From contig CM049318.1 in NCBI GenBank assembly GCA_026874595.1, forward strand, positions 41,024,456 through 41,088,455: 64,000 nucleotides of DNA. Direction: 5' to 3'. This stretch comes from Sipunculus nudus (Eukaryota > Annelida > Sipuncula > Golfingiida > Sipunculidae). Positions within the stretch are counted from its first letter, which is position 1. Every line of letters starts with the position of its first letter. Below, piece by piece: positions 1 through 64,000 of the stretch. Made by a program: the position numbers and the translations under genes. Below the pieces are notes generated by a model, which was given only the letters and a program-made list of their open reading frames with translations, did not search any database and was not told where the DNA came from.

Positions 1-3000
1 GAAAACTGCTTTAAAGCCCACACAATAGCCAGACATTCCTTTTCAACAGTTGGCCACACCTGTTCTTTTGGATTTAACCTCCTGCTTCTATAGGCAACTG
101 GGTGTTCCTTGCCAGATTCATCTTTCTGTGCTAACACAGCACCTATACCACGGTCTGATGCATCCACTTGCAATATGAAATCCTTTGTGTAATCCGGATT
201 TTGCAATACAGGTTCCTCTACCAGTTTGTCTTTTAATTCATTAAAAGCACGCTCACACTCTGCAGACCACTTTACTTTGTTAGGTTGATTCTTTCTAAGT
301 AGGTCAGTAAGTGGTGCAGCAACGCCTGAGAAATTTGGAATGAAGGCACGATAATAGTTTGCCAACCCAATGAATGAGCGAACCTGAGTTTTTGTGGCTG
401 GTTTGGGAAAATTCTTAACATCTTCAATCTTGCCGTGGGATGGTGTCACTTGCCCTTGTCCAACTACAAAGCCTAGATACTCTGTTCTGGACATCCCAAA
501 TTTACTTTTAGAAGGTTTTGCTGTTAGGCAAGCATCTTTCAGTCGTTGGAGCACTTCTCTGACATAAGTGACATGCTCATCCCAATTTTCACTGTGAATG
601 ATGATATCATCAATAAATGCTGACGCAAAAGGTAAGCCTTTCAAGGTTTTGTCCATCATGCGTTGGAAACATGCCGGGGCATTTTGAAGTCCAAACGGTA
701 AAGTGTTGAATTCAAAGAGTCCAAATGGTGTAATGAATGCAGACTTCTGTCTGGCATCATCATCCAAAGGTACCTGCCAATACCCCTTTGTCAGATCAAT
801 GGTGGTAATATACTTTGCCTGTCCGATATTATCAATAATTTCTTCTATCCGTGGCATTGGGTATGGGTCAAATAGGGTCTCAGCATTTAGCTTCCTGTAA
901 TCCACACATAGACGAATATTTTTGTCTTTCTTTGGTACCATAACTACCGGTGCAGCATATGGACTGTTTGATTCCTGTATAACACCTAACTCCTTCATTT
1001 CCTCTAGCTCCCTGTGTAGCTGTTCCCGTGCTGTTTGTGGAATAGGGTAAGCACGCTGTCTGATAGGTTCACTAGATTTTGTTTTGATCGAGAAGGTGGT
1101 ACCCATTGTCCGACCTGGCCTATTGGACATAACTCCTTGGAAGCTATCAACTAGTTGGTAAATTTGATCTCTTTGTTCAACCGTAAGTTCATCTCTAGTT
1201 GTTAGTTCATGACCCAAATCCTTAGCCAATGGCCACAAGTATTCGTTATCATCTTCCTCGGTCTGATCCTCACTATTAAGGACACAAAAGGATGTTTCTT
1301 TGGGTTTTGCCCATGACCTCAGCAAATTAATGTGAAATATCCGCTTTGGTTTGACTGATTTCTTTGTGTCTACTTCATAATCAACCGAGGATATCTTTCG
1401 CACAACTTTGTAAGGACCTTGCCATTTTGACAAGAACTTACTTGAAGATGAAGGTATTAACACCAACACTTCGTCATTTCGCTCAAAGCTCCGCTCTGAG
1501 GCCTTCTTATCATACCAAGTTTTCTGCTTGGTTTGCATTTCTTGTTTCTTTTGGTGGGCCAGTTCAGTGACCCATGCTAATTTCTCTTTGAGATCCAGAA
1601 CGTACTCCAAGAGGTTCTCTTCAGACTCAATGGAGTCTGTCCAGACTTCTTTCAATAGCTGAAGAGGACCACGAACTGGACACCCATAAACAAGCTCAAA
1701 CGGAGAGAAACCAGTGCTCTCACTGGGTACCTCTCGGTATGCAAAGAGTACATAAGGCACATACTCATCCCAGTCCTTTGCGCCTTTGTTCACAAGTTTA
1801 GACAACAAAGCTTTCAATGTGCCGTTGAAGCGTTCAACAAGGCCATTGCATTCAGGATGGTATGGACTGGTCTTCAATTTCTTAACTGTCAGTTTTGAAC
1901 ATAATTGTTCCATTAGCATTGAGGTGAAGTAAGTCCCTTGATCTGTGAGTATTTCACGAGGAATGCCCACACGACTAAAGAATTTCACCATTTCATTGGC
2001 AACCCGCTCAGTTTCCATTGATGGCATTGGTATGGCCTCTGGAAATCTGGTTGCATGATCAACTAACACTAGGACATACCTATTCTTATTGTTACTAAGT
2101 GGAAGTGGTCCAATGAAATCCATGCCAATTCTTGAGAATGGTTCACCAATCACTGGAGTCTGTACCAGCTTGGTACGTTCTGAAGCTTTTCTTTTTGCTG
2201 ACTTCTGGCATTCTGGACATGTCCTACAAAACTCTCTGACATCTCTAAATAACCCTGGCCAAAAGTAATGTTTTAATATTCTCTCTTGGGTTTTGGCTAC
2301 ACCAAGATGCCCAGCAAGTGGCACTGCATGAGACAGTTTCAAGACGGATTCTCTTAACTGCCTTGGTACCAAGACCTGATGCACAGGTTGTACGTCATCA
2401 GATGCTTGCCACTTCCTAAAAAGCATTCCCTCACGCTTATAATAGTACCAGGTCTTTGTTTTATCTTTTGTCGGCGTGCTTGCATTTCGCCATGCCTCTC
2501 CAAGAGTTTTGTCCTGCCTTTGTAATGTTGCTAGCTCACCTGGCTTAAGGTCAAATGGGCTTTGGATACCGGCTGCGTCATTTATTTCCTCATCTGATGT
2601 TTTACTACAGCCTCCTGAGTCCTGTTCTGACTCAGTCTTAATGGGACATGCCCCTGAGCTTAGGTCATTTGACTCCACTCCAGTAATTTCTTGATTCACC
2701 TCTGCCTTCTCCATTTCTTGTTCTTCTTTCTGTTTTTGACTCCTTGTTGTGACAAATACATTCCCACTAAGCGATGAACTGAATGGATCACTGTCAAGGT
2801 CATTTCCAATCAATACTGGAACTGGTGTATCCATGACCCCAACCTCCACCTCTTTAACTACTCCATTTATTTCTATAGCAACCTTAGCCAGTGGAATATT
2901 TTGTTTTGCCCCATTTGCCATCTGAACAACTGTTCTGTTTCCAGTGAAGGCCACCTTATTCAAGAGATCTGGGTGCACAAAGATCATCGAACTACCTGTA

Positions 3001-3005
3001 TCTCT
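1..3005 (-). CDS. pol: retrotransposon pol polyprotein (PR-INT-RT-RH), partial
   Basis: I checked this frame codon by codon: from 3005 down to position 3 there is no stop. In order it encodes the aspartic protease motif DTGSS (2988-3002), the integrase HHCC finger (about 2205-2345, with HAVPLAGH and CRTCPEC), and an integrase core. The core has D at 2118-2120 (GMDFIG), D at 1941-1943 (LTDQG) and E at 1833-1835 (LVERFNG), a D,D(35)E spacing. A GPY/F-type segment follows (about 1395-1430). RT comes next, with the PFGLQNAP region near 690 and the catalytic FIDD at 603-614, then RNase H with VDAS at 156-167. The frame continues past the left edge. A TAA at 3006-3008 separates it from gag in the same frame. 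Confidence 0.95.
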
Positions 3006-4132
3006 TTACATGATGGTTTCTACCCCATTAATTGTGCCATGGATAGTGTACCTTTGTGACAAACCTAACTGACTAGGATCCCGCTCACAGAATCCTGATA
3101 CGTTTCCCTTCCCTTTTTGTCTCTTCCTACAGTCTCTAGAAATATGACCAAACCCCCCACAGTTGTAACATTTAACCCGAGGCGTGGGTCGCCTGGATTG
3201 TGGTGGAAACGAAATGTCCATAGGTTTCCTTTCAATGGGTTTTTGGTTTTGCGCTTCATTTTTACCCCAACTCTTCCAATGCGCAGTTGCATATGCATCT
3301 GCATCCTCTGCCAATTCTTTTATTCCATCATACGACTTCTCTTTTAACCAAGCCCTCAATTCTTTTGGGGCTGACTCCATGAATTGTTCCCTAATCACGA
3401 CAGTTTTCATCTTATCTACATCGTCTGTCGCCTGCTGCCAGCCATCCAGCGGTCAAAGAGAAGTGTCAGTCGCACTGACCACTCTTTGTATGATTCATCC
3501 GATTGCTTCCGCTGGGTCCTGAATTCTTGTCTATAGGCCTCTGCCGTAAGCTCATACCTCTGAAGAACAGCTTCCTTCACTTTGTTATAATAACCCGAGT
3601 CTTCTAGAGATAATCGTGCGTAAGCCTCCAGTGCTTTCCCTGCCAACACGGCCGCAAGCCGTGGTGCCCAACATGATTGTGGCCACTGATTGGCTGTTGC
3701 CAGTTTCTCAAATGTGGCTAAAAATGTCTCCACATCCTCTCCTTCTTTATACTTTGGGAGTTTGGGTGCTTATCCCCCAATTATAGGTTCTCTTGGTCTC
3801 TCCTCATTTAAGGCTGCCTGCAGTCTAAGTCTTTCTAATTCATGTGCCATCTCTTCCCTTCTCTGTTCCCTCCTTCTCTCCTCTGCTTCTAACTCTGCCT
3901 GTCTTTCTTCTCTTTTTAACTCCATTTGAAGTTTCATTAATTCAATTTGCACCTGAACATTCCCATCGCTAGCTACTGCCCCAATGTGAGGCACCTCTTC
4001 AGTGTCCTCTTGATGTCGCCATAAGGCAGCCATCATTTGATCTTTGTCCATATCTAGGTACGGTATGTTTCTTTCTTTACACAACTCCTGAAGCTGGGCC
4101 ACATTTAAACGACTTAATTTTGGTAAGCCCAT
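3006..4132 (-). pseudogene. gag: retrotransposon gag, interrupted by a stop and a frameshift
   Basis: Three consecutive segments make one gag. Residues from 4132 begin MGLPKLSRLNVAQLQELC, a SAP-like helix pair, and are followed by a highly charged Glu/Arg coiled-coil stretch to 3773. An in-frame TAA at 3770-3772 interrupts the gene. The same frame resumes through a SCAN/retrotransposon-gag-like domain (3419-3769) and ends at a TAG (3416-3418). A shift of frame at about 3420-3435 then leads into the last part, which reads through 3410-3009 and carries a zinc knuckle CX2CX4HX4C (3129-3170, CYNCGGFGHISRDC). The last part ends at TAA 3006-3008, just before the protease motif in the same frame. 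That terminal stop may be a mutation or a gag-pol boundary; the other two breaks look like damage. Confidence 0.88.
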
Positions 4133-5791
4133 CTTTCTAGAAATTTCAGAAATTTACTGTAATGACCAATAATCCTGAATACAAGACAAATTAAAGAGTA
4201 TTGAAATAGACCCGACTAGAAATTTGAATGCTATTGCAGTTTTGCAGGCAATATAGAATATTTCAAATCATGACCTCAGTGACCTGGTAAATGGTATGAA
4301 TGACCTAGATGGAAATGATTAGTTTTCAAGGCAACAGTATCAAGAAAAAGATATGAGTGAACACATGAAAACAAGGCAGTATGATAGATGAAGTCAATTT
4401 AGACATAAGACAAGGCAACTGCATTATTTAGATTTGATGAATGAAGGTAGAAACTAATATTAGATATATAATTTCACACCAGTCATGAACAAGACAATCC
4501 AACTTTCTTTTTCTCGAATTTCTCTCCAAATAAAAAAAATATGCAGACACAATAAATGGAAAAAATGGCCTCATTCACACTCATCCCAATATAAATTTTG
4601 GTATTAAATTCTTTGCTACATTACTAGAAAATCAGAGTATGGATTATTGATAACAATTTTGGTTACAGTATATTAAACAAAAACAGAATCTTTTAAGTAC
4701 CTTTATGTTAATTTTTTGACCAGCAAAGTGTGAACAAATGGACTGCACTTACCTTTGTTTACTTCGGCTGTAGTATGTTAGCTAAATATATTGTCCTTCT
4801 GTTTATAACACAATATTTATTTCCAAATCCGCAGGTAACATTAAATAAAAAATGTTATGAAGTATCCATTTGATTTTTCAATTCAGTGTTGTTCCAATAA
4901 TCACTAATGTCATTTTATAAAATATCCATTTGATTGTTCAAATCAGTATTGTTCTAAATAGTCATTAATGTCATATCATAAAATATCCGTTTGATTATTC
5001 AAATTAGTATTGTGCCAACTAGTCATTAATGTTAAACAAATTAAATGACCACACCGAGAAAAATTATCTTCAGTATTCCAGTAATCTAATAACAACAGGC
5101 ATCCATGTAGGCGAGTAGGCTCCGATGATATTGTTTACAAGCAGCAGCAGATTACAGACAGTATCTTGGTGTACTGCTAACACAGTGACACCCTGGTCCA
5201 GGGACCAATTTATCAAAAGCTGACAAATCTGGTCAAACCAGACCTGTTGAAAAACAGCATGAAGCACAAACACCTTCACTGCTACACTATCAAGTGGCAC
5301 ATTCCTCCTCAGTACAATCAGGTCAAAGGAGACTTGTTGATGTTATGTGTACGGCTGTTACAGCTTCACAGCCACGCTACATATCATGCACATTCCATCT
5401 CAGTGCTGGCTGGACACAATGGCAAATTTTTTTTTTCTCTCATGTCCATTGTTCCCTTAATTACTGCGGCTTCCACACATTTTCCTTTAATTTTTCGACT
5501 CAACAGTTCTCTATTTATCTGGTTTATTTCCCAGTATTGTTCTCTTGGACAAACAAATCTTACTGTGCTCTCACAGCTTGATTGTCACCACACTTCACTT
5601 GCTGTATGCAGGCTTGCTATGTCCGGCAATACCACTCTGTGTTTTGTGAACACCCTAGTAGATTCACACTCTTTCAAGTGGATTTATAATCCATCACTAC
5701 TAAACTTTGCAAGTTTCTGGCTCACAGAAAACAAACAAACATTTCCTTAGTGGATTCCTTATTTTTCTTGACTTGGCCCTTATCACAATTT
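4133..5791 (-). other. long 5' leader of the Gypsy element
   Basis: About 1.66 kb lies between the primer binding site and the gag start. No convincing coding frame is present on either strand. It holds a short tandem array at 4853-5033. The length is unusual for a Gypsy leader and could include an insertion or a lost upstream reading frame. Confidence 0.55.
4853..5033. repeat. three tandem copies of an approximately 62-bp unit
   Basis: Each copy contains TATCCATTTGATT (third copy TATCCGTTTGATT), then a TTCAAATCAGTATTGT-like stretch and AGTCATTAATGT. Copies start near 4856, 4919 and 4979. They have drifted by several substitutions each. The array lies inside the retrotransposon leader. Confidence 0.8.
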
Positions 5792-5809
5792 ATCCTGCCG
5801 ACTGCGCCA
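5792..5809 (-). other. retrotransposon primer binding site
   Basis: On the minus strand this reads TGGCGCAGTCGGCAGGAT. It begins TGG, as expected for pairing with a tRNA 3' CCA end, and starts one base after a terminal ...CGTAACA. The primer tRNA was not identified. Confidence 0.75.
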
Positions 5810-5810
5810 A

Positions 5811-6230
5811 TGTTACGAACCACTGTTCGTCCAGCCAATAGCTGAGTGTTTTTTTGTGATTAAGATGTTCAACAAACCAACTGCACTCAGTGGTTGTCTA
5901 GAGCCAAGTACTTTATTATCTCAACTCACCCCCTCACACTGGGTATGAGTATCACTTAACATGTTTTTAGGCCACACCATACAAATTTAGTGACAGAAGG
6001 CAACGCCACATTAAATCCATAACAGGATTCAAATCCTAAAATATTTTCATCATACGTTGAATTGACCGGATGATTATTTGTGGAAAATTCACCTCATTTC
6101 ATACCAATGAATGAAAATTACTCATATATTTATTTCTAAATTGTCAAATTGAAATACAGACGGTGCAATCATACACACTGAAATCCTGAAATCCTGTCTT
6201 TGATGTGAAGGTCTACGCACCTGTTACGGT
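5811..6230 (-). repeat. 5' LTR of the Gypsy element (outer edge not resolved)
   Basis: The inner LTR edge is set by the primer binding site: the minus-strand LTR ends ...CGTAACA at 5811. A minus-strand AATAAA (5912-5917) about 100 bases before that end fits an LTR poly(A) signal. The partner LTR is outside the window, so the outer edge is only a guess and the end given is approximate. Confidence 0.4.
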
Positions 6231-7149
6231 TAAAAAATTAAACCCATCCCAGGTCACCTCAAGTACAAATCCACCCGCTTATAACGATCAAAGGCTCCTT
6301 TATAATGAAATACTAAAATGGCCCTATCAAGGGGACAGAACTCTTTAAATAAAATCTTTATAGTAAACCAGATAACCTAAAAAATTATGGATTTTTCCAT
6401 TGCGTTCCTTGAGTGTTTTCCTTATTAAATTCCACAATATTTTGGCAAAATCCGTTCCGGACTTTTACATGTTATTTTGCTGACAGACAAACGCGGGGTA
6501 ATTAATATATCTCGCCACCTGTTAGCACCGGCCATGAATAGTATTAAAACTAAACCTTGTGCAGGGAGGAAGATCGACAACTTGATGATTACCTTGACCT
6601 TTCAACGTGATGTATAGAAGTCACACTGAATTTACTCAGTCAATTTTAAAGTATAATTCTATAAAGTAGGTTCACGGTAATAAATAGAAGGTAGACAAAA
6701 TAATAAATTAATAATCGACAGATTTTTTTTCTTTTTATCCTAGAACTAGATCTTTCAACCAATTCCGACCACAATAATTATATGGTCCATAACATATAGG
6801 CTTTGGAGGGGTTTCGAAAGTTCGTGTGTGTGTTGCACCTCACAGGGTGCGAAAAATTTTGAAAAAAATCAAACATGAATTTTAATATAGTATTTGACTA
6901 TTTTCAAATTTAAATCACATGCTGTTCTACACATAAACTCTGCCAAATATTTAATTTACAGAATAGTGCTTGCAAAAATAATAATATTAATACTCTAATA
7001 TAGTCTTTTTTCAAAGCTTAAAAAAGTCACATTACAATACCATGTTTTTAATTTACTCAGAACCATAAGCGTGTATGATATGTAGGACGAAATAAGTAAA
7101 CTGAGAGACAACAGGATATATAATTTATTATTATTATTATTAGTATTAC

Positions 7150-7180
<31 letters not shown>

Positions 7181-8442
7181 ATGAACAATTTACACAAAAC
7201 ACTGAGCTGATTGAAAGCACATATAATTACACATTTAGCTATACACAAAATTGTTATCATCCAAAGCAGAACTCTCCATAAGGTTACCAGTTTAAATATT
7301 AAGCATACAAGTCTATTTCCTACCGTTCTTACAGAAATAATTTCCCTATATTTAATTCCCTCACCTCCAATATTACACAAAACTCACCTTTATTACTGAG
7401 CAAACTAATCTGAGAAATTAGAGTCGAAGTTCCAGTTGTTTTTCCGACAGGCATGTAGACTGAGAAGAAATAAAATGGATGTTCAATGCAAATCGATGGA
7501 ATTTGTATCATTACTCAAATAAAGGCGACACTGACTCTACTCATTAGACAAATAGTGCAACGGTGCCCCCCCCCCCCCCCCCCCCCCCCGTCCCTTAATC
7601 AATGCATAATAATAATGTTTGCATAATATCAAAATATGTATCTTATTTCATTTAATATGCCAACTGCAAACTGGTTCCATCCTTTATTGCATTGTACAGA
7701 AGCAAAAAAAAAAATCGAGAAAATTATACAAACCCCTTATATCGATTCACTCACATCAGATGGCGCTAGTGCATACCTGTTTCAACACTGCCGTTCACTT
7801 TTTATTATAGGCCTACATTGTAATTACATGAATTTAGTAATTTATCATTACGATTAATAGATTAGGAGCTTTATAGATTCTTCATGTGGTATAGTATTAT
7901 TAATAGTAAACGCAAGCTGAAACGTATTTTTATACTGTCCACTTGATGGTCTTGAGCCGTGTACTTGATCAGACACAGGGTTCAAAGTTCAAGATACATA
8001 TACACCCGAGCGACTGCGGTCCCCAGGTTCGCTGTGCAGCGTGATCACACAACCAGGACCGGGTGAGTAAACAGGCTCGCGCTTGCAGACCGAAAACCAC
8101 CTAAACATCCCGCAGACAGACTTTTTCATAGTGGCCACATCGTCCTGGAACCAAGTATACAATTTAAAAACCACAGTGTCCCCGTAGCTAAGAACTTTAC
8201 CACCATCCACCCCGGGCGACATCTACATTTATAGTCAGGGTGTAAAATTGGGCGACACCATAGACTGGTTCCCGTAATGCAGGTTTACTTATCATGATAA
8301 ACCATTAAAACAGGAGAGAACCAATCATGAGACACCGGCCCTACAAACAAACATCCACGTTCTATACTGAGGCTTAAATTTATTATCCTTGACATTCATA
8401 TATAAATCTTCTGAGAGAAGAATTAATTATGCTACAACACTA
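6231..8442. other. intergenic, AT-rich, no gene recognised
   Basis: No convincing coding region on either strand. It contains a TTA/TTG-type microsatellite at about 7125-7178 and a poly-C run at about 7566-7590. A 77-codon minus-strand open frame at 7989-8222 has no recognisable domain and lies in otherwise non-coding DNA. Confidence 0.6.
7125..7178. repeat. (TTA)n microsatellite
   Basis: An almost pure ATT/TTA trinucleotide run with two interruptions near 7141-7151. Confidence 0.9.
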
Positions 8443-8444
8443 TA

Positions 8445-8585
8445 AATCACGGTTCGTCGAATCGCTATTTGTGGGGTTATCATGCAAGAAAACAACCTTT
8501 AAAGACCTATATATAGTAGAAACGGCTTTATGGGCCATTTTCTTGCAATATAACCCTACAAATAGCGATTCGACCAACTGTGATT
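8445..8585. mobile_element. mariner-like MITE with TA target duplication
   Basis: The two ends are inverted copies over about 40 bp: the left arm from AATCACGGTTCGTCGAATCG, and the right arm ending CGATTCGACCAACTGTGATT. The inner parts of both arms include GAATCGCTATTTGT and a GCAAGAAAA stretch. TA dinucleotides flank both ends (8443-8444 and 8586-8587), fitting a Tc1/mariner-type target duplication. There is no coding capacity. Confidence 0.75.
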
Positions 8586-8587
8586 TA

Positions 8588-9950
8588 ATTCCGTTAATAT
8601 AACACTTTTAGTAGCCAAGGTCATCAAACGGCAACCGTTTTGTTTATCTTAAGTGCCGTGTTAGGGACTGATGTAACTGAAATGAGGATCGATTTATGAT
8701 GTCATCTATTTCAAAATTTAATATTAAGAATATCGCCACTTCTCTATATAAAAGGTAAATTATTCATATATCCCATCGGTTGATATTGGTATACATTTAA
8801 GTATGTTAAAAGAGTAAGGCCTACCTATCGGAAATAACTGTCTGTACTCTGCTGTGACCTAGCTGGTTACCAAGTGGCAGGGAGCCGTACGTGTGCCAGG
8901 GTTATGGTGTGGACAAGCCTACTCAGTCTTATTTGGTTGAGGTTTGATCCTGAACACCACAATGCCACGTTTAATATTTCTCAGTAAAATCATAAAGAAA
9001 CGCAACATGAGCCTTCGTTTGAATTAACAAATACTGAAGCCCTTATCTTTAACGTGATAATAATATATAATATATATTTAATATTTTAAATACATATTAA
9101 GGTTCATATATACATGTATATTTATTTAGAGAGAGAGAGAGAGGGAGAAAGAGAGAGAGAAAAAAACCTTGCAGCCGAATACTTGCAACCCCCCCTCCTG
9201 GCAACCCCCCACCCCTAACCCAATCCGGCAACTGCGATTTTAATCCGTAGTTTTGTGATAATAAATATATATTACACACGGTGAAGTAAAATGTGGGGGG
9301 GGGGGGGGCGGGGGGAGGTTTACAAGCATAAGTTTAAAAAAAATACATTTAGATAGAGCTTTATCCAATATATACCCATTTAAATGAAATTGCACATTTG
9401 TATATCACATTATTGAGCTTCATCCGATATTTTTTTCCCATCAAACATAAATTTCAATGCTGACTGGGAAATATAAAGTCTGAAAAATTTATTTTTGTTA
9501 ACATTTTTGATGTAACCTTATAAATACAGAGTTAAACATCAAACGCAATTTTGGTAATTATGATTACATAATTGGATTTTGAACACGTTTGCTTGACCAT
9601 TAATATGATTATATGTATGTTCTTGACCTTTATCAAGAATCCTTTCCCTCTTCATTTATTTGCACAGCCCCTCCCCCCCCCCCCCCCCCCCCCGTTCGTG
9701 CATGCGAAAAGAAGGCCTTTGTGTGATTCAGTAAATGTTTCATATGGCAGAGGTATTTAAGTTATATACCTATATATGAGTATAAATCGTATTCTCTCTT
9801 AACGCTTCATACCTTTCCCATCTCTAACCTCTCTTTCTATATCTATATGTGTGTTCATAATTGCTTAATTACTTTTACTTTTAAAATGCTAATCCTGCAA
9901 CATATACAGTGAAATGATAAACATGTAGTTGACTATATTGTTTGTTCACA
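8588..9950. other. intergenic DNA upstream of dehydrogenase 1
   Basis: No gene seen. It contains a GA-rich tract at about 9127-9162, a poly-G tract at about 9295-9317 and a poly-C tract at about 9670-9693. The promoter and any 5' untranslated exon of the downstream gene should lie here but cannot be placed. Confidence 0.5.
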
Positions 9951-9964
9951 GGGTTTCAGAAACA

Positions 9965-10298
9965 ATGGCTTTGTGTTGCGACTTCGCCGTTTGGGCGGTA
10001 GGACTATACATTATATATAAATTACTGGATTGGGTTATCCGGATCCCTAAAATCAACCGCCCCGATCTCAAATATGTCATGGTCACTGGGTGCGACACGG
10101 GGTTCGGTCACGAGATTGCCAAGCGATTGGATTCTCGGGGCGTCCACGTGATCGCTGCTTGCCTCACGGAAAAAGGCGAGACTGAGTTGAAGAAAGTGAC
10201 GTCACACCGCATGAAGACGATACATATGGATGTGTCCGACCCGGCAAGCGTCCGAAAAGCTTTTACTGAGGTCAGGGAGCACATACCAGAAGGAAAAG
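9965..10298 (+). CDS. dehydrogenase 1, coding exon 1
   Basis: Encodes the membrane anchor and the Rossmann glycine motif TGCDTGFG. It starts at MALCC. It ends ...GGAAAAG before GTATGC, with the next codon split 1/2. Length 334 nt matches exon 1 of the paralogue exactly. Confidence 0.93.
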
Positions 10299-13200
10299 GT
10301 ATGCATCGTTAAGCGCTGAAACTATTCGATATTTACCTTATTTTACATATCTAAATATCGTCAAAAGTTTAACAATTAAATGATTTTCTTTATAAAGGTT
10401 TATATGAACAAGGCATTTAAGAATAACCAGGCTTGGCTTGGTAGAATAATGTAAATTTGTCAAAATGTATCATTTTGCTGTATCATTTATCGTAAAGTTT
10501 TATTTATAGCAAATAAAGTTTCGTTTAATAACCTGGGATCAGTTGAACCGGACGATGGTCATGATGACCCAGGATAACCTATAAGAGGCGCGAGCTCTGT
10601 CCAGTTCTTTTTCATAAAAATTACAATTCCGACATGCCACTTACGACGTCCAGGTTTTAGCCTCAACGATAAATCGCAGCCGATATGATTGGTTTCGAAA
10701 TTTTAGGGGTCAGGGTTTGATGAGGGCACGGTAAATAAGGGAGGTCAGGGTATGATAAGGACACAGAAAAGGGGGAGGTCAGGGTTTGATAAGGGCACGG
10801 CAAATGGGGGAGGTCAGGGTTTGATAAGGGCACGGCAAATGGGGGAGGTCAGGGTTTGATAAGGGCACGGCAAATGGGGGAGGTCAGGGTTTGATAAGGG
10901 CACGGTAAATGAGGGAGGTCAGGGTTTGATGAGGGCACGGCAAATGGGGGAGGTCAGGGTTTGATAAGGGCACGGTAAATGAGGGAGGTCAGGGTTTGAT
11001 GAGGGCACGGCAAATGGGGGAGGTCAGGTTTTATGAGGACACGGCAAATGAGGGAGGTCAGGGTTTGATAAGGGCACGGCAAATGGGGGAGGTCAGGGTT
11101 TGATAAGGGCACGGCAAATGGGGGAGGTCAGGTTTTGATAAGGGCACGGCAAATGGGGGAGGTCAGGGTTTGAAAAGGGCACGGTAAATGAGGGAGGTCG
11201 GGGTTTGATGAGGGCACGGCAAATGGGGAGGTCAGGTTTGATGAGGACACGGTAAATGAGGGAGGTCAGGGTTTGATGAGGGCACGGCAAATGGGGGAGG
11301 TCAGGTTTGATGAGGACACGGCAAATGAGGGAGGTCAGGGTTTGATAAGGGCACGGCAAATGGGGGAGGTCAGGGTTTGATAAGGGCACGGCAAATGGGG
11401 GAGGTCAGGTTTTGATAAGGGCACGGCAAATGGGGGAGGTCAGGGTTTGAAAAGGGCACGGAAAATGAGGGAGGTCGGGGTTTGATGAGGGCACGGCAAA
11501 TGGGGAGGTCAGGTTTGATGAGGACACGGCAAATGAGGGAGGTCAGGGTTAGATAAGGGCATGGTAAATGAGGGAGGTCAGGGTTTGATAAGGGCACGGT
11601 AAATGAGGGAGGTCAGGGTTTGATGAGGGCACGGCAAATGGGGGAGGACAGGTTTGATGAGGACACGGCAAATGAGGAAGGTCAGGGTTAATTAAGGGCA
11701 CGGTAAATGAGGGAAGTCAGGGTTAATAAGGGCAGGGTAAATGGGGGAAGTCTGGGTTAATAAGGGCAGGGTAAATGGGGGAAGTCAGGTTATGATAAGG
11801 ACACGGTAAATGAGGGAGGTCAGGGTTTGATTTGGGCACGGCAAATGAGGGAGGTCAGGGTTTGATAAGGACACGGCAAATGGGGGAGGTCAGGGTTTGA
11901 TAAGGGCACGGCAAATGAGGGAGGTCAGGATTTGATAAGGGCACGGTAAATGAGGGAGGTCAGGGTATGATAAGGACACAGTAAATGGGGAGGTCAGGGT
12001 TTGATAAGGGCACGGTAAATGGGGGATGTCGGGGTTTGATAAGGGCACGGTAAATGAGGGAGGTCAGGGTATGATAAGGGCACGGTAAATGGGGGATCTC
12101 AGGGTTTGATAAGGGCACGGTAAATGAGGGAGGCCAGGGTATGATAAGGACACGGAAAATTGGGGAGGTCAGGGTTTGATAAGGGCACGGTAAATGGGGG
12201 AGGTCAGGGTATGATAAGGGCACGGTAAATGGGGAAGTTCAGGGTTTGATAAGGGCACGGCAAATGGGGAGGTCAGGGTTTGATAAGGGCACGGCAAATG
12301 AGGGAGGTCAGGATTTGATAAGGGCATGGTAAATGCGAAGGGAAGTAATCTGGTTCTCAAGGTGGGAATCTACCTGCGGTTGGAGTTGGTGGTCATTAGA
12401 CCTGTATCTTCCATGTAGAAGTCGAAGGAACGCTCCGAGTACGACCGCGCCGTCTTCCGCAAATTATAGTATATCAGATAAAACATATCTTTTACTAGGG
12501 GTTTAAACGTTTACTTTAGAAATTGCCTATCATTATAATCAAAATGTTTGACCATCCCGAATTATTAATCACAGACAGGAATAGGGTACAAACACACGCA
12601 CACACAAGAAAAAAAAAAAAAAAAAAGAAGAAGAAAACGAATAAGCTTATCATGTTTCATCAAGTGTCCGCATTTACGATCTCAGTTTGGGAGCAATGTT
12701 TGTCATATTAAAATCTTCCATATATGTTGTGCTTTTAGGCCTGTGGGGTCTGCTCAACAACGCCGGTATCCTGGGCCGGACGGGTCCCGTAGAATGGCTG
12801 GAGATCAAAGACTATCAAAAGGTCTTTGACGTCAACCTACTCGGCTTGATTGACGTCACCATCACGTTCCTTCCTCTGGTCAAACAAGCAAGAGGACGCA
12901 TCGCCAACACAGCCAGTGTCTTCGGGAGGTACAGCTTGCCCGGTAGCGCCCCCTACAGTATCTCAAAATATGGTGTCGAGGCGTTCTCTGATAATCTCAG
13001 GTAATCCTCAGGGTACCCCCAACGGGACCTGGGACGGGTAGCACATTTTGACTTGATTACAATTAAGGATTAATAAAAGCGTGATTTCAAAAAGGATGGT
13101 AGTCCGCAAGTGAGATTATTGGGGGTTTTCTTGCATAACACATATGGTCTTGTCAATAATATTAAGCCTGAACGACGCTTTGGGCAAGTATAACCTTACA

Positions 13201-16200
13201 TATACAATTAACGGGAAAAGGTAGGTTCTGTGGCAGTCCTTGATTGTATCGTTTAAACACAAATAAGAGTTTTTGGTCAAACCAATAACTTCACAGCGTA
13301 GAGCACAAAAATCTCAAAAGGGACGCATACATGATTATTCTAGTCCTGATATCAGAGTCCGGTACGTACTCTAAGACACCAGATGTAATCATGATATTGT
13401 CGTCAGTCCTGTCAAGGTGACAACTGTAAAAGATACCATAACATTTTCTTGAATGAAAAATATTCGAGTAAGAAGCATTTAGATCATATCTCGCTTGTTC
13501 TTGTTTGACAGCAGATGTTACGAGATTTGACAAGACTTGCAAAATTTGTGATACTAACAACATAAGAAATACTACCCAAAGCTGAAAGGAAGACCTCCCT
13601 GGCATGAAAAGTGAAGGAGTTACAAACGTTTTCATGAAATCTTGCTTATTCTCGTTTGACACCAAACGTAACAACACTAGCAATTGTGTAGCTGAAAGTT
13701 TGTCAAATACTATAAAACCCAGAAAAAGTAAAGGTAGGTGATTTATAATCGCTGTGGCTAAATCTCGTCTATTCCTGTTTGACTCCAAGGATGACAAGAT
13801 TTGACGAAAAATACAACTGTGTGTATGAAAACTTGTCAGATGCTACCCTATGCTAAAACGTAGACGTGTCTAGCGAGAAAATTAACCGAGATAGAAAAAT
13901 GAGGCTTCAAATTTGACATTTAAAATTTTGCCCAAAACTACGTGGCCATAATGCGGCACTTTGTCCTCAGAAAGGAAATCCCATGGAATCGAGTTTCAGC
14001 TGCAGCCTGAAAAGTTACGACATTTTAAATAGTTATCGCGATATCACACACAAATGATTTATCCTTCTTTCTTCCTGCGTCGTTCGTTTGAGGTCCTGGT
14101 CGCATGGAAAACAAGCTTCTAACCTGGGCCATAAAAAATTGTTTGAGCTAATTTTAAGAGTTTGCCTTGAAGCATGTCTGGGAAAACTGATGAAAGTGAT
14201 ATTTTATATTTTTCGAACCGCATCGCCCCCTGGTGGCAATTGCCGCAAAAAATAGCGTTCTTTCCTAGGCCATGTATAACATTTTTACCAAGTTTGATGA
14301 CTGCTTCAAGAGTATCAGGGAAAATTGATGGAAAATTGATTCGCCAACCGGAAGCTATCGACTCCAACAACAGTTATGAAGTAGAATTCATTCAGGACGA
14401 CTATACGATTTTTTAATCTCTTCTAGGAAAACTACTTGTAATACCTGGCTTCTTGAATTCCCTAAATTTGTCTAAGTCTGATGATACGGAAATCGGACAA
14501 GTCGACCCAGGCCTATCCTTTATTATGCCAAAGTAAAAACTAACCAACAAAATATGCCCTTTTTTTTATCAAACTTTATTAAGTTAAAAAAAGGTTTAAC
14601 CTCTCCCACTGTACTGAACACGGCCACCATGGCCGGCTCAGACTGACCTCATCCACCGTCAAATCTCAATGCATATCAACTGCACTTCTCTTTTCTTATT
14701 GATTTTTAATATTGTCATGCTTACAGTAATAAAAATAAAAATATTGAAAACAATCAGACACAGTGCACGTGTGATTAGCATACGAACCATTGCCAAATAA
14801 AAGAAGTTTGCAGCAAAAGTATGTGATAGTCGTTATCTTATTATTTAAACAGTTAAATAGATCAAACCTATTACCTCGATTTAAAGGAGGCGGCGTAACG
14901 TTAGGCTTGCTCACATGAGTTATGCTTTAATTTGTATAGTTGACATTTAACTGTCGGTCTTGGGTTACTTTCAGGAGGCAGTGCCGTGCGTTCGGTGTCA
15001 AGGTACATTTAATAGAGCCCGGCTTTCACAGAACTAACATCACCGATACAAACATGATAGAGCGAACATTGAGGGCGTCATTCGAAAACGCCCCAAAAGA
15101 GTCACAAGAGGAATACGGAGAGGAATTCGTCAATCAGAGTAAGGGTTCAGGAGAGGAATAAATCGTGGAAATGTATTGATTATATTACTGTATGTATTTA
15201 ATAACAGTTTAGCGGAGACTTGATAGATTACATCTTATTTACTGAAATGGTATCAGAAGAGGTATAATTTTATCCGCCGAAAACGAAGTTTTGCGGATAC
15301 TATGTTTTTGAACGGGTTCCGCCGCCGCCGCCGCCGCGTTCGTTTCCGGAGAACTCCTCTGAAACTACTGGACGGATTTTTCCGAAACTTACACAAATTA
15401 TCGGGTCACATGTGAACTGGTGCCTAACCAAGTGACCTTGACCTCTGACCATCTCTGTCCAGCGTCCGTTTGTGCCTCTGTTTCCACATATAAACCCACA
15501 TATCTCGGTCACCGTTTGACCGATCGGGAAATTTGCAGCCATTTTTGCACAGCGTCCATCTGTTTGTCTGCCTTGGGTTAAAATCACTCATATCTCTGCA
15601 GTGGCTGAACTAATTCACCTGAAATTCGGCATGCGTATACATTCTAGATAGCTTTTTTAGATTTTATGACAGGTGGCGCCACCTACCTTCACGTTAACGC
15701 TGCAGACATCCAAGCTCATATCTCGGGAACCGTTTGACCGATCAGGAAACAATTTTTACACAAATGTAGCCCTTGGATAGCTTTATAACATACACAAAAA
15801 TGGTGGCGCCACCTGCAGCCATTTTTGCACAGTGTCCATCTGTTTGTCTGCTGTGGGATAAAATCACTCATATCTCTGCAGTGGTTTGACTTTTCCACAT
15901 GAGATTTTGCATGTGTATACATCTTGGATAGTTTCTCGTTCAAATAACAGGTGGCGCCACCTACAATCATGTTTATGTGATGTGTGTTTCCCCTTGTCAC
16001 TCAATCCATGCCTCACTTCACCCGTCCTTCTCTGATTTTGGCGGATACACGTAGTCGCTTGTCGACTACCCGTATTCTAGTTTATGAAAATGTATTGAAA
16101 ATATAACTGCGTCTGACACTTTAGCGGACACTTAGAAGATTAAAATCTTTATCTATGTAACTTAACTAGCATCAGAAGAAGTATAATTTATGGAAATGTA

Positions 16201-16637
16201 TTGATTATATTTCTGCGTCCATCAGTTTAGCGGAGACTTGGTAGATTAATTAACATCTTTATCTAAGTAACTTAACTGGCAGCGACGTGGTAGAGGGTCT
16301 GTCTGCTCTCCCCGAAGGTCCATGTTTGTGCTGTTCCCTTTTAGAAATACCTTTCCTCTTTTTAGCATGGGTTATTTTACACACTTTTTTCTTTTCAGGT
16401 GTAAAGGGCGTCCTGAACAGCCTCATTCCGAAGGTAATGTCAGATAATATCTTTGACGTGGTAGACGGATACGAGCACGCCATGCTCGGGATGTTTCCCA
16501 GGGCGCGCTACGTGATTGGCCGGGACGCCAAATGTCTGTGGCTCCCTTTACAATGGATGCCCGAATGGTTAGGCGACTGGATACCGGAAATGACGAATCC
16601 TGAAAGACCAATACCAGCTGCGTGTCGGACAAAGTAA
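9965..16637 (+). CDS. short-chain dehydrogenase/reductase 1 (retinol dehydrogenase / 17-beta-HSD6-like), four coding exons
   Basis: Join 9965-10298, 12739-13000, 14975-15138 and 16399-16637: 999 nt, 332 residues plus stop. All introns are GT-AG and the frame is continuous. Residues 1-25 form a hydrophobic N-terminal anchor with a basic tail (RIPK), typical of ER-bound SDR9C enzymes. The NAD(P)-binding motif TGCDTGFG is at 41-48, DVS at 89-91, NNAG at 118-121, N144, S171, and the catalytic Y184-S-I-S-K188. The tail includes MFPRARYVIGRDAK and WLPLQW, as in retinol dehydrogenases and DHRS9. The family oxidises or reduces retinoids, steroids or related lipids; the substrate here is unknown. A 3' splice-like tttgttcacag ends at 9951, just before the ATG, so an untranslated 5' exon is likely. 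The closest relative is the tandem copy at 23464. Confidence 0.95.
10299..12738 (+). other. intron 1 of dehydrogenase 1
   Basis: Phase-1 GT-AG intron, most of it occupied by the 35-bp minisatellite at about 10708-12336. It also has a poly-A/AAG-rich tract at about 12607-12635. Confidence 0.9.
10708..12336. repeat. 35-bp minisatellite, about 46 copies
   Basis: The unit contains GGTCAGGGTTTGATAAGG, GCACGGCAAATGGGG and minor variants (GATGAGG, GGTAAATGAGG). The period is 35 bp, and a few units are one or two bases shorter. Because 35 is not a multiple of three, open frames through it repeat every 105 bp as Pro/Leu/Ile-rich peptides; these are artefacts of the array. Confidence 0.97.
12739..13000 (+). 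CDS. dehydrogenase 1, coding exon 2
   Basis: Encodes GLWGLLNNAG, the VNLLG segment and the active-site block SVFGR...YSISK, ending in FSDNLR. Acceptor tgcttttag, donor GTAATC. The last codon is split 2/1. Confidence 0.95.
13001..14974 (+). other. intron 2 of dehydrogenase 1
   Basis: Phase-2 GT-AG intron. It contains a 168-codon antisense open frame at 13291-13797. In that stretch a diverged motif of roughly 100-120 bp recurs about three times (the tttgaca-containing segments near 13510, 13655 and 13780). No domain is recognisable and I regard it as repeat-derived. Confidence 0.8.
14975..15138 (+). CDS. dehydrogenase 1, coding exon 3
   Basis: Encodes RRQCRAFGVKVHLIEPGFHRTN (described only in part) and the helical EEYGEEFVNQ segment. 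The EPGFHRT motif is the SDR9C substrate-loop entry. Acceptor ctttcag, donor GTAAGG, length 164 nt. Confidence 0.93.
15139..16398 (+). other. intron 3 of dehydrogenase 1, carrying a Helitron-like insert
   Basis: Phase-1 GT-AG intron. The element at 15273-16080 makes up most of it. The flanks contain a short duplicated segment (around 15150-15250 and 16100-16290) sharing AAATGTATTGATTATAT and TTTAGCGGAGACTTG. Confidence 0.85.
15273..16080 (+). mobile_element. Helitron-like non-autonomous element (family B)
   Basis: The left end is TCCGCC directly after an A. The right end is a perfect 7-bp hairpin GTAGTCG-cttgt-CGACTAC (16051-16069), a 7-nt spacer, then CTAG (16077-16080) followed by T. That is the canonical Helitron architecture: 5' TC, a 3' hairpin plus CTRR, and insertion between A and T. 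A subterminal inverted pair TCCGCC(G)AAAA / TTTTGGCGGATA links the ends, and the left end also folds on itself (TCCGC...GCGGA). Inside are a GCC repeat and about 1.5 copies of the 277-bp unit, with three GGTGGCGCCACC palindromes (15672, 15802, 15950). No coding capacity. Confidence 0.8.
16399..16637 (+). CDS. dehydrogenase 1, coding exon 4
   Basis: Encodes the C-terminal domain VMSDNIFDVVDGYEHAM..., MFPRARYVIGRDAK and WLPLQWMPEWLGDW, ending at TAA. Acceptor cttttcag. The C-terminal hydrophobic/aromatic segment is typical of membrane-associated retinol dehydrogenases. Confidence 0.95.
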
Positions 16638-17671
16638 AAAAAGACTTTGATCTTATACCATACATTGACATATATATGCAGAATCACCTACCTCAGGATT
16701 TATCTATAGTCTTGAAAGTCCTTTCTAATGTAGGTTTTATCTCATCTGAGAGAGAAATATCATCGAGTTGATGCTATCTTTTATAACAACAACTGATCCC
16801 CTTTTAACCTTTTTAATTCCAGAGAATCTAATGATAACTTGATAGTATATATAACAAATAGTAACGTATACGTATTTCGTATTTTATCTAATAACGAATA
16901 ACGAGCGGTTCCATGATGTCGTCCACGCGCATTGCTTAATCCATATATATGACTTTTATGAATGCTATGTATAGCAAGGTATAAAAATGACATTAGGTGA
17001 GAATGCATTATCAATTGCATTAAATTTATTTTTCCTTTGATTTGTGTTGTGTACAACTAATATTGTACATTATCTTTCAAAACGATTTCGTTCGGCTGGC
17101 AGCTTTTTAAATTTATAAACATATCATACGACCTTTACACTTCAAATTCACCTCCTGAGGCCAAGCGGAAATATGATTCAAAGGTGATTACATTCCGTAT
17201 CTAATTCTAAAGACGGCGAAAAGCAGGGACGCAAACATACAAGTTTTGCTCAATTGAACCGATTCGAGGTAAAATGGTCGAGAGAGAGAAAGAGAGAGAA
17301 AGAGCGACTGAGAAAGAAAATATGATGTGTTATAAAAGAATTATTGCAAATATGCAATCAGTGTATAGATGCGAAAGGGTACATTAAAGGGTCCCTGCTT
17401 TCCCTAGTACGACCGCCATTTGACCATATAAGGGCTCAGAGAGTCAAACATGAATTATGAATTAAATTATATATCTCGAAAACATTCACTTTCACACGTA
17501 TGTTTATTCTGATCTCTGATATATTCGTAAACATTTGCATGAGAAAGATAAATGCCCTTTTCGCCTAATTCCCCCTTGAGAGTTTAAATTCCTTATAACC
17601 GTTCCAGAATCATTTCATCAACGCGTGCAACTCTCTAAAAAAGACGACTTAAGAAAATCTTCAATCGTTCA

Positions 17672-17957
17672 ATTAACCTATAAATAATAGTAACCTATTA
17701 ATGATAGTGACCTATAAATGAAAGTAACCTATAAATGATAGTAACCTAGGCTATTGCTGATAGTTACCTATAAATGATAGTTACCTATAAAGGATAGTAA
17801 CCTATAAATGATAGTAACCTATAAATCATAGTGACCTATAAATTATAATAACCTATAAATCATAGTTACTTAAAAAATGAGAGTGACCTCTAAATGATAG
17901 TGACCTATTAATGACAGTGACCCATAAATGATAGTCACTTATAAAAAATGACAGTTA
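17672..17957. repeat. 17-bp minisatellite, about 16 diverged copies
   Basis: The unit is ACCTATAAATGATAGTA, with frequent single-base changes (AACCTATTAATGATAGT, GACCTATAAATCATAGT) and a few longer units. Not coding. Confidence 0.92.
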
Positions 17958-18720
17958 CTTCCGACGGGGAAACAAGGAAAGAAAAGGACCGCCATAAAAC
18001 GAAGTGTGAAATATCAATATGCGTTTTGTGATGTAGCTTTTTTTTTGTGTGATTCATACATTACAAGCAACATTACAACAGAGGAAGTATACGGGAATAA
18101 TCAGGCAAGCCATTGGGCTTTCGAATGACCCCCTGAACCACGTATAAAGAAGGAAATTCTCATGAACTTGAGGACTGGTAAAAATAATCTACAAGGGCGG
18201 CCCAAGGAAGCACACATAGAGAAGAAGGCAGAGGACGAGACGGGAGGAGAACGTGTCGAAGGGGACAACTAGGTTTGAAGATGAGAGAGTCAGAAGGACA
18301 TATATCCATGAAGAATGGAGGGGACTGGTCTCAAGAACCAGTGCCCAACTACCAGTTTAGGATAGATCAAATGAGATCAAATCTCAAAGCTGTATACGAC
18401 CAAAAGCTACCTTAAATTAAGTGGCATGTGGTGGGAGACATCAATATTCTTGGTGAAGTCTCGGAATGTGTTTAGCTATATATTTTTTTGTGTCAGGTAT
18501 ATATACACACCAACATTTAAGCACGCGCTCACAATTCCGATTTAAGTAGCACTTGATTAAAATCCATTAAATCACTTTTGTACCCCCTATCAAGTATCCC
18601 GTAGACACAATAGACAGAATGCAAACACTGAAGAGACAGAAAAAAAAGACTTTTTTCGTTTCGGACAGGGAGAGTAATAAAACTAGTCATTGTATATACA
18701 TACAGGGAAAGCTCAAGTGA

Positions 18721-18721
<1 letters not shown>

Positions 18722-18781
<60 letters not shown>
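18722..18781. repeat. (AT)n microsatellite
   Basis: About 60 bases of pure AT alternation; the length is likely polymorphic. Confidence 0.97.
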
Positions 18782-18782
<1 letters not shown>

Positions 18783-20073
18783 AATCTTACAACGTTTGTT
18801 TTGAATTTTGATTTTAAGTAAAACATCAAGACAGCACCTTATTTTTTCTTGATATATATAATTTTGTCACAACCCGAATGAATGGACTTTCCAGGTTCTT
18901 TAAACGGTGGACAAAAAAAGCTGAAGCTCGAACATACACTCAAACAGATGAGAAAGTCGTGAATAACAAACAATAAAAATATATTATAATTAGACTTATA
19001 ATTCTCTGGAGAGGCAATACACGCGCGAAGTACAATAATTCCAGGAGTCCATATGATCATACAAAGTCACAGAGTCCTGATTAATCCTGAAACTCTGCAC
19101 CACTGCCGCTGGTCACATGATGGTCATGCACGTAACTTAGGTATGCACTCCTCAAGTCCAGGCGATTTACCACTATACACACGACACACAAGCACTTCTC
19201 GTCGTCAAAAAAATCACTGGCTTGACACAGTCTCTACTCTTGATGTTCTGGCTTCTCTGAATCACTGACAGCTCAAAGCCTTCTCTGTAGCATCTCTCTC
19301 AGACAATGTGTGTCCCTATATAATCAACCTGGGTATATCCGGATTTTATATATATCTGTACCCGAATTTGTCACCGCACACGACAATATTCGGTACCATG
19401 CACACTGATCGCTGTATCAGTTATCCTGGTCTGTTTGCTAGGATTTACAACGGCAGATACCCATCGACTGCTTACAGGTCCTTCTGTAACCACAACTCAC
19501 AAGTCCAATTGTGAGATTACGTTGGTCGCCCGCAGACTCTAACAAACAATACACCAAGAAATCGTCCCTCAGCTCATCTTTTTTTTTCAGTGACTGACGC
19601 ACTGTGGAGTCCATAGATTGCACCTGCAGTTAACTGTGATTATAACACTCAATTCACAACTGTGGGATTTAACATATATCCATTGATTAATGTTCAGTTC
19701 ATCTACGTGTTTTGTATATTTGACCACTAGAAAACATTACTGTTCTGTTCTCAGCCCTATTTTGCACCAAGGAAGTTAAAATATGAACATAATAGTACAC
19801 AGGCCTAAAGCCTTATACAGGACTGCCACCAAATGCAAGATGTCTACCGCCGCTGTTAATGCGTCAATTCTCTCTGGACAAATAATATCAGTTGTTGATG
19901 TTACAGGTGCTCCATGCTTTCCAGAATGGTTATTTGTTTAGCACAGGCCTTTCAATATACAACATTATGTGAACATTGGTTTGTTAAAACCATAGGAAAT
20001 ATTTTTATTCAATTTCCTTTCTAAGAGTAACAGATCGTATCGTGCAATAAACCCAGTTAGCTCTTTGGTGGGC

Positions 20074-20123
20074 CGGCGACGCAACAGAAACCAGAAACCT
20101 GTTGCGTCGCCGTCGGCGGCTAG
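20074..20123 (+). mobile_element. orphan Helitron-like 3' terminus
   Basis: A 14-bp perfect stem CGGCGACGCAACAG (20074-20087) pairs with CTGTTGCGTCGCCG (20099-20112) across an 11-nt loop. It is followed by a 7-nt spacer, CTAG (20120-20123) and T. The stem-spacer-CTAG-T geometry equals that of the element ending at 16080. The matching 5' end was not found. Confidence 0.5.
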
Positions 20124-21004
20124 TTCAATGCATGAATACTAAAAGGGCCACGAGTCCAGAGACCAAAGCATGGGAAAGATCAAGTATGCAGGCGCGTTCC
20201 CTTTGAAGTCTACAGTAAACAATGTCTAACAGGAAACCGACTAGACTAAGACCTGCAAGAACCAATTCTCAAGGAATTACGACTGTACTGAAACCAACAT
20301 GAAATAAAACACCTGGTTTTATAAAACTTACGTTCCAATGCTAACATAGATACATGATACTACATATTAATATACAACAAATTATAGAAACAATCATCTG
20401 GTTATACTATCCTATCTTGAATGTGCAATACCATAAAAATAAAATAAACAAGTCTCAGTTCTATGGTAACAGATGTGTTTAGGCTGAGGTTGAGTTGGGT
20501 ATTTTTATCAGTCCCGGGCAATTGGAAGAGAGTCAACGGCGAACCCTATGGATATCAGTCGAAAGATAATTTAACACAGACGGAGGAAACAACAGAATAT
20601 GGGTCACTGGTAGATCTTGCGGGTGATAAAATGCTCTACAGCGCTCTGCTGGTCATACGTTGAGTTGATAATTATAACAAACCTTGTGCCAGGGTCAGAT
20701 GGTCAAAGTTCACTTTTAGTACATACGTTTCTGGATACAGTAGAACATAGGCTTTGTGGGTGCTCACAGTTGTTTGCCCTCTGTCCAAACGTTTATGGTA
20801 AGTATTTGCTCTTCTCCAAGGCACTGGCAATGATTTCAATAGCAAATGATTTATTAATCATTGCCATGACACAGTCTATAGGGAATCATTTGAATGGACA
20901 AACATACTAAAATGGGCAATTTAACTGTTAACTTGTTTTTCTAGTATATGGCGTATATGCTGCTCGCATGTTAAAACATGAAACGCTTTTATATATGGTG
21001 CATG

Positions 21005-22450
21005 TTTAGCTATGATGACTTCTGTCATGCTGCGGTACAGCGATCACCCTTTGCCCGTTGCCCTTCTGCCGGCCGTCCGACCGTCCGTTCACACAGCACA
21101 GATCGTAACCGCTGGACCTAGGAACTTCTCACTGAATTTTCAGGGAGGTCAATAAAAACTCTCTCTAGAAACCTTGAATTAGGTCACTGCAACCTCCAGT
21201 ATCTCGATAATTAATGCATGAAATGAAATGATTTATGCTTAGCTCAAAGGTGCCCATGCATTCACCTACCTTTTGAAAAAGAATTATGTGATTTCTGGCT
21301 TCTTCTATATGTTTATATTAATGATATAAGGGTAATTTTGGTTGTGAAGAGTTCTTTTAACGCCTTCGCGACTTATGTATAATCGTGTTAATCAACATTA
21401 TCAACAACATACAGCATTGTTGACAAACGGAAAAAACATGTAACCTTAGACAGAAGGTTATATATACGCGGAGGTAGAAAGGTCACTTGTTGTAAAACGC
21501 GATTTGCAAAACTCTGGCTTACCTGACTCGCTGCAAGATGCCCTTGTCAAATTTTTTTGATTATTTTGGCGTGCCCCCACATATTATTAACACGTTGATA
21601 TAAACAAAACAAGTAGCCTGTGTGCAGTGAAGTCCACGTTTTCTGGCCTGTTTTTATAAAAGCTCCAAGGGATAACCTTTAGTTTATAAAGATCACATAG
21701 GTGATTGGGCCTCTTTAATTATCATGGCCAGTTCCATCAGCTGCTTAAGACTGCTGGGACCACCTGTATTTTTTTTCTATTTTTACGATTTTCTTTCTAT
21801 TTTTGATACAATTAAAGGACAGGGAATGAGGCCCTTAAATGTTTGTTTCTCAGCTGTGGTTTCATCTTGTGTCCTTTCTTCTTTTATATTTATTGAATTT
21901 GCTAATTTTATCAGTTCCTAAAGATTGGTGACGCCACCTCAATTTTGCCATTATTAACAAATTTTTTCCTCTTTTTGAATTGCTGAAGGGTTTCCCTTAA
22001 ATTTGGCGCAGAAGTTGTTTTCACAATTTTTCATGTGAAAAGGTAAAAATTGGTGACCTTGACCTTGATATACAGGGTCAAATCAGCCGAATTATAGGGC
22101 ATCATCTTTAAGTTTTTTTATGACCATGATAACATTGCTCAAATTCAATATTACTATGATAGAAAAAATGTTCATTCATATTCACAGAGGAGTTTGGTGA
22201 CCTTGACGTTATTCTTCTCAAGTACAACCTGTATAGACCAGTTAAATTTGGATTCAGTCTTCACTTTCGACTTTGATGTCGGAAGGTCAAAGGTCACGAT
22301 CTCATCGGAATTTAATCTCAATTTGACTTTCAGAAGGTAAAATTTCTGTTGTGAATGTAAATCTACAATGTCATGCTAGTTGTTTGAGCGTCATTATATG
22401 CATGGGGCACTCCTTATATTTTCATATGCTGTGACACGTTAATGTGAGAC
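21005..22450 (+). repeat. diverged family A repeat remnant
   Basis: The left part (TACAGCGATCACCCTTTG, CCGTCCGACCGTCCG, then a CGTAACCGCTGGACCTAGGA stretch) matches the start of the family A elements at 30156 and 55504. Later parts keep the GACCACCTGTATTTTTT and GGTGACGCCACCT blocks and the TGGTGACCTTGACCTT type of sequence. Ends are eroded, so boundaries are approximate. Confidence 0.6.
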
Positions 22451-22539
22451 GCCCCTTCGACTTCGACATGAAGAGGTTTCTTTCTGTGTAATATATAAAG
22501 GGTGTTTAAAATAAATTCTCAAACGTTCCTTACTGTCTT

Positions 22540-23390
22540 AATTCGTCTTTGATTGATAAATTGGACCCTTTTATCCCATTTCTTCTCCATCCTGTCAGCT
22601 CGTTAATTTAAGGCAAAGGCAACATTTATAGAAAGATAACGTAGCCCTGGAGGTCCATCTTGATGAACAAAACACGTGCGATCTAGTATCCGATTACATG
22701 TATATATTTTGCAGGATTAGCATGTACACCAAACACGCATATCGTTGTCGACACCTTTGCCGTTGTCTTTGCCGGATGAACGTATGAAGCCGTGTACACT
22801 TTCATTCGTTTTCCGACAACATTAATGCTGCAACGGCAAACAAATAGGTCATAGGAAATTTCATTGGAGTGTATACATGCACACGCTAATGCGGTACGAT
22901 TATCCGGCTATTATTCGAATCGGTCTGTTAGCCTTATTTTGCCGTTGCCGGACATAATCGTACGGCGCCGCTCCAATAAAATGACCTCACCGCTACCATG
23001 CGCAGGCATCCTTTCCCATTTGGCTAAAAGAGTAAATAAAGCAAGGTAGAAAATCTTTGTTTAATAACAGAATAATAAAATCTAAATCACTCTTTAATTT
23101 AAAAAAAGGTTATGAATAAATTGCAATATGTTCGTCTCTGTCTTCGTCTTTGATTTATAAAATGGACCAAGTATAACTCTTTACTTCTTCTTCTTGTCGG
23201 CACGGTAATTTAAACCATAGGCAATATTTAGAAGGATATCATTGCACTGGAAGTCCATCGTGATGAACAAAACACAGGCGATTTGGCCTCAAATTATAAA
23301 GTTTCTCGGTTTAGTGTGTACACCCTAAATGAATTGCCGTTACCGAATAACCGTATGAATGTTTACATAACTTGAACGTGTAGATTGCTT
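22540..23390. repeat. two diverged direct copies of an approximately 250-bp segment upstream of dehydrogenase 2
   Basis: Copy 1 (about 22540-22800) and copy 2 (about 23140-23390) share, in the same order, TTCGTCTTTGATT, a TAATTTAA...GGCAA(C/T)ATTTA block, GTCCATC.TGATGAACAAAA and a CCG...CGTATGAA tract. Copy 2 ends just before exon 1 of dehydrogenase 2. Between them is a 63-codon open frame with no recognisable content. Confidence 0.7.
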
Positions 23391-23463
23391 AAAAGTCTCA
23401 CAACCAGAATGGCGCAGTACGTACTGTTTGAAAAATAATGAATACATTTTCTTTTCACAGATT

Positions 23464-23797
23464 ATGTCTTGGTGTTGTGACTATTCCGTGTGGGTGATCG
23501 GCCTCTTCGTCTTGTATAAATTCTTAGACTGGGTTATTCGGATCCCAAAAATCAGCCGTCCGGACCTGAAGTATGTCATGGTAACTGGATGCGACACCGG
23601 CTTCGGACACGAGATTGCCAAGCGACTGGATTCTCGAGGAGTCCACGTGATCGCGACATGTCTTACGGACAAAGGAGAGACTGAATTGAGGAAAGTGGCG
23701 TCGCATCGCATGAAAACAATACACATGGATGTGTCCGACCCGGCCAGCGTCCGTAGAGCTTTCAGGGAGGTAAAAGACCACATACCTGAAGGAACAG
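23464..23797 (+). CDS. dehydrogenase 2, coding exon 1
   Basis: Anchor plus Rossmann motif. Donor GTATTG after GGAACAG. Length equals exon 1 of dehydrogenase 1. Confidence 0.93.
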
Positions 23798-23891
23798 GTA
23801 TTGCTTTGTCGTGTTTAATTCACTCTAACCACCGAGATAGGTTTGGAATGTTACATTGAAGACTTTTGGTGCAAAGCATATATATTAGCTT

Positions 23892-23967
<76 letters not shown>

Positions 23968-25886
23968 TGAGAGATTTTATAATAAATATTAAAGAAGTTT
24001 TGTTCCCTTAATTTTTGTTGATCGAAACTTAATGATGATTTAACTTATGTTCAAATAAGTCTAAGCACAGGCGCTATGGTCAATCTCTTCATTATTTACT
24101 TAATATTTGAGATAGGCTGGCAAGAAGGCCCCGTTGTGAGACCCGACAGCCATGGCATAGCAACCGAGGATAGACTTTCTGATTGGTTGGTATATCTACT
24201 ACTGGAGTCATCAGATGGTGACACCGCTGACGTAACAAAGGTTCAGCCAATCACGCATGTTCTCCAAATTTAGCCTGAAACCGATGTGCCATGGCTGTCG
24301 GGTCTGACTACGGGGGCTTCTTGCCAGCCTATCTCAAATATTAAGCAAATAATAAAAGATGGACCATATAGTGCCAGGTAAGTAATAGTTATAAGGAAAT
24401 GAATAAAAAAAAGGAACAAATTTAACCGAAATCTATACTAATAGCAATTCAAGCGCCTGTGGTCTAAGTCTATTCCACAATAAATTTCAAAATTATTATT
24501 ATTGTTTGGAGGATCTGAGGTATTTTAAATGCAAAAAAATACACAAACACTGGGCACATGCAATGAATAGTCCTAAGATCTGGGTCCAATATAATGCATG
24601 ACGTTTCAATGTGTGTATACTACAGGTCTTTGGGGACTGTTGAATAATGCCGGCATTTCGGCTCGTCCGGGTCCGTTGGAATGGCTTGAGATCAAGGATT
24701 ATCAGAAAGTCTTGGACGTCAATTTGCTGGGCTTGATTGACGTCACGATGACGTTTCTTCCGCTTATTAAACAGGCGAGAGGTCGAGTCGCCAGCACGGC
24801 AAGTGTCTTCGGCAGGTACAGCATCGTCGGTGCCGGTCCCTACTGCATTTCCAAATATGGCGTTGAGGCGTTCTCCGACACTCTTAGGTATATGAAAATA
24901 CACCATTTTTTAAAATAATGCTGGGTTAGTTTGGATTTGTTGGTGTGCTTTACTGTCGGCATGTGGCAGCACCTAAGACAATCGTAGGATCGGTCATCTT
25001 GCTGCAAATTTTTTAAATTATTCACACCCGTCCTATACTTCCACCCTCTGCGCTTGGTAGCCACTGCAGAAGTTCTGGCCACACACATTTTACACAAAAT
25101 GACGGGGGGCTCCACTGGTAATTTTGGGTAAATAGCCACTCAACATAAGGAACGTGTTTCCTTAACGATAAGATATAGATATACTAAAAGGATACTATGG
25201 GAGGGGTCCTCCAATGCTTATTTTATCGACACTCCCACCACTCCACCCCCTATTTGTCAAATACCTGTTTTTCTGATTCGCCTACGTCTAAATAATGAAG
25301 GCATTGCATTTTGTTTAACAATATATAAAGCATTTTGTGGCAAGTATAATTACTAACGGCAAGGCCACTCCTAAATCTTCATACCATTGCTCAAATAAAT
25401 CTGCTGATTGCTTCAGTTGAATCCGATATCTCTCACAAATCCCACATATCATGTTATGTGTAGAACGACTTTGAAATGCTCTGCCTTTGTCATTACCTTT
25501 ACTGTAATAACCGATTGTCAGGTACCAATTACAAGACAGTTATATGCTACTGTACGCTCAACTGTTAAGCGTAGTTATGAGATTTTTTTTACCTCATTCA
25601 TTTGCAATATTGGCACATACAGGCCCCCCCCCTCTCGGAAAGAAAAAAAAAATAAAAAATAAAACCAAACGAAATGCCTTCAGGAGAAATGAACCCTTTT
25701 ATAAGCTAATATTGAAGATAATATATATATATATTGTTACGAAGACAAATAAATGAGGGGAAAATCCTGGGCCGATCCGGGAGTCGAACCCAGTTCGCAG
25801 GCGCACACGTCCGGCGTCCCAACCGCTTCGCTAGAAAAGCAAGCTTCGATAGCGAGACAGTTTGGTCCGCTTTTATGTCACCCCGT

Positions 25887-25953
<67 letters not shown>

Positions 25954-26849
25954 CGTCAATATTAGCTTATGAAAGGGTTCATTTCTCCTGAAGGCATTTC
26001 GTTTGGTTTTATTTTTTATTCTTTTTTCTTTCGTTGTTATTTTAGCACTGATCTTTGGTGACAGATTTGCACCTGATATTGATATTTTTTAAATCTAATT
26101 TGACCTAATTTTTAATGTCGTGACCGGGGAGGGGCTTCCATTTCGATCGTTGAGCAGCTGCAGGCATCTACATTTTGAATGCTATTGTTTTCATTATAAG
26201 GAGACAGTGTCGAGCTTTTGGAGTTAAGGTTCTCTTGATTGAACCCGGTTTTCACAAAACCAATATGGCTGACCCCGCAGTCCTTGAAAGGGGTGTCAGG
26301 GAATCGTTCGCAAACGCTCCAAAAGAGGCGCAGGAGGAGTACGGACAAGAATTCGTTGAGAAAAGTAAGGACGTTCAGGCTGAGATTTTTTTTTTAAGTA
26401 CGATGGATTAAATCAGTCTAATTAATTTTACACGTTTTAGTATTTGATATTTGGATTTATAAATAATAGAAAATTATTTATGAATGGAACCCTTTTAACT
26501 AGCCACAGATATCGATGCTTTTGCACAATAAAACAGTTGAGACAGGGGAGTTCCAATTATAAGATTGTTGAATAAAGATAAAGAGATTTGTATGAATCAT
26601 TTGTTTTCAGGTATACGGGCTATTCTTAACACGCTGATTGCCAAAGTGATGTCCGACAAGATCAGTGACGTAGTGGATGGATATGAGCACGCCATGCTTG
26701 GCATGTTCCCCAGGGCCCGGTACGTGATTGGTCGGGATGCCAAGTACATGTGGCTCCCACTACAATGGGTTCCAGAATGGTTCGGTGACTGGTTTTTGGA
26801 AGTGACGAATACCGAAAGACCGCTACCCGCTGCCTGTCTGAAGAAGTGA
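23464..26849 (+). CDS. short-chain dehydrogenase/reductase 2 (retinol dehydrogenase / 17-beta-HSD6-like), four coding exons
   Basis: Join 23464-23797, 24626-24887, 26201-26364 and 26611-26849: again 334+262+164+239 = 999 nt, 332 residues. It has the same features as its upstream paralogue: hydrophobic anchor MSWCCDYSVWVIG, TGCDTGFG at 41-48, NNAG at 118-121, S171, Y184-C-I-S-K188 and EPGFHKT. The C-terminus has MFPRARYVIGRDAK and WLPLQW. Differences cluster in the N-terminal anchor and in residues 122-130 and 176-182 near the active-site loop, where substrate choice may differ. A splice acceptor cttttcacag ends at 23460, three bases before the ATG, pointing to an untranslated 5' exon. AATAAA signals at 26924 and 26928 sit about 75 nt after the stop. 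Confidence 0.95.
23897..23967. repeat. (TA)n(GA)n compound microsatellite
   Basis: About 43 bases of TA alternation followed by about 27 bases of GA alternation. Confidence 0.95.
24091..24353. mobile_element. long-terminal-inverted-repeat MITE
   Basis: Left arm 24091-24157 and right arm 24287-24353 are inverted copies over about 67 bp with few mismatches. Both contain GAGATAGGCTGGCAAGAAG and GACCCGACAGCCATGGCA. TTAA occurs symmetrically at both sides (24100 and 24340 regions), immediately outside TATTTGAGATAGG. Inverted similarity nevertheless runs about nine bases further out, so the true terminus and target duplication are not certain. No coding capacity. Confidence 0.82.
24626..24887 (+). 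CDS. dehydrogenase 2, coding exon 2
   Basis: Encodes GLWGLLNNAG through YCISK and FSDTLR. Acceptor atactacag, donor GTATAT. Length 262 nt, as in the paralogue. Confidence 0.95.
24888..26200 (+). other. intron 2 of dehydrogenase 2
   Basis: GT-AG, phase 2. Holds the nested palindromic element at 25637-26035. The remainder is AT-rich with no other feature recognised. Confidence 0.88.
25637..26035. mobile_element. palindromic element with a nested tRNA-like module
   Basis: Outer arms of about 84 bp (25637-25720 and 25951-26035) are inverted copies, both containing CGAAATGCCTTCAGGAG and the AGCTAATATTGA motif. The centre is (TA)n on both sides of a 156-bp module at about 25735-25891. That module begins TGTTACGAAG and ends CCCCGTAACA. 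On the minus strand it has tRNA-like box A (TAGCGAAGCGG) and box B (GGTTCGACTCC). Confidence 0.75.
26201..26364 (+). CDS. dehydrogenase 2, coding exon 3
   Basis: Encodes RRQCRAFGVKVLLIEPGF and the EEYGQEFVEK helix. Acceptor cattataag (weak pyrimidine tract), donor GTAAGG. Length 164 nt. Confidence 0.92.
26611..26849 (+). CDS. dehydrogenase 2, coding exon 4
   Basis: Encodes the C-terminal part with VMSDKISDVVDGYEHAM and WLPLQWVPEWFGDW, ending at TGA. Acceptor ttgttttcag. Confidence 0.95.
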
Positions 26850-26923
26850 AACATTGCAGAATGAATAGTTTATATATGAGTTGTTTAATTCTTCAGATTT
26901 AACACGATGACCATGTAGTTGTC

Positions 26924-26933
26924 AATAAATAAA
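26924..26933 (+). terminator. poly(A) signals of dehydrogenase 2
   Basis: Overlapping AATAAATAAA, about 75 nt after the stop codon of dehydrogenase 2. No competing signal lies closer. Confidence 0.6.
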
Positions 26934-27758
26934 ATATTAACCCGATCAAGCTTCGGTACATGATTGCATAAGTTTAAAAATCAGGTAAAGCTTTATTTAT
27001 GTGCTTCAACTGCTTCCCGTCCATATACTTTTAAATATTTCATAAGCGGCAGCAATTACGCCTGACACTGGGTGTGTAAGCCCCGTACACGAAAAAAAAA
27101 GGAGCATTAGAGGATTGAATAACAGTATTATTTATATTTTAAAAAAAATTAAAGTGATATCATCTTTTGAAGCGAGGACCCAATCTAAACCATTGGTTTG
27201 TATATGTACATATGTATTCAACATCCAAAATCCGCGTTACTGGTCTGATTGACCTGAAAACCCCTACACATGCTCTTTGAATTAAAACATTTTAAAACAA
27301 TTGCTTATTGTTTAAAATGAAAAGTCACTGAGTGCATGGTCGGATCCAGGATTTTGGAAAAGGGGAGCGCCCTACCCAAGGAAACTAGTATGAAACCCTA
27401 AAAAGTGATGGAATTCGGATGGAGGTCCTGGCTGCATGCAGATACCCTGAAAAACTGTGTGGCGGCTTAAAAAGGAGAGGTCGAGACAGATGATCTTCAG
27501 AGAGAATCCTATGGATTCCTGAATATACGGGTGACTATAAAACCAAGAATACATTGCACAAAATTATTGTTTGTCAGAGAAAATAATAGTGGGGTTTGTA
27601 TCCACATTTGGAATCAGAAGAAATGTTTGCCGCAGATCGTCGTTCAGATGTCGTTCCAGGGTAAAATATAAAATATCCTCTACTGAATCGAAGTCGCCGA
27701 TGGTTTAACAACAATTTGCCATACCAGGCCTGCATACATGCGTTATAACCCCCTTAGT
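26934..27758. other. intergenic, no gene recognised
   Basis: AT-rich DNA between the dehydrogenase pair and the large inverted-repeat block. The GTCGGATCCAGGATTTTGG segment near 27350 looks repeat-like, but no boundaries can be set. Confidence 0.5.
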
Positions 27759-28410
27759 CCAAGAGTATTAGGTTTAACCTGGAAATAGCTGGTAACAAGC
27801 TGAAATTTTCAGGATAGGTCCAGTTATATGTGTAGAATCGTATACTAAAGTCCCCGAAAATCCCCCTTGTGCTCCCTTCAAAATCCAAGATGGCGTCCGA
27901 AATGGCTAGTTATTTTCCAATTTCTCATAACTTTGCTTGCAGACAAGATAAAACTATAAATAAAGAGTCTAATCATATGTTTTAAAGTATAAGGAATCAA
28001 ATAAATTGATAATTTTCAGAGTCCAAAGCACATACAAGTCCAAAACCAAGATGGCGTCCAAGATGGCTTCCAAAATGGCCGCCATTTTCATATCTTTGCT
28101 TCCAGACATGCTTGAACTTTAAATAAAGTATCTAAACATATGTTTAAGGAATCTAATAAAATGATATTCTAGAGCGTCCAAAGCTAATTAAAGTCAAAAA
28201 CTAAAATGGCGTCCAAGACAATCCAAAATGGAAACATTTTTTTGTTAATTTTATCAATAACTTCGCTTTTAGACAAAAATTATGCATATACATAACGTGT
28301 CAAAATACATATGTTTAACATATGCACAAGGAATCTTATAAATTTATGACCTGAAAGACCAAAACCTAACAAATATCCAATTCTGAGACGGCCAACCAAA
28401 TGGCCTCAAT
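27759..28410 (+). repeat. left long inverted repeat with GATGGCGTCC subrepeats
   Basis: Four diverged subrepeats near 27887, 28050, 28205 and 28385, each with a GATGGCGTCC-like core followed by an ATTTTCC...TTTGCTT..AGACA block. Its inverted partner is at 35100-35596. Confidence 0.82.
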
Positions 28411-28862
28411 TTTCCTTTTTTTTTTTTTTACTTTTTTTTGTTCCTTATTTTTTATATTATTATATCATATGAATTAAGGGAAAACATAATTCCCAGGCAT
28501 GGGTTTAAAGGTATTAGAATAATCATTTATTGAATTCAAAACTCACAAAACCAAAATAATCACAAAACTTGACTGTCATTGTCTACATCTTGTCTGAACA
28601 TTGGATTAAATGTCTAAACATATAAACATCAGTCTTCATCTTCATCAAGCGGTTCTATTTCTTCTACACCTACATGCACCGGTGTTGATTCAATCTCATC
28701 ATCATCATTGGCATCTAATGCCGGTGCAATATTGTTGCAAGACTGGCCGCAGCATTTACTGCACATTGGGGTACAGAAGAGTCTTCTTACAACTGCATGT
28801 CATATTTCTGCAACCATCATGTTTGCATCCACATGATACCATGTTCAATAAAGCGTCGAGTG

Positions 28863-29264
28863 CTACTGGGATGTCCGTTTCAACTGGTTCGAGAGTTCCA
28901 TCTTTTGAACGCCATCCCCTTCTGTTGGAGGTAGACTATTACCCATCCATTCTTGGACCGTGAGGTATGTGCGGTATGAATGTTGCTTTGCTGCGGCACT
29001 AGTTGGTGGTAAACTCGCAAGCTCAAATGACGTACTTAAGAAACTGCGACTGATTGCCCTTTTGTATTCAATGTGGCGGTATTCATCAAGAGATGTAACG
29101 TTGCCTGCCCCATAGAGGTTTAGGAGAACGATTTCACCAGCTCTTTTCACTTCGTCATGGGTGCTTCTGCTATTCAAGAAGGTATCCAGCAGGTCATATC
29201 CACGCTTCTTGTGAACCATGTTTAACGCTTTACGCTTGCCGATATATTGCAGATACTGTATCAC
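28863..29264 (-). pseudogene. C-terminal fragment following the PIN nuclease segment
   Basis: Continues the nuclease part one frame over: IGKRKALNMV, then an alpha-helical region with EIVLLNLYGAG and YRHIEYKRA, up to LPPTEG. A single missing base near 28910 then shifts the frame. The true continuation reads WRSKDGTLEPV and a Cys-rich module CGCKHDGCRNMTCSCKK, CSKCCGQSC after one more shift. An acidic tail ends at TGA near 28629. Confidence 0.7.
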
Positions 29265-30153
29265 ATCCTGTCACAGCATGAAGAAACATCAAGTGATTTC
29301 TAGTGTCTCCTATGGCATGATGAATTTCATGAATGTTGTATAGCCTTGTAGGATTGCTACAGCATAACATATATACATTTGTAATATGGCTTGCTTGAAC
29401 GACCAACATGACATGTAAGTCAGTGTCTGTGCCAACCACAACAACTGGCAGTTGTTCTGACTCTGCTACAGCTAGCGCTGTTGAAACTATCAGCGTGTCA
29501 GCATCTGCTTCTGCTTGTTTGACACGTATGCCAACAGTGAGCATTTTTTCACGTAGAGTTTCTATGAGTCTTTTCTTATTGTTACTGTTAGCTAGGAATT
29601 CTGCTTGGGTTGTGGTGGTTGGCATATTTTCCTCAAATATTATATCAACAGATGTACGCTTTTGGGCTCTTCGTCTCTGTTCAGCAACCTTCGTTGAAAT
29701 TGCACTACCATATCCATCAAAAACTACCGTTGATCGAGCCCCGTAATGCTTCAAGATGTAGGAAATATAGGACTGGAATACACCATTATATGTAGACTGT
29801 TGTGGCCAAACAACTGTCTGAAGTAGATGACCACCGTCTAGGACAAAGAGGCAGTTCTCAGGCTGGTTAGATTGCTTGGTGAAAGATTTCAACATGAGAC
29901 CTAAGGAGCTCTTTGTTGGCTTTCGCATTACACCATCCTTGAAAAGTGAAGGCGGCTGAGGAGCAAGTTCATAAGCCAAGAACGATCCCACCTCAGAGCT
30001 GTTGTTCAGAACACATGTGATTCTATTGAATAATAGACTTGGGTTTACCTCTACATGTTCTCCCCTGACTCGTACAGTCTTATTCTTTGCATCAATTGTT
30101 TTCACTTTGTCATTCCTGTGTAGCGTGATATCTGTGAACTTTTTACCCGACAT
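29230..30153 (-). CDS. FEN1/XPG-like PIN-domain nuclease segment, 307 codons
   Basis: The order of acidic motifs matches the FEN1/XPG PIN fold: VLDG (D106), VVFDGYG (D146, then a basic EQRRRAQKR stretch as in XPG-type proteins), EADADT (215-220), VGTDTDLHVML (D243, D245) and TGCDT (D298). Such enzymes are structure-specific 5' nucleases. The metal-binding set looks complete, but the frame is cut at 29230 by a one-base insertion just after TGCDTVSAIY. The frame continues as IGKRKALN in the next phase. The ATG lies only 3 bp from the inserted element, so the present start is probably not the ancestral one. Confidence 0.72.
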   Translation of the reverse strand: MSGKKFTDITLHRNDKVKTIDAKNKTVRVRGEHVEVNPSLLFNRITCVLNNSSEVGSFLAYELAPQPPSLFKDGVMRKPTKSSLGLMLKSFTKQSNQPENCLFVLDGGHLLQTVVWPQQSTYNGVFQSYISYILKHYGARSTVVFDGYGSAISTKVAEQRRRAQKRTSVDIIFEENMPTTTTQAEFLANSNNKKRLIETLREKMLTVGIRVKQAEADADTLIVSTALAVAESEQLPVVVVGTDTDLHVMLVVQASHITNVYMLCCSNPTRLYNIHEIHHAIGDTRNHLMFLHAVTGCDTVSAIYRQA

Positions 30154-30155
30154 TT

Positions 30156-31045
30156 TTAGCTCAGCTGACTGAAGTCATCTGAGCTATAGCGATCACCCTT
30201 CGTCCGTCGTCCGTCCGGCCGGCCGTCCGTTAACAGGGCACAAATTGTAAACGCTGGACATAGAATCTTCTCACTTGACATCCAGGGAGGTCCATGAAAA
30301 ATCTCCTTGAAAACCTGAAATTAGGTCTCTGTTACCCATATCCTTTGAGCTATGGCGCTCCAAAGTACCCCCCAGAATAATGCAAAATTTGATACAAAAG
30401 CTCAAGTATCTGAATAACCAATGCATTGATCTCCATGATTCTTTGAAGGTATATTGATCATGTATGTTCCATCAGTTCCTGCAAACTGGTGGTGCCACCT
30501 GTATTTTTTTCAATTTTGTAGGCATTTTTTCTCTATTTATGAGACCTTCGAATGAAGTGGTCATCTGTTAACATGGCACAAACTGTAACTGCTGAACCTA
30601 GAATCTTCTTACTTCACACCCAGGGAGACTAATGAAAAATCTGCTTGGAAACCTGAAATTAGGCTTCTGTTACCCATATTCCCATGAGCTATAGGGCTTA
30701 TAAATACCCCCAAGAATAATTAAAAATTTGATACATACAAAAGCTCCAGTATCTGAATAACTAATGCCTTGATAGCCATGATTCTTTGGATATATATTGA
30801 TCATGGAGTGTTTCATCAGTTCCTGCAGACTGGTGGCACTCCCTTTATTTTATCAAATTTTTACGCATTTTTTTTTCTATTTATGAGACCTTCAAATGAA
30901 GTTGTCATCTGTCCAAAAGCCCACTGAAACCCATTTCTAAGGACTCTTCACAAAATTCATGATTTGATTGCACTCTGGCAGTCATTTTGCTCATTGTTCA
31001 ACATTCCTTTAATTCAGCTGAGCGTCATGGCCCATGGGCCACTTG
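30156..31045 (+). mobile_element. family A (Helentron/HINE-like) insertion, 890 bp
   Basis: Starts TTAGCTCAGCTGAC with the hairpin partner AGTCATCTGAGCT, and ends CATGGCCCATGGGCC-ACTTG. T residues flank both sides. Internally it has CCGTCGTCCGTCC and two copies of a unit with CCCAGGGAG, GAAATTAGG and CTGTTACCCATAT. It separates the transposase-like and nuclease parts of the minus-strand gene, so it arrived after that gene. Confidence 0.85.
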
Positions 31046-31046
31046 T

Positions 31047-33293
31047 TTATGCTGCTTTTTCACCAATTTCTACTGCCTTATCACAGTTGACAGATGTATC
31101 AGCAATGATTCCCGTTGATAGAGACACCAGACGATCTGATTCATATCCAGCAAATAGTGGGTGAGATTTTAGCCATGCAACAAAGACGCAACGATCCTTG
31201 TCGTCTCTAGCCTTGGTGCTTTGCCGCATGTCTTTATGTTGTTCAGTTGTACCAGTGTGAACCCCCGTGAACTGCTCCAGTGCATCGCATATTGGAACAC
31301 AGCGTGGTAGTGCATGGACCCACTTAGTTAATGTACTGTCTGTGATGCCCCGACCATGTGTCATTCCCCTAGCTGTCTTGAGTGTCCGCATCAAGAACTG
31401 TTCAATGGTCTGATCTGAAAAATTGCCACTCCAGAATGAATCATGACGACGAACAGTGAAGTACCCCTTGTCTGTAAATAAACTGTACTCCTCTTTCGGC
31501 ATGATTGTCTGCAAGGCCTCCATTTGTTGCAAGTACAATCTTGCAGATTTAGCATAGGAAAGATGCCCTGCAGCATGAAAATGTGGAATCATTTCCCTAA
31601 CACAGCAGAGGTGGAGCTTCCAGTCTCCTGTCCTTTCAGCTCGAATGAACTGTAGTATAAGAGCCACCTGTAGGTTGTACTGCACCCAGAGTTTGCCAGT
31701 TCTGCTCTGGTCTGCAGCATGGTCAAGCAGTTGTGAAATGATCTGGCTTAATTGTTTGACAAACTCCTCCTTTGATACGTCATTCACATTCATGTCATTG
31801 TCAAGAAGGGCTCTGAAAAGGTTCTTTAAGTGACCTTTGTCTATACTACCAAGGGTGTCAGGTGTATCCATCAAGATGCCGAGGAGAGCAGCGTAAGTTA
31901 GGATGTGTGCACGCAGAGCACGTGAATAGGCATGGCCAGTTAGCATGTGTATGACAGATCCTTTAGCATATACGGTCTCCCAAAGCTCTGCTAGCCCACT
32001 GCCTCTCATAATCTGACCTATGCTGCCAAAATAAGACATAAGGAGGTGAAATCTTCCAAGACGAACCACTACTTTGTCTAGATCTGGGGAAGAAGCTACA
32101 ATTTCTGCTGCCTTAATATATAAAGGCTGGTCAAATGTGACCGGACATATTCTCAAACCATGCTTTTCGCACTGATTCTGTGCAAAGCATAATGCTGTGT
32201 ATATAGTACTGAGATTTGAGGGTTCTAGGTTAATGAAAGGCAGGGTTTCTATTCGGGTTCTCTCATATTGATCACCGTATATGGCTACTTTCATGAAACC
32301 ACTCCACGAAGTACATGGGGCTAGATCAAGAACATAGCCTATAACCCACAGATAGTCTACTGCTGCTCCTGAGCGCAAAGACTCGAGCTCCCAGCAAGGA
32401 ATCTGTAGAGGATCTATCACAACAGACTGTAAACCGGGGACAGCAGGTTTGTGAAATGTTTTACTCGGAATGTGCCCAAAGGTTCCAACTGTTGCAGCAG
32501 ATGGTAATTTCAGTCTTTGTATTATAGGCTTGTTATCTGTAATCCCCGGAGGAGTCACACAAGCAATTCCACCTATACTGTGGAAAGTATTGTGGCCAGT
32601 GACAGTTGCTACATTGAAATCTGCATTGTCGAAAACAAACTGTGTTAAACCACCTAAGTGATAAGATGGTTCACCAGATGATATAAGGGCATTTTCGAAC
32701 CATTGGACTTCTTTGTAATCATCAGCAAAGCTCATGCTACTTAAGATATCAATTAGTTCACGGGAAGAATACTTGCGGTGTATGTACACACCTATTCCGA
32801 GAAGTAGCGGTGAAATGAAAGATCTTGGTCTGCTTGCAGAAATGATTGCATGTGCTATTGATGTACATTTCCTGTCTGAAACAGTGTGACTTTTATCTTT
32901 GCCATCCACCAATTTGTGTAAGAATCGTTTCAAAGAGTTGGGTATCAATGTCTCTCCATTTTCAGTTGTATCCAGTGTTGTGTACTCGTCACAGTCGTAG
33001 ACTGTCAATCGGATGTCGTTAAGAATGATAGAAGCAGCCATATCTATTCCACGGTCACTTTGGCTCTTTGCATCAAAAACCTTGTCAGCAATCCATTTAT
33101 CATGGAGGATCCTGTGTGCTGAGTCACGGAAACTCACGATACTTGACTTTCCAGTAATGCCTGTTACAACAATGTCATCACCGTAATGTTCCTTGAGTTT
33201 AGTCTTGAGATGTTTCATTGAATAACCTTCATTTCCTTCCAAAAAAGGTAGCCATATGCTCTGAAAGTTCCTGTACAGAATACTGACATTCAT
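31047..33293 (-). CDS. transposase-like protein segment, 748 codons, intact in this stretch
   Basis: The longest clean frame in the block. Motifs: EGNEGYSMKHLKTKL (20-34), FDNADFN (221-227), TGHNTFHSIGG (232-242), VTFDQPLY (385-392), LGRFHLLMSYFGSIG (412-426) and LWETVY (437-442). Acidic residues D222/D225, D388 and E438 sit in conserved-looking contexts and could be a DDE-type catalytic set; this is inference. The first roughly 17 residues are probably out of frame relative to the ancestor, because ECQYSVQELSEH in the next frame looks like the true sequence. The final codons and stop are created by the downstream insertion at 31045. I cannot assign a named family. Confidence 0.65.
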   Translation of the reverse strand: MNVSILYRNFQSIWLPFLEGNEGYSMKHLKTKLKEHYGDDIVVTGITGKSSIVSFRDSAHRILHDKWIADKVFDAKSQSDRGIDMAASIILNDIRLTVYDCDEYTTLDTTENGETLIPNSLKRFLHKLVDGKDKSHTVSDRKCTSIAHAIISASRPRSFISPLLLGIGVYIHRKYSSRELIDILSSMSFADDYKEVQWFENALISSGEPSYHLGGLTQFVFDNADFNVATVTGHNTFHSIGGIACVTPPGITDNKPIIQRLKLPSAATVGTFGHIPSKTFHKPAVPGLQSVVIDPLQIPCWELESLRSGAAVDYLWVIGYVLDLAPCTSWSGFMKVAIYGDQYERTRIETLPFINLEPSNLSTIYTALCFAQNQCEKHGLRICPVTFDQPLYIKAAEIVASSPDLDKVVVRLGRFHLLMSYFGSIGQIMRGSGLAELWETVYAKGSVIHMLTGHAYSRALRAHILTYAALLGILMDTPDTLGSIDKGHLKNLFRALLDNDMNVNDVSKEEFVKQLSQIISQLLDHAADQSRTGKLWVQYNLQVALILQFIRAERTGDWKLHLCCVREMIPHFHAAGHLSYAKSARLYLQQMEALQTIMPKEEYSLFTDKGYFTVRRHDSFWSGNFSDQTIEQFLMRTLKTARGMTHGRGITDSTLTKWVHALPRCVPICDALEQFTGVHTGTTEQHKDMRQSTKARDDKDRCVFVAWLKSHPLFAGYESDRLVSLSTGIIADTSVNCDKAVEIGEKAA

Positions 33294-33544
33294 TCATCAT
33301 CATTATCAAGAAAATTGCAGAGTTTACTGAATGCCTCATCCCGCAAATTCTTATTTGGTGTTTCCTCTTTCTCTCTTGAACGAAAAAATAATTGAGCACA
33401 CTGTCGGTGATACTTAGCTTCAGCTGCAACCAGGTCATAAGTATGTTGCACACGTTCAGCAACTTCATTGCCCCACTTGTCATGCCTTTCGCATGCCCGA
33501 TTTATGACTGATGCTTGGAATTCAAATGTTTCTACATTGCTCAC
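33290..33544 (-). pseudogene. N-terminal fragment of the transposon gene
   Basis: An 84-codon frame with CERHDKW and AAEAKYHRQCAQLFF, a Cys/His pattern that may bind zinc. Farther upstream (33690-33960), in shifted frames, come the related blocks CKEGSPAIVVVG, LERGDGL and HCRKNYTRKSSIASAK, and DINNDCLFCN is near 33610. The fragment ends at a stop created by the ATGA duplication. Confidence 0.65.
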
Positions 33545-33960
33545 TGCCCTTCTTCTATAGCAAGCAAGCTTACTGTCCTGAGCTACAGGTTAGTTACAGA
33601 ATAAGCAATCATTGTTTATGTCAAATGTCCGGGGAATACTTGACCGCAGTACAGGCACTTCATCTCCTTCAAGACACGCAGCTTTTCTCCTTTGCAGATG
33701 CTATGGAACTCTTACGTGTGTAATTTTTGCGACAATGAGCATGGGTTCTCATTGGCGTTGCCTTCTCAAATGCTTTATTAAGGCCATCTCCTCTCTCCAA
33801 GCTTGAGGACACAAGGGTATTGCGTCCCTTGTCCCCAACAACAACAATTGCAGGTGACCCTTCTTTACAGATGTACTTTAACAGCTGGTGATGTGTTTTT
33901 TTTTCATAGATTTCTAAAAGACATCTGATAATGATCTTATGTCAGCAGTACTGAACAGTG

Positions 33961-35099
33961 TTACCTTGTCATATGTATGATGAAAAAGTATTAAAACGCC
34001 AGGGGAATTTTTCACCGCAAAATTTAAACAGATCCGTATAGGAATAAAGTTTATTACAATCAGAGGGCAAAGGGAATCATAGCTTCTGTATATTCTGATA
34101 TTTTAAGGAAAAGACATCACAATGAACTTTTTTCAGGTTATATTATGATATAGCACTGTATGAAGCAACTTCACAGGGGAAGCAAGCCTGGTCTGGGTGT
34201 TTTTATATCAGAGCACATGAAAGACCCAGTTGACTCAGACACTGTACAACAATGTAATACAAATTTGATGTTAACACTGTGTATTACATTCAGTCGAGTG
34301 CAAAAGCTACAGCTATTAGGTAAATAAAAGGGTACTTGTTCCATTACTAAAGAAAACAACAGTTATCCCTAACGTATGAAATTTAAAAACATCCTCGATT
34401 TGTTTATTTGGAAATCTCTGGGCTGCTTGAGGTCAGTGAACACAAGTTCGAATTTATAAAGAAGCACTCATATGGCCGTTGACTAACAAATGATATTCTG
34501 TAATATCGGGATATCAGCTACCTTACTTGACGTATGGTGAAAACTGCCCGCGGTCCCAAATGTGAAATGAGTTTAAATGCCCAGAGGAGATTTGTCGCAA
34601 ATCTGAAAATGTAGCTTCTTTGACAAATTTATGTTATTTGAACTTTAGTTCTAGATATTTATAAATTGTGTTCCCTGTGGTAGGATTATAACAGATTCCA
34701 TGTTTAAACTAGCTCCGATTATATATAACCTTGGTTTGAGATTTTTTGTCCACTCTAGATAATCATGTTACCATATTTGTGATACCCTGAATCATATGTG
34801 GGGACACTTTATTTATATTTCTAGCTTATGTTAAAGGAAAACAATGAAAAATTTAAAATTTGTGGCCATTTTTGAATCTGTCTTATACTTATAAACTTGT
34901 TTATTTTAATTGGATTCCACGAATAATTATTATAACTGATAAAGGAACTCTCTTTGGCTCAGATAATGGCGTTCAGTAGTTTGTAGGGGTGGAGGATACC
35001 GGAGAAAACCACCGGCCTTGGACAGGCAACTACAACCCACTCTCATAGCCACGCCGGGGATAGAATCCGGGTCGCTAGCGGAGAAAGACGAGCGCTTTA
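33961..35099. other. inner flank of the large transposon-like block
   Basis: AT-rich, no gene. Around 34690-34900 there are weak matches to the arm subrepeat (GTGGCCATTTTTGAATCTGTC). This suggests that the right arm once extended inward and was split by the SINE-like sequence at 34960-35105. Confidence 0.45.
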
Positions 35100-35105
35100 C
35101 CCATT
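34960..35105 (-). mobile_element. tRNA-derived SINE fragment
   Basis: On the minus strand it starts near TCAATGGGTAAAGCGCTCG (box A like), has GGATTCTATCC (box B) and then GGTTTTCTCCGG plus TCCTCCACC, a combination common in animal tRNA SINEs. A shorter relative lies at about 37925-38000. Confidence 0.55.
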
Positions 35106-35596
35106 GACATCTTGGACACCATCTTGGTTGGTGACTTTCGTGAGCTTTGAACTCTCTAGATCATTATTTCATTAGATTCCTTGTCCCTTAAAACATATGA
35201 TTAGATACTTTATTTTTAAATTTATCTTATCTGGAAGCAAATTTATGATAAAATTGGAAAATGGCGGCCATTTGGATGCCATCTTGGACGCCATTTTGGT
35301 TTTGGACTTGTGTGAGCTTCGGACTCAAAATTATCATTTTATTTGATTCCTTGTACTTTAAAAAAAAGTGATTAGACACTTTATTTATAGTATTATCTTG
35401 TCTGTAAACAAAGTTATGAACAATTGGGAAATTACAGCCATTTTGGACGCCATCTTGGATTTTGAAGGGAGCACAAGGAGGATTTTCGGGGACTTTGAGT
35501 ATATGGTTCTACACATATTCCTGGACCTATCCTGAAAATTTCAGCTTGTTACCAGATATTTCCAGGTTTAGGGCGTATATTAGCTAATGCTCTTGG
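35100..35596 (-). repeat. right long inverted repeat with GACGCCATCTTGG subrepeats
   Basis: Inverted counterpart of 27759-28410. Cores CATCTTGGACACC, CATCTTGGACGCC and GACGCCATCTTGG are near 35110, 35280 and 35450. The outer part includes GAAAATTTCAGCTTGTTACC. Confidence 0.82.
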
Positions 35597-35740
35597 CCAC
35601 ATTCGTTGGAGAGGGGAATTAGTGGCATAAGATTTTTTTGAGTAACAATAATATCGGTATTCTCTCTTTCTCCATTGTATATTTCGTACACAAATTAAAT
35701 ATTTCTTCGCCACCAGGCTGCAAATAATTGTCAGATAACG

Positions 35741-35902
35741 CACAGGCACTCGTTTCCAGCACTTAAATGGCCTAGAAACCGAAAACGCATTGAGTATGGG
35801 CGATATACCCATTATAAAAGAACTAATATAATGGGTATATCGCCCATACTCAATGTGTTTTCGGTTGCTAGGCCATTTTAGTCCTGGATTCGAGTGCCTG
35901 TG
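35741..35902. mobile_element. hAT-type palindromic MITE, copy 1
   Basis: 162 bp, almost fully palindromic. Ends are CACAGGCACTCG and CGAGTGCCTGTG. Both arms contain GGCCTAG, CCGAAAAC and GAGTATGGGCGATATACCCA. A perfect 8-bp target duplication AGATAACG flanks it (35733-35740 and 35903-35910). Eight-bp duplications with CA-type ends fit the hAT superfamily. Confidence 0.93.
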
Positions 35903-36047
35903 AGATAACGCATCGTAACAATCCTGTACATGGGAGTTGGTGGCTCATGATTCAGGAATTGATCCAAGTAAATATAAAGTAAGCCAAATACATCTCGCAA
36001 TGATAAAGTGCGCTTGGAGAAAACTAATTGTTCTTTATGGTACTGAG

Positions 36048-36200
36048 CACAGGCACTCGAATCCAGGACTAAAATGGCCTAGAAACCGAAAACACATTGA
36101 GTATGGGCGATATACCCATTCTTTTATAATGGGTATATCGCCCATACTCAATGTGTTTTCGGTTTCTAGGCCATTTTAGTGCTGGAAACGAGTGCCTGTG
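36048..36200. mobile_element. hAT-type palindromic MITE, copy 2 (opposite orientation)
   Basis: 153 bp, same family and ends as the copy at 35741 but inverted, as shown by the asymmetric arm variants (CGTTTCCAGCACT versus CGAATCCAGGACT). The perfect 8-bp target duplication is GTACTGAG (36040-36047 and 36201-36208). Confidence 0.93.
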
Positions 36201-36486
36201 GTACTGAGTGAAGTTAACAAACAAACCAACAAACATATTATCTCTATTCCTTAGAGAACAGGGTGAAATCTACTCTCGTCTCTGAGTATGAACAGACAAA
36301 CTGTTGGCACGCCAACTGTGACACTGAAATTAACAAGATAACATTTGTCAGTTTCAAGTGCCTTGACACACCTGTATATGCACTTACAAGCAAAGGTGAA
36401 CAGTGGCGGATCATGAAAATCGAGAACATTGGGGCGCTAATATACTGGGTTAGCGGCTAATGGGTATTTAGCTATAAATGTAATAT

Positions 36487-36489
36487 TAT

Positions 36490-36541
<52 letters not shown>
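36487..36541. repeat. (AC)n(AT)n compound microsatellite
   Basis: AC alternation followed directly by AT alternation. Confidence 0.95.
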
Positions 36542-39500
36542 CTTTCAAATAAATCAAATTAATTGATATACATATTCGTACAAGAAATAAGATAAAAGTA
36601 ACCTTTGTACAAATGTAAAAATAATATAGATCCGGAAGTGTTCTCAGCCTGCCACCACAGTGGGGGTATAAAGGGATTAATATTTTGTTTCTATACAGCA
36701 TAGTGAATATAAGTGAATATACTAAACAGCTTATATGAAATAATGGTATTAGTTTGTGGTTATGGTAGTGCGAAATATGGAGCTGTCCGACACCTGCAGA
36801 CTCAACATGTCATAAGAACCAGTATTCAGATAGATGGATCTTTGGATGGATATGCATGTGGATGGACGGATAAAATAGATATATCGGGAAGGCTACATAT
36901 ATTATTTATGGCTCTTGAAAATGTTTCTCTTTCTTCTCCAAGACACTTTAACGCAAGGTAAACATAAAAATGATCAATTAGACGCTATTAATGGTTCATC
37001 TATGACCGTCCGTTTTAAATATCACGATTTGATAAAAGAGAAGTTTAAACTTCATGCATGAGACCTTTACAGTACATGGAGTTTTGAGTCTATAAAAAAA
37101 TATTTTATATGCAGTTGATTTTTTCTTGATCCATCTTGATTACCGTCAAGAAATTCATACTAAGAAGCAGGTAACTTTTATAGTATTCTAAAACAGGCAA
37201 GTTTCTAAATACATCTTATTGAAATTCACGTGATATTTTACCAGTTTCATATTCCATACTGGACTACATATAATTAAACATTACAGAATAAAAGAACACG
37301 TGATCAAACACAAAAATAAATATGATTATCTCAAATTACCATTAGAATAATTAAATCCTAATATCAATATATTTTTTATGAGAATCACAGAGTCTGAAGT
37401 TGACCCGGTTTTCAAAGTTTAGGACCCTAAACTCAAGGACTGAGAGTTGGAATTGGATTTGGTCGGCCTGGACTAAGACTTTCACATTTATTCTGTGGAC
37501 TAGACTATTTAACATGTCGGTTATATTTGGCTCTTTTGGTTCCCACCAAGACAGTCTCGGCCTAATTTTCATATTTATATTCACAGGAAATATTCAAGGA
37601 GAAACGTCCTACTAGAACGAAAGGGTAGCTTTTCTGGGTTAAATAGAGGTGGACATCTTCGAATGTAGGGCACATCAAAATCAATCAAATCACCCAAAAT
37701 TATGTAAAATATGTGAATGTCTCAACGCGACCCTAACCCCCAACCACCTGCCTTCCCGCATCCTGAAAGTATTGGATCAAATGTCAAAATGGCAGACATG
37801 ACAATTTTTTTTAAGTTCGGGCTTTTACGTTTTTCACCTCGCTTCTTTATTTTATCAACTTTAATTAATTTGCACGAATTGTATAAATACCGGTTGTTAC
37901 AATAACGGATGTTTGCTATTCCCCATAACTCAGATGATGGCATTCGGTAGTCTCTCCAAGTAAAGGAAACCGGAAAACCGCTAACATTGGACGAGCCCAT
38001 TTTTTTTGCGAGTGACATCCCCACTTAATTGCAAGTTTATATTTACAGAACAAAAAACCACTAAGAAATAAAAGGACCAAGTGAACCTATTGTGCAGGCT
38101 GTACGACATATTTAAAAGATTATCTTTCCGAACCATCTTATTTATAAGTTAAGGTAAAAACAAGTCAAAAATGATGATCCACAAACTGCAATGTTACAGG
38201 CAAACCCATCGAAAACGTAATTTTCAAATTGGAGGACAGCGACCTTTTTTCATTTCGTGATCAAATGGCTGCCGCTCTTATTTTTGAGAGAGACACCTTC
38301 GCCAGACTCTAACATTATAATTTCAAAAACCAAATCCACTATAAGAAACGAACCACTAGATTTCATTGCGGACTGGAATTAAGATGTTCAAATCAAGAGC
38401 TCTGACCTGGACTAGCAGATTAGTCCCAAGCTTCACGTCGTAGTGTTATTACTTCGCCATGGCTCTGAATTTTGAATCAATATTTTGAAAGGAAAATATC
38501 TCATCAAACCGTTTGGCATGTGAGATAACCACTGTGTATTTAGCATAGTTCTGCCGCACATGTTAGCATAGTTCTGTCGCATATTATTATACCCAAATGA
38601 TTAGAACTTCCCTCAGAGCCTGTTATGGAAACAACATTGAAAGTAAAACTGGCCAAGGGCTACAAAAACCGGCGTCTTGGTTGATAAGGTTATAAAGGTC
38701 AAATGTATTATTTGAAATCAAATATAAAATTCCCCGTCCCCAGAAACCCAAGAATCCATATACTGCAGGCAAAATCATTGACACAATAATTTTTCGAAAT
38801 AAAGGAGAGTGGCCATTTTGGATTTCAGACTTTTCTAGGTTTCATTTTCACTTTTGAGAGAGACACCCTTGCCAGATTGTCAAATTAACATTCAGAGAAT
38901 CCAAATCGATGGAGTCACGGATCAACGGATCTCATTATGGATGTCGTATGACAAGTGTAAGAGAAAATCACTTTTTAAGTTAAAAATAATCGGCCATCAT
39001 TAGTTTAAGGTCAATATAGGAATTCAGGGTTTTCGGTGTTATCACCAAGCAGAGTATAATAACGGAAAGACTCCATCCCTCATGCTGTGTAGTTCAGACA
39101 CGTAACCTCACAGGTAAAAAGAAGACGTTATAGGTGCTATAAATGTGTTCTATTAATCATATTCGTGGTAATATAAAGAATATGTACAATAACAAACAAA
39201 ACTAACGGATTAACACATAATGAAAGCTAAACAAAGTCTCTGGTATGCCCTGTAACTCAAATAAATACTTAACTGAAGTCCAGTCCAATTCGAAGATCAC
39301 AAGGCGTTCATGGTAAATCACAGTTCATAGTTCAACGAATGTCCGGTTCATCGCTTAACGAAAGTTCATATTGAGTCCACATGTTAAGCTGTTGGGAGGA
39401 ACGAAACATATAATCATGTGCTTCCGCAACAACTTAATTGAGCGGATATGAGAAAAACATGAAGACAAGGATATATATATGACAATGACGAGAAATACTA

Positions 39501-40731
39501 CATAGGTGGTACTGAAGGTGATTTTCAGACCAGATACAATAACCACAAACAATACTTTCGTAACAGATCCCACGTTAAAACACTGAGCTGTCTAAACACA
39601 TCTGGGCCCTAAAAGACAAGAATATCAATTACAAGCTCTCCTGAGAAATCTCGGCCAGTGCCACTTACCTTAATTGTGTAATTATATACAATATAATTTA
39701 CATTTTTTATAGCTTACAATCTCTGGCCATTAATACATAATATTTTAGGGATACTACTTAAGGTACATTTGTCTAGTCACACTTAGAAAATACTCTGTGA
39801 TATGCCAAATTGGTTTATAGTAATTTAACTTTACTACATTTTACAATCATTTTAAATGACTTTTTCCGATTACTTTTTCTAATATTTTGCCTTGTTATGA
39901 CCCAGTCATTTGTGTATTCTAAATGTTCTGTATTCTTCAGATACACTTGGTTTGATCGTTCCTGTACTCGCACTGTTACTAATAATGTAGCAATGTTTTA
40001 TTATTTGTAGTCTTTAATTTATTTTCCACATTCATTTATAATGCTATATAAATTGTGATTTATATCAGGTATTCCTGCTTGTCGTTGTTTCATGTATAAA
40101 TCTTGATCACAAGGACCACTATGGTAATAAATTTGTGTTTTAAACTTATTAGTGTTATCCTTGGTTATGTCAAGATACTGTATATTTTAATGATTTTAAT
40201 GCATGTATCTGTCTACCTAAATAAAATCAATCAATCAATCAATAAATCCCTACCTCATGGTGAGTTTGTCGAGTCCACTTGGTGTAAGTGTAGTATATTT
40301 ACTTTTTATATTATAATATGTGTATTTTTATTGCATGTGTATTTTTATATCAAATTTGTGAACAACTGAAATTTTCCCTGGACCCAGGACCCTATTAAAA
40401 ATTAGCATACTGTGCTGAACGGGCATCCTGGTAAAATATCTTTCTACTAAATAATAAAATTATCAAACAACAAAAAAGCTCTTTCCCCTGTTATGTTCCA
40501 GCATCGCACGAGTACCCAAACTAATCCTATTGTGCCCCCAAGAACAATAGGATCAGTGTCAGTCCTTTACTTGCTCTCCCCGATACGCACAAAGCATAAT
40601 CTCGTAATCTCATAAAGTCTTGGCTTTTCAAACCATGCCGTTAGCTTCATCCAAACACATTCATGAGGATCGGGTCGCATCCCGTGAAACAGATTGTAAT
40701 GAATTTACAGTGTTGTTTTTCTTCATCGTTT

Positions 40732-40732
<1 letters not shown>

Positions 40733-40766
<34 letters not shown>

Positions 40767-40769
40767 CAT

Positions 40770-40865
<96 letters not shown>

Positions 40866-40872
40866 TATATGT
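40733..40872. repeat. compound (AT)n/(GT)n microsatellite
   Basis: Alternating AT and GT/AC blocks over about 140 bases. Tyr/Ile-rich open frames through it are artefacts. Confidence 0.95.
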
Positions 40873-41252
40873 GTTACCCCTACCCTTTATCAGGGGGTCT
40901 GAACCATGAACGTCTAACCCATGCGCCATAATCATGTACGTGATCCCCCCCCCCCCTTTTTTTTAACGATCACATTAGTTGTCACACATCAGTTCCTGCA
41001 AATCCGGTGATACCAAGATCTTGCAGGTATGTTGAGATTTGCAAAAGGTTAATTTGAAGTAAAATAGACTGTGATACGATCGCAGAAAATATATATTAGA
41101 CGCACGTGTGATTGTATAGGCCTATGTTTGTGATATTTTGCATGATTATCTAAATATAAGTTACATTTGTGCTGAAGGAAGTATAGATTTAACAATTGCA
41201 GACACGAGCAATTATTGCTTAATACTTTAATAATACGCCTTTGTTACAAAGA

Positions 41253-41256
<4 letters not shown>

Positions 41257-41317
<61 letters not shown>
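41257..41317. repeat. (AT)n microsatellite
   Basis: About 60 bases of uninterrupted AT alternation. Confidence 0.96.
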
Positions 41318-41319
<2 letters not shown>

Positions 41320-42004
41320 ATTTAGGCCTATATAGTATTTAGAAAACATAAGGGTTAGGGGGTAGGTAAGTGGCCTCAGACAGTCAGACTTAACACATAT
41401 TACTTTTATTTAAATATATATGTATATCATTAGTTAGCCCTCCGATTCCACTGATCCCAGAGTTATGCAATTAATTATAATATTTAACATTTTAGTCTAT
41501 AAACCGGGGTGCGAAGTCGCTCCAGAAAAAGATTTTCAATTTAAGTAAGGGGTTTATAAAAAACAGTGGCTTTTTCAGGGTGTTTGCCTCTTCTGTAAAA
41601 TAGTATAATAAACACATGGGAATGCGTAAAGGACACGTTGGACACCCTCCTCGAAACACTTCTTGTCGCGTTGTATTTGCCCATTGATATTGATCAGCGA
41701 TCAGCGGATTTTGCAGAAGTAGCAAGAGTGACCTCTGGTGGAGACTGACTGATTGACACAAATTTACGGAATTTGCCGAACATTTCCGAATGGCAAACGA
41801 CTTGGGGTCCAAATTCATTTATTGTCGCTCACCCGCGCTTTTTTAGCCGTGTCCCAGCAATCAGAAAGCAGAAGAGATGTCTGATTTGAGTTGAGACATG
41901 AATATGGCTCACAAATGGAAGATCAGCTTGTTTGGTCGGTAGTCACAGGCGCATGAATTCATATAATTATATTATTATTAAATATGGATAAAGCTGATTT
42001 GGCA

Positions 42005-42008
<4 letters not shown>

Positions 42009-42054
<46 letters not shown>

Positions 42055-42080
42055 GATTATATATATTATATATATATATA
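42009..42080. repeat. (AT)n microsatellite, interrupted
   Basis: AT alternation with short TTA/GATT interruptions near 42048-42060. Confidence 0.92.
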
Positions 42081-43413
42081 TTTATTTATTTACTTATATT
42101 AACTGCATAATGATGCAGCGTACATATCCATTCCATATCTAAGCGGAGGGAAACGAAGCGTTAGGAGAGAGCACGGAAGCTATGGGTTATATATATACAT
42201 GTCATTAGGACTTTTATTATAAAATACTAATATCATAATAATGTATTCTGACCCAATCACAGACATTTACAGAAAGGTGAGGCATTTGCCCATATCATGC
42301 CCACTTGTTATTGGTTCATAACTGAAACAAGAGTATGGCCGGTGTCCCCCGGTGTGTAACTCTCACTGTCTCAGCCTTGCACCAAGGCAACATGCCCACA
42401 AGTATTTAATCAAGTCAGATTATGTAATATCGTAATGTGGACCCAGCCTAACCAGTTATATCCTCATGTTTAAAGTGATCAAGCATAAAGTAATTATATA
42501 AAGGGAGTGTGACTTAGAATATATATAAATATGGGTGTGAGACACTGGTGTTTAGGGTACATGTGATGAAGCACCACAGCATCAATTTACATTCGTTTAA
42601 ATTCAAATTTGAAGCAAAAATCTGGCTTCAGTTGACAAATTATCATTAGTTTAGTATGTCAGTGCAGTAATGTGTCAATACTTTGTAAAGTCATGAGAGT
42701 GTTTTGTAAATCCCACACAACATTTCTAGTGCTCAGCTTGATAGCGACCTGCACCAACAGAGGGCAGCATCATAGGACATAAATGGGCATTGGGCTTAAA
42801 TGACTGCTGTGAACTGACTGTGACAAAACACTAGTTTAATTTTATTTCTTACAGTTATGGTACAATATTGTATGGATATATTCAAACTATGATTGTTGAA
42901 GAGAGGTGTCACTTTTTGGATTCAAATTTGAAATAAGTTGGTGTTTCATTGTGTTTCATCTGAGGTACCCAAAACACTGGTGTTTTGAGTGTTTCAGTGG
43001 ACTGTCTGGGCCTTCCTATATTAAATGCATACTGACTCTTTTTCAAAATAAAAAGCTTGTTTTATTGTCTGGTCCCCTTGTAAATAGACCCAGTTGTGGC
43101 TGTGTAGTAAATACTGTGCCACAGGCTTGTTGCTTTATTTTTCTAGCATTTAAAGTGTATACCAAACTCTGCACAGCACTTGATGTGACCTTCTACTGCC
43201 AAACTGCAACCATCACTCCCCCACCCCCAGACACCTTTTTAATGAATGGGACCAGATATTAGGACTGCATATGAAGTGACCCTGATCTATGTTAAAACTT
43301 GCTGCCTCAAGATTATTCCAATTAAAGCAAAGTCTATATTTCTGATTTAAACCCACCCCTTACTCTGCCCTTTTAGTACCCGTCACCCTCTGTTTCAGTA
43401 TGCAGCTGAACTG

Positions 43414-43529
43414 ATGGATATTATTACTAGGCTCTACCAGCAGGTGGAGTCACTGCAGGAATACCTCCTGGGCCTTGACAAGACTGGTCAGCTCACTCGC
43501 AAGTTGTTGCAGCCTGATGATAAAGCAAG
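43414..43529 (+). CDS. TERT: TERT coding exon 1
   Basis: Encodes the first TEN helix and LLGLDKTGQLTRKLLQPDD. Donor GTAACA after GCAAG; the codon is split 2/1. The frame is open upstream to 43351, and acceptor-like tttcag (to 43398) and ttttag (to 43376) occur there, so the exon may start earlier. Confidence 0.82.
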
Positions 43530-46500
43530 GTAACATATGAATCAAGTTATTAGGCTGATTGCATACAGTTGAAATTACTGTCAAATGAAGTTGAATTTAG
43601 TATTTTTAGTATGGTATTAAATGTCCAAAAACAAGTTGGGGCGGTGATGTAATGGTTAAGGTGCCGGGCTTATGATCGAGAGGTCGTGAGTTCGAATCTC
43701 AGTCAGACCCCTATGTGCCAAGACCCTTAGGCAAGGTCCCAACTACAAGTGTGCCTCTGTCCACCCAGCTGTAGAAATAGGTACCAGTAAATACTGGGAA
43801 GGTAACCTGCGATGGACTAGCGTCCCTTCCAGAAGGGGTTTAACTCCTTAGTCTCTTCACGCAACCGAAACCCGGATAAGCTCCGGCCTGATGAGCCATT
43901 AGGCTCAGGTGTAAAAGCCCAGCAGACTTTTTTTTTATTAAATGTCCAAGGTTAAGTTGCTTCTTTGATGAAGTGAAAACGGGGATAGATCTAGTGTACC
44001 AAGATCTACTGTTGTATTATCCTGTGTTTAAGTGAAACCATTAAAAACATTTTAATATTGGTTCAAGTATTGATAAACTGGTGATATCATGTAATCCAGA
44101 GTACATACTACAGCAGACAAAATGTCTCAGTCATATAAAGTTCTTGATTGTCTTCTGTGTTGACTATACCTGGGCTGCAATACCTTGCTCATATCTTCCC
44201 ACAGTCTTATCCCAGGTAAACCTTGCCCACCTACCACACTCAAGCGCCTTGTAATTCTTAACGACCCCTGTGTTAGATACCTTAAGTTGTTTGTGGACTG
44301 CTGATATTCTTGTTGGTTATGTTATTAATTAACATTAAATATATCAGTCACCTTGAGACAGTACAAAACCTGAGACATCATTATGCTGGAGTCTTACTTC
44401 ATTTTAAATCCTCATGACTTGTTTTTGTGATCATTGCAGCTATCAAAAACTGCTGACAGAAGTCATTGTGGCCACAGTCCATGAGAAGAGACCAGTAACA
44501 CAGACACTGACAGCATCATTTGAACAACATTCTCACATGAGTGAGCTCCTCACTGCTGTCGTCGAGGTAATATTTCATGGTGAAAAAACTGGAAAATGAT
44601 ATTTGGACAGTTTCATTACAGTCACATTAAAATTTTATGAACACCTGTTGTGTGAAGTATGCCATTTATTAGTGCTGGCAGACCAGATAACGGGGTAATT
44701 GTCAGTTAACAGCAACAAGAATCACATTTTGCAGCTCATGCTTGACATTGATTGATACATGTCACCCATATTCATTTCAAACAATGTAGAGCAATGGATA
44801 TTAATGTCACCACCCCCCCCCCCCCCCACCCCCCTCCCCCCCCCCCCCCCCCCCCCCGTTTTCAGTGCCCTCTTTGTCTGTTGTCGTCAGTCGTCTGTAT
44901 CTTTTGAACGCTATATCTTTTGAAGGGCTGCATATTTTCCTCTGAAAGTTAAACACTGATGGTTCCCACCAAAATCTTGGGTGACTTTGACCTTCATCTT
45001 CAAGGTCAAATCTGCTTAACTGATTAATTTTTAGTGAATCTGTGAGCTTATGCGATGGCCCAGCTTCGTCAGCCATCCGCCGTCCAGGGCTGGCTTTCCG
45101 CTGTCCATGGCTGTAAGTCAGAAACCGTCGGAGCTAGCAGCTCCAAATTACATGTAAGAATTAGTCACATGTGAAACTTGGTGCCCCGGAGCTTATTATT
45201 GGGTATCTAATTTAAATTTTATAGAAAAAAAGCTTAAAAACCTTTTAAAAATCTTCTTCTCTGAAAATGTCAAGCCAAATTGTCCAATATTTCACAGAAA
45301 TGATCCCTGGAGCAATCTTTCTCAAGTTTGTTCGAATGGTTCCAGTTCGGAGATTTTTGGCTGAGTTACAGGAGGTTGTCCAAAAAAGCACACTAAAATT
45401 GAAATCTCAGAAACAGCTAGAGCTATAATCACCAAATTTTATACCAATGTTTGTCACATATGTCATATCTGAATTTGAGGTATTGGTGGCGCCACCTACA
45501 TTGATGTGTTCTTACAAGCGAAAATGTAATTTTAAACTCTTCTAGCTTATACACTGATTTATGATGAAACTGTTAAGCTGATTGGTTTAAACTTTACAAG
45601 AATTATTCTATGGTAGGGTCCTGCCAGTTTTATAAGAATTGATTGGGTCAATACGGTTTTAAAAAAGCATTGTAGCCAATTGAAAAAATCTTTCTGTATT
45701 TGAAAACAGATTTGACAACATGCTGAGTTTCAGCAGCCAAGTCAAGAGGTCACTCAGTACAAACAGGTGGGGTCCAGACATCACTATGGCAACTGACCTG
45801 GCTCTGGGGGGGTGTCTAGACAATGTGTCTAGACATCTAGACACAGCGTCTAGATGTCTAGACACAATGTTTAGATGCAGATTTCCCAGATTATTGGAAC
45901 TATATCTTTCAACTGTTTGGAAAAACTTCTTGTGCATTTTAAGCGAATCAGGTTTATCATCAGGTCACATTTAACTGCTGCCCCCTCATTTTTTGTTGAC
46001 CTCTGACCTTTCCTCGCTGCCCAGTGTCCATTTGTGCGTCGGTTTCCACACATAAACCTGCATATCTCGGGAACCGTTTGACCGATCAGGCTAAAAATTT
46101 TGCACAAATGTAGCCCTTTGATAGCTTTATAACATACACTAAAAATTGTGGCGCCACTTGCAACCATTTTTGCACAGCGTCCATCTGTTCATCTGCCTTG
46201 GGATAATATCACTCATATCTCAGCAGTGGTTTGACTTATCCACCTGAAATTTTGCAGGTTTATACATCCTGGACAGCTTTCTCGATTTTATGATAGATGG
46301 CGCCACCTACATTCACATTTACTCTGCAGACATCCAAACTCATATCTCAGGTACTGTTTGACCGATTGGGCCAAAATTTTGCATGTGTATAGATCTCACA
46401 AAGCTCTTCATCACAGGCAAAACTGGTGGCGCCACCTGCAACCATTAATGCACAGCACCAATCTGTTCATCTGCCTTTGGATAAAATCACTCATATCACA

Positions 46501-49500
46501 GCAGTGGTTTGACTTATCCACCTGAAATTTTGCAGGTTTATACATCCTGGACAGCTTTCTCGATTTATGACAGATGGCGCCACCTACAACATGTTTACTC
46601 TGCAGACATCCAAGCTCATATCTCGGGAACTGTTTGACCGATTGGGCCAAAATTTTGCATGTGTACAGATCTCACATAGCTCTTCATCACAGGCAAAACT
46701 GGTGGCGCCACCTGCAACCATTAATGCACAGCACCAATCTGTTCATTAGCCTTTGGATAAAATCACTCATATCTCTGCAGTGGTTTGACTTATCCACCTG
46801 AAATTTTGCAGGTTTATACATCCTGGACAGCTTGCTCGATTTATGACAGGTGGCACCACCTACATTCACGTTTACTCTGCAGACATCCAAGCTCATATCT
46901 AGGGAACTGTTTGACCGATTGGGCCAAAATTTTGCATGTGTATAGATCTCACATAGCTCTTCATCACAGGCAAAACTGTCGGCGCCACCTGCAACCATTA
47001 ATGCACAGCACCAATCTGTTCATCTGCCTTTGGATAAAATCACTCATATCACAGCAGTGGTTTGACTTGTCCACCTGAAATTTTACAGGTTTATACATCC
47101 TGGACAGCTTTCTTGATTTTATGACAGGTGGCGCCACCTACATTCACGTTTACTCTGCAGACATCCAAGCTCATATCTCGAGAACTGTTTGACCGATTGG
47201 GCCAAAATTTTGCATGTGTATAGATCTCACATAGCTCTTCATCACAGGCAAAACTGGTGGCGCCACCTGCAACCACTTATGCACAGCGTCCATCTGTTCA
47301 TCTGCCATGGGATAAAATCACTCATATCTCAGCACTGGTTTGCTTTTTCCATGTGAAATTTTGCAGGTTTATACATCCTGGACAGCTTTCATAATTTATG
47401 ACAGGTGGCACCACCTACATTCACGTTTACTCTGCAGACATCCAAGCTCATATCTCGGGAACTATTTAACCGATTGGGCCAAAATTTTGCATGTGTATAG
47501 ATCTCACATAGCTCTTCATCACAGGCAAAACTGGTGGCGCCACCTGCAACCACTTATGCACAGCATCCAAATGTTCATCTGCCTTTGGATAAAATCACTC
47601 ATATCTCAGCAGTGGTTTGACTTATCCACGTGAAATTTTGCAGGTTTATACATCCTGGACAGCTTTCTTGATTTATGACAGGTGGCGCCACCTACATTCA
47701 CATTTACTCTGTAGACATCCAAACTCATATCTCGGGAACCGTTTGAGGGATTGAGCCAAAATTTTGCATGTTTATGGATCTCACATAGCTCTTTATCATA
47801 CAAGAAACTGGTGGGGCCACCTGCAACCACTAATGCACAGCGTCCATCTGTTCATCTGCCTTGGGATAAAATCACTCATATCTCAGCAGTGGTTTGACTT
47901 ATCCACCGGAAATTTTGCAGGTTTATACATCCTAGACAGCTATCTTGATTATATGACAGGTGGCGCCACCTACATTCACGTTTATTCTGCAGACATCCAA
48001 GCTCATATCTGGGGAACCATTTGACCGATTGGGCCAAAATTTTCCTTTGTGTTTAGATCTCACATAGCTCTTCATCATAGGCAAAATTAATGGCCCCACC
48101 TGCAACTTTTTTTGTACAGCGTCCATCTGTTCATCTGCCTTGGGATAATATCACTCATATCTCAGCACTGGTTTGCTTTTTCCATGTGAAATTTTGCAGG
48201 TTTATACATCCTGGACAGCTTTCTCGATTTATGACAGGTGGCGCCACCTACATTCACGTTTACTCTGCAGACATCCAAGCTCATATCTCCGGAACTGTTT
48301 GACCGATTGGGCCAAAATTTTGCATGTGTATAGATCTCACATAGCTCTTCATCACAGGCAAAACTGTCAGCGCCACCTGCAACCATTAATGCACAGCACC
48401 AATCTGTTCATCTGCCTTTGGATAAAATCACTCATATCACAGCAGTGGTTTGACTTATCCACCTGAAATTTTGCAGGTTTACACATCCTGGACAGCTTTC
48501 TTGATTTTATGACAGGTGGCGCCACCTACATTCAGGTTTACTCTACAGACATCCAAGCTCATATCTGGGGAACCATTTGACCGATTGGGCCAAAATTTTG
48601 CATGTGTATAGATCTCACATAGCTCTTCATAATAGGCAAAATTATTGGCCCAACCTGCAACCATTTTTGTACAGCGTCCATCTGTTCATCTGCCTTTGGA
48701 TAATATCACTCATATCTCAGCACTGGTTTTCTTTTTCCACCTGAAATTTTGCAGGTTTATACATCCTGGACAGCTTTCTTGATTTGATGACAGATGGCGC
48801 CACCTACATTCATGTTTACTCTGCAGACATCCAAACTCATATCTCGGGAACCGTTTGACGGATTGAGCCAAAATTTTGCATGTGTATGGATCTCACATAG
48901 CTCTTTATCATACAAGAAACTGGTGGGGCCACCTGCAACCACTAATGCACAGCGTCCATCTGTTCATCTTCCTTGGGATTAAATCACTCATATCTCAGCA
49001 GTGGTTTGCTTTTTCCACGTGAAATTTTGCAGGTTTATACATCCTGGACAGCTATCTCGATTTATGACAGGTGGCACCACCTACATTCCCGTTTACTCTG
49101 CAGACATCCAAGCTCAGTAATTACAAAGTTTGTGTTACCTTTCAATAATTAAATTATAAAAAAATCAAATTAATACTTCATTAAACATTCAAGGATATTA
49201 TCTTCATGAAGATAATATCTGGACGTATCACAGTGTCTTTTATACTTAAATACCTCATTTATGTCACAAATGGAGCATCACTTGTTATTGACAGTTCTCA
49301 TTGACATATACACAATAAACTTATATTATTACATACATGAGTGTCTGGGTGTTAAACATACATGAGTGTCTGAGTGTTAAAAAGGAAGATTCTTAAAAAT
49401 ATTAACACAGGTTGCTTTAAATGACAGAACAGCACATTTTCTGTAAAAAATGCACATGTATGATGTATAAAGTGAAACCTGTAGTTAATTTGCACACACA

Positions 49501-50720
49501 CATACCCTCATACACACAAACACAAAAGTTTATATACAGAAGAGGATCCGGGGGGGAGGGGGGGGGAGTTTTATTTTTGGCCTTGGCCCCTCCCATCCTG
49601 GAGCAGGGGACCTTTTTATATAGGCTTTCTTAGTAGTCTTTCTGGGTTGGACTTTGACCATCCCCTTAACAAACCCTTGATCCGCCCTTGATATATATAT
49701 ATATTTGCTTGTCCCATCACATCTTTTAATGCAATACAAAAGATTAAGAACTTTCATAAATAATATCCATTTCATACATGCATTTAAATTTCTTCTTGTA
49801 CACACATCCTTCTTCCTGTGTATAAACAGGGTACTTCTATTACAGACATCAATATACGTGCAATATTGGATAATAATTCTAACCAGTTTCAAATATGTCG
49901 ATTCAATAATTTCTCAGTATATTAAATTTTATTAAACATACATGATATATAATTAACCACTATGTGATGTTCACACATCATCTGTGATTTTACTAGCCCT
50001 TCAGTAATTTATTGTTTGAATACTGGTATTGACACTAGTTTGATTATAATTGTATCTGCCAAAACAAAGTTTTGCAGATACTATGTTTTTGACTGGGTTC
50101 CGCCGCCGCATTCTTTCCGGAGAACTCCTCTGAGACTACTGGACCGATTTTTCCGAAACTTGCACCAATTATCAGGTCACATTTGAACTGGTGCCTAACA
50201 ATTTTGCGTTGACCTCTGACCTTTCCTCTCTCCAGTGCGTCCATCTTTGTGTCTGTTTTGACACATTAACCCACATATCTTTGGACTTGTTTGACCAATC
50301 AGGAAAAATTTTTTACACAAATGTAGCCCATGGATAGCTTATAATATACACAAAAATGGTGGTGCCACCTGCAACCATTTTTGCACAGCCTCCATCTATT
50401 CATTTGCCTTGGGTTAAAATCACTCATATCTCTGCAGTGGTTTGACTTATTCACCTGAAATTTTGCATGCGTATACAACCTGGATAGCTTTCTTGATTTT
50501 ATTACAGGGGGCGCCACCTACATTCACCTTAACGCTGCAGACATCCATGTTAATATTTCTGGACTGGTTTCACATATCTTCCTGAAAATTTGCATGTGTT
50601 TAGATCTCACATAGCTCTTTATCATACTAGAAACCGGTGGCACCACCTGCAACCATTTTTAGCTCAGCTGACTATAAGTCATCTGAGCTATAGTCATGGT
50701 CCATTGTCCGTCGTCCGTCA

Positions 50721-50754
<34 letters not shown>

Positions 50755-53700
50755 CCGTCTGGATGTCCGTCCGTAAGACTGGCACGTTTTGACACCGTTG
50801 GACCTACGAATCTGAATTTCGGCATACAGTTAGATGTCCCCATAATCTCCTACCATGCCAAAAATTGGGTCAATAGGACATCGTTCCTTTGAGATATTAA
50901 GGAAAAACCTCAATTTTTTATTAGAAATCTATTTTCACACTTCAGGACTGCCTAATATCAAAACCGCTCATCTGGTTTTCTTCATTTTTACCATAAATAT
51001 TCCTCTATATAGTTCCTATGTACATGCCAGATATTAAGTCAGTATTATATAATTTAAAAAAGTTATGGGCCCAAACATAATGGACTTTGTAAAAAAATCA
51101 GGAAGATATTTGGTCACTTAAGACCAAAAGTGTTAAAGGTAGGGACTTTTTTCCAGTAATACAACTTTAATTAATCAAAATTTAATTGTATACAAAAAAT
51201 TAAATCAAAATTTGTTAAATTTTTTTAAATATTGGCAAAAATATAAAATTGGTACCTTAAATTTTGCCCAACTTTGGCCATGGCACGTTTTTTTCCTGTA
51301 AGTACTGTGGATTTAATTTTCACACCATGTATACATAAGGATTTAATCTGTTAAAATCTGAAATTTGAAAATAAAAGCTGCAAAATTAGGCTAGTTATTG
51401 AATTTTTTTGGAGGCTCTTGTTGTATTCCCTTACATTGTCAAGCAGTCCACTTTGATGACTGTAGGTCATTCAGTGCACATCTCTATGCTCCTCAGGCTG
51501 TTGACATAATTTTAGATGTCCCCAAAATCTCCTACCATACCGAAAATTGGGTCATTAGGACTTTGTTTCTTCGAGATATTAAAGAAAAAAACTCTGTTTT
51601 CCATAAAAAAAGCCATTGTTAGACTTACACTTCAAGGCTGCCTAATATCAAAACCACTGATCTGTTTTTGATCGTATTTAGTATTCACATTCTTTTATAC
51701 ATTTTCTATGAAAATACCAAAAATTAGGTCAGTATTGGGTATTATTTTGAAATTATGGGCCAAAACAATGCAATTTTTTAAAAAATCAGGAATTATATTT
51801 ACTCACCTAACATGAGAATTGCTGAACCTAGAGACTTTTTTTCAGGAATATAACTTTATTTAATCAAGATTCAATTGTTAACCCAAAATTTGATCTGAAT
51901 TTTGCAAATTTTTCAAGTTATTAGCATAAATAAAAAATCAATACCTTAAATTTTGTCCAACTTTGGCACTATTGATTTAATTTTCCCAGCGTATATGCAT
52001 AAGGATTTAATCTTTTAAAATCTGAACTTTCAAAAGAAATTGATTGGAATGAATAGCTTTTATTCATGTTTTCATACACCATGTCAAGTGTTGTTAACAT
52101 CTAGCCCACCTAGTAGTACAGCCTTCACTTGCATTATGTAACCCACCCCAGGCAGCTTACCTTGGCCCACCTTAGCCACTACTGGCAGGCTTCCCCTCTG
52201 CCCTGCACTCATCCCCCCAGCTGGTGCATAAACTAGATGAATGAACCACCAGGGTTACAATGATTAAAGTGTACATTTAATTGTGTCCACAAAGTGGTGT
52301 ATTGCTGTGAAAGTGTGGATGTTCATGAGATAAGTAATTCCTTACTTCAGAAGAGTAAAAACTTCACCAGGTGTGAAATTGACTATTAATTCCAGTAATA
52401 AATTAAAACTGGGATAGTAATTAGCACAATGATATTGTTTGTCCCTCATTCAACCAACAGTGTGTATACTTTATTTGAAAAGATGTTTTATTTTATCAAA
52501 TTTACTTTTATTTTATTTTGGTGAATAAAATTAAGCATGTCCTGAAAACTCCAATGTGCAAAACTTTTTAATAGTGATTCAAGGAATATTCTTGTAGATG
52601 CCATGTTGTGGCATAATTTTCTTTTAAAATCAGTTTAAACATTTATGATTTAAAAATAATAAAATATATGTGTATGCATAATATGACCCAATGTTTTTTA
52701 CTCTGTATATATATAATGATTGCAACTTTTGCAACAATTCTAATTTTTTAATTTATATTTTCAGGTTTTTTAATTAAAAATTTATAAACCTGTAAATAAA
52801 AAAATGATTCAGATAAAAACTTCTTAATGGAAAAAGTTTATCTGCTTAAAAAAATAGGATTATATATAAACTTAAATGCATTATTCTCTTGAAAGTGAAA
52901 TAAAGGTATCAGTCCATTCTGTCCACTTGCCTGTCCATCTGTAAATTTTCGTATGCAACACAGTATCTCAAAACTTTTACTGTTTTTCTTCATGACAGTC
53001 TTGTCAGAGTATTAGTTTGCAATCATATATTTAGAACTTTACTATAACCAAGTAGGAGGGCCCCTTTCCTCTTAGCTTTTCATATTCTTATATAAATGAA
53101 AAACATTACAATAGAATATTTCTACATCCACCTTCGTGCTGCCCTCACTTTTCCCTTCACCGAACCCCATCCCAAAGTCAGCCTCAGTAAGCAAGAACAA
53201 GATGAATCAGATATATTCATACTTTAATATTTTGTATAACTATTCGTCCATAGATACCTATGTACATGCCAGAAATTATGTCAATATTGTGTAATATGTA
53301 GACATAAAGGGCATCACAATAATGTACCTTGTCAAGACTAAAGAGATATTGTGTCATACAGTCACATATTCATAAATCACTTCATCAGCATAGTTAATCA
53401 TAACATCATATCTGTCATATTGAACGCTTGCAGACTACCATACACTTTAGATCCTTCAACAAATAGCCTTATCACCATTCTACTACTGCTTATTACTGCT
53501 GTCATTGCCTTCATATTTGCTCAAATATATCACAATTTTCAACCCCTCCTAAATAAATAAAAAATAAAACCACTTTATTTGACTCTATTAATCCATCAGT
53601 TAGGTAATTTCATTTATCATTTACTCACATATTACATTACATTCCTTTATAATAGCCCAACATGTACATGATATTCATAAGCTTTATTGACTCGATATAG

Positions 53701-56700
53701 TATCACAGTGGAGAAACATTTATAGTCCAATCACGATCAGCTGAGCGCTGTGACCCATGGGTCCCTTGTTGCACAGTGTCCATCAGTTTAAAATCTCTCA
53801 TATCTCAGCAGTGGTTCGACTTATTCACCTGAAATTTGGCATATGTATACATCCTGGATAGCTTTCTTGATTTTATGACCAGTGGCGCCACCTACTTTCA
53901 CGTTCATGCTGCAGATATCCATGTTAATACCTCCAGACTGGTTTGACGTACCTACCTGAAGTGATGCATGTGTTTGGATCTCACAAAGCTCTTTATCATA
54001 TCAGAAACTGGTGGCGCCACGTGCAACCATTTTTGCACAGAGTCTATCTGTTTGTCTGCTGTGGGAAAAAATCACACATATCTCGGTAGTGGTTTAACTT
54101 TTCCACCTGAAATATTGCATGTGTATATATCTTGGATAGTTTCTCATTCAAATAACAGGTGGCGCCACCTACAATTAAGTTAACATGGCAGACATCCGTG
54201 CTAATATGTAACACATCTAACTCTATTTCCCCTTGCCACTCAATCCATGTCTCACTTCACCCGTCCTACTCTGATTTTGGCGGATACCCATATTCTATTT
54301 ATTAATTAAAATTAATTAGATGATTTGATAAAAAAAACAAATTTAAAAAGTTTAAAAATATCTGCTTGAGCAGTACATACTTCCTTTAATTTTAATGTTC
54401 ATTTTAATTTTAATAGCCTTCATATGTACACTTTAAACCTAAGGATTTGTCCTTGGTAAAATTAATACTGTTTGGGTTCTGGTGCCATATACAGCTGAAT
54501 TGCCGGTTCCATGTGTATAAACAGCACGCTTTCTTGGTTTAATGTCTGACCTAGCAACCGTATCCAAGGTGGGCGGAGCTATCTCATCCATGCCGTCACT
54601 TCACTTGTCAGCTAACAGCAAAAAGAATCACAATATGCAGCTCATGCTTTACATTGATTGATACATGCATATGTGTCACCCATATTAATTTCAAATAGTA
54701 TAGGGCAATTGAAATTTCTTTTCAGTGCTAAATTATAGGTTTTCCAGTGTTGTTGCTATAAAACAAAAATATTTACATGCTCTTTTATGATGTTATATTT
54801 ACATGCTTTGCCCCTGTCACCTTCATATGTATTAAACTTTAGGAACTATATGCTGTGTATTCTATTTAGTAAGTAAACTACATTCACCATGGAGAATTTC
54901 ATTATATTTTTATGTATTTTCCCTTTTTCATTCCAGAAACTGAATAAGAGAGATGGACCTGGGAAGCATTTGTTGACTTTTGGGTTTGGTTCTGTGAGTA
55001 TAGCTGTATGTAAAATATTTCTGAATGGAGTCAAACTTCGCTTGAGGTTATTTAAGTGATGCTTACATGAGAAACTTGTTTGAAGAAAAAACAAACAAAA
55101 TAAATAGTTTTATTGCAACTTGACAGTACTGTGAGCATTATAAGTCAAAACAAATGGACACATTTTTTTTATACTATGCACATGCATGGATATTGGTTAT
55201 ATGATGAAGTTTATACGAGAGTGGCCTTGACCTTGAAAATTTTCCATATTTGGTGAAAAACGAACAAGAAAAGTGTTTCTCAAGTGTATCTAGATGTAGA
55301 TATTTCTGCAAATCCATTTGAAAGATATCAGACAATAAGTTGTCAGAAGAGTTTTAAAACCTGTGTAGGCCCTACCTACAATTGTTTCATATATCTGTGC
55401 TCATAGCCAAAGAGTGGTTTTAGGTATCTGTCTGAAATTTTGCATGTCCATACATCTTTGATGGCTTTCTATTTCACAAGGCTCGTGGTGCCATCTACAA
55501 TCATTAGCTCAGCTGACTGAAAGTCATCTGAGCTATAGCAATCACTCTTTGTCCGTCGTCCGTCTGTCTGTCTGTCTGTCCTTCTGTCTGTCCGTCTGTC
55601 TGTCCGTTAACCAGGCACAAATCGTAACCGCTAGAACTGGAATCTTCTTACTTGACATCCTGGGAGGTCCATGAAAAATCTCCTTGGAAACCAGAAATTA
55701 GGTCTCTGTTACCCATATCCTTCGAGCTATGGGGCCCCAAAGTACCCCCCAGAAAAGTCCAAAATTTCATACAAAAACTTCAATATCTCATTAACTTCTT
55801 GACTGATGGTCATGATTTTTGGCATACATATTGATCATGAGAGGTTCCATCAGTTCCTGAAGACTGGTGGTGCCACCTGTATTTTTCGATTTTTTACGAA
55901 TTTTTTTCTCTATTTTTGAGACCTTTAAAAATGTGAACATCTGTTAACAAGGCACAAATCTTAATGACTGGACTTAGAATCTTCATTCTCGACTCACTGA
56001 GAGACCTATAAAAAGTCTCCATGGAAACCAGAAATTAGGTCTCTGTTACCCATATCCTTCCATCTATGGGGCCCCAAACTCCCCCCCAGAAAAGTAAAAA
56101 ATTTCAAACAAAAACTTCAATATCTCATTAAATACTTGACTGATGGTCATGATTTTTGTCATACATATTGATTATGAGATGTTCCATCACTTCCTGCAGA
56201 CTGGTGGCGCCACCTGTATCGTTCAATTTTTTACGAATTTTTTTCTTTATTTTTGAGACCTTTCAAAATGTAAACATCTGTTAACAAGGCACAAATCGTA
56301 AAGACTGGACCTAGAATCTTCATTCTTGACACACTGAGAGACCTATGAAAAGTCTCCATGGAAACCAGAAATTAGGTCTCTGTTACCCATATTCTTCGAG
56401 CTATGGAGCCCCAAAGTACCCCCAAGAAAAGTAAAAAATTTCATACAAAAACTTCATTATCTCATTAACTACTTGACTGATGGTCATGATTTGTGGCATA
56501 ACTATTGATCATGAGATGTGTCATCACTTCCTGCAGACTGGTGGTGCCACCTTTATTGTTCGATTTTTTACGATTTTTTCCTCTATTTTTGAGACCTTTA
56601 AGGATGCTGTCATCTGTTAGCATGGCAAAAATAGTAAAGACTGGACCTAGAATCTTCATTCTTGACACACTGAGAGGTCCATGAAAAATATCCTTGGAAA

Positions 56701-59700
56701 CCAGAAATTAGGTCTCTGTTAACCATATCCTTCGAGCTATGGGGCCCCAAAGTACCCCCCCCCCCCCCCCCCCCCCCCGAGTAGTCAAAAATTTCATACA
56801 AAAACTTCAATATCTCAATAACTACATCACTGATGGTCATGATTTTTTGCATACAAATTGATTATGAAATGTTCCATCAGTTCCTGCAGACTTGTGGCGC
56901 CACCTGTATTGTTTGATTTTTTACGATTTTTTCCTCTATTTTTGAGACCTTTAAGGATGCTGTCATCTGTTAACGTGGCACAAATCATAACGACTGGACC
57001 TAGAATCTTCATTCTGGACACACTGAGAGACCTATGAAAAGTCTCCATGGAAACCAAATTTAGGTCTCTGTTACCCATATTCTTCGAGCTATGGAGCCCT
57101 AAAGTACCCCCAAGAAAAGTAAAAAAATTTCATACAAAAACTTCAATATCTCATTAACTACTTGAATGATGGTCATGATTTGTGGCATAACTATTGATCA
57201 TGAGATGTGTTTTCTGTTTCTGCAGACTGGTGGCGCCACCTGTATAGTTCGATTTTTTACGATTTTTTCCTCTATTTTTGAGACCTTTAAGGATGCTGTC
57301 ATCTGTTAGCATGGCACAAATAGTAACGACTGGACCTAGAATCTTCATTCTCAACACACTAGAAGACCTATGAAAAGTCTCCATGGAAACCAGAAATTAG
57401 GTCTCTGTTACCCATATCCTTCGAGCTATGGGGCCCCAGAGTAGTCAAAAATTTCATACAAAAACTTCAATATCTCAATAACTACATCACTGATTGTCAT
57501 GATTTTTGGCATACATATTGATTATGAGATGTTCCATCAGTTCCTGCAGACTGGTGGCGCCACCTATGTTATCTATCAAGAGGGTACAAATTGCAACAAC
57601 TGGACCAAGAAACTTCATTCTTGTCATGCAAGGAGGCCCATGAAGAGTGCCTGTGGAAACTTGAAATTAGGTCTCTGTTACCCATATCCTTCAAGCTATA
57701 GGACTCTGAAGTATCCCTCAGAATAATGGACAAATTGATACAAAAGTTGAAGTATCTGATCAACTAATACGGAGATCATCATGATTCTTTGCATGGATAT
57801 TGACCATTGAGTGTTTTTAGCTCAGCTGACTGTAAGTCATCTGAAGTATCCCTCAGAATAATGGACAATTTGATACAAAAGCTCAAGTATCTAAACAACT
57901 ATTGCAGTGATCACCATGATTCTTTGCATGGATATTGATCATGGAATTATCATCAGTTTCTGCAGTATGGTGGCGCCACCTGTATTTTTTTTATTTTACG
58001 AATTTTTTTCTCTATTTTTGAGACCTCATAAGATGCGGTCATCTGTTAACATGGCACAAATCGTAACAACTGGACCTAGAATCTTCTCTCTTGACATGCT
58101 GAGAGGCCCATAGAAAGGTTCCTTAAAAACTTGAAATTAGGTCTCTGTTACCCATAACCTCTGAGCTATGGGGCTCCGAAGTACCCCCCCAGAATAATGG
58201 AAAATTTGATACAAAAGCTCAAGTATCTGAACAATTATTATATTGATCACCATGATTCTTTGCATGGATATTGATCATGAAATGTTTCATCAGTTTCTGC
58301 ATTCTGGTGGCGCCACCTGTATTTTTTCAATTTTTAGCTCAGCTGACTGAACGTCATCTGAGCTGTAGGGATCACCTTTTGTCCTTCGTCCATCCGGCCA
58401 TCCAGGCGTCTGTCTGTTAACAGGGCACAAATCGTAACCCCTAGACCGGGAATCTTCTTACTTGAAATCCTGGGAGGTCTATGGAAATTCTCCTTGTAAA
58501 CCTGAAATTAGGTCACTGTGACCTATATTCTTCGAGCTATGGGGTTCTGAAGTACCCCCCAGAATAATGCAAAATTTAATACAAAAGCTCAAGTATCTGA
58601 ACAACTAATGCATTAATCACCATGGTTCTTTGCATGGATATTGATCATGTAGTGTTTCATCAATTTCTGGAGATTGGTGGCGCCACCTATATTTTTTTTA
58701 TTTTTTACGATTTTTTTTCTCTACTTTTGTGATCTTTAAACATTTGGTCATCTGTAAACAGGGCACAAATCATAATGACTGGACCTAGAATCTTCTGTCC
58801 TCACCTCCAGGGAAGCCCATAAAAGGTCTACATGGAAACCCGAAATAAGGTCCCTGTTACCCATATTCTGTGAGCTATGGGGCTCTGAAGTACCCCCCAG
58901 AATAAAGATTTGGTCATATATTAACAGGGCACAAATCATAATGACTGGACCTAGAATCTTCTGTCCTCACCTCCAGGGAAGTCCATAAAAGGTCTACATG
59001 GAAACCCGAAATAAGGTCCCTGTTACCCATATCCTTCATGCTCTGGGGCTCCTAAGTACTCCCCAGAATAAAGATTTGGTCATCTGTTAACAGAGCACAA
59101 ATTATAATGACTTGACCTAGAATCTCCTTTCTTGATATGCTGGGAGGCCCCTGAAAAGTCTCCTTGTGCACCTGAAATTACATCTCTGTTACCCATATCC
59201 TTCATCCTATGCGGCTTTGAAATACCCCCCAGAATAAACATTTGGATTTGTTAACAGGGCACAAATCATAATAACTGGACCTAGAATTTTATTTTTTGAC
59301 ATGCTGGGAGACCCCTGAAAAGTCATCTTGTAAACCTTGAAAATAGGTGTCTGTTACCCATATCCTTCATGCTACAGAGCTCCATAGTACCCCAATGAAT
59401 ATTGGATGATTTTATACAAAAGGTCAAGTTTGGAAAAAGTATTTAATTCAAATTTGACATTCAGATGATAAAATTACTTTTGTCAATGTCTTCCTGGTCA
59501 GCTGAGCGTCATGACCCCTGGGTCACTTGTTTTTGTGTTGTGTGCATCCATGCCAGTATTTCAGCAGTGACATTTGTATTATTGGTGTATGTACTCCGTG
59601 ATAATATGTAAGCCTATGATAATAGTTAATGTAAATGGTAGATTAATATGCCATGTTTTAGTATTTAGTATTATGACATTTTATTGATCTTAACAATGGC

Positions 59701-61068
59701 ATTATGTTTAAAATATATACTTATTATTATCATTTATTTTAAATGTATGTAAAGCAGCGATTGCTACATATTTTATTGTTATGCACCTTGAGCAGGGTCT
59801 TGTATTCTGGATATGTGCACATTATAAGAATAAATTATCATTATTATTACTTGGTTCAAAATGTTCAGCCTTGAGCAGTTTACATGTCACACTCATGCTT
59901 GAAAAGTAACGGTCCAGAATGGAAACATTATACCTTATGTATAACCCATTGCACAGGTTCGCATTAGGCCTGAAGGCCTTGTTTTTTTTTAAAGACTTTA
60001 GTCCTTGACCTTGGTTTTTCACAGTCAACCCAGAAGAAACGTAGGATTTTTGTGAACCCGATAACTTTTGAATAATTGCATATTTTTATTCAAATTTCAC
60101 ACACAACTATATCTCAACCAAAATGTTCAACTAGTTTAAACATTGCCCTTTTCAAGTGCCAGTATATGCTTCAGAAGAAGGGGGCCTGTTTTACAAGGGG
60201 GTATGCCTTTATTTTCTGGGGATACTTTGGATTCTCCGATGCCAGAAATCTCTTGTTATTTAATGTGAACCTAATGACCATGCACAGATGTCTGAGAATG
60301 CTGGTGCCCAGACGAGTCTGAGTGCCTGTGTGGAGTGTAACTACCCCAACCAGAATGTTGGCCAGCTGCTCAGTAACAGCTGGAAGGTACTACTCAGCAG
60401 GTCAGTGGAAAATAAATTACCTACGTAATACATAATTGAGTAATAGCTATGTTCATTTGTAAAATGAAGAAAAAAAGGAATATTTAAAAGGTGCAGTAGT
60501 TAGTATGTTACCTTGAATATGTCTGAATTTTTATCATTCTTTACTGTATTAAAGTAGAACTGTGCTGTTTGAAAACATTATTTAGTCTTTTTTTTATAAG
60601 GATAGGTCCATCGCCTGTTGGTGGAACTGTTTTTTGAAGGTATCCATACGATAAGAATGATCTGTTATTATGATGGAGCGAATCTCTGAGGTTCAAGCGA
60701 GATATCACCATTATGCAATTGAGGCACAAGTTGGGATTGAATCAGAGTCCTTCAGCTCTGAAGTCCAACACGATAACCACTAGGCTACGTCCCACGCCCA
60801 CTTTTTTAAGTCTTTGTGATTATCAGATTTAGTCAAGTTATCACTCATTATTTCCAACTTTGTATCATAATTTGTTAAAACAATGTCATATTAGCTTTGA
60901 GCAGATTCATGAATTTATGTTTTGTTTTACACTAGACTTTCCAATAAGCTCCTTTGATGATATCACGTCTTGCTTCATACAGGGTAGGTGACACTGTGAT
61001 AAAACAGTTGTTAGAAACCAGGAGTTTGTTTGTGAAGCTTCAAGGGGACTGTCTCCTTCAGCTGTCAG
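43414..61068 (+). CDS. TERT: telomerase reverse transcriptase, N-terminal (TEN domain) exons, 3' part beyond window
   Basis: Join 43414-43529, 44440-44566, 54937-54993, 60288-60400 and 60983-61068: 499 nt, 166 residues, frame continuous, all introns GT-AG. Against my recollection of vertebrate TERT the order fits well. The start is MDIITRLYQQVESL (helix like the SLLRSHYREV start). Then come a Q..LLQPDD segment, SYQKLLTEVIVATV, an HMSELLTAVVEKL helix and HLLTFGFGS (the NVLAFGF strand). The last exons give a WKVLLSRVGDTVIKQLL helix and the SLFVKLQGDCLLQLSG strand. This is the TEN domain, which helps recruit telomerase and anchor the telomeric DNA. The RNA-binding and RT domains must lie to the right. 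The ATG at 43414 was chosen because an in-frame TAA lies upstream (43348) and the length before the first helix fits. An upstream coding exon cannot be excluded. Confidence 0.85.
43530..44439 (+). other. TERT intron 1
   Basis: GT-AG, phase 2. Contains a complete tRNA-derived SINE at 43629-43936. Confidence 0.85.
43629..43936 (+). mobile_element. tRNA-derived SINE with 13-bp target duplication
   Basis: Box A TGATGTAATGG and box B GAGTTCGAATC form a tRNA-like head. A roughly 200-bp body follows, with GGTAACCTGCGATGGACTAG and GGAAGGGGT-like sequence, then a T-rich tail. A perfect 13-bp duplication ATTAAATGTCCAA flanks it (43616-43628 and 43937-43949), which shows LINE-type retroposition. Confidence 0.92.
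44440..44566 (+). CDS. TERT: TERT coding exon 2
   Basis: Encodes YQKLLTEVIVATVHEKRP, then SFEQHSHMSELLTAVVE. Acceptor tcattgcag, donor GTAATA, ends on a codon boundary. Corresponds to the FRALVAQCLV...CLKELVARVLQ part of human TERT. Confidence 0.87.
44702..44800. repeat. direct repeat, left copy (partner at 54605-54735)
   Basis: Shares, in order, GTCAG.TAACAGCAA, AAGAATCACA, TGCAGCTCATGCTT, ACATTGATTGATACATG and GTCACCCATATT with the right copy 9.9 kb away. Confidence 0.8.
45824..45866. repeat. perfect 19-bp hairpin
   Basis: Left stem TGTGTCTAGACATCTAGAC, loop ACAGC, right stem GTCTAGATGTCTAGACACA. The stem itself is built from TCTAGA palindromes. Confidence 0.95.
45958..49112 (+). repeat. 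tandem array of about 277-bp units (family B core)
   Basis: Eleven to twelve units. Each has two related halves. Half 1 runs from AAATCACTCATATCTC.GCAG through GGTTTGACTT, AAATTTTGCAGGTTTATAC and GGACAGCTTTC to GGTGGCGCCACCTAC. Half 2 runs from CATATCTCGGGAACTGTTTG through CCAAAATTTTGCATGTGTAT and CTCACATAGCTCTTCATC to GGTGGCGCCACCTGC. The left edge joins a fragment resembling 15400 in the intron-3 Helitron-like element, without its terminus. The right edge stops abruptly after CATCCAAGCTCA. Confidence 0.95.
50055..54296 (+). mobile_element. Helitron-like element (family B), split by a nested insertion
   Basis: Begins TCTGCCAAAACAAAG after an A and ends near GGCGGATACCCATATTCTA. It matches the 15273 element over the 5' hairpin, the CCGCCGC tract, GGAGAACTCCTCTGA and the TCTCACTTCACCCGTCC 3' region. 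The 3' hairpin has been lost here. An element at 50659-53768 interrupts it at CAACCATTTTT|GCACAG. Confidence 0.8.
50659..53768 (+). mobile_element. family A (Helentron/HINE-like) element nested in a family B element, 3.1 kb
   Basis: The 5' end folds as AGCTCAGCTGACT (50661-50673) with AGTCATCTGAGCT (50677-50689). The 3' end is CAGCTGAGCG, then the palindrome GACCCATGGGTC, then CCTTG between T residues. Inside are (GTCCGTCC)n and two diverged units about 680 bp apart sharing TAGATGTCCCCA.AATCTCC and GAGATATTAA.GAAAAA. The host sequence on both sides joins cleanly. Confidence 0.85.
54605..54735. repeat. direct repeat, right copy (partner at 44702-44800)
   Basis: Same ordered blocks as the left copy, with a short ATGCATATGT insertion after GATACATG. 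Confidence 0.8.
54937..54993 (+). CDS. TERT: TERT coding exon 3
   Basis: A 57-nt exon encoding KLNKRDGPGKHLLTFGFGS. The LLTFGFG strand corresponds to the NVLAFGF segment of vertebrate TERT. Acceptor ttccag, donor GTGAGT, phase 0 on both sides. Confidence 0.83.
54994..60287 (+). other. TERT intron 3, mostly a family A array
   Basis: Phase 0, GT-AG. It holds a degenerate family B half-unit (about 55360-55503), then the family A element at 55504-59529. The last 700 bases carry no recognised feature. Confidence 0.8.
55504..59529 (+). mobile_element. family A element(s) with about 340-bp tandem units
   Basis: Begins TTAGCTCAGCTGACTGAAAG and the CCGTCTGTCTGTC tract, and ends GACCCCTGGGTCACTTG. 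It holds about nine units with CACAAAT.GTAA, ACTGGACCTAGAATCTTC, GAAATTAGGTCTCTGTTACC, CATACAAAAACTTCAATATC, CCTGCAGACTGGTGGCGCC and a TTTTTACGATTTTTTCCTC block. Second and third 5' ends at 57827 and 58334 show nested or tandem insertions of the same family, but only one 3' end is present. Confidence 0.85.
60288..60400 (+). CDS. TERT: TERT coding exon 4
   Basis: Encodes SLSACVECNYPNQNV and GQLLSNSWKVLLSR. It corresponds to the SVRSYLPN...WGLLLRR segment of human TERT. Acceptor tgcacag, donor GTCAGT; the last codon is split 2/1. Confidence 0.85.
60401..60982 (+). other. TERT intron 4
   Basis: GT-AG, phase 2. Contains a minus-strand SINE at 60592-60801. Confidence 0.83.
60592..60801 (-). mobile_element. 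tRNA-derived SINE, minus strand
   Basis: The minus strand starts GTGGGCGTGGGACGTAGCC, with box A TAGCCTAGTGG and box B GATTCAATCC, a body with AATGGTGATATCTCGC and an A-rich tail. A short imperfect target duplication, AAAGACTTAA / AAAGACTAAA, flanks it. Confidence 0.82.
60983..61068 (+). CDS. TERT: TERT coding exon 5
   Basis: Encodes VGDTVIKQLLETRSLFVKL and DCLLQLSG, the counterpart of the RVGDDVLVHLL...CAYQVCG segment. Acceptor catacag, donor GTATGT, ends after the first base of a codon. The following exon is outside the window or hidden beyond the DIRS-like insert. Confidence 0.87.
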
Positions 61069-61833
61069 GTATGTATTCATCAAAACTAAAGGGCTTCACT
61101 CACAGCATTAGGTTTTATTACGTAAACATAATTGTGAGCTGTTTCTGTATTAATGAGAATTTTCTCTGTTAAAGTTTATACGCCAGAGTAAGCCAACCGA
61201 AAATTTTCCCTTATTGGGCCTATTATCGCCCATCCCGCCTCATTCCCGTGTATCTAGGTCACACTTCCGTTTCCTGTAATCACATTTTTCTTCTGGCGTC
61301 AGCCATGACGGACGTGTGATCACACTCTGCGCGATTCGTCCACTGTTTTGGTTTGTACAGTCGGGTTTACCAACTGAATTGTAAGTAGTGATTCATTTTA
61401 CCTTCCCGCCATGGAGCCCTTCCTGTTCTTCTGGTGGTTAATTAATCCCCACTTGGAATTCACCCCCCCCCCCCCCCCCCCTGTTTCACCTGCTGTTCAA
61501 ACAATGACATTTGCCAGGGCCCTGCGGATCCCTGCTTCTTTTGTCAGCCTTGGTCGTCTGACCCTTGGGCCATGTTCCATGCCTGGTCCCATACCCCGGT
61601 TGTAGGGGTTCCCCGTACACGGTGACCTTATCTGGCCCCGTTGTTCCCCCGGGGGGGGGGGGGGGGGGGGATCCTACCGTGGGTGGCCGCAACACATTCG
61701 TTCCTGTGACTTCTCGGCTCGGTCCTGCTGCTGGCCGACCGCGGCTTCTTTTTTTTTCCAGCCTCCAGTCGTTCCGGCTCCAAGGGGTTCCCTGGATCCC
61801 CCTTCCCGGGGTTCTCCAGTGTCCCCTTCCTCT

Positions 61834-62145
61834 CACACGGCGGATCCCGCCCTGGCATAAGATCAGTGGTCAGAGATCACGCTGCAACGCCAGGCTTGGC
61901 GTCCACACACCTCTGCCCTGATGGACCTCATTGCTTCACACGGCCGATCCCGCCCTGGCATAAGATCAGTGGTCGGAGATCGTGCTGCAACGCCAGGCTT
62001 GGCGTACGCGCGCCTCTGCGCTGATGGACCTCGTTGCTTCACACGGCCGATCCCGCCCTGGCATAAGATCAGTGGTCGGTGATCGTGCTGCAACGCCAGG
62101 CTTCGCGTCCGCGCACCTCTGCGCTGCTGGACCTCGTTGCTACCT
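61834..62145. repeat. three tandem copies of a 103-bp GC-rich unit
   Basis: Copies start at 61834, 61937 and 62040 with CACACGGC.GATCCCGCCC, followed by TGGCATAAGATCAGTGGTC, GCTGCAACGCCAGGCTT and TGGACCTC.TTGCT. Confidence 0.93.
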
Positions 62146-63219
62146 CCACGAAGGAGCCGCAACCTGATGGTCCGCCGTTCCGTCATTTACAGCCTCGGAC
62201 TTCCACGGCGTCGGCGGCCGGTTCTTATTTGAATCCAGCCGCCCTCCTTTGCCTTCCTCCACACCCGCCGGTGTGTATGGCATTCCCTATAATTCGGTTG
62301 CACTTTACGGGGCACCCCACGCCGCCGTTCGGGGTCGATCTCGACCGCTACTGGGGCCCCGGTTCCGCCCAGGTCTAATAAGGCGTGGTCCCCTGAGGGT
62401 CCTGGGAGTCAGGTTTTGCTCGTTTGATCCCTTTCTGGATCATCCGGCAGTTCCTTAGGTGCACATACATCTAGAGTCCGGGCTGGTACAACCGTTCGCG
62501 GTTGGGCTAACCTCATTTCTTCATCCGCCCCAATAACCGACCGTCTACTGCCGGTTCTCGAGGGGCTCGACTGTCCGGCAGCGGGGCTGGTGGATAATTT
62601 ACTCTAACCTCCTCGCCGTCTCAACGGATCTGCTCACACTGTATGGTATTTGTCAGGCGTCCACACATGCCTGTGCTGAACGCCGACAGGTTAATTGGCG
62701 TGTTGTAGCACTTGTGGTTTACTGCACCTCTCGGCCTGTATCCCTTCATTACGTCCCTTGAAACCCGCACTCCGGCTGATTTAGCTGAGCTTTACGCTCA
62801 ACTTTTACGGGGTATATTCTGTTTGGCGGCCGCTTAGGCCCTCTAGACCGTGCATTGGATCGTTCCGACAGGCCCGCCCGCTCCCGTTCCGCCACTCCTC
62901 CTCCACGCCCTTCTTACCACATTCTGCGGTCGCGGCCTTCCTGTACGGCCCTCTCATCGGCTCGTGGGGCCCCCGCTCCGTCGTCCCGTCCATCTGACCG
63001 TACCGGTCGTGCACAGCCTTTTTCTCGGTTGTTCCTCGCGCCGATGTTCAACCCATAACTGACTCTTACGGTCCGGTTGGCGCTCGTCTCAGCGACCTAT
63101 TTTCCAGCTTGGCTGAGCCTAACGTCACCTCGTTAGTTCTCAGCCCACTCTAGTTCAGGTTCCGTTAACCTTTTTGCACGTACCTCCAGTCACCCTGCAG
63201 CCGTTCTACCCTCAGCCTC

Positions 63220-64000
63220 ACACTGATCCATTCAAACGTCTCCCATTGGAGGCGGCCATTCCATCTCTGCTCGACCCGAGGGCGATTCTCGAGGTTCCCC
63301 CTCCCACCGGGGATTTTCCTCTCGTCTTTTACTGGTTCCGCACGGGCGGGGGTGCCGGATTATCGATCTCCAGCGTTTCTGTTTGGTCATTACCTTGCCG
63401 CCCTTTCGCTTGTTCAATATTTATGCGGTTCTCCGCATTATCAGTCCGAGGGATTGGGCGTTCATAATTAGTCCTTCCGGATGCTTATTGTCACGTTCCG
63501 TTCAGGTTCAATGTGGGCCCTGGCTTTTTAGCTGCAGGGCATAGCGCCGTCGTCCCCTCGGTCGCTCGTTACCTCCGCTCCCGGGCCTATCTGTGCTCCC
63601 CTACCTGGCTGATTGGCTTATCCATACGGCCGTTCGCTCTTCTTACTGCACTCCGCTCCCCAGTTCTCGTTTACTCAGGAACCTTGGCTTTCTTGTCTAT
63701 AAAGTGCCAACCCAGCTCCCTCCCACCCCGTCTGGGTGCTGGGTGTGGCTATCGATTTTGCGTCAGGGACTGCGTCTCTACCGTGCGCTTTTGCTCTCAG
63801 GCTCAGGACGCGGATTCGTTCCTTTCTTGCGTCTCCCCATATCGATTCTCATGCTACTGCTTCTCTTCCCGGCCCTCTCCACTGGGCCTCCGTTTCATTC
63901 CGTTCGGACGGTTTTATCTCCGTCCGGTTCGGTCTCTCCTGCATGCTCACGGCCTTCTCCCTCTCCATTCGGTTCGTCCTGCGGTCCTCCCGTATCCACG
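63220..64000 (+). pseudogene. DIRS-like reverse transcriptase remnant
   Basis: Across shifting frames I see AIPSLLDPRAILEVPPP (RT entry region), a degenerate GGG.....I stretch, ISPRDWAF (the RPGDWAFSIDL block) and VARYLRSRAY. The catalytic box reads YLADWL (63603-63620) where YLDDWL is expected, so the first catalytic Asp is Ala. Then come a LGFLVYK strand and a FYLRPV-like helix typical of the RT/RNase H junction in DIRS elements. Several frameshifts make it inactive. Confidence 0.62.

Follow-up and report, generated by a model that had tools for sequence, protein, structure and literature searches.

A decayed DNA transposon copy, very probably of the AcademX lineage, encoding a transposase-like core and a FEN1/XPG-like nuclease in Sipunculus nudus

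Structure of the element and decay of the window copy

We analyzed a 64,000-nt stretch of the Sipunculus nudus genome (GCA_026874595.1, contig CM049318.1, positions 41,024,456-41,088,455 of the forward strand), which we call the window; all coordinates below are positions in it. A transposon copy lies on the minus strand at 27755..35600 (7846 bp, including later insertions). Its left end is TAGTCCAAGAG..., and its right end is altered (..CTCTTGGCCAC). Both ends are shared by four other copies (L009, L010, L013, and L014) and one end by two more (L011 and L012), and the sequence outside the ends differs. Comparison of the copies showed that the element ends are TAG...CTA. The ends placed at 27759 and 35596 by the earlier sequence-only reading are 4 bases inside those set by the other copies. 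A placement at ACCTGG (27777/35567), which would have given a TTA duplication, was also considered and rejected; because the bases just beyond ACCTGG are common to sister copies, the ends were moved outward to TAG...CTA.

The long inverted repeats with subrepeats noticed in that reading were recovered as a gapped match of 465 columns (84.3% identity), and ungapped arms were found as well. The left terminal inverted repeat (27755..28218, plus strand) carries GATGGCGTCC-like subrepeats at 27889, 28050, 28062, and 28205, and the right one (35110..35600, minus strand) carries them at 35114, 35274, 35286, and 35445. With at most one mismatch, GATGGCGTCC matched the window 10 times, compared with 1.47 matches expected from shuffling, and 8 of these 10 lie inside the two repeats. 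Terminal inverted repeats were also found in the two-ended relatives.

All coding parts are on the minus strand. The Cys/His N-terminal region, of zinc-binding type, is spread over more than one frame at 33293..33872, where P0005, P0012, and P0022 matched in tblastn. It is followed by the transposase core of 748 codons (31047..33293; DDE candidates D222/D225, D388, and E631), the FEN1/XPG-like nuclease of 307 codons with seven conserved Asp (29230..30153), and a C-terminal part with a CXC-type Cys-rich tail, which occupies two frames at 28635..29267 (tblastn with P0012, P0015, P0025, and P0031; three-frame reading). The 748- and 307-codon frames are present exactly as claimed. However, the single coding region that had been proposed is in the window copy several frames, and the matches of relatives shift frame both in the N-terminal part and in the tail.

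At the core/nuclease junction, a later interspersed-repeat insertion of ~886 bp (about 30157..31043, no strand assigned) is missing from all four other copies compared there (L009, L010, L012, and L013). Because of this insertion and the frame changes, no single open frame of the window copy spans both core and nuclease. Thus, the window copy is dead, and its broken frames and later insertion make it incapable of the steps of transposition. The broken window copy is therefore not a working integration or excision machine of the kind that had been proposed. Elsewhere in the window, at 55504-59429, there is DNA related to the ~886-bp insertion. Scanning the whole stretch for Rfam families and tRNAs gave no match.

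Conserved motifs and predicted folds

We investigated the motifs in relatives, which include proteins from Capitella, Mytilus, Patella, and Nucella and belong to molluscs, annelids, arthropods, and one rust fungus. The N-terminal pattern CxxC...[YF]HxxC was found in 26/26 relatives whose sequence N-terminal to the core is 100 aa or longer (a limit lowered from 150 aa) and in 4/5200 shuffled sequences. The core acids are nearly invariant (D222 in 100/102, D225 in 103/103, D388 in 117/117, and E631 in 89/92), and so are those of the nuclease (D106 in 54/54, D146 in 45/46, D217 and D219 each in 40/41, D243 and D245 each in 40/40, and D298 in 37/39). The CXC pattern (CxC...C...CxC...C...C...C) occurred in all seven relatives with at least 200 aa after the nuclease and in none of 1400 shuffled sequences; the tail was found in 54 of 67 near full-length relatives. 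The suggested CxC-type tail is thus present in relatives, but it is not intact in the window, where its halves are in two different frames. Some databases name relatives Tesmin/TSO1-like CXC, and the Pfam CXC model was not listed at E ≤ 1 for eight relatives.

The nuclease directly follows the core in all 53 first-search relatives that are long enough and in all 105 new second-search relatives able to show the fusion, as counted by profile matches with profiles derived partly from the same proteins. This count superseded a simple-pattern count of all motifs together (11/120). Where the frame is open in the S. nudus genome, relatives encode a single protein of ~1460-1530 aa, which runs from the zinc-binding N-terminus through the DDE core and the FEN1/XPG-like nuclease and usually finishes with a CXC tail. 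The idea that core and nuclease share a polypeptide is accordingly correct for relatives, but not for the window copy, in which the insertion separates them.

The core is predicted to adopt a DDE-transposase (RNase H-like) fold, as the sequence-only reading had supposed. PDB structures similar to the core model include P-element transposase, Hermes, Transib, ISCth4, RAG1, and Prp8 RNase H; Foldseek gave no match for the core at E ≤ 0.001 and a mixed list. Sequence identity to the core is 7-9% for P-element transposase, Hermes (hAT), Transib, and RAG1, and the element here differs from these systems in its fused nuclease, CXC tail, and 3-bp duplications. The model of the 307-residue segment resembles Exo1, FEN1, GEN1, and XPG. 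The predicted fold is PIN-like, and the set of active-site acids is complete. Its identity to FEN1, XPG, Exo1, and GEN1 is 12-19%, and unlike them it is fused to a transposase. At two acidic positions, it has Asp where human FEN1 has Glu.

No Pfam family matched the four window pieces at the cut-off, the sole listed match being 5_3_exonuc_N on the nuclease (E 0.061). Eight relatives gave weak sub-cut-off Pfam matches only, including DUF6589 and PIN_4, and a search of the available literature on DUF6589 found no paper. A PDB sequence search with alignment A2, which contains P0063 twice, returned a single chance-level lectin match (E 0.98). No confirmed relative was found in viral and genome contig collections queried with the protein and alignment A1.

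Genomic copies, target duplications, and classification

In the 1.43-Gb genome, there are at least 94 core matches (60 of 461 candidates scored), in some cases several to one copy. The terminal sequence was found at 16 genomic places and at none in a reversed control. Separately, 16 regions were fetched, of which ten hold a two-ended relative, and every one of these has a flush 3-bp target duplication (chance 0.019 each), where the end positions of distant families were picked by eye from the flanks before the flush test and slight freedom remains; a 4-bp duplication was found in none of the ten. L026, a derivative reduced by deletion to 1157 bp, has a CAA duplication. No target duplication was found for L035, L036, and L039, nor for the window copy (CCT versus ATT). 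Two related elements of the same genome, L017 and L018, have uninterrupted frames and 3-bp duplications.

Collecting copies and aligning their ends thus gave termini TAG...CTA and a target duplication of 3 bp. The copies are dispersed and share ends but not flanks, which bears out the transposon proposal. For the family, the inverted repeats are present, the copies are multiple, and both an RNase H-like and a FEN1/XPG (PIN-like) fold are predicted.

We also considered that the locus might be a host gene, either ordinary or of domesticated transposon origin, with repeats beside it by chance. In favour of this, the protein is large and conserved, and at a related locus (C9:36.15-36.18 Mb) there are three units 9790 bases apart with no long inverted repeat in the 10 kb examined. 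However, the window locus is broken, its ends are family-specific, and close relatives on several contigs share these ends together with 3-bp duplications. The shared ends and duplications contradict a host gene at the window locus, where we rejected this explanation as extremely improbable.

P elements make 8-bp target-site duplications. The P superfamily was rejected because 3-bp duplications were found in 10/10 two-ended relatives.

The sequence-only reading knew of no named superfamily with such a layout. However, the description of AcademX printed in the available text of PMC10045372 fits: there, AcademX is placed within Academ, has a nuclease, and generates duplications of 3 or 4 bp. The element resembles it in combining a transposase with a nuclease and in its 3-bp duplications, which are inside that printed range. 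It also has inverted repeats and occurs in bivalve and annelid hosts, and the accessible part of PMC10294476 reports an expansion of Academ in bivalves and a small number of frames in Capitella teleta. By description, the window copy differs from AcademX in being broken and without a duplication, and nothing else tested differs. According to the same partial text of PMC10045372, AcademH encodes a helicase and makes duplications of 9 or 10 bp. AcademH, which belongs to the same superfamily if the AcademX filing is correct, was rejected: the element has a nuclease and 3-bp duplications, and no helicase family was among the Pfam matches at E ≤ 1 for eight relatives.

We conclude that the window very probably holds a decayed DNA transposon copy of the AcademX lineage of the Academ superfamily, with named Academ elements compared by description only. 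It is unlikely that the family is a separate unnamed superfamily, merely similar to AcademX in its nuclease and 3-bp duplications. Such a separation would accord with the likeness resting on descriptions rather than sequences, and our search of the available literature found no paper with "Academ" and "XPG" both as whole words. However, nuclease, duplication length, and host range all match AcademX and Academ as printed in the available portions of PMC10045372 and PMC10294476.

Possible role of the nuclease

For an intact element of this AcademX-like family, the N-terminus, the CXC tail, or both may bind the subrepeats in the ends. The DDE core would then cut the TAG...CTA ends and join the 3' ends to the target with a stagger of 3 bp. 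The DDE chemistry is suggested by the predicted fold and conserved acids, whereas the 3-bp duplication itself was observed. The nuclease might cut or trim the 5' strands and so free the element in a TnsA-like manner. Alternatively, once joining is complete, it could clear away the 5' flaps and thereby allow sealing of the gap. The likely division is that the transposase would join the 3' ends and the nuclease would process the 5' strands.

Tn7 has two separate proteins, TnsA and TnsB, of which the former is a restriction-enzyme-like nuclease. The element here resembles this pair in the proposed split, with one active site for the 3' strands and another for the 5' strands, as an analogy only. 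We tentatively suggest, at somewhat less than even confidence, that the FEN1/XPG nuclease attached to the core is responsible for cutting the 5' strand or for resolving the 5' flap in the integration intermediate. A single polypeptide would then do the work that Tn7 shares out between TnsA and TnsB, with two active sites whose joint geometry would be reflected in the 3-bp duplication.

It is also quite conceivable that the nuclease of the same transposon acts outside cutting and joining, for example in donor-site repair or against host defence, and AlphaFold models and conserved acids by themselves assign no role. However, it is fused behind the core in 53/53 and 105/105 relatives able to show the fusion, its acids are 95-100% conserved, and the text available from PMC10045372 ties the nuclease to duplication length. 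Accessory nucleases of DDD/E transposons are described in the accessible text of PMC9587614 for KolobokE, KolobokD, and KolobokP; those nucleases have other folds (PD-D/ExK, DEDDh, and His-Me finger).

The layout is mostly ordinary, as it fits the already named AcademX group; our analysis very probably contributes one further family to this group, together with the ends and duplication length of that family. The question of interest is why this lineage keeps a seven-acid flap nuclease fused to its transposase in hosts that range from molluscs, annelids, and arthropods to a rust fungus. Because L017 and L018 have open frames and 3-bp duplications, this question is approachable with protein.

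A dead transposon copy and its surroundings

In the 1.43-Gb genome (153 contigs), the window is C13:41024456-41088455, and a single DNA-transposon copy spans window positions 27755-35600. Its two inverted repeats are 84% identical across 465 bp. We found 10 matches to GATGGCGTCC-like subrepeats (at most 1 mismatch) across the window compared with 1.47 expected, and 8 of the 10 lie inside the inverted repeats. The coding parts, on the minus strand, are a Cys/His N-terminal region, a 748-codon core of predicted DDE type, a 307-codon FEN1/XPG-like nuclease and a Cys-rich (CXC) tail. The sequence-only reading had divided the block into a Cys/His N-terminus, a transposase-like core, a nuclease and a Cys-rich tail; this dissection was correct, and the feature is real.

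The window copy is dead. Relatives match it only in pieces, and frame shifts occur in its N-terminal and tail parts. An interspersed-repeat insertion of ~886 bp (about 30157-31043) lies between core and nuclease; it was absent from all four sister copies compared there (L009, L010, L012 and L013), and related DNA is found at 55.5-59.4 kb of the window. Because of the frame changes and this insertion, core and nuclease are off one open frame, unlike in relatives, where they share one. Two related elements in the same genome have open frames and 3-bp duplications. L017 (1460 aa) contains the complete set of four parts; in L018 (1531 aa) there are core, nuclease and zinc motifs, its tail motif not being found by pattern search.

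On its inner side, the right inverted repeat adjoins a stretch (34950-35105) that by eye resembles a tRNA-derived short repeat; a tRNA scan of the window, this stretch included, found none. About 140 bases beyond the transposon's right end, an ~80-bp sequence occurs four times in alternating orientation (35736-36200; arms 90-98% complementary), possibly a fold-back element. Long tandem arrays lie at 10708-12335 (35 bp × 46.9), 46141-49116 (278 bp × 10.7) and 55606-57565 (337 bp × 5.8), the last related to the insertion within the transposon. An exon-like frame at 23428-23859 matches the Pfam model adh_short (E 1.2e-10) of short-chain dehydrogenases and is probably a piece of a host gene. The window end is G+C-rich (61833-64000; 0.58 in 62001-64000) and contains three copies of a 103-bp tandem repeat (61833-62141).

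Core and nuclease in related proteins

The core matched 207 proteins at E ≤ 0.001, and we examined the best 120, whose named sources include an annelid (Capitella), insects, a shrimp and a rust fungus. A nuclease match was present in 66 of these 120, and in 53/53 relatives whose core match reached the core's end with at least 150 aa beyond. A second search, with the nuclease and tail of the related protein P0015, was limited to proteins 0.55-1.75 times its length, which excluded short free-standing nucleases. It gave 112 proteins from sources including Mytilus, Patella and Nucella; 105 were new, and all 105 had core followed by nuclease. Among the 67 new proteins of 1380-1650 aa, core and nuclease were found in all, the N-terminal zinc pattern in 55, the CXC pattern in 54 and all four parts in 47.

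The database entry for P0125, a 1318-aa relative, assigns it to a Sedimenticola metagenome-assembled genome. Because no relative was confirmed in the prokaryote collection searched, it is probably animal DNA within that assembly.

Dispersed copies with common ends and 3-bp duplications

A search of the genome gave 94 core matches (60 of 461 candidates scored), some of which are several pieces of a single copy. We retrieved 16 regions. Four close relatives (L009, L010, L013, L014) have both ends and two (L011, L012) have one; the common ends are TAGTCCAAGAG... and TAGGCCAAGAG..., with minor changes in L010, L011 and L014, and the flanks outside them differ. The TAG start also occurs in six more distant elements (L017, L018, L019, L021, L023, L024), of which L018, L019 and L021 form one family, since one end sequence is common to all three.

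A two-ended element was delimited in 10 of the 16 regions (not in L011, L012, L015, L016, L020 or L022). All ten have a flush 3-bp duplication (TTA, CTC, ATA, GAA, TAT, TAA, TAT, GTA, TAT, ATG; chance match 0.019 per pair), and none has a 4-bp one. At the window copy, whose right end is changed, a target duplication is absent (CCT versus ATT). A terminal-pattern scan found 16 places, compared with 0 in the reversed control. One of these places, L026 (G000:C7:34277343-34277370 plus flanks), is a 1157-bp two-ended deletion derivative of the window copy's family with a CAA duplication, and is probably non-autonomous; at three others, L035, L036 and L039, a second end may be present, with no duplication.

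Related cores also occur in tandem. L020 (G000:C9:36150000-36159999), C9:36163231 and 36173021 make up three units, exactly 9790 bases apart, that carry a related core (34% identity); no long inverted repeat was found in the 10 kb read at L020, and this tandem duplication may be a host-fixed copy. At G000:C9:70958685-70977490, partly covered by L022, four core matches in the same orientation, spaced about 5.4-5.5 kb, are head-to-tail copies of one family.

Probable identity and proposed mechanism

The nuclease of AcademX, a lineage of the Academ superfamily, is XPG-like. In its nuclease, the length of its duplications, its inverted repeats and the range of its hosts, the window family fits AcademX as described in the literature. 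One paper gives duplications of 9 or 10 bp for AcademH and 3 or 4 bp for AcademX, and ties this difference to their encoded helicase and nuclease (PMC10045372). Another reports that Academ has expanded in bivalves and that Capitella teleta and Helobdella robusta have few Academ reading frames (PMC10294476). The window copy is very probably a broken member of this already named lineage.

In relatives, two predicted enzyme folds with conserved acidic residues lie on one polypeptide. The DDE core would cleave and join 3' ends, and the zinc and CXC parts may recognise the subrepeats. The nuclease would cut the 5' strand or remove a flap, and this is the only step of the mechanism that would surprise specialists.
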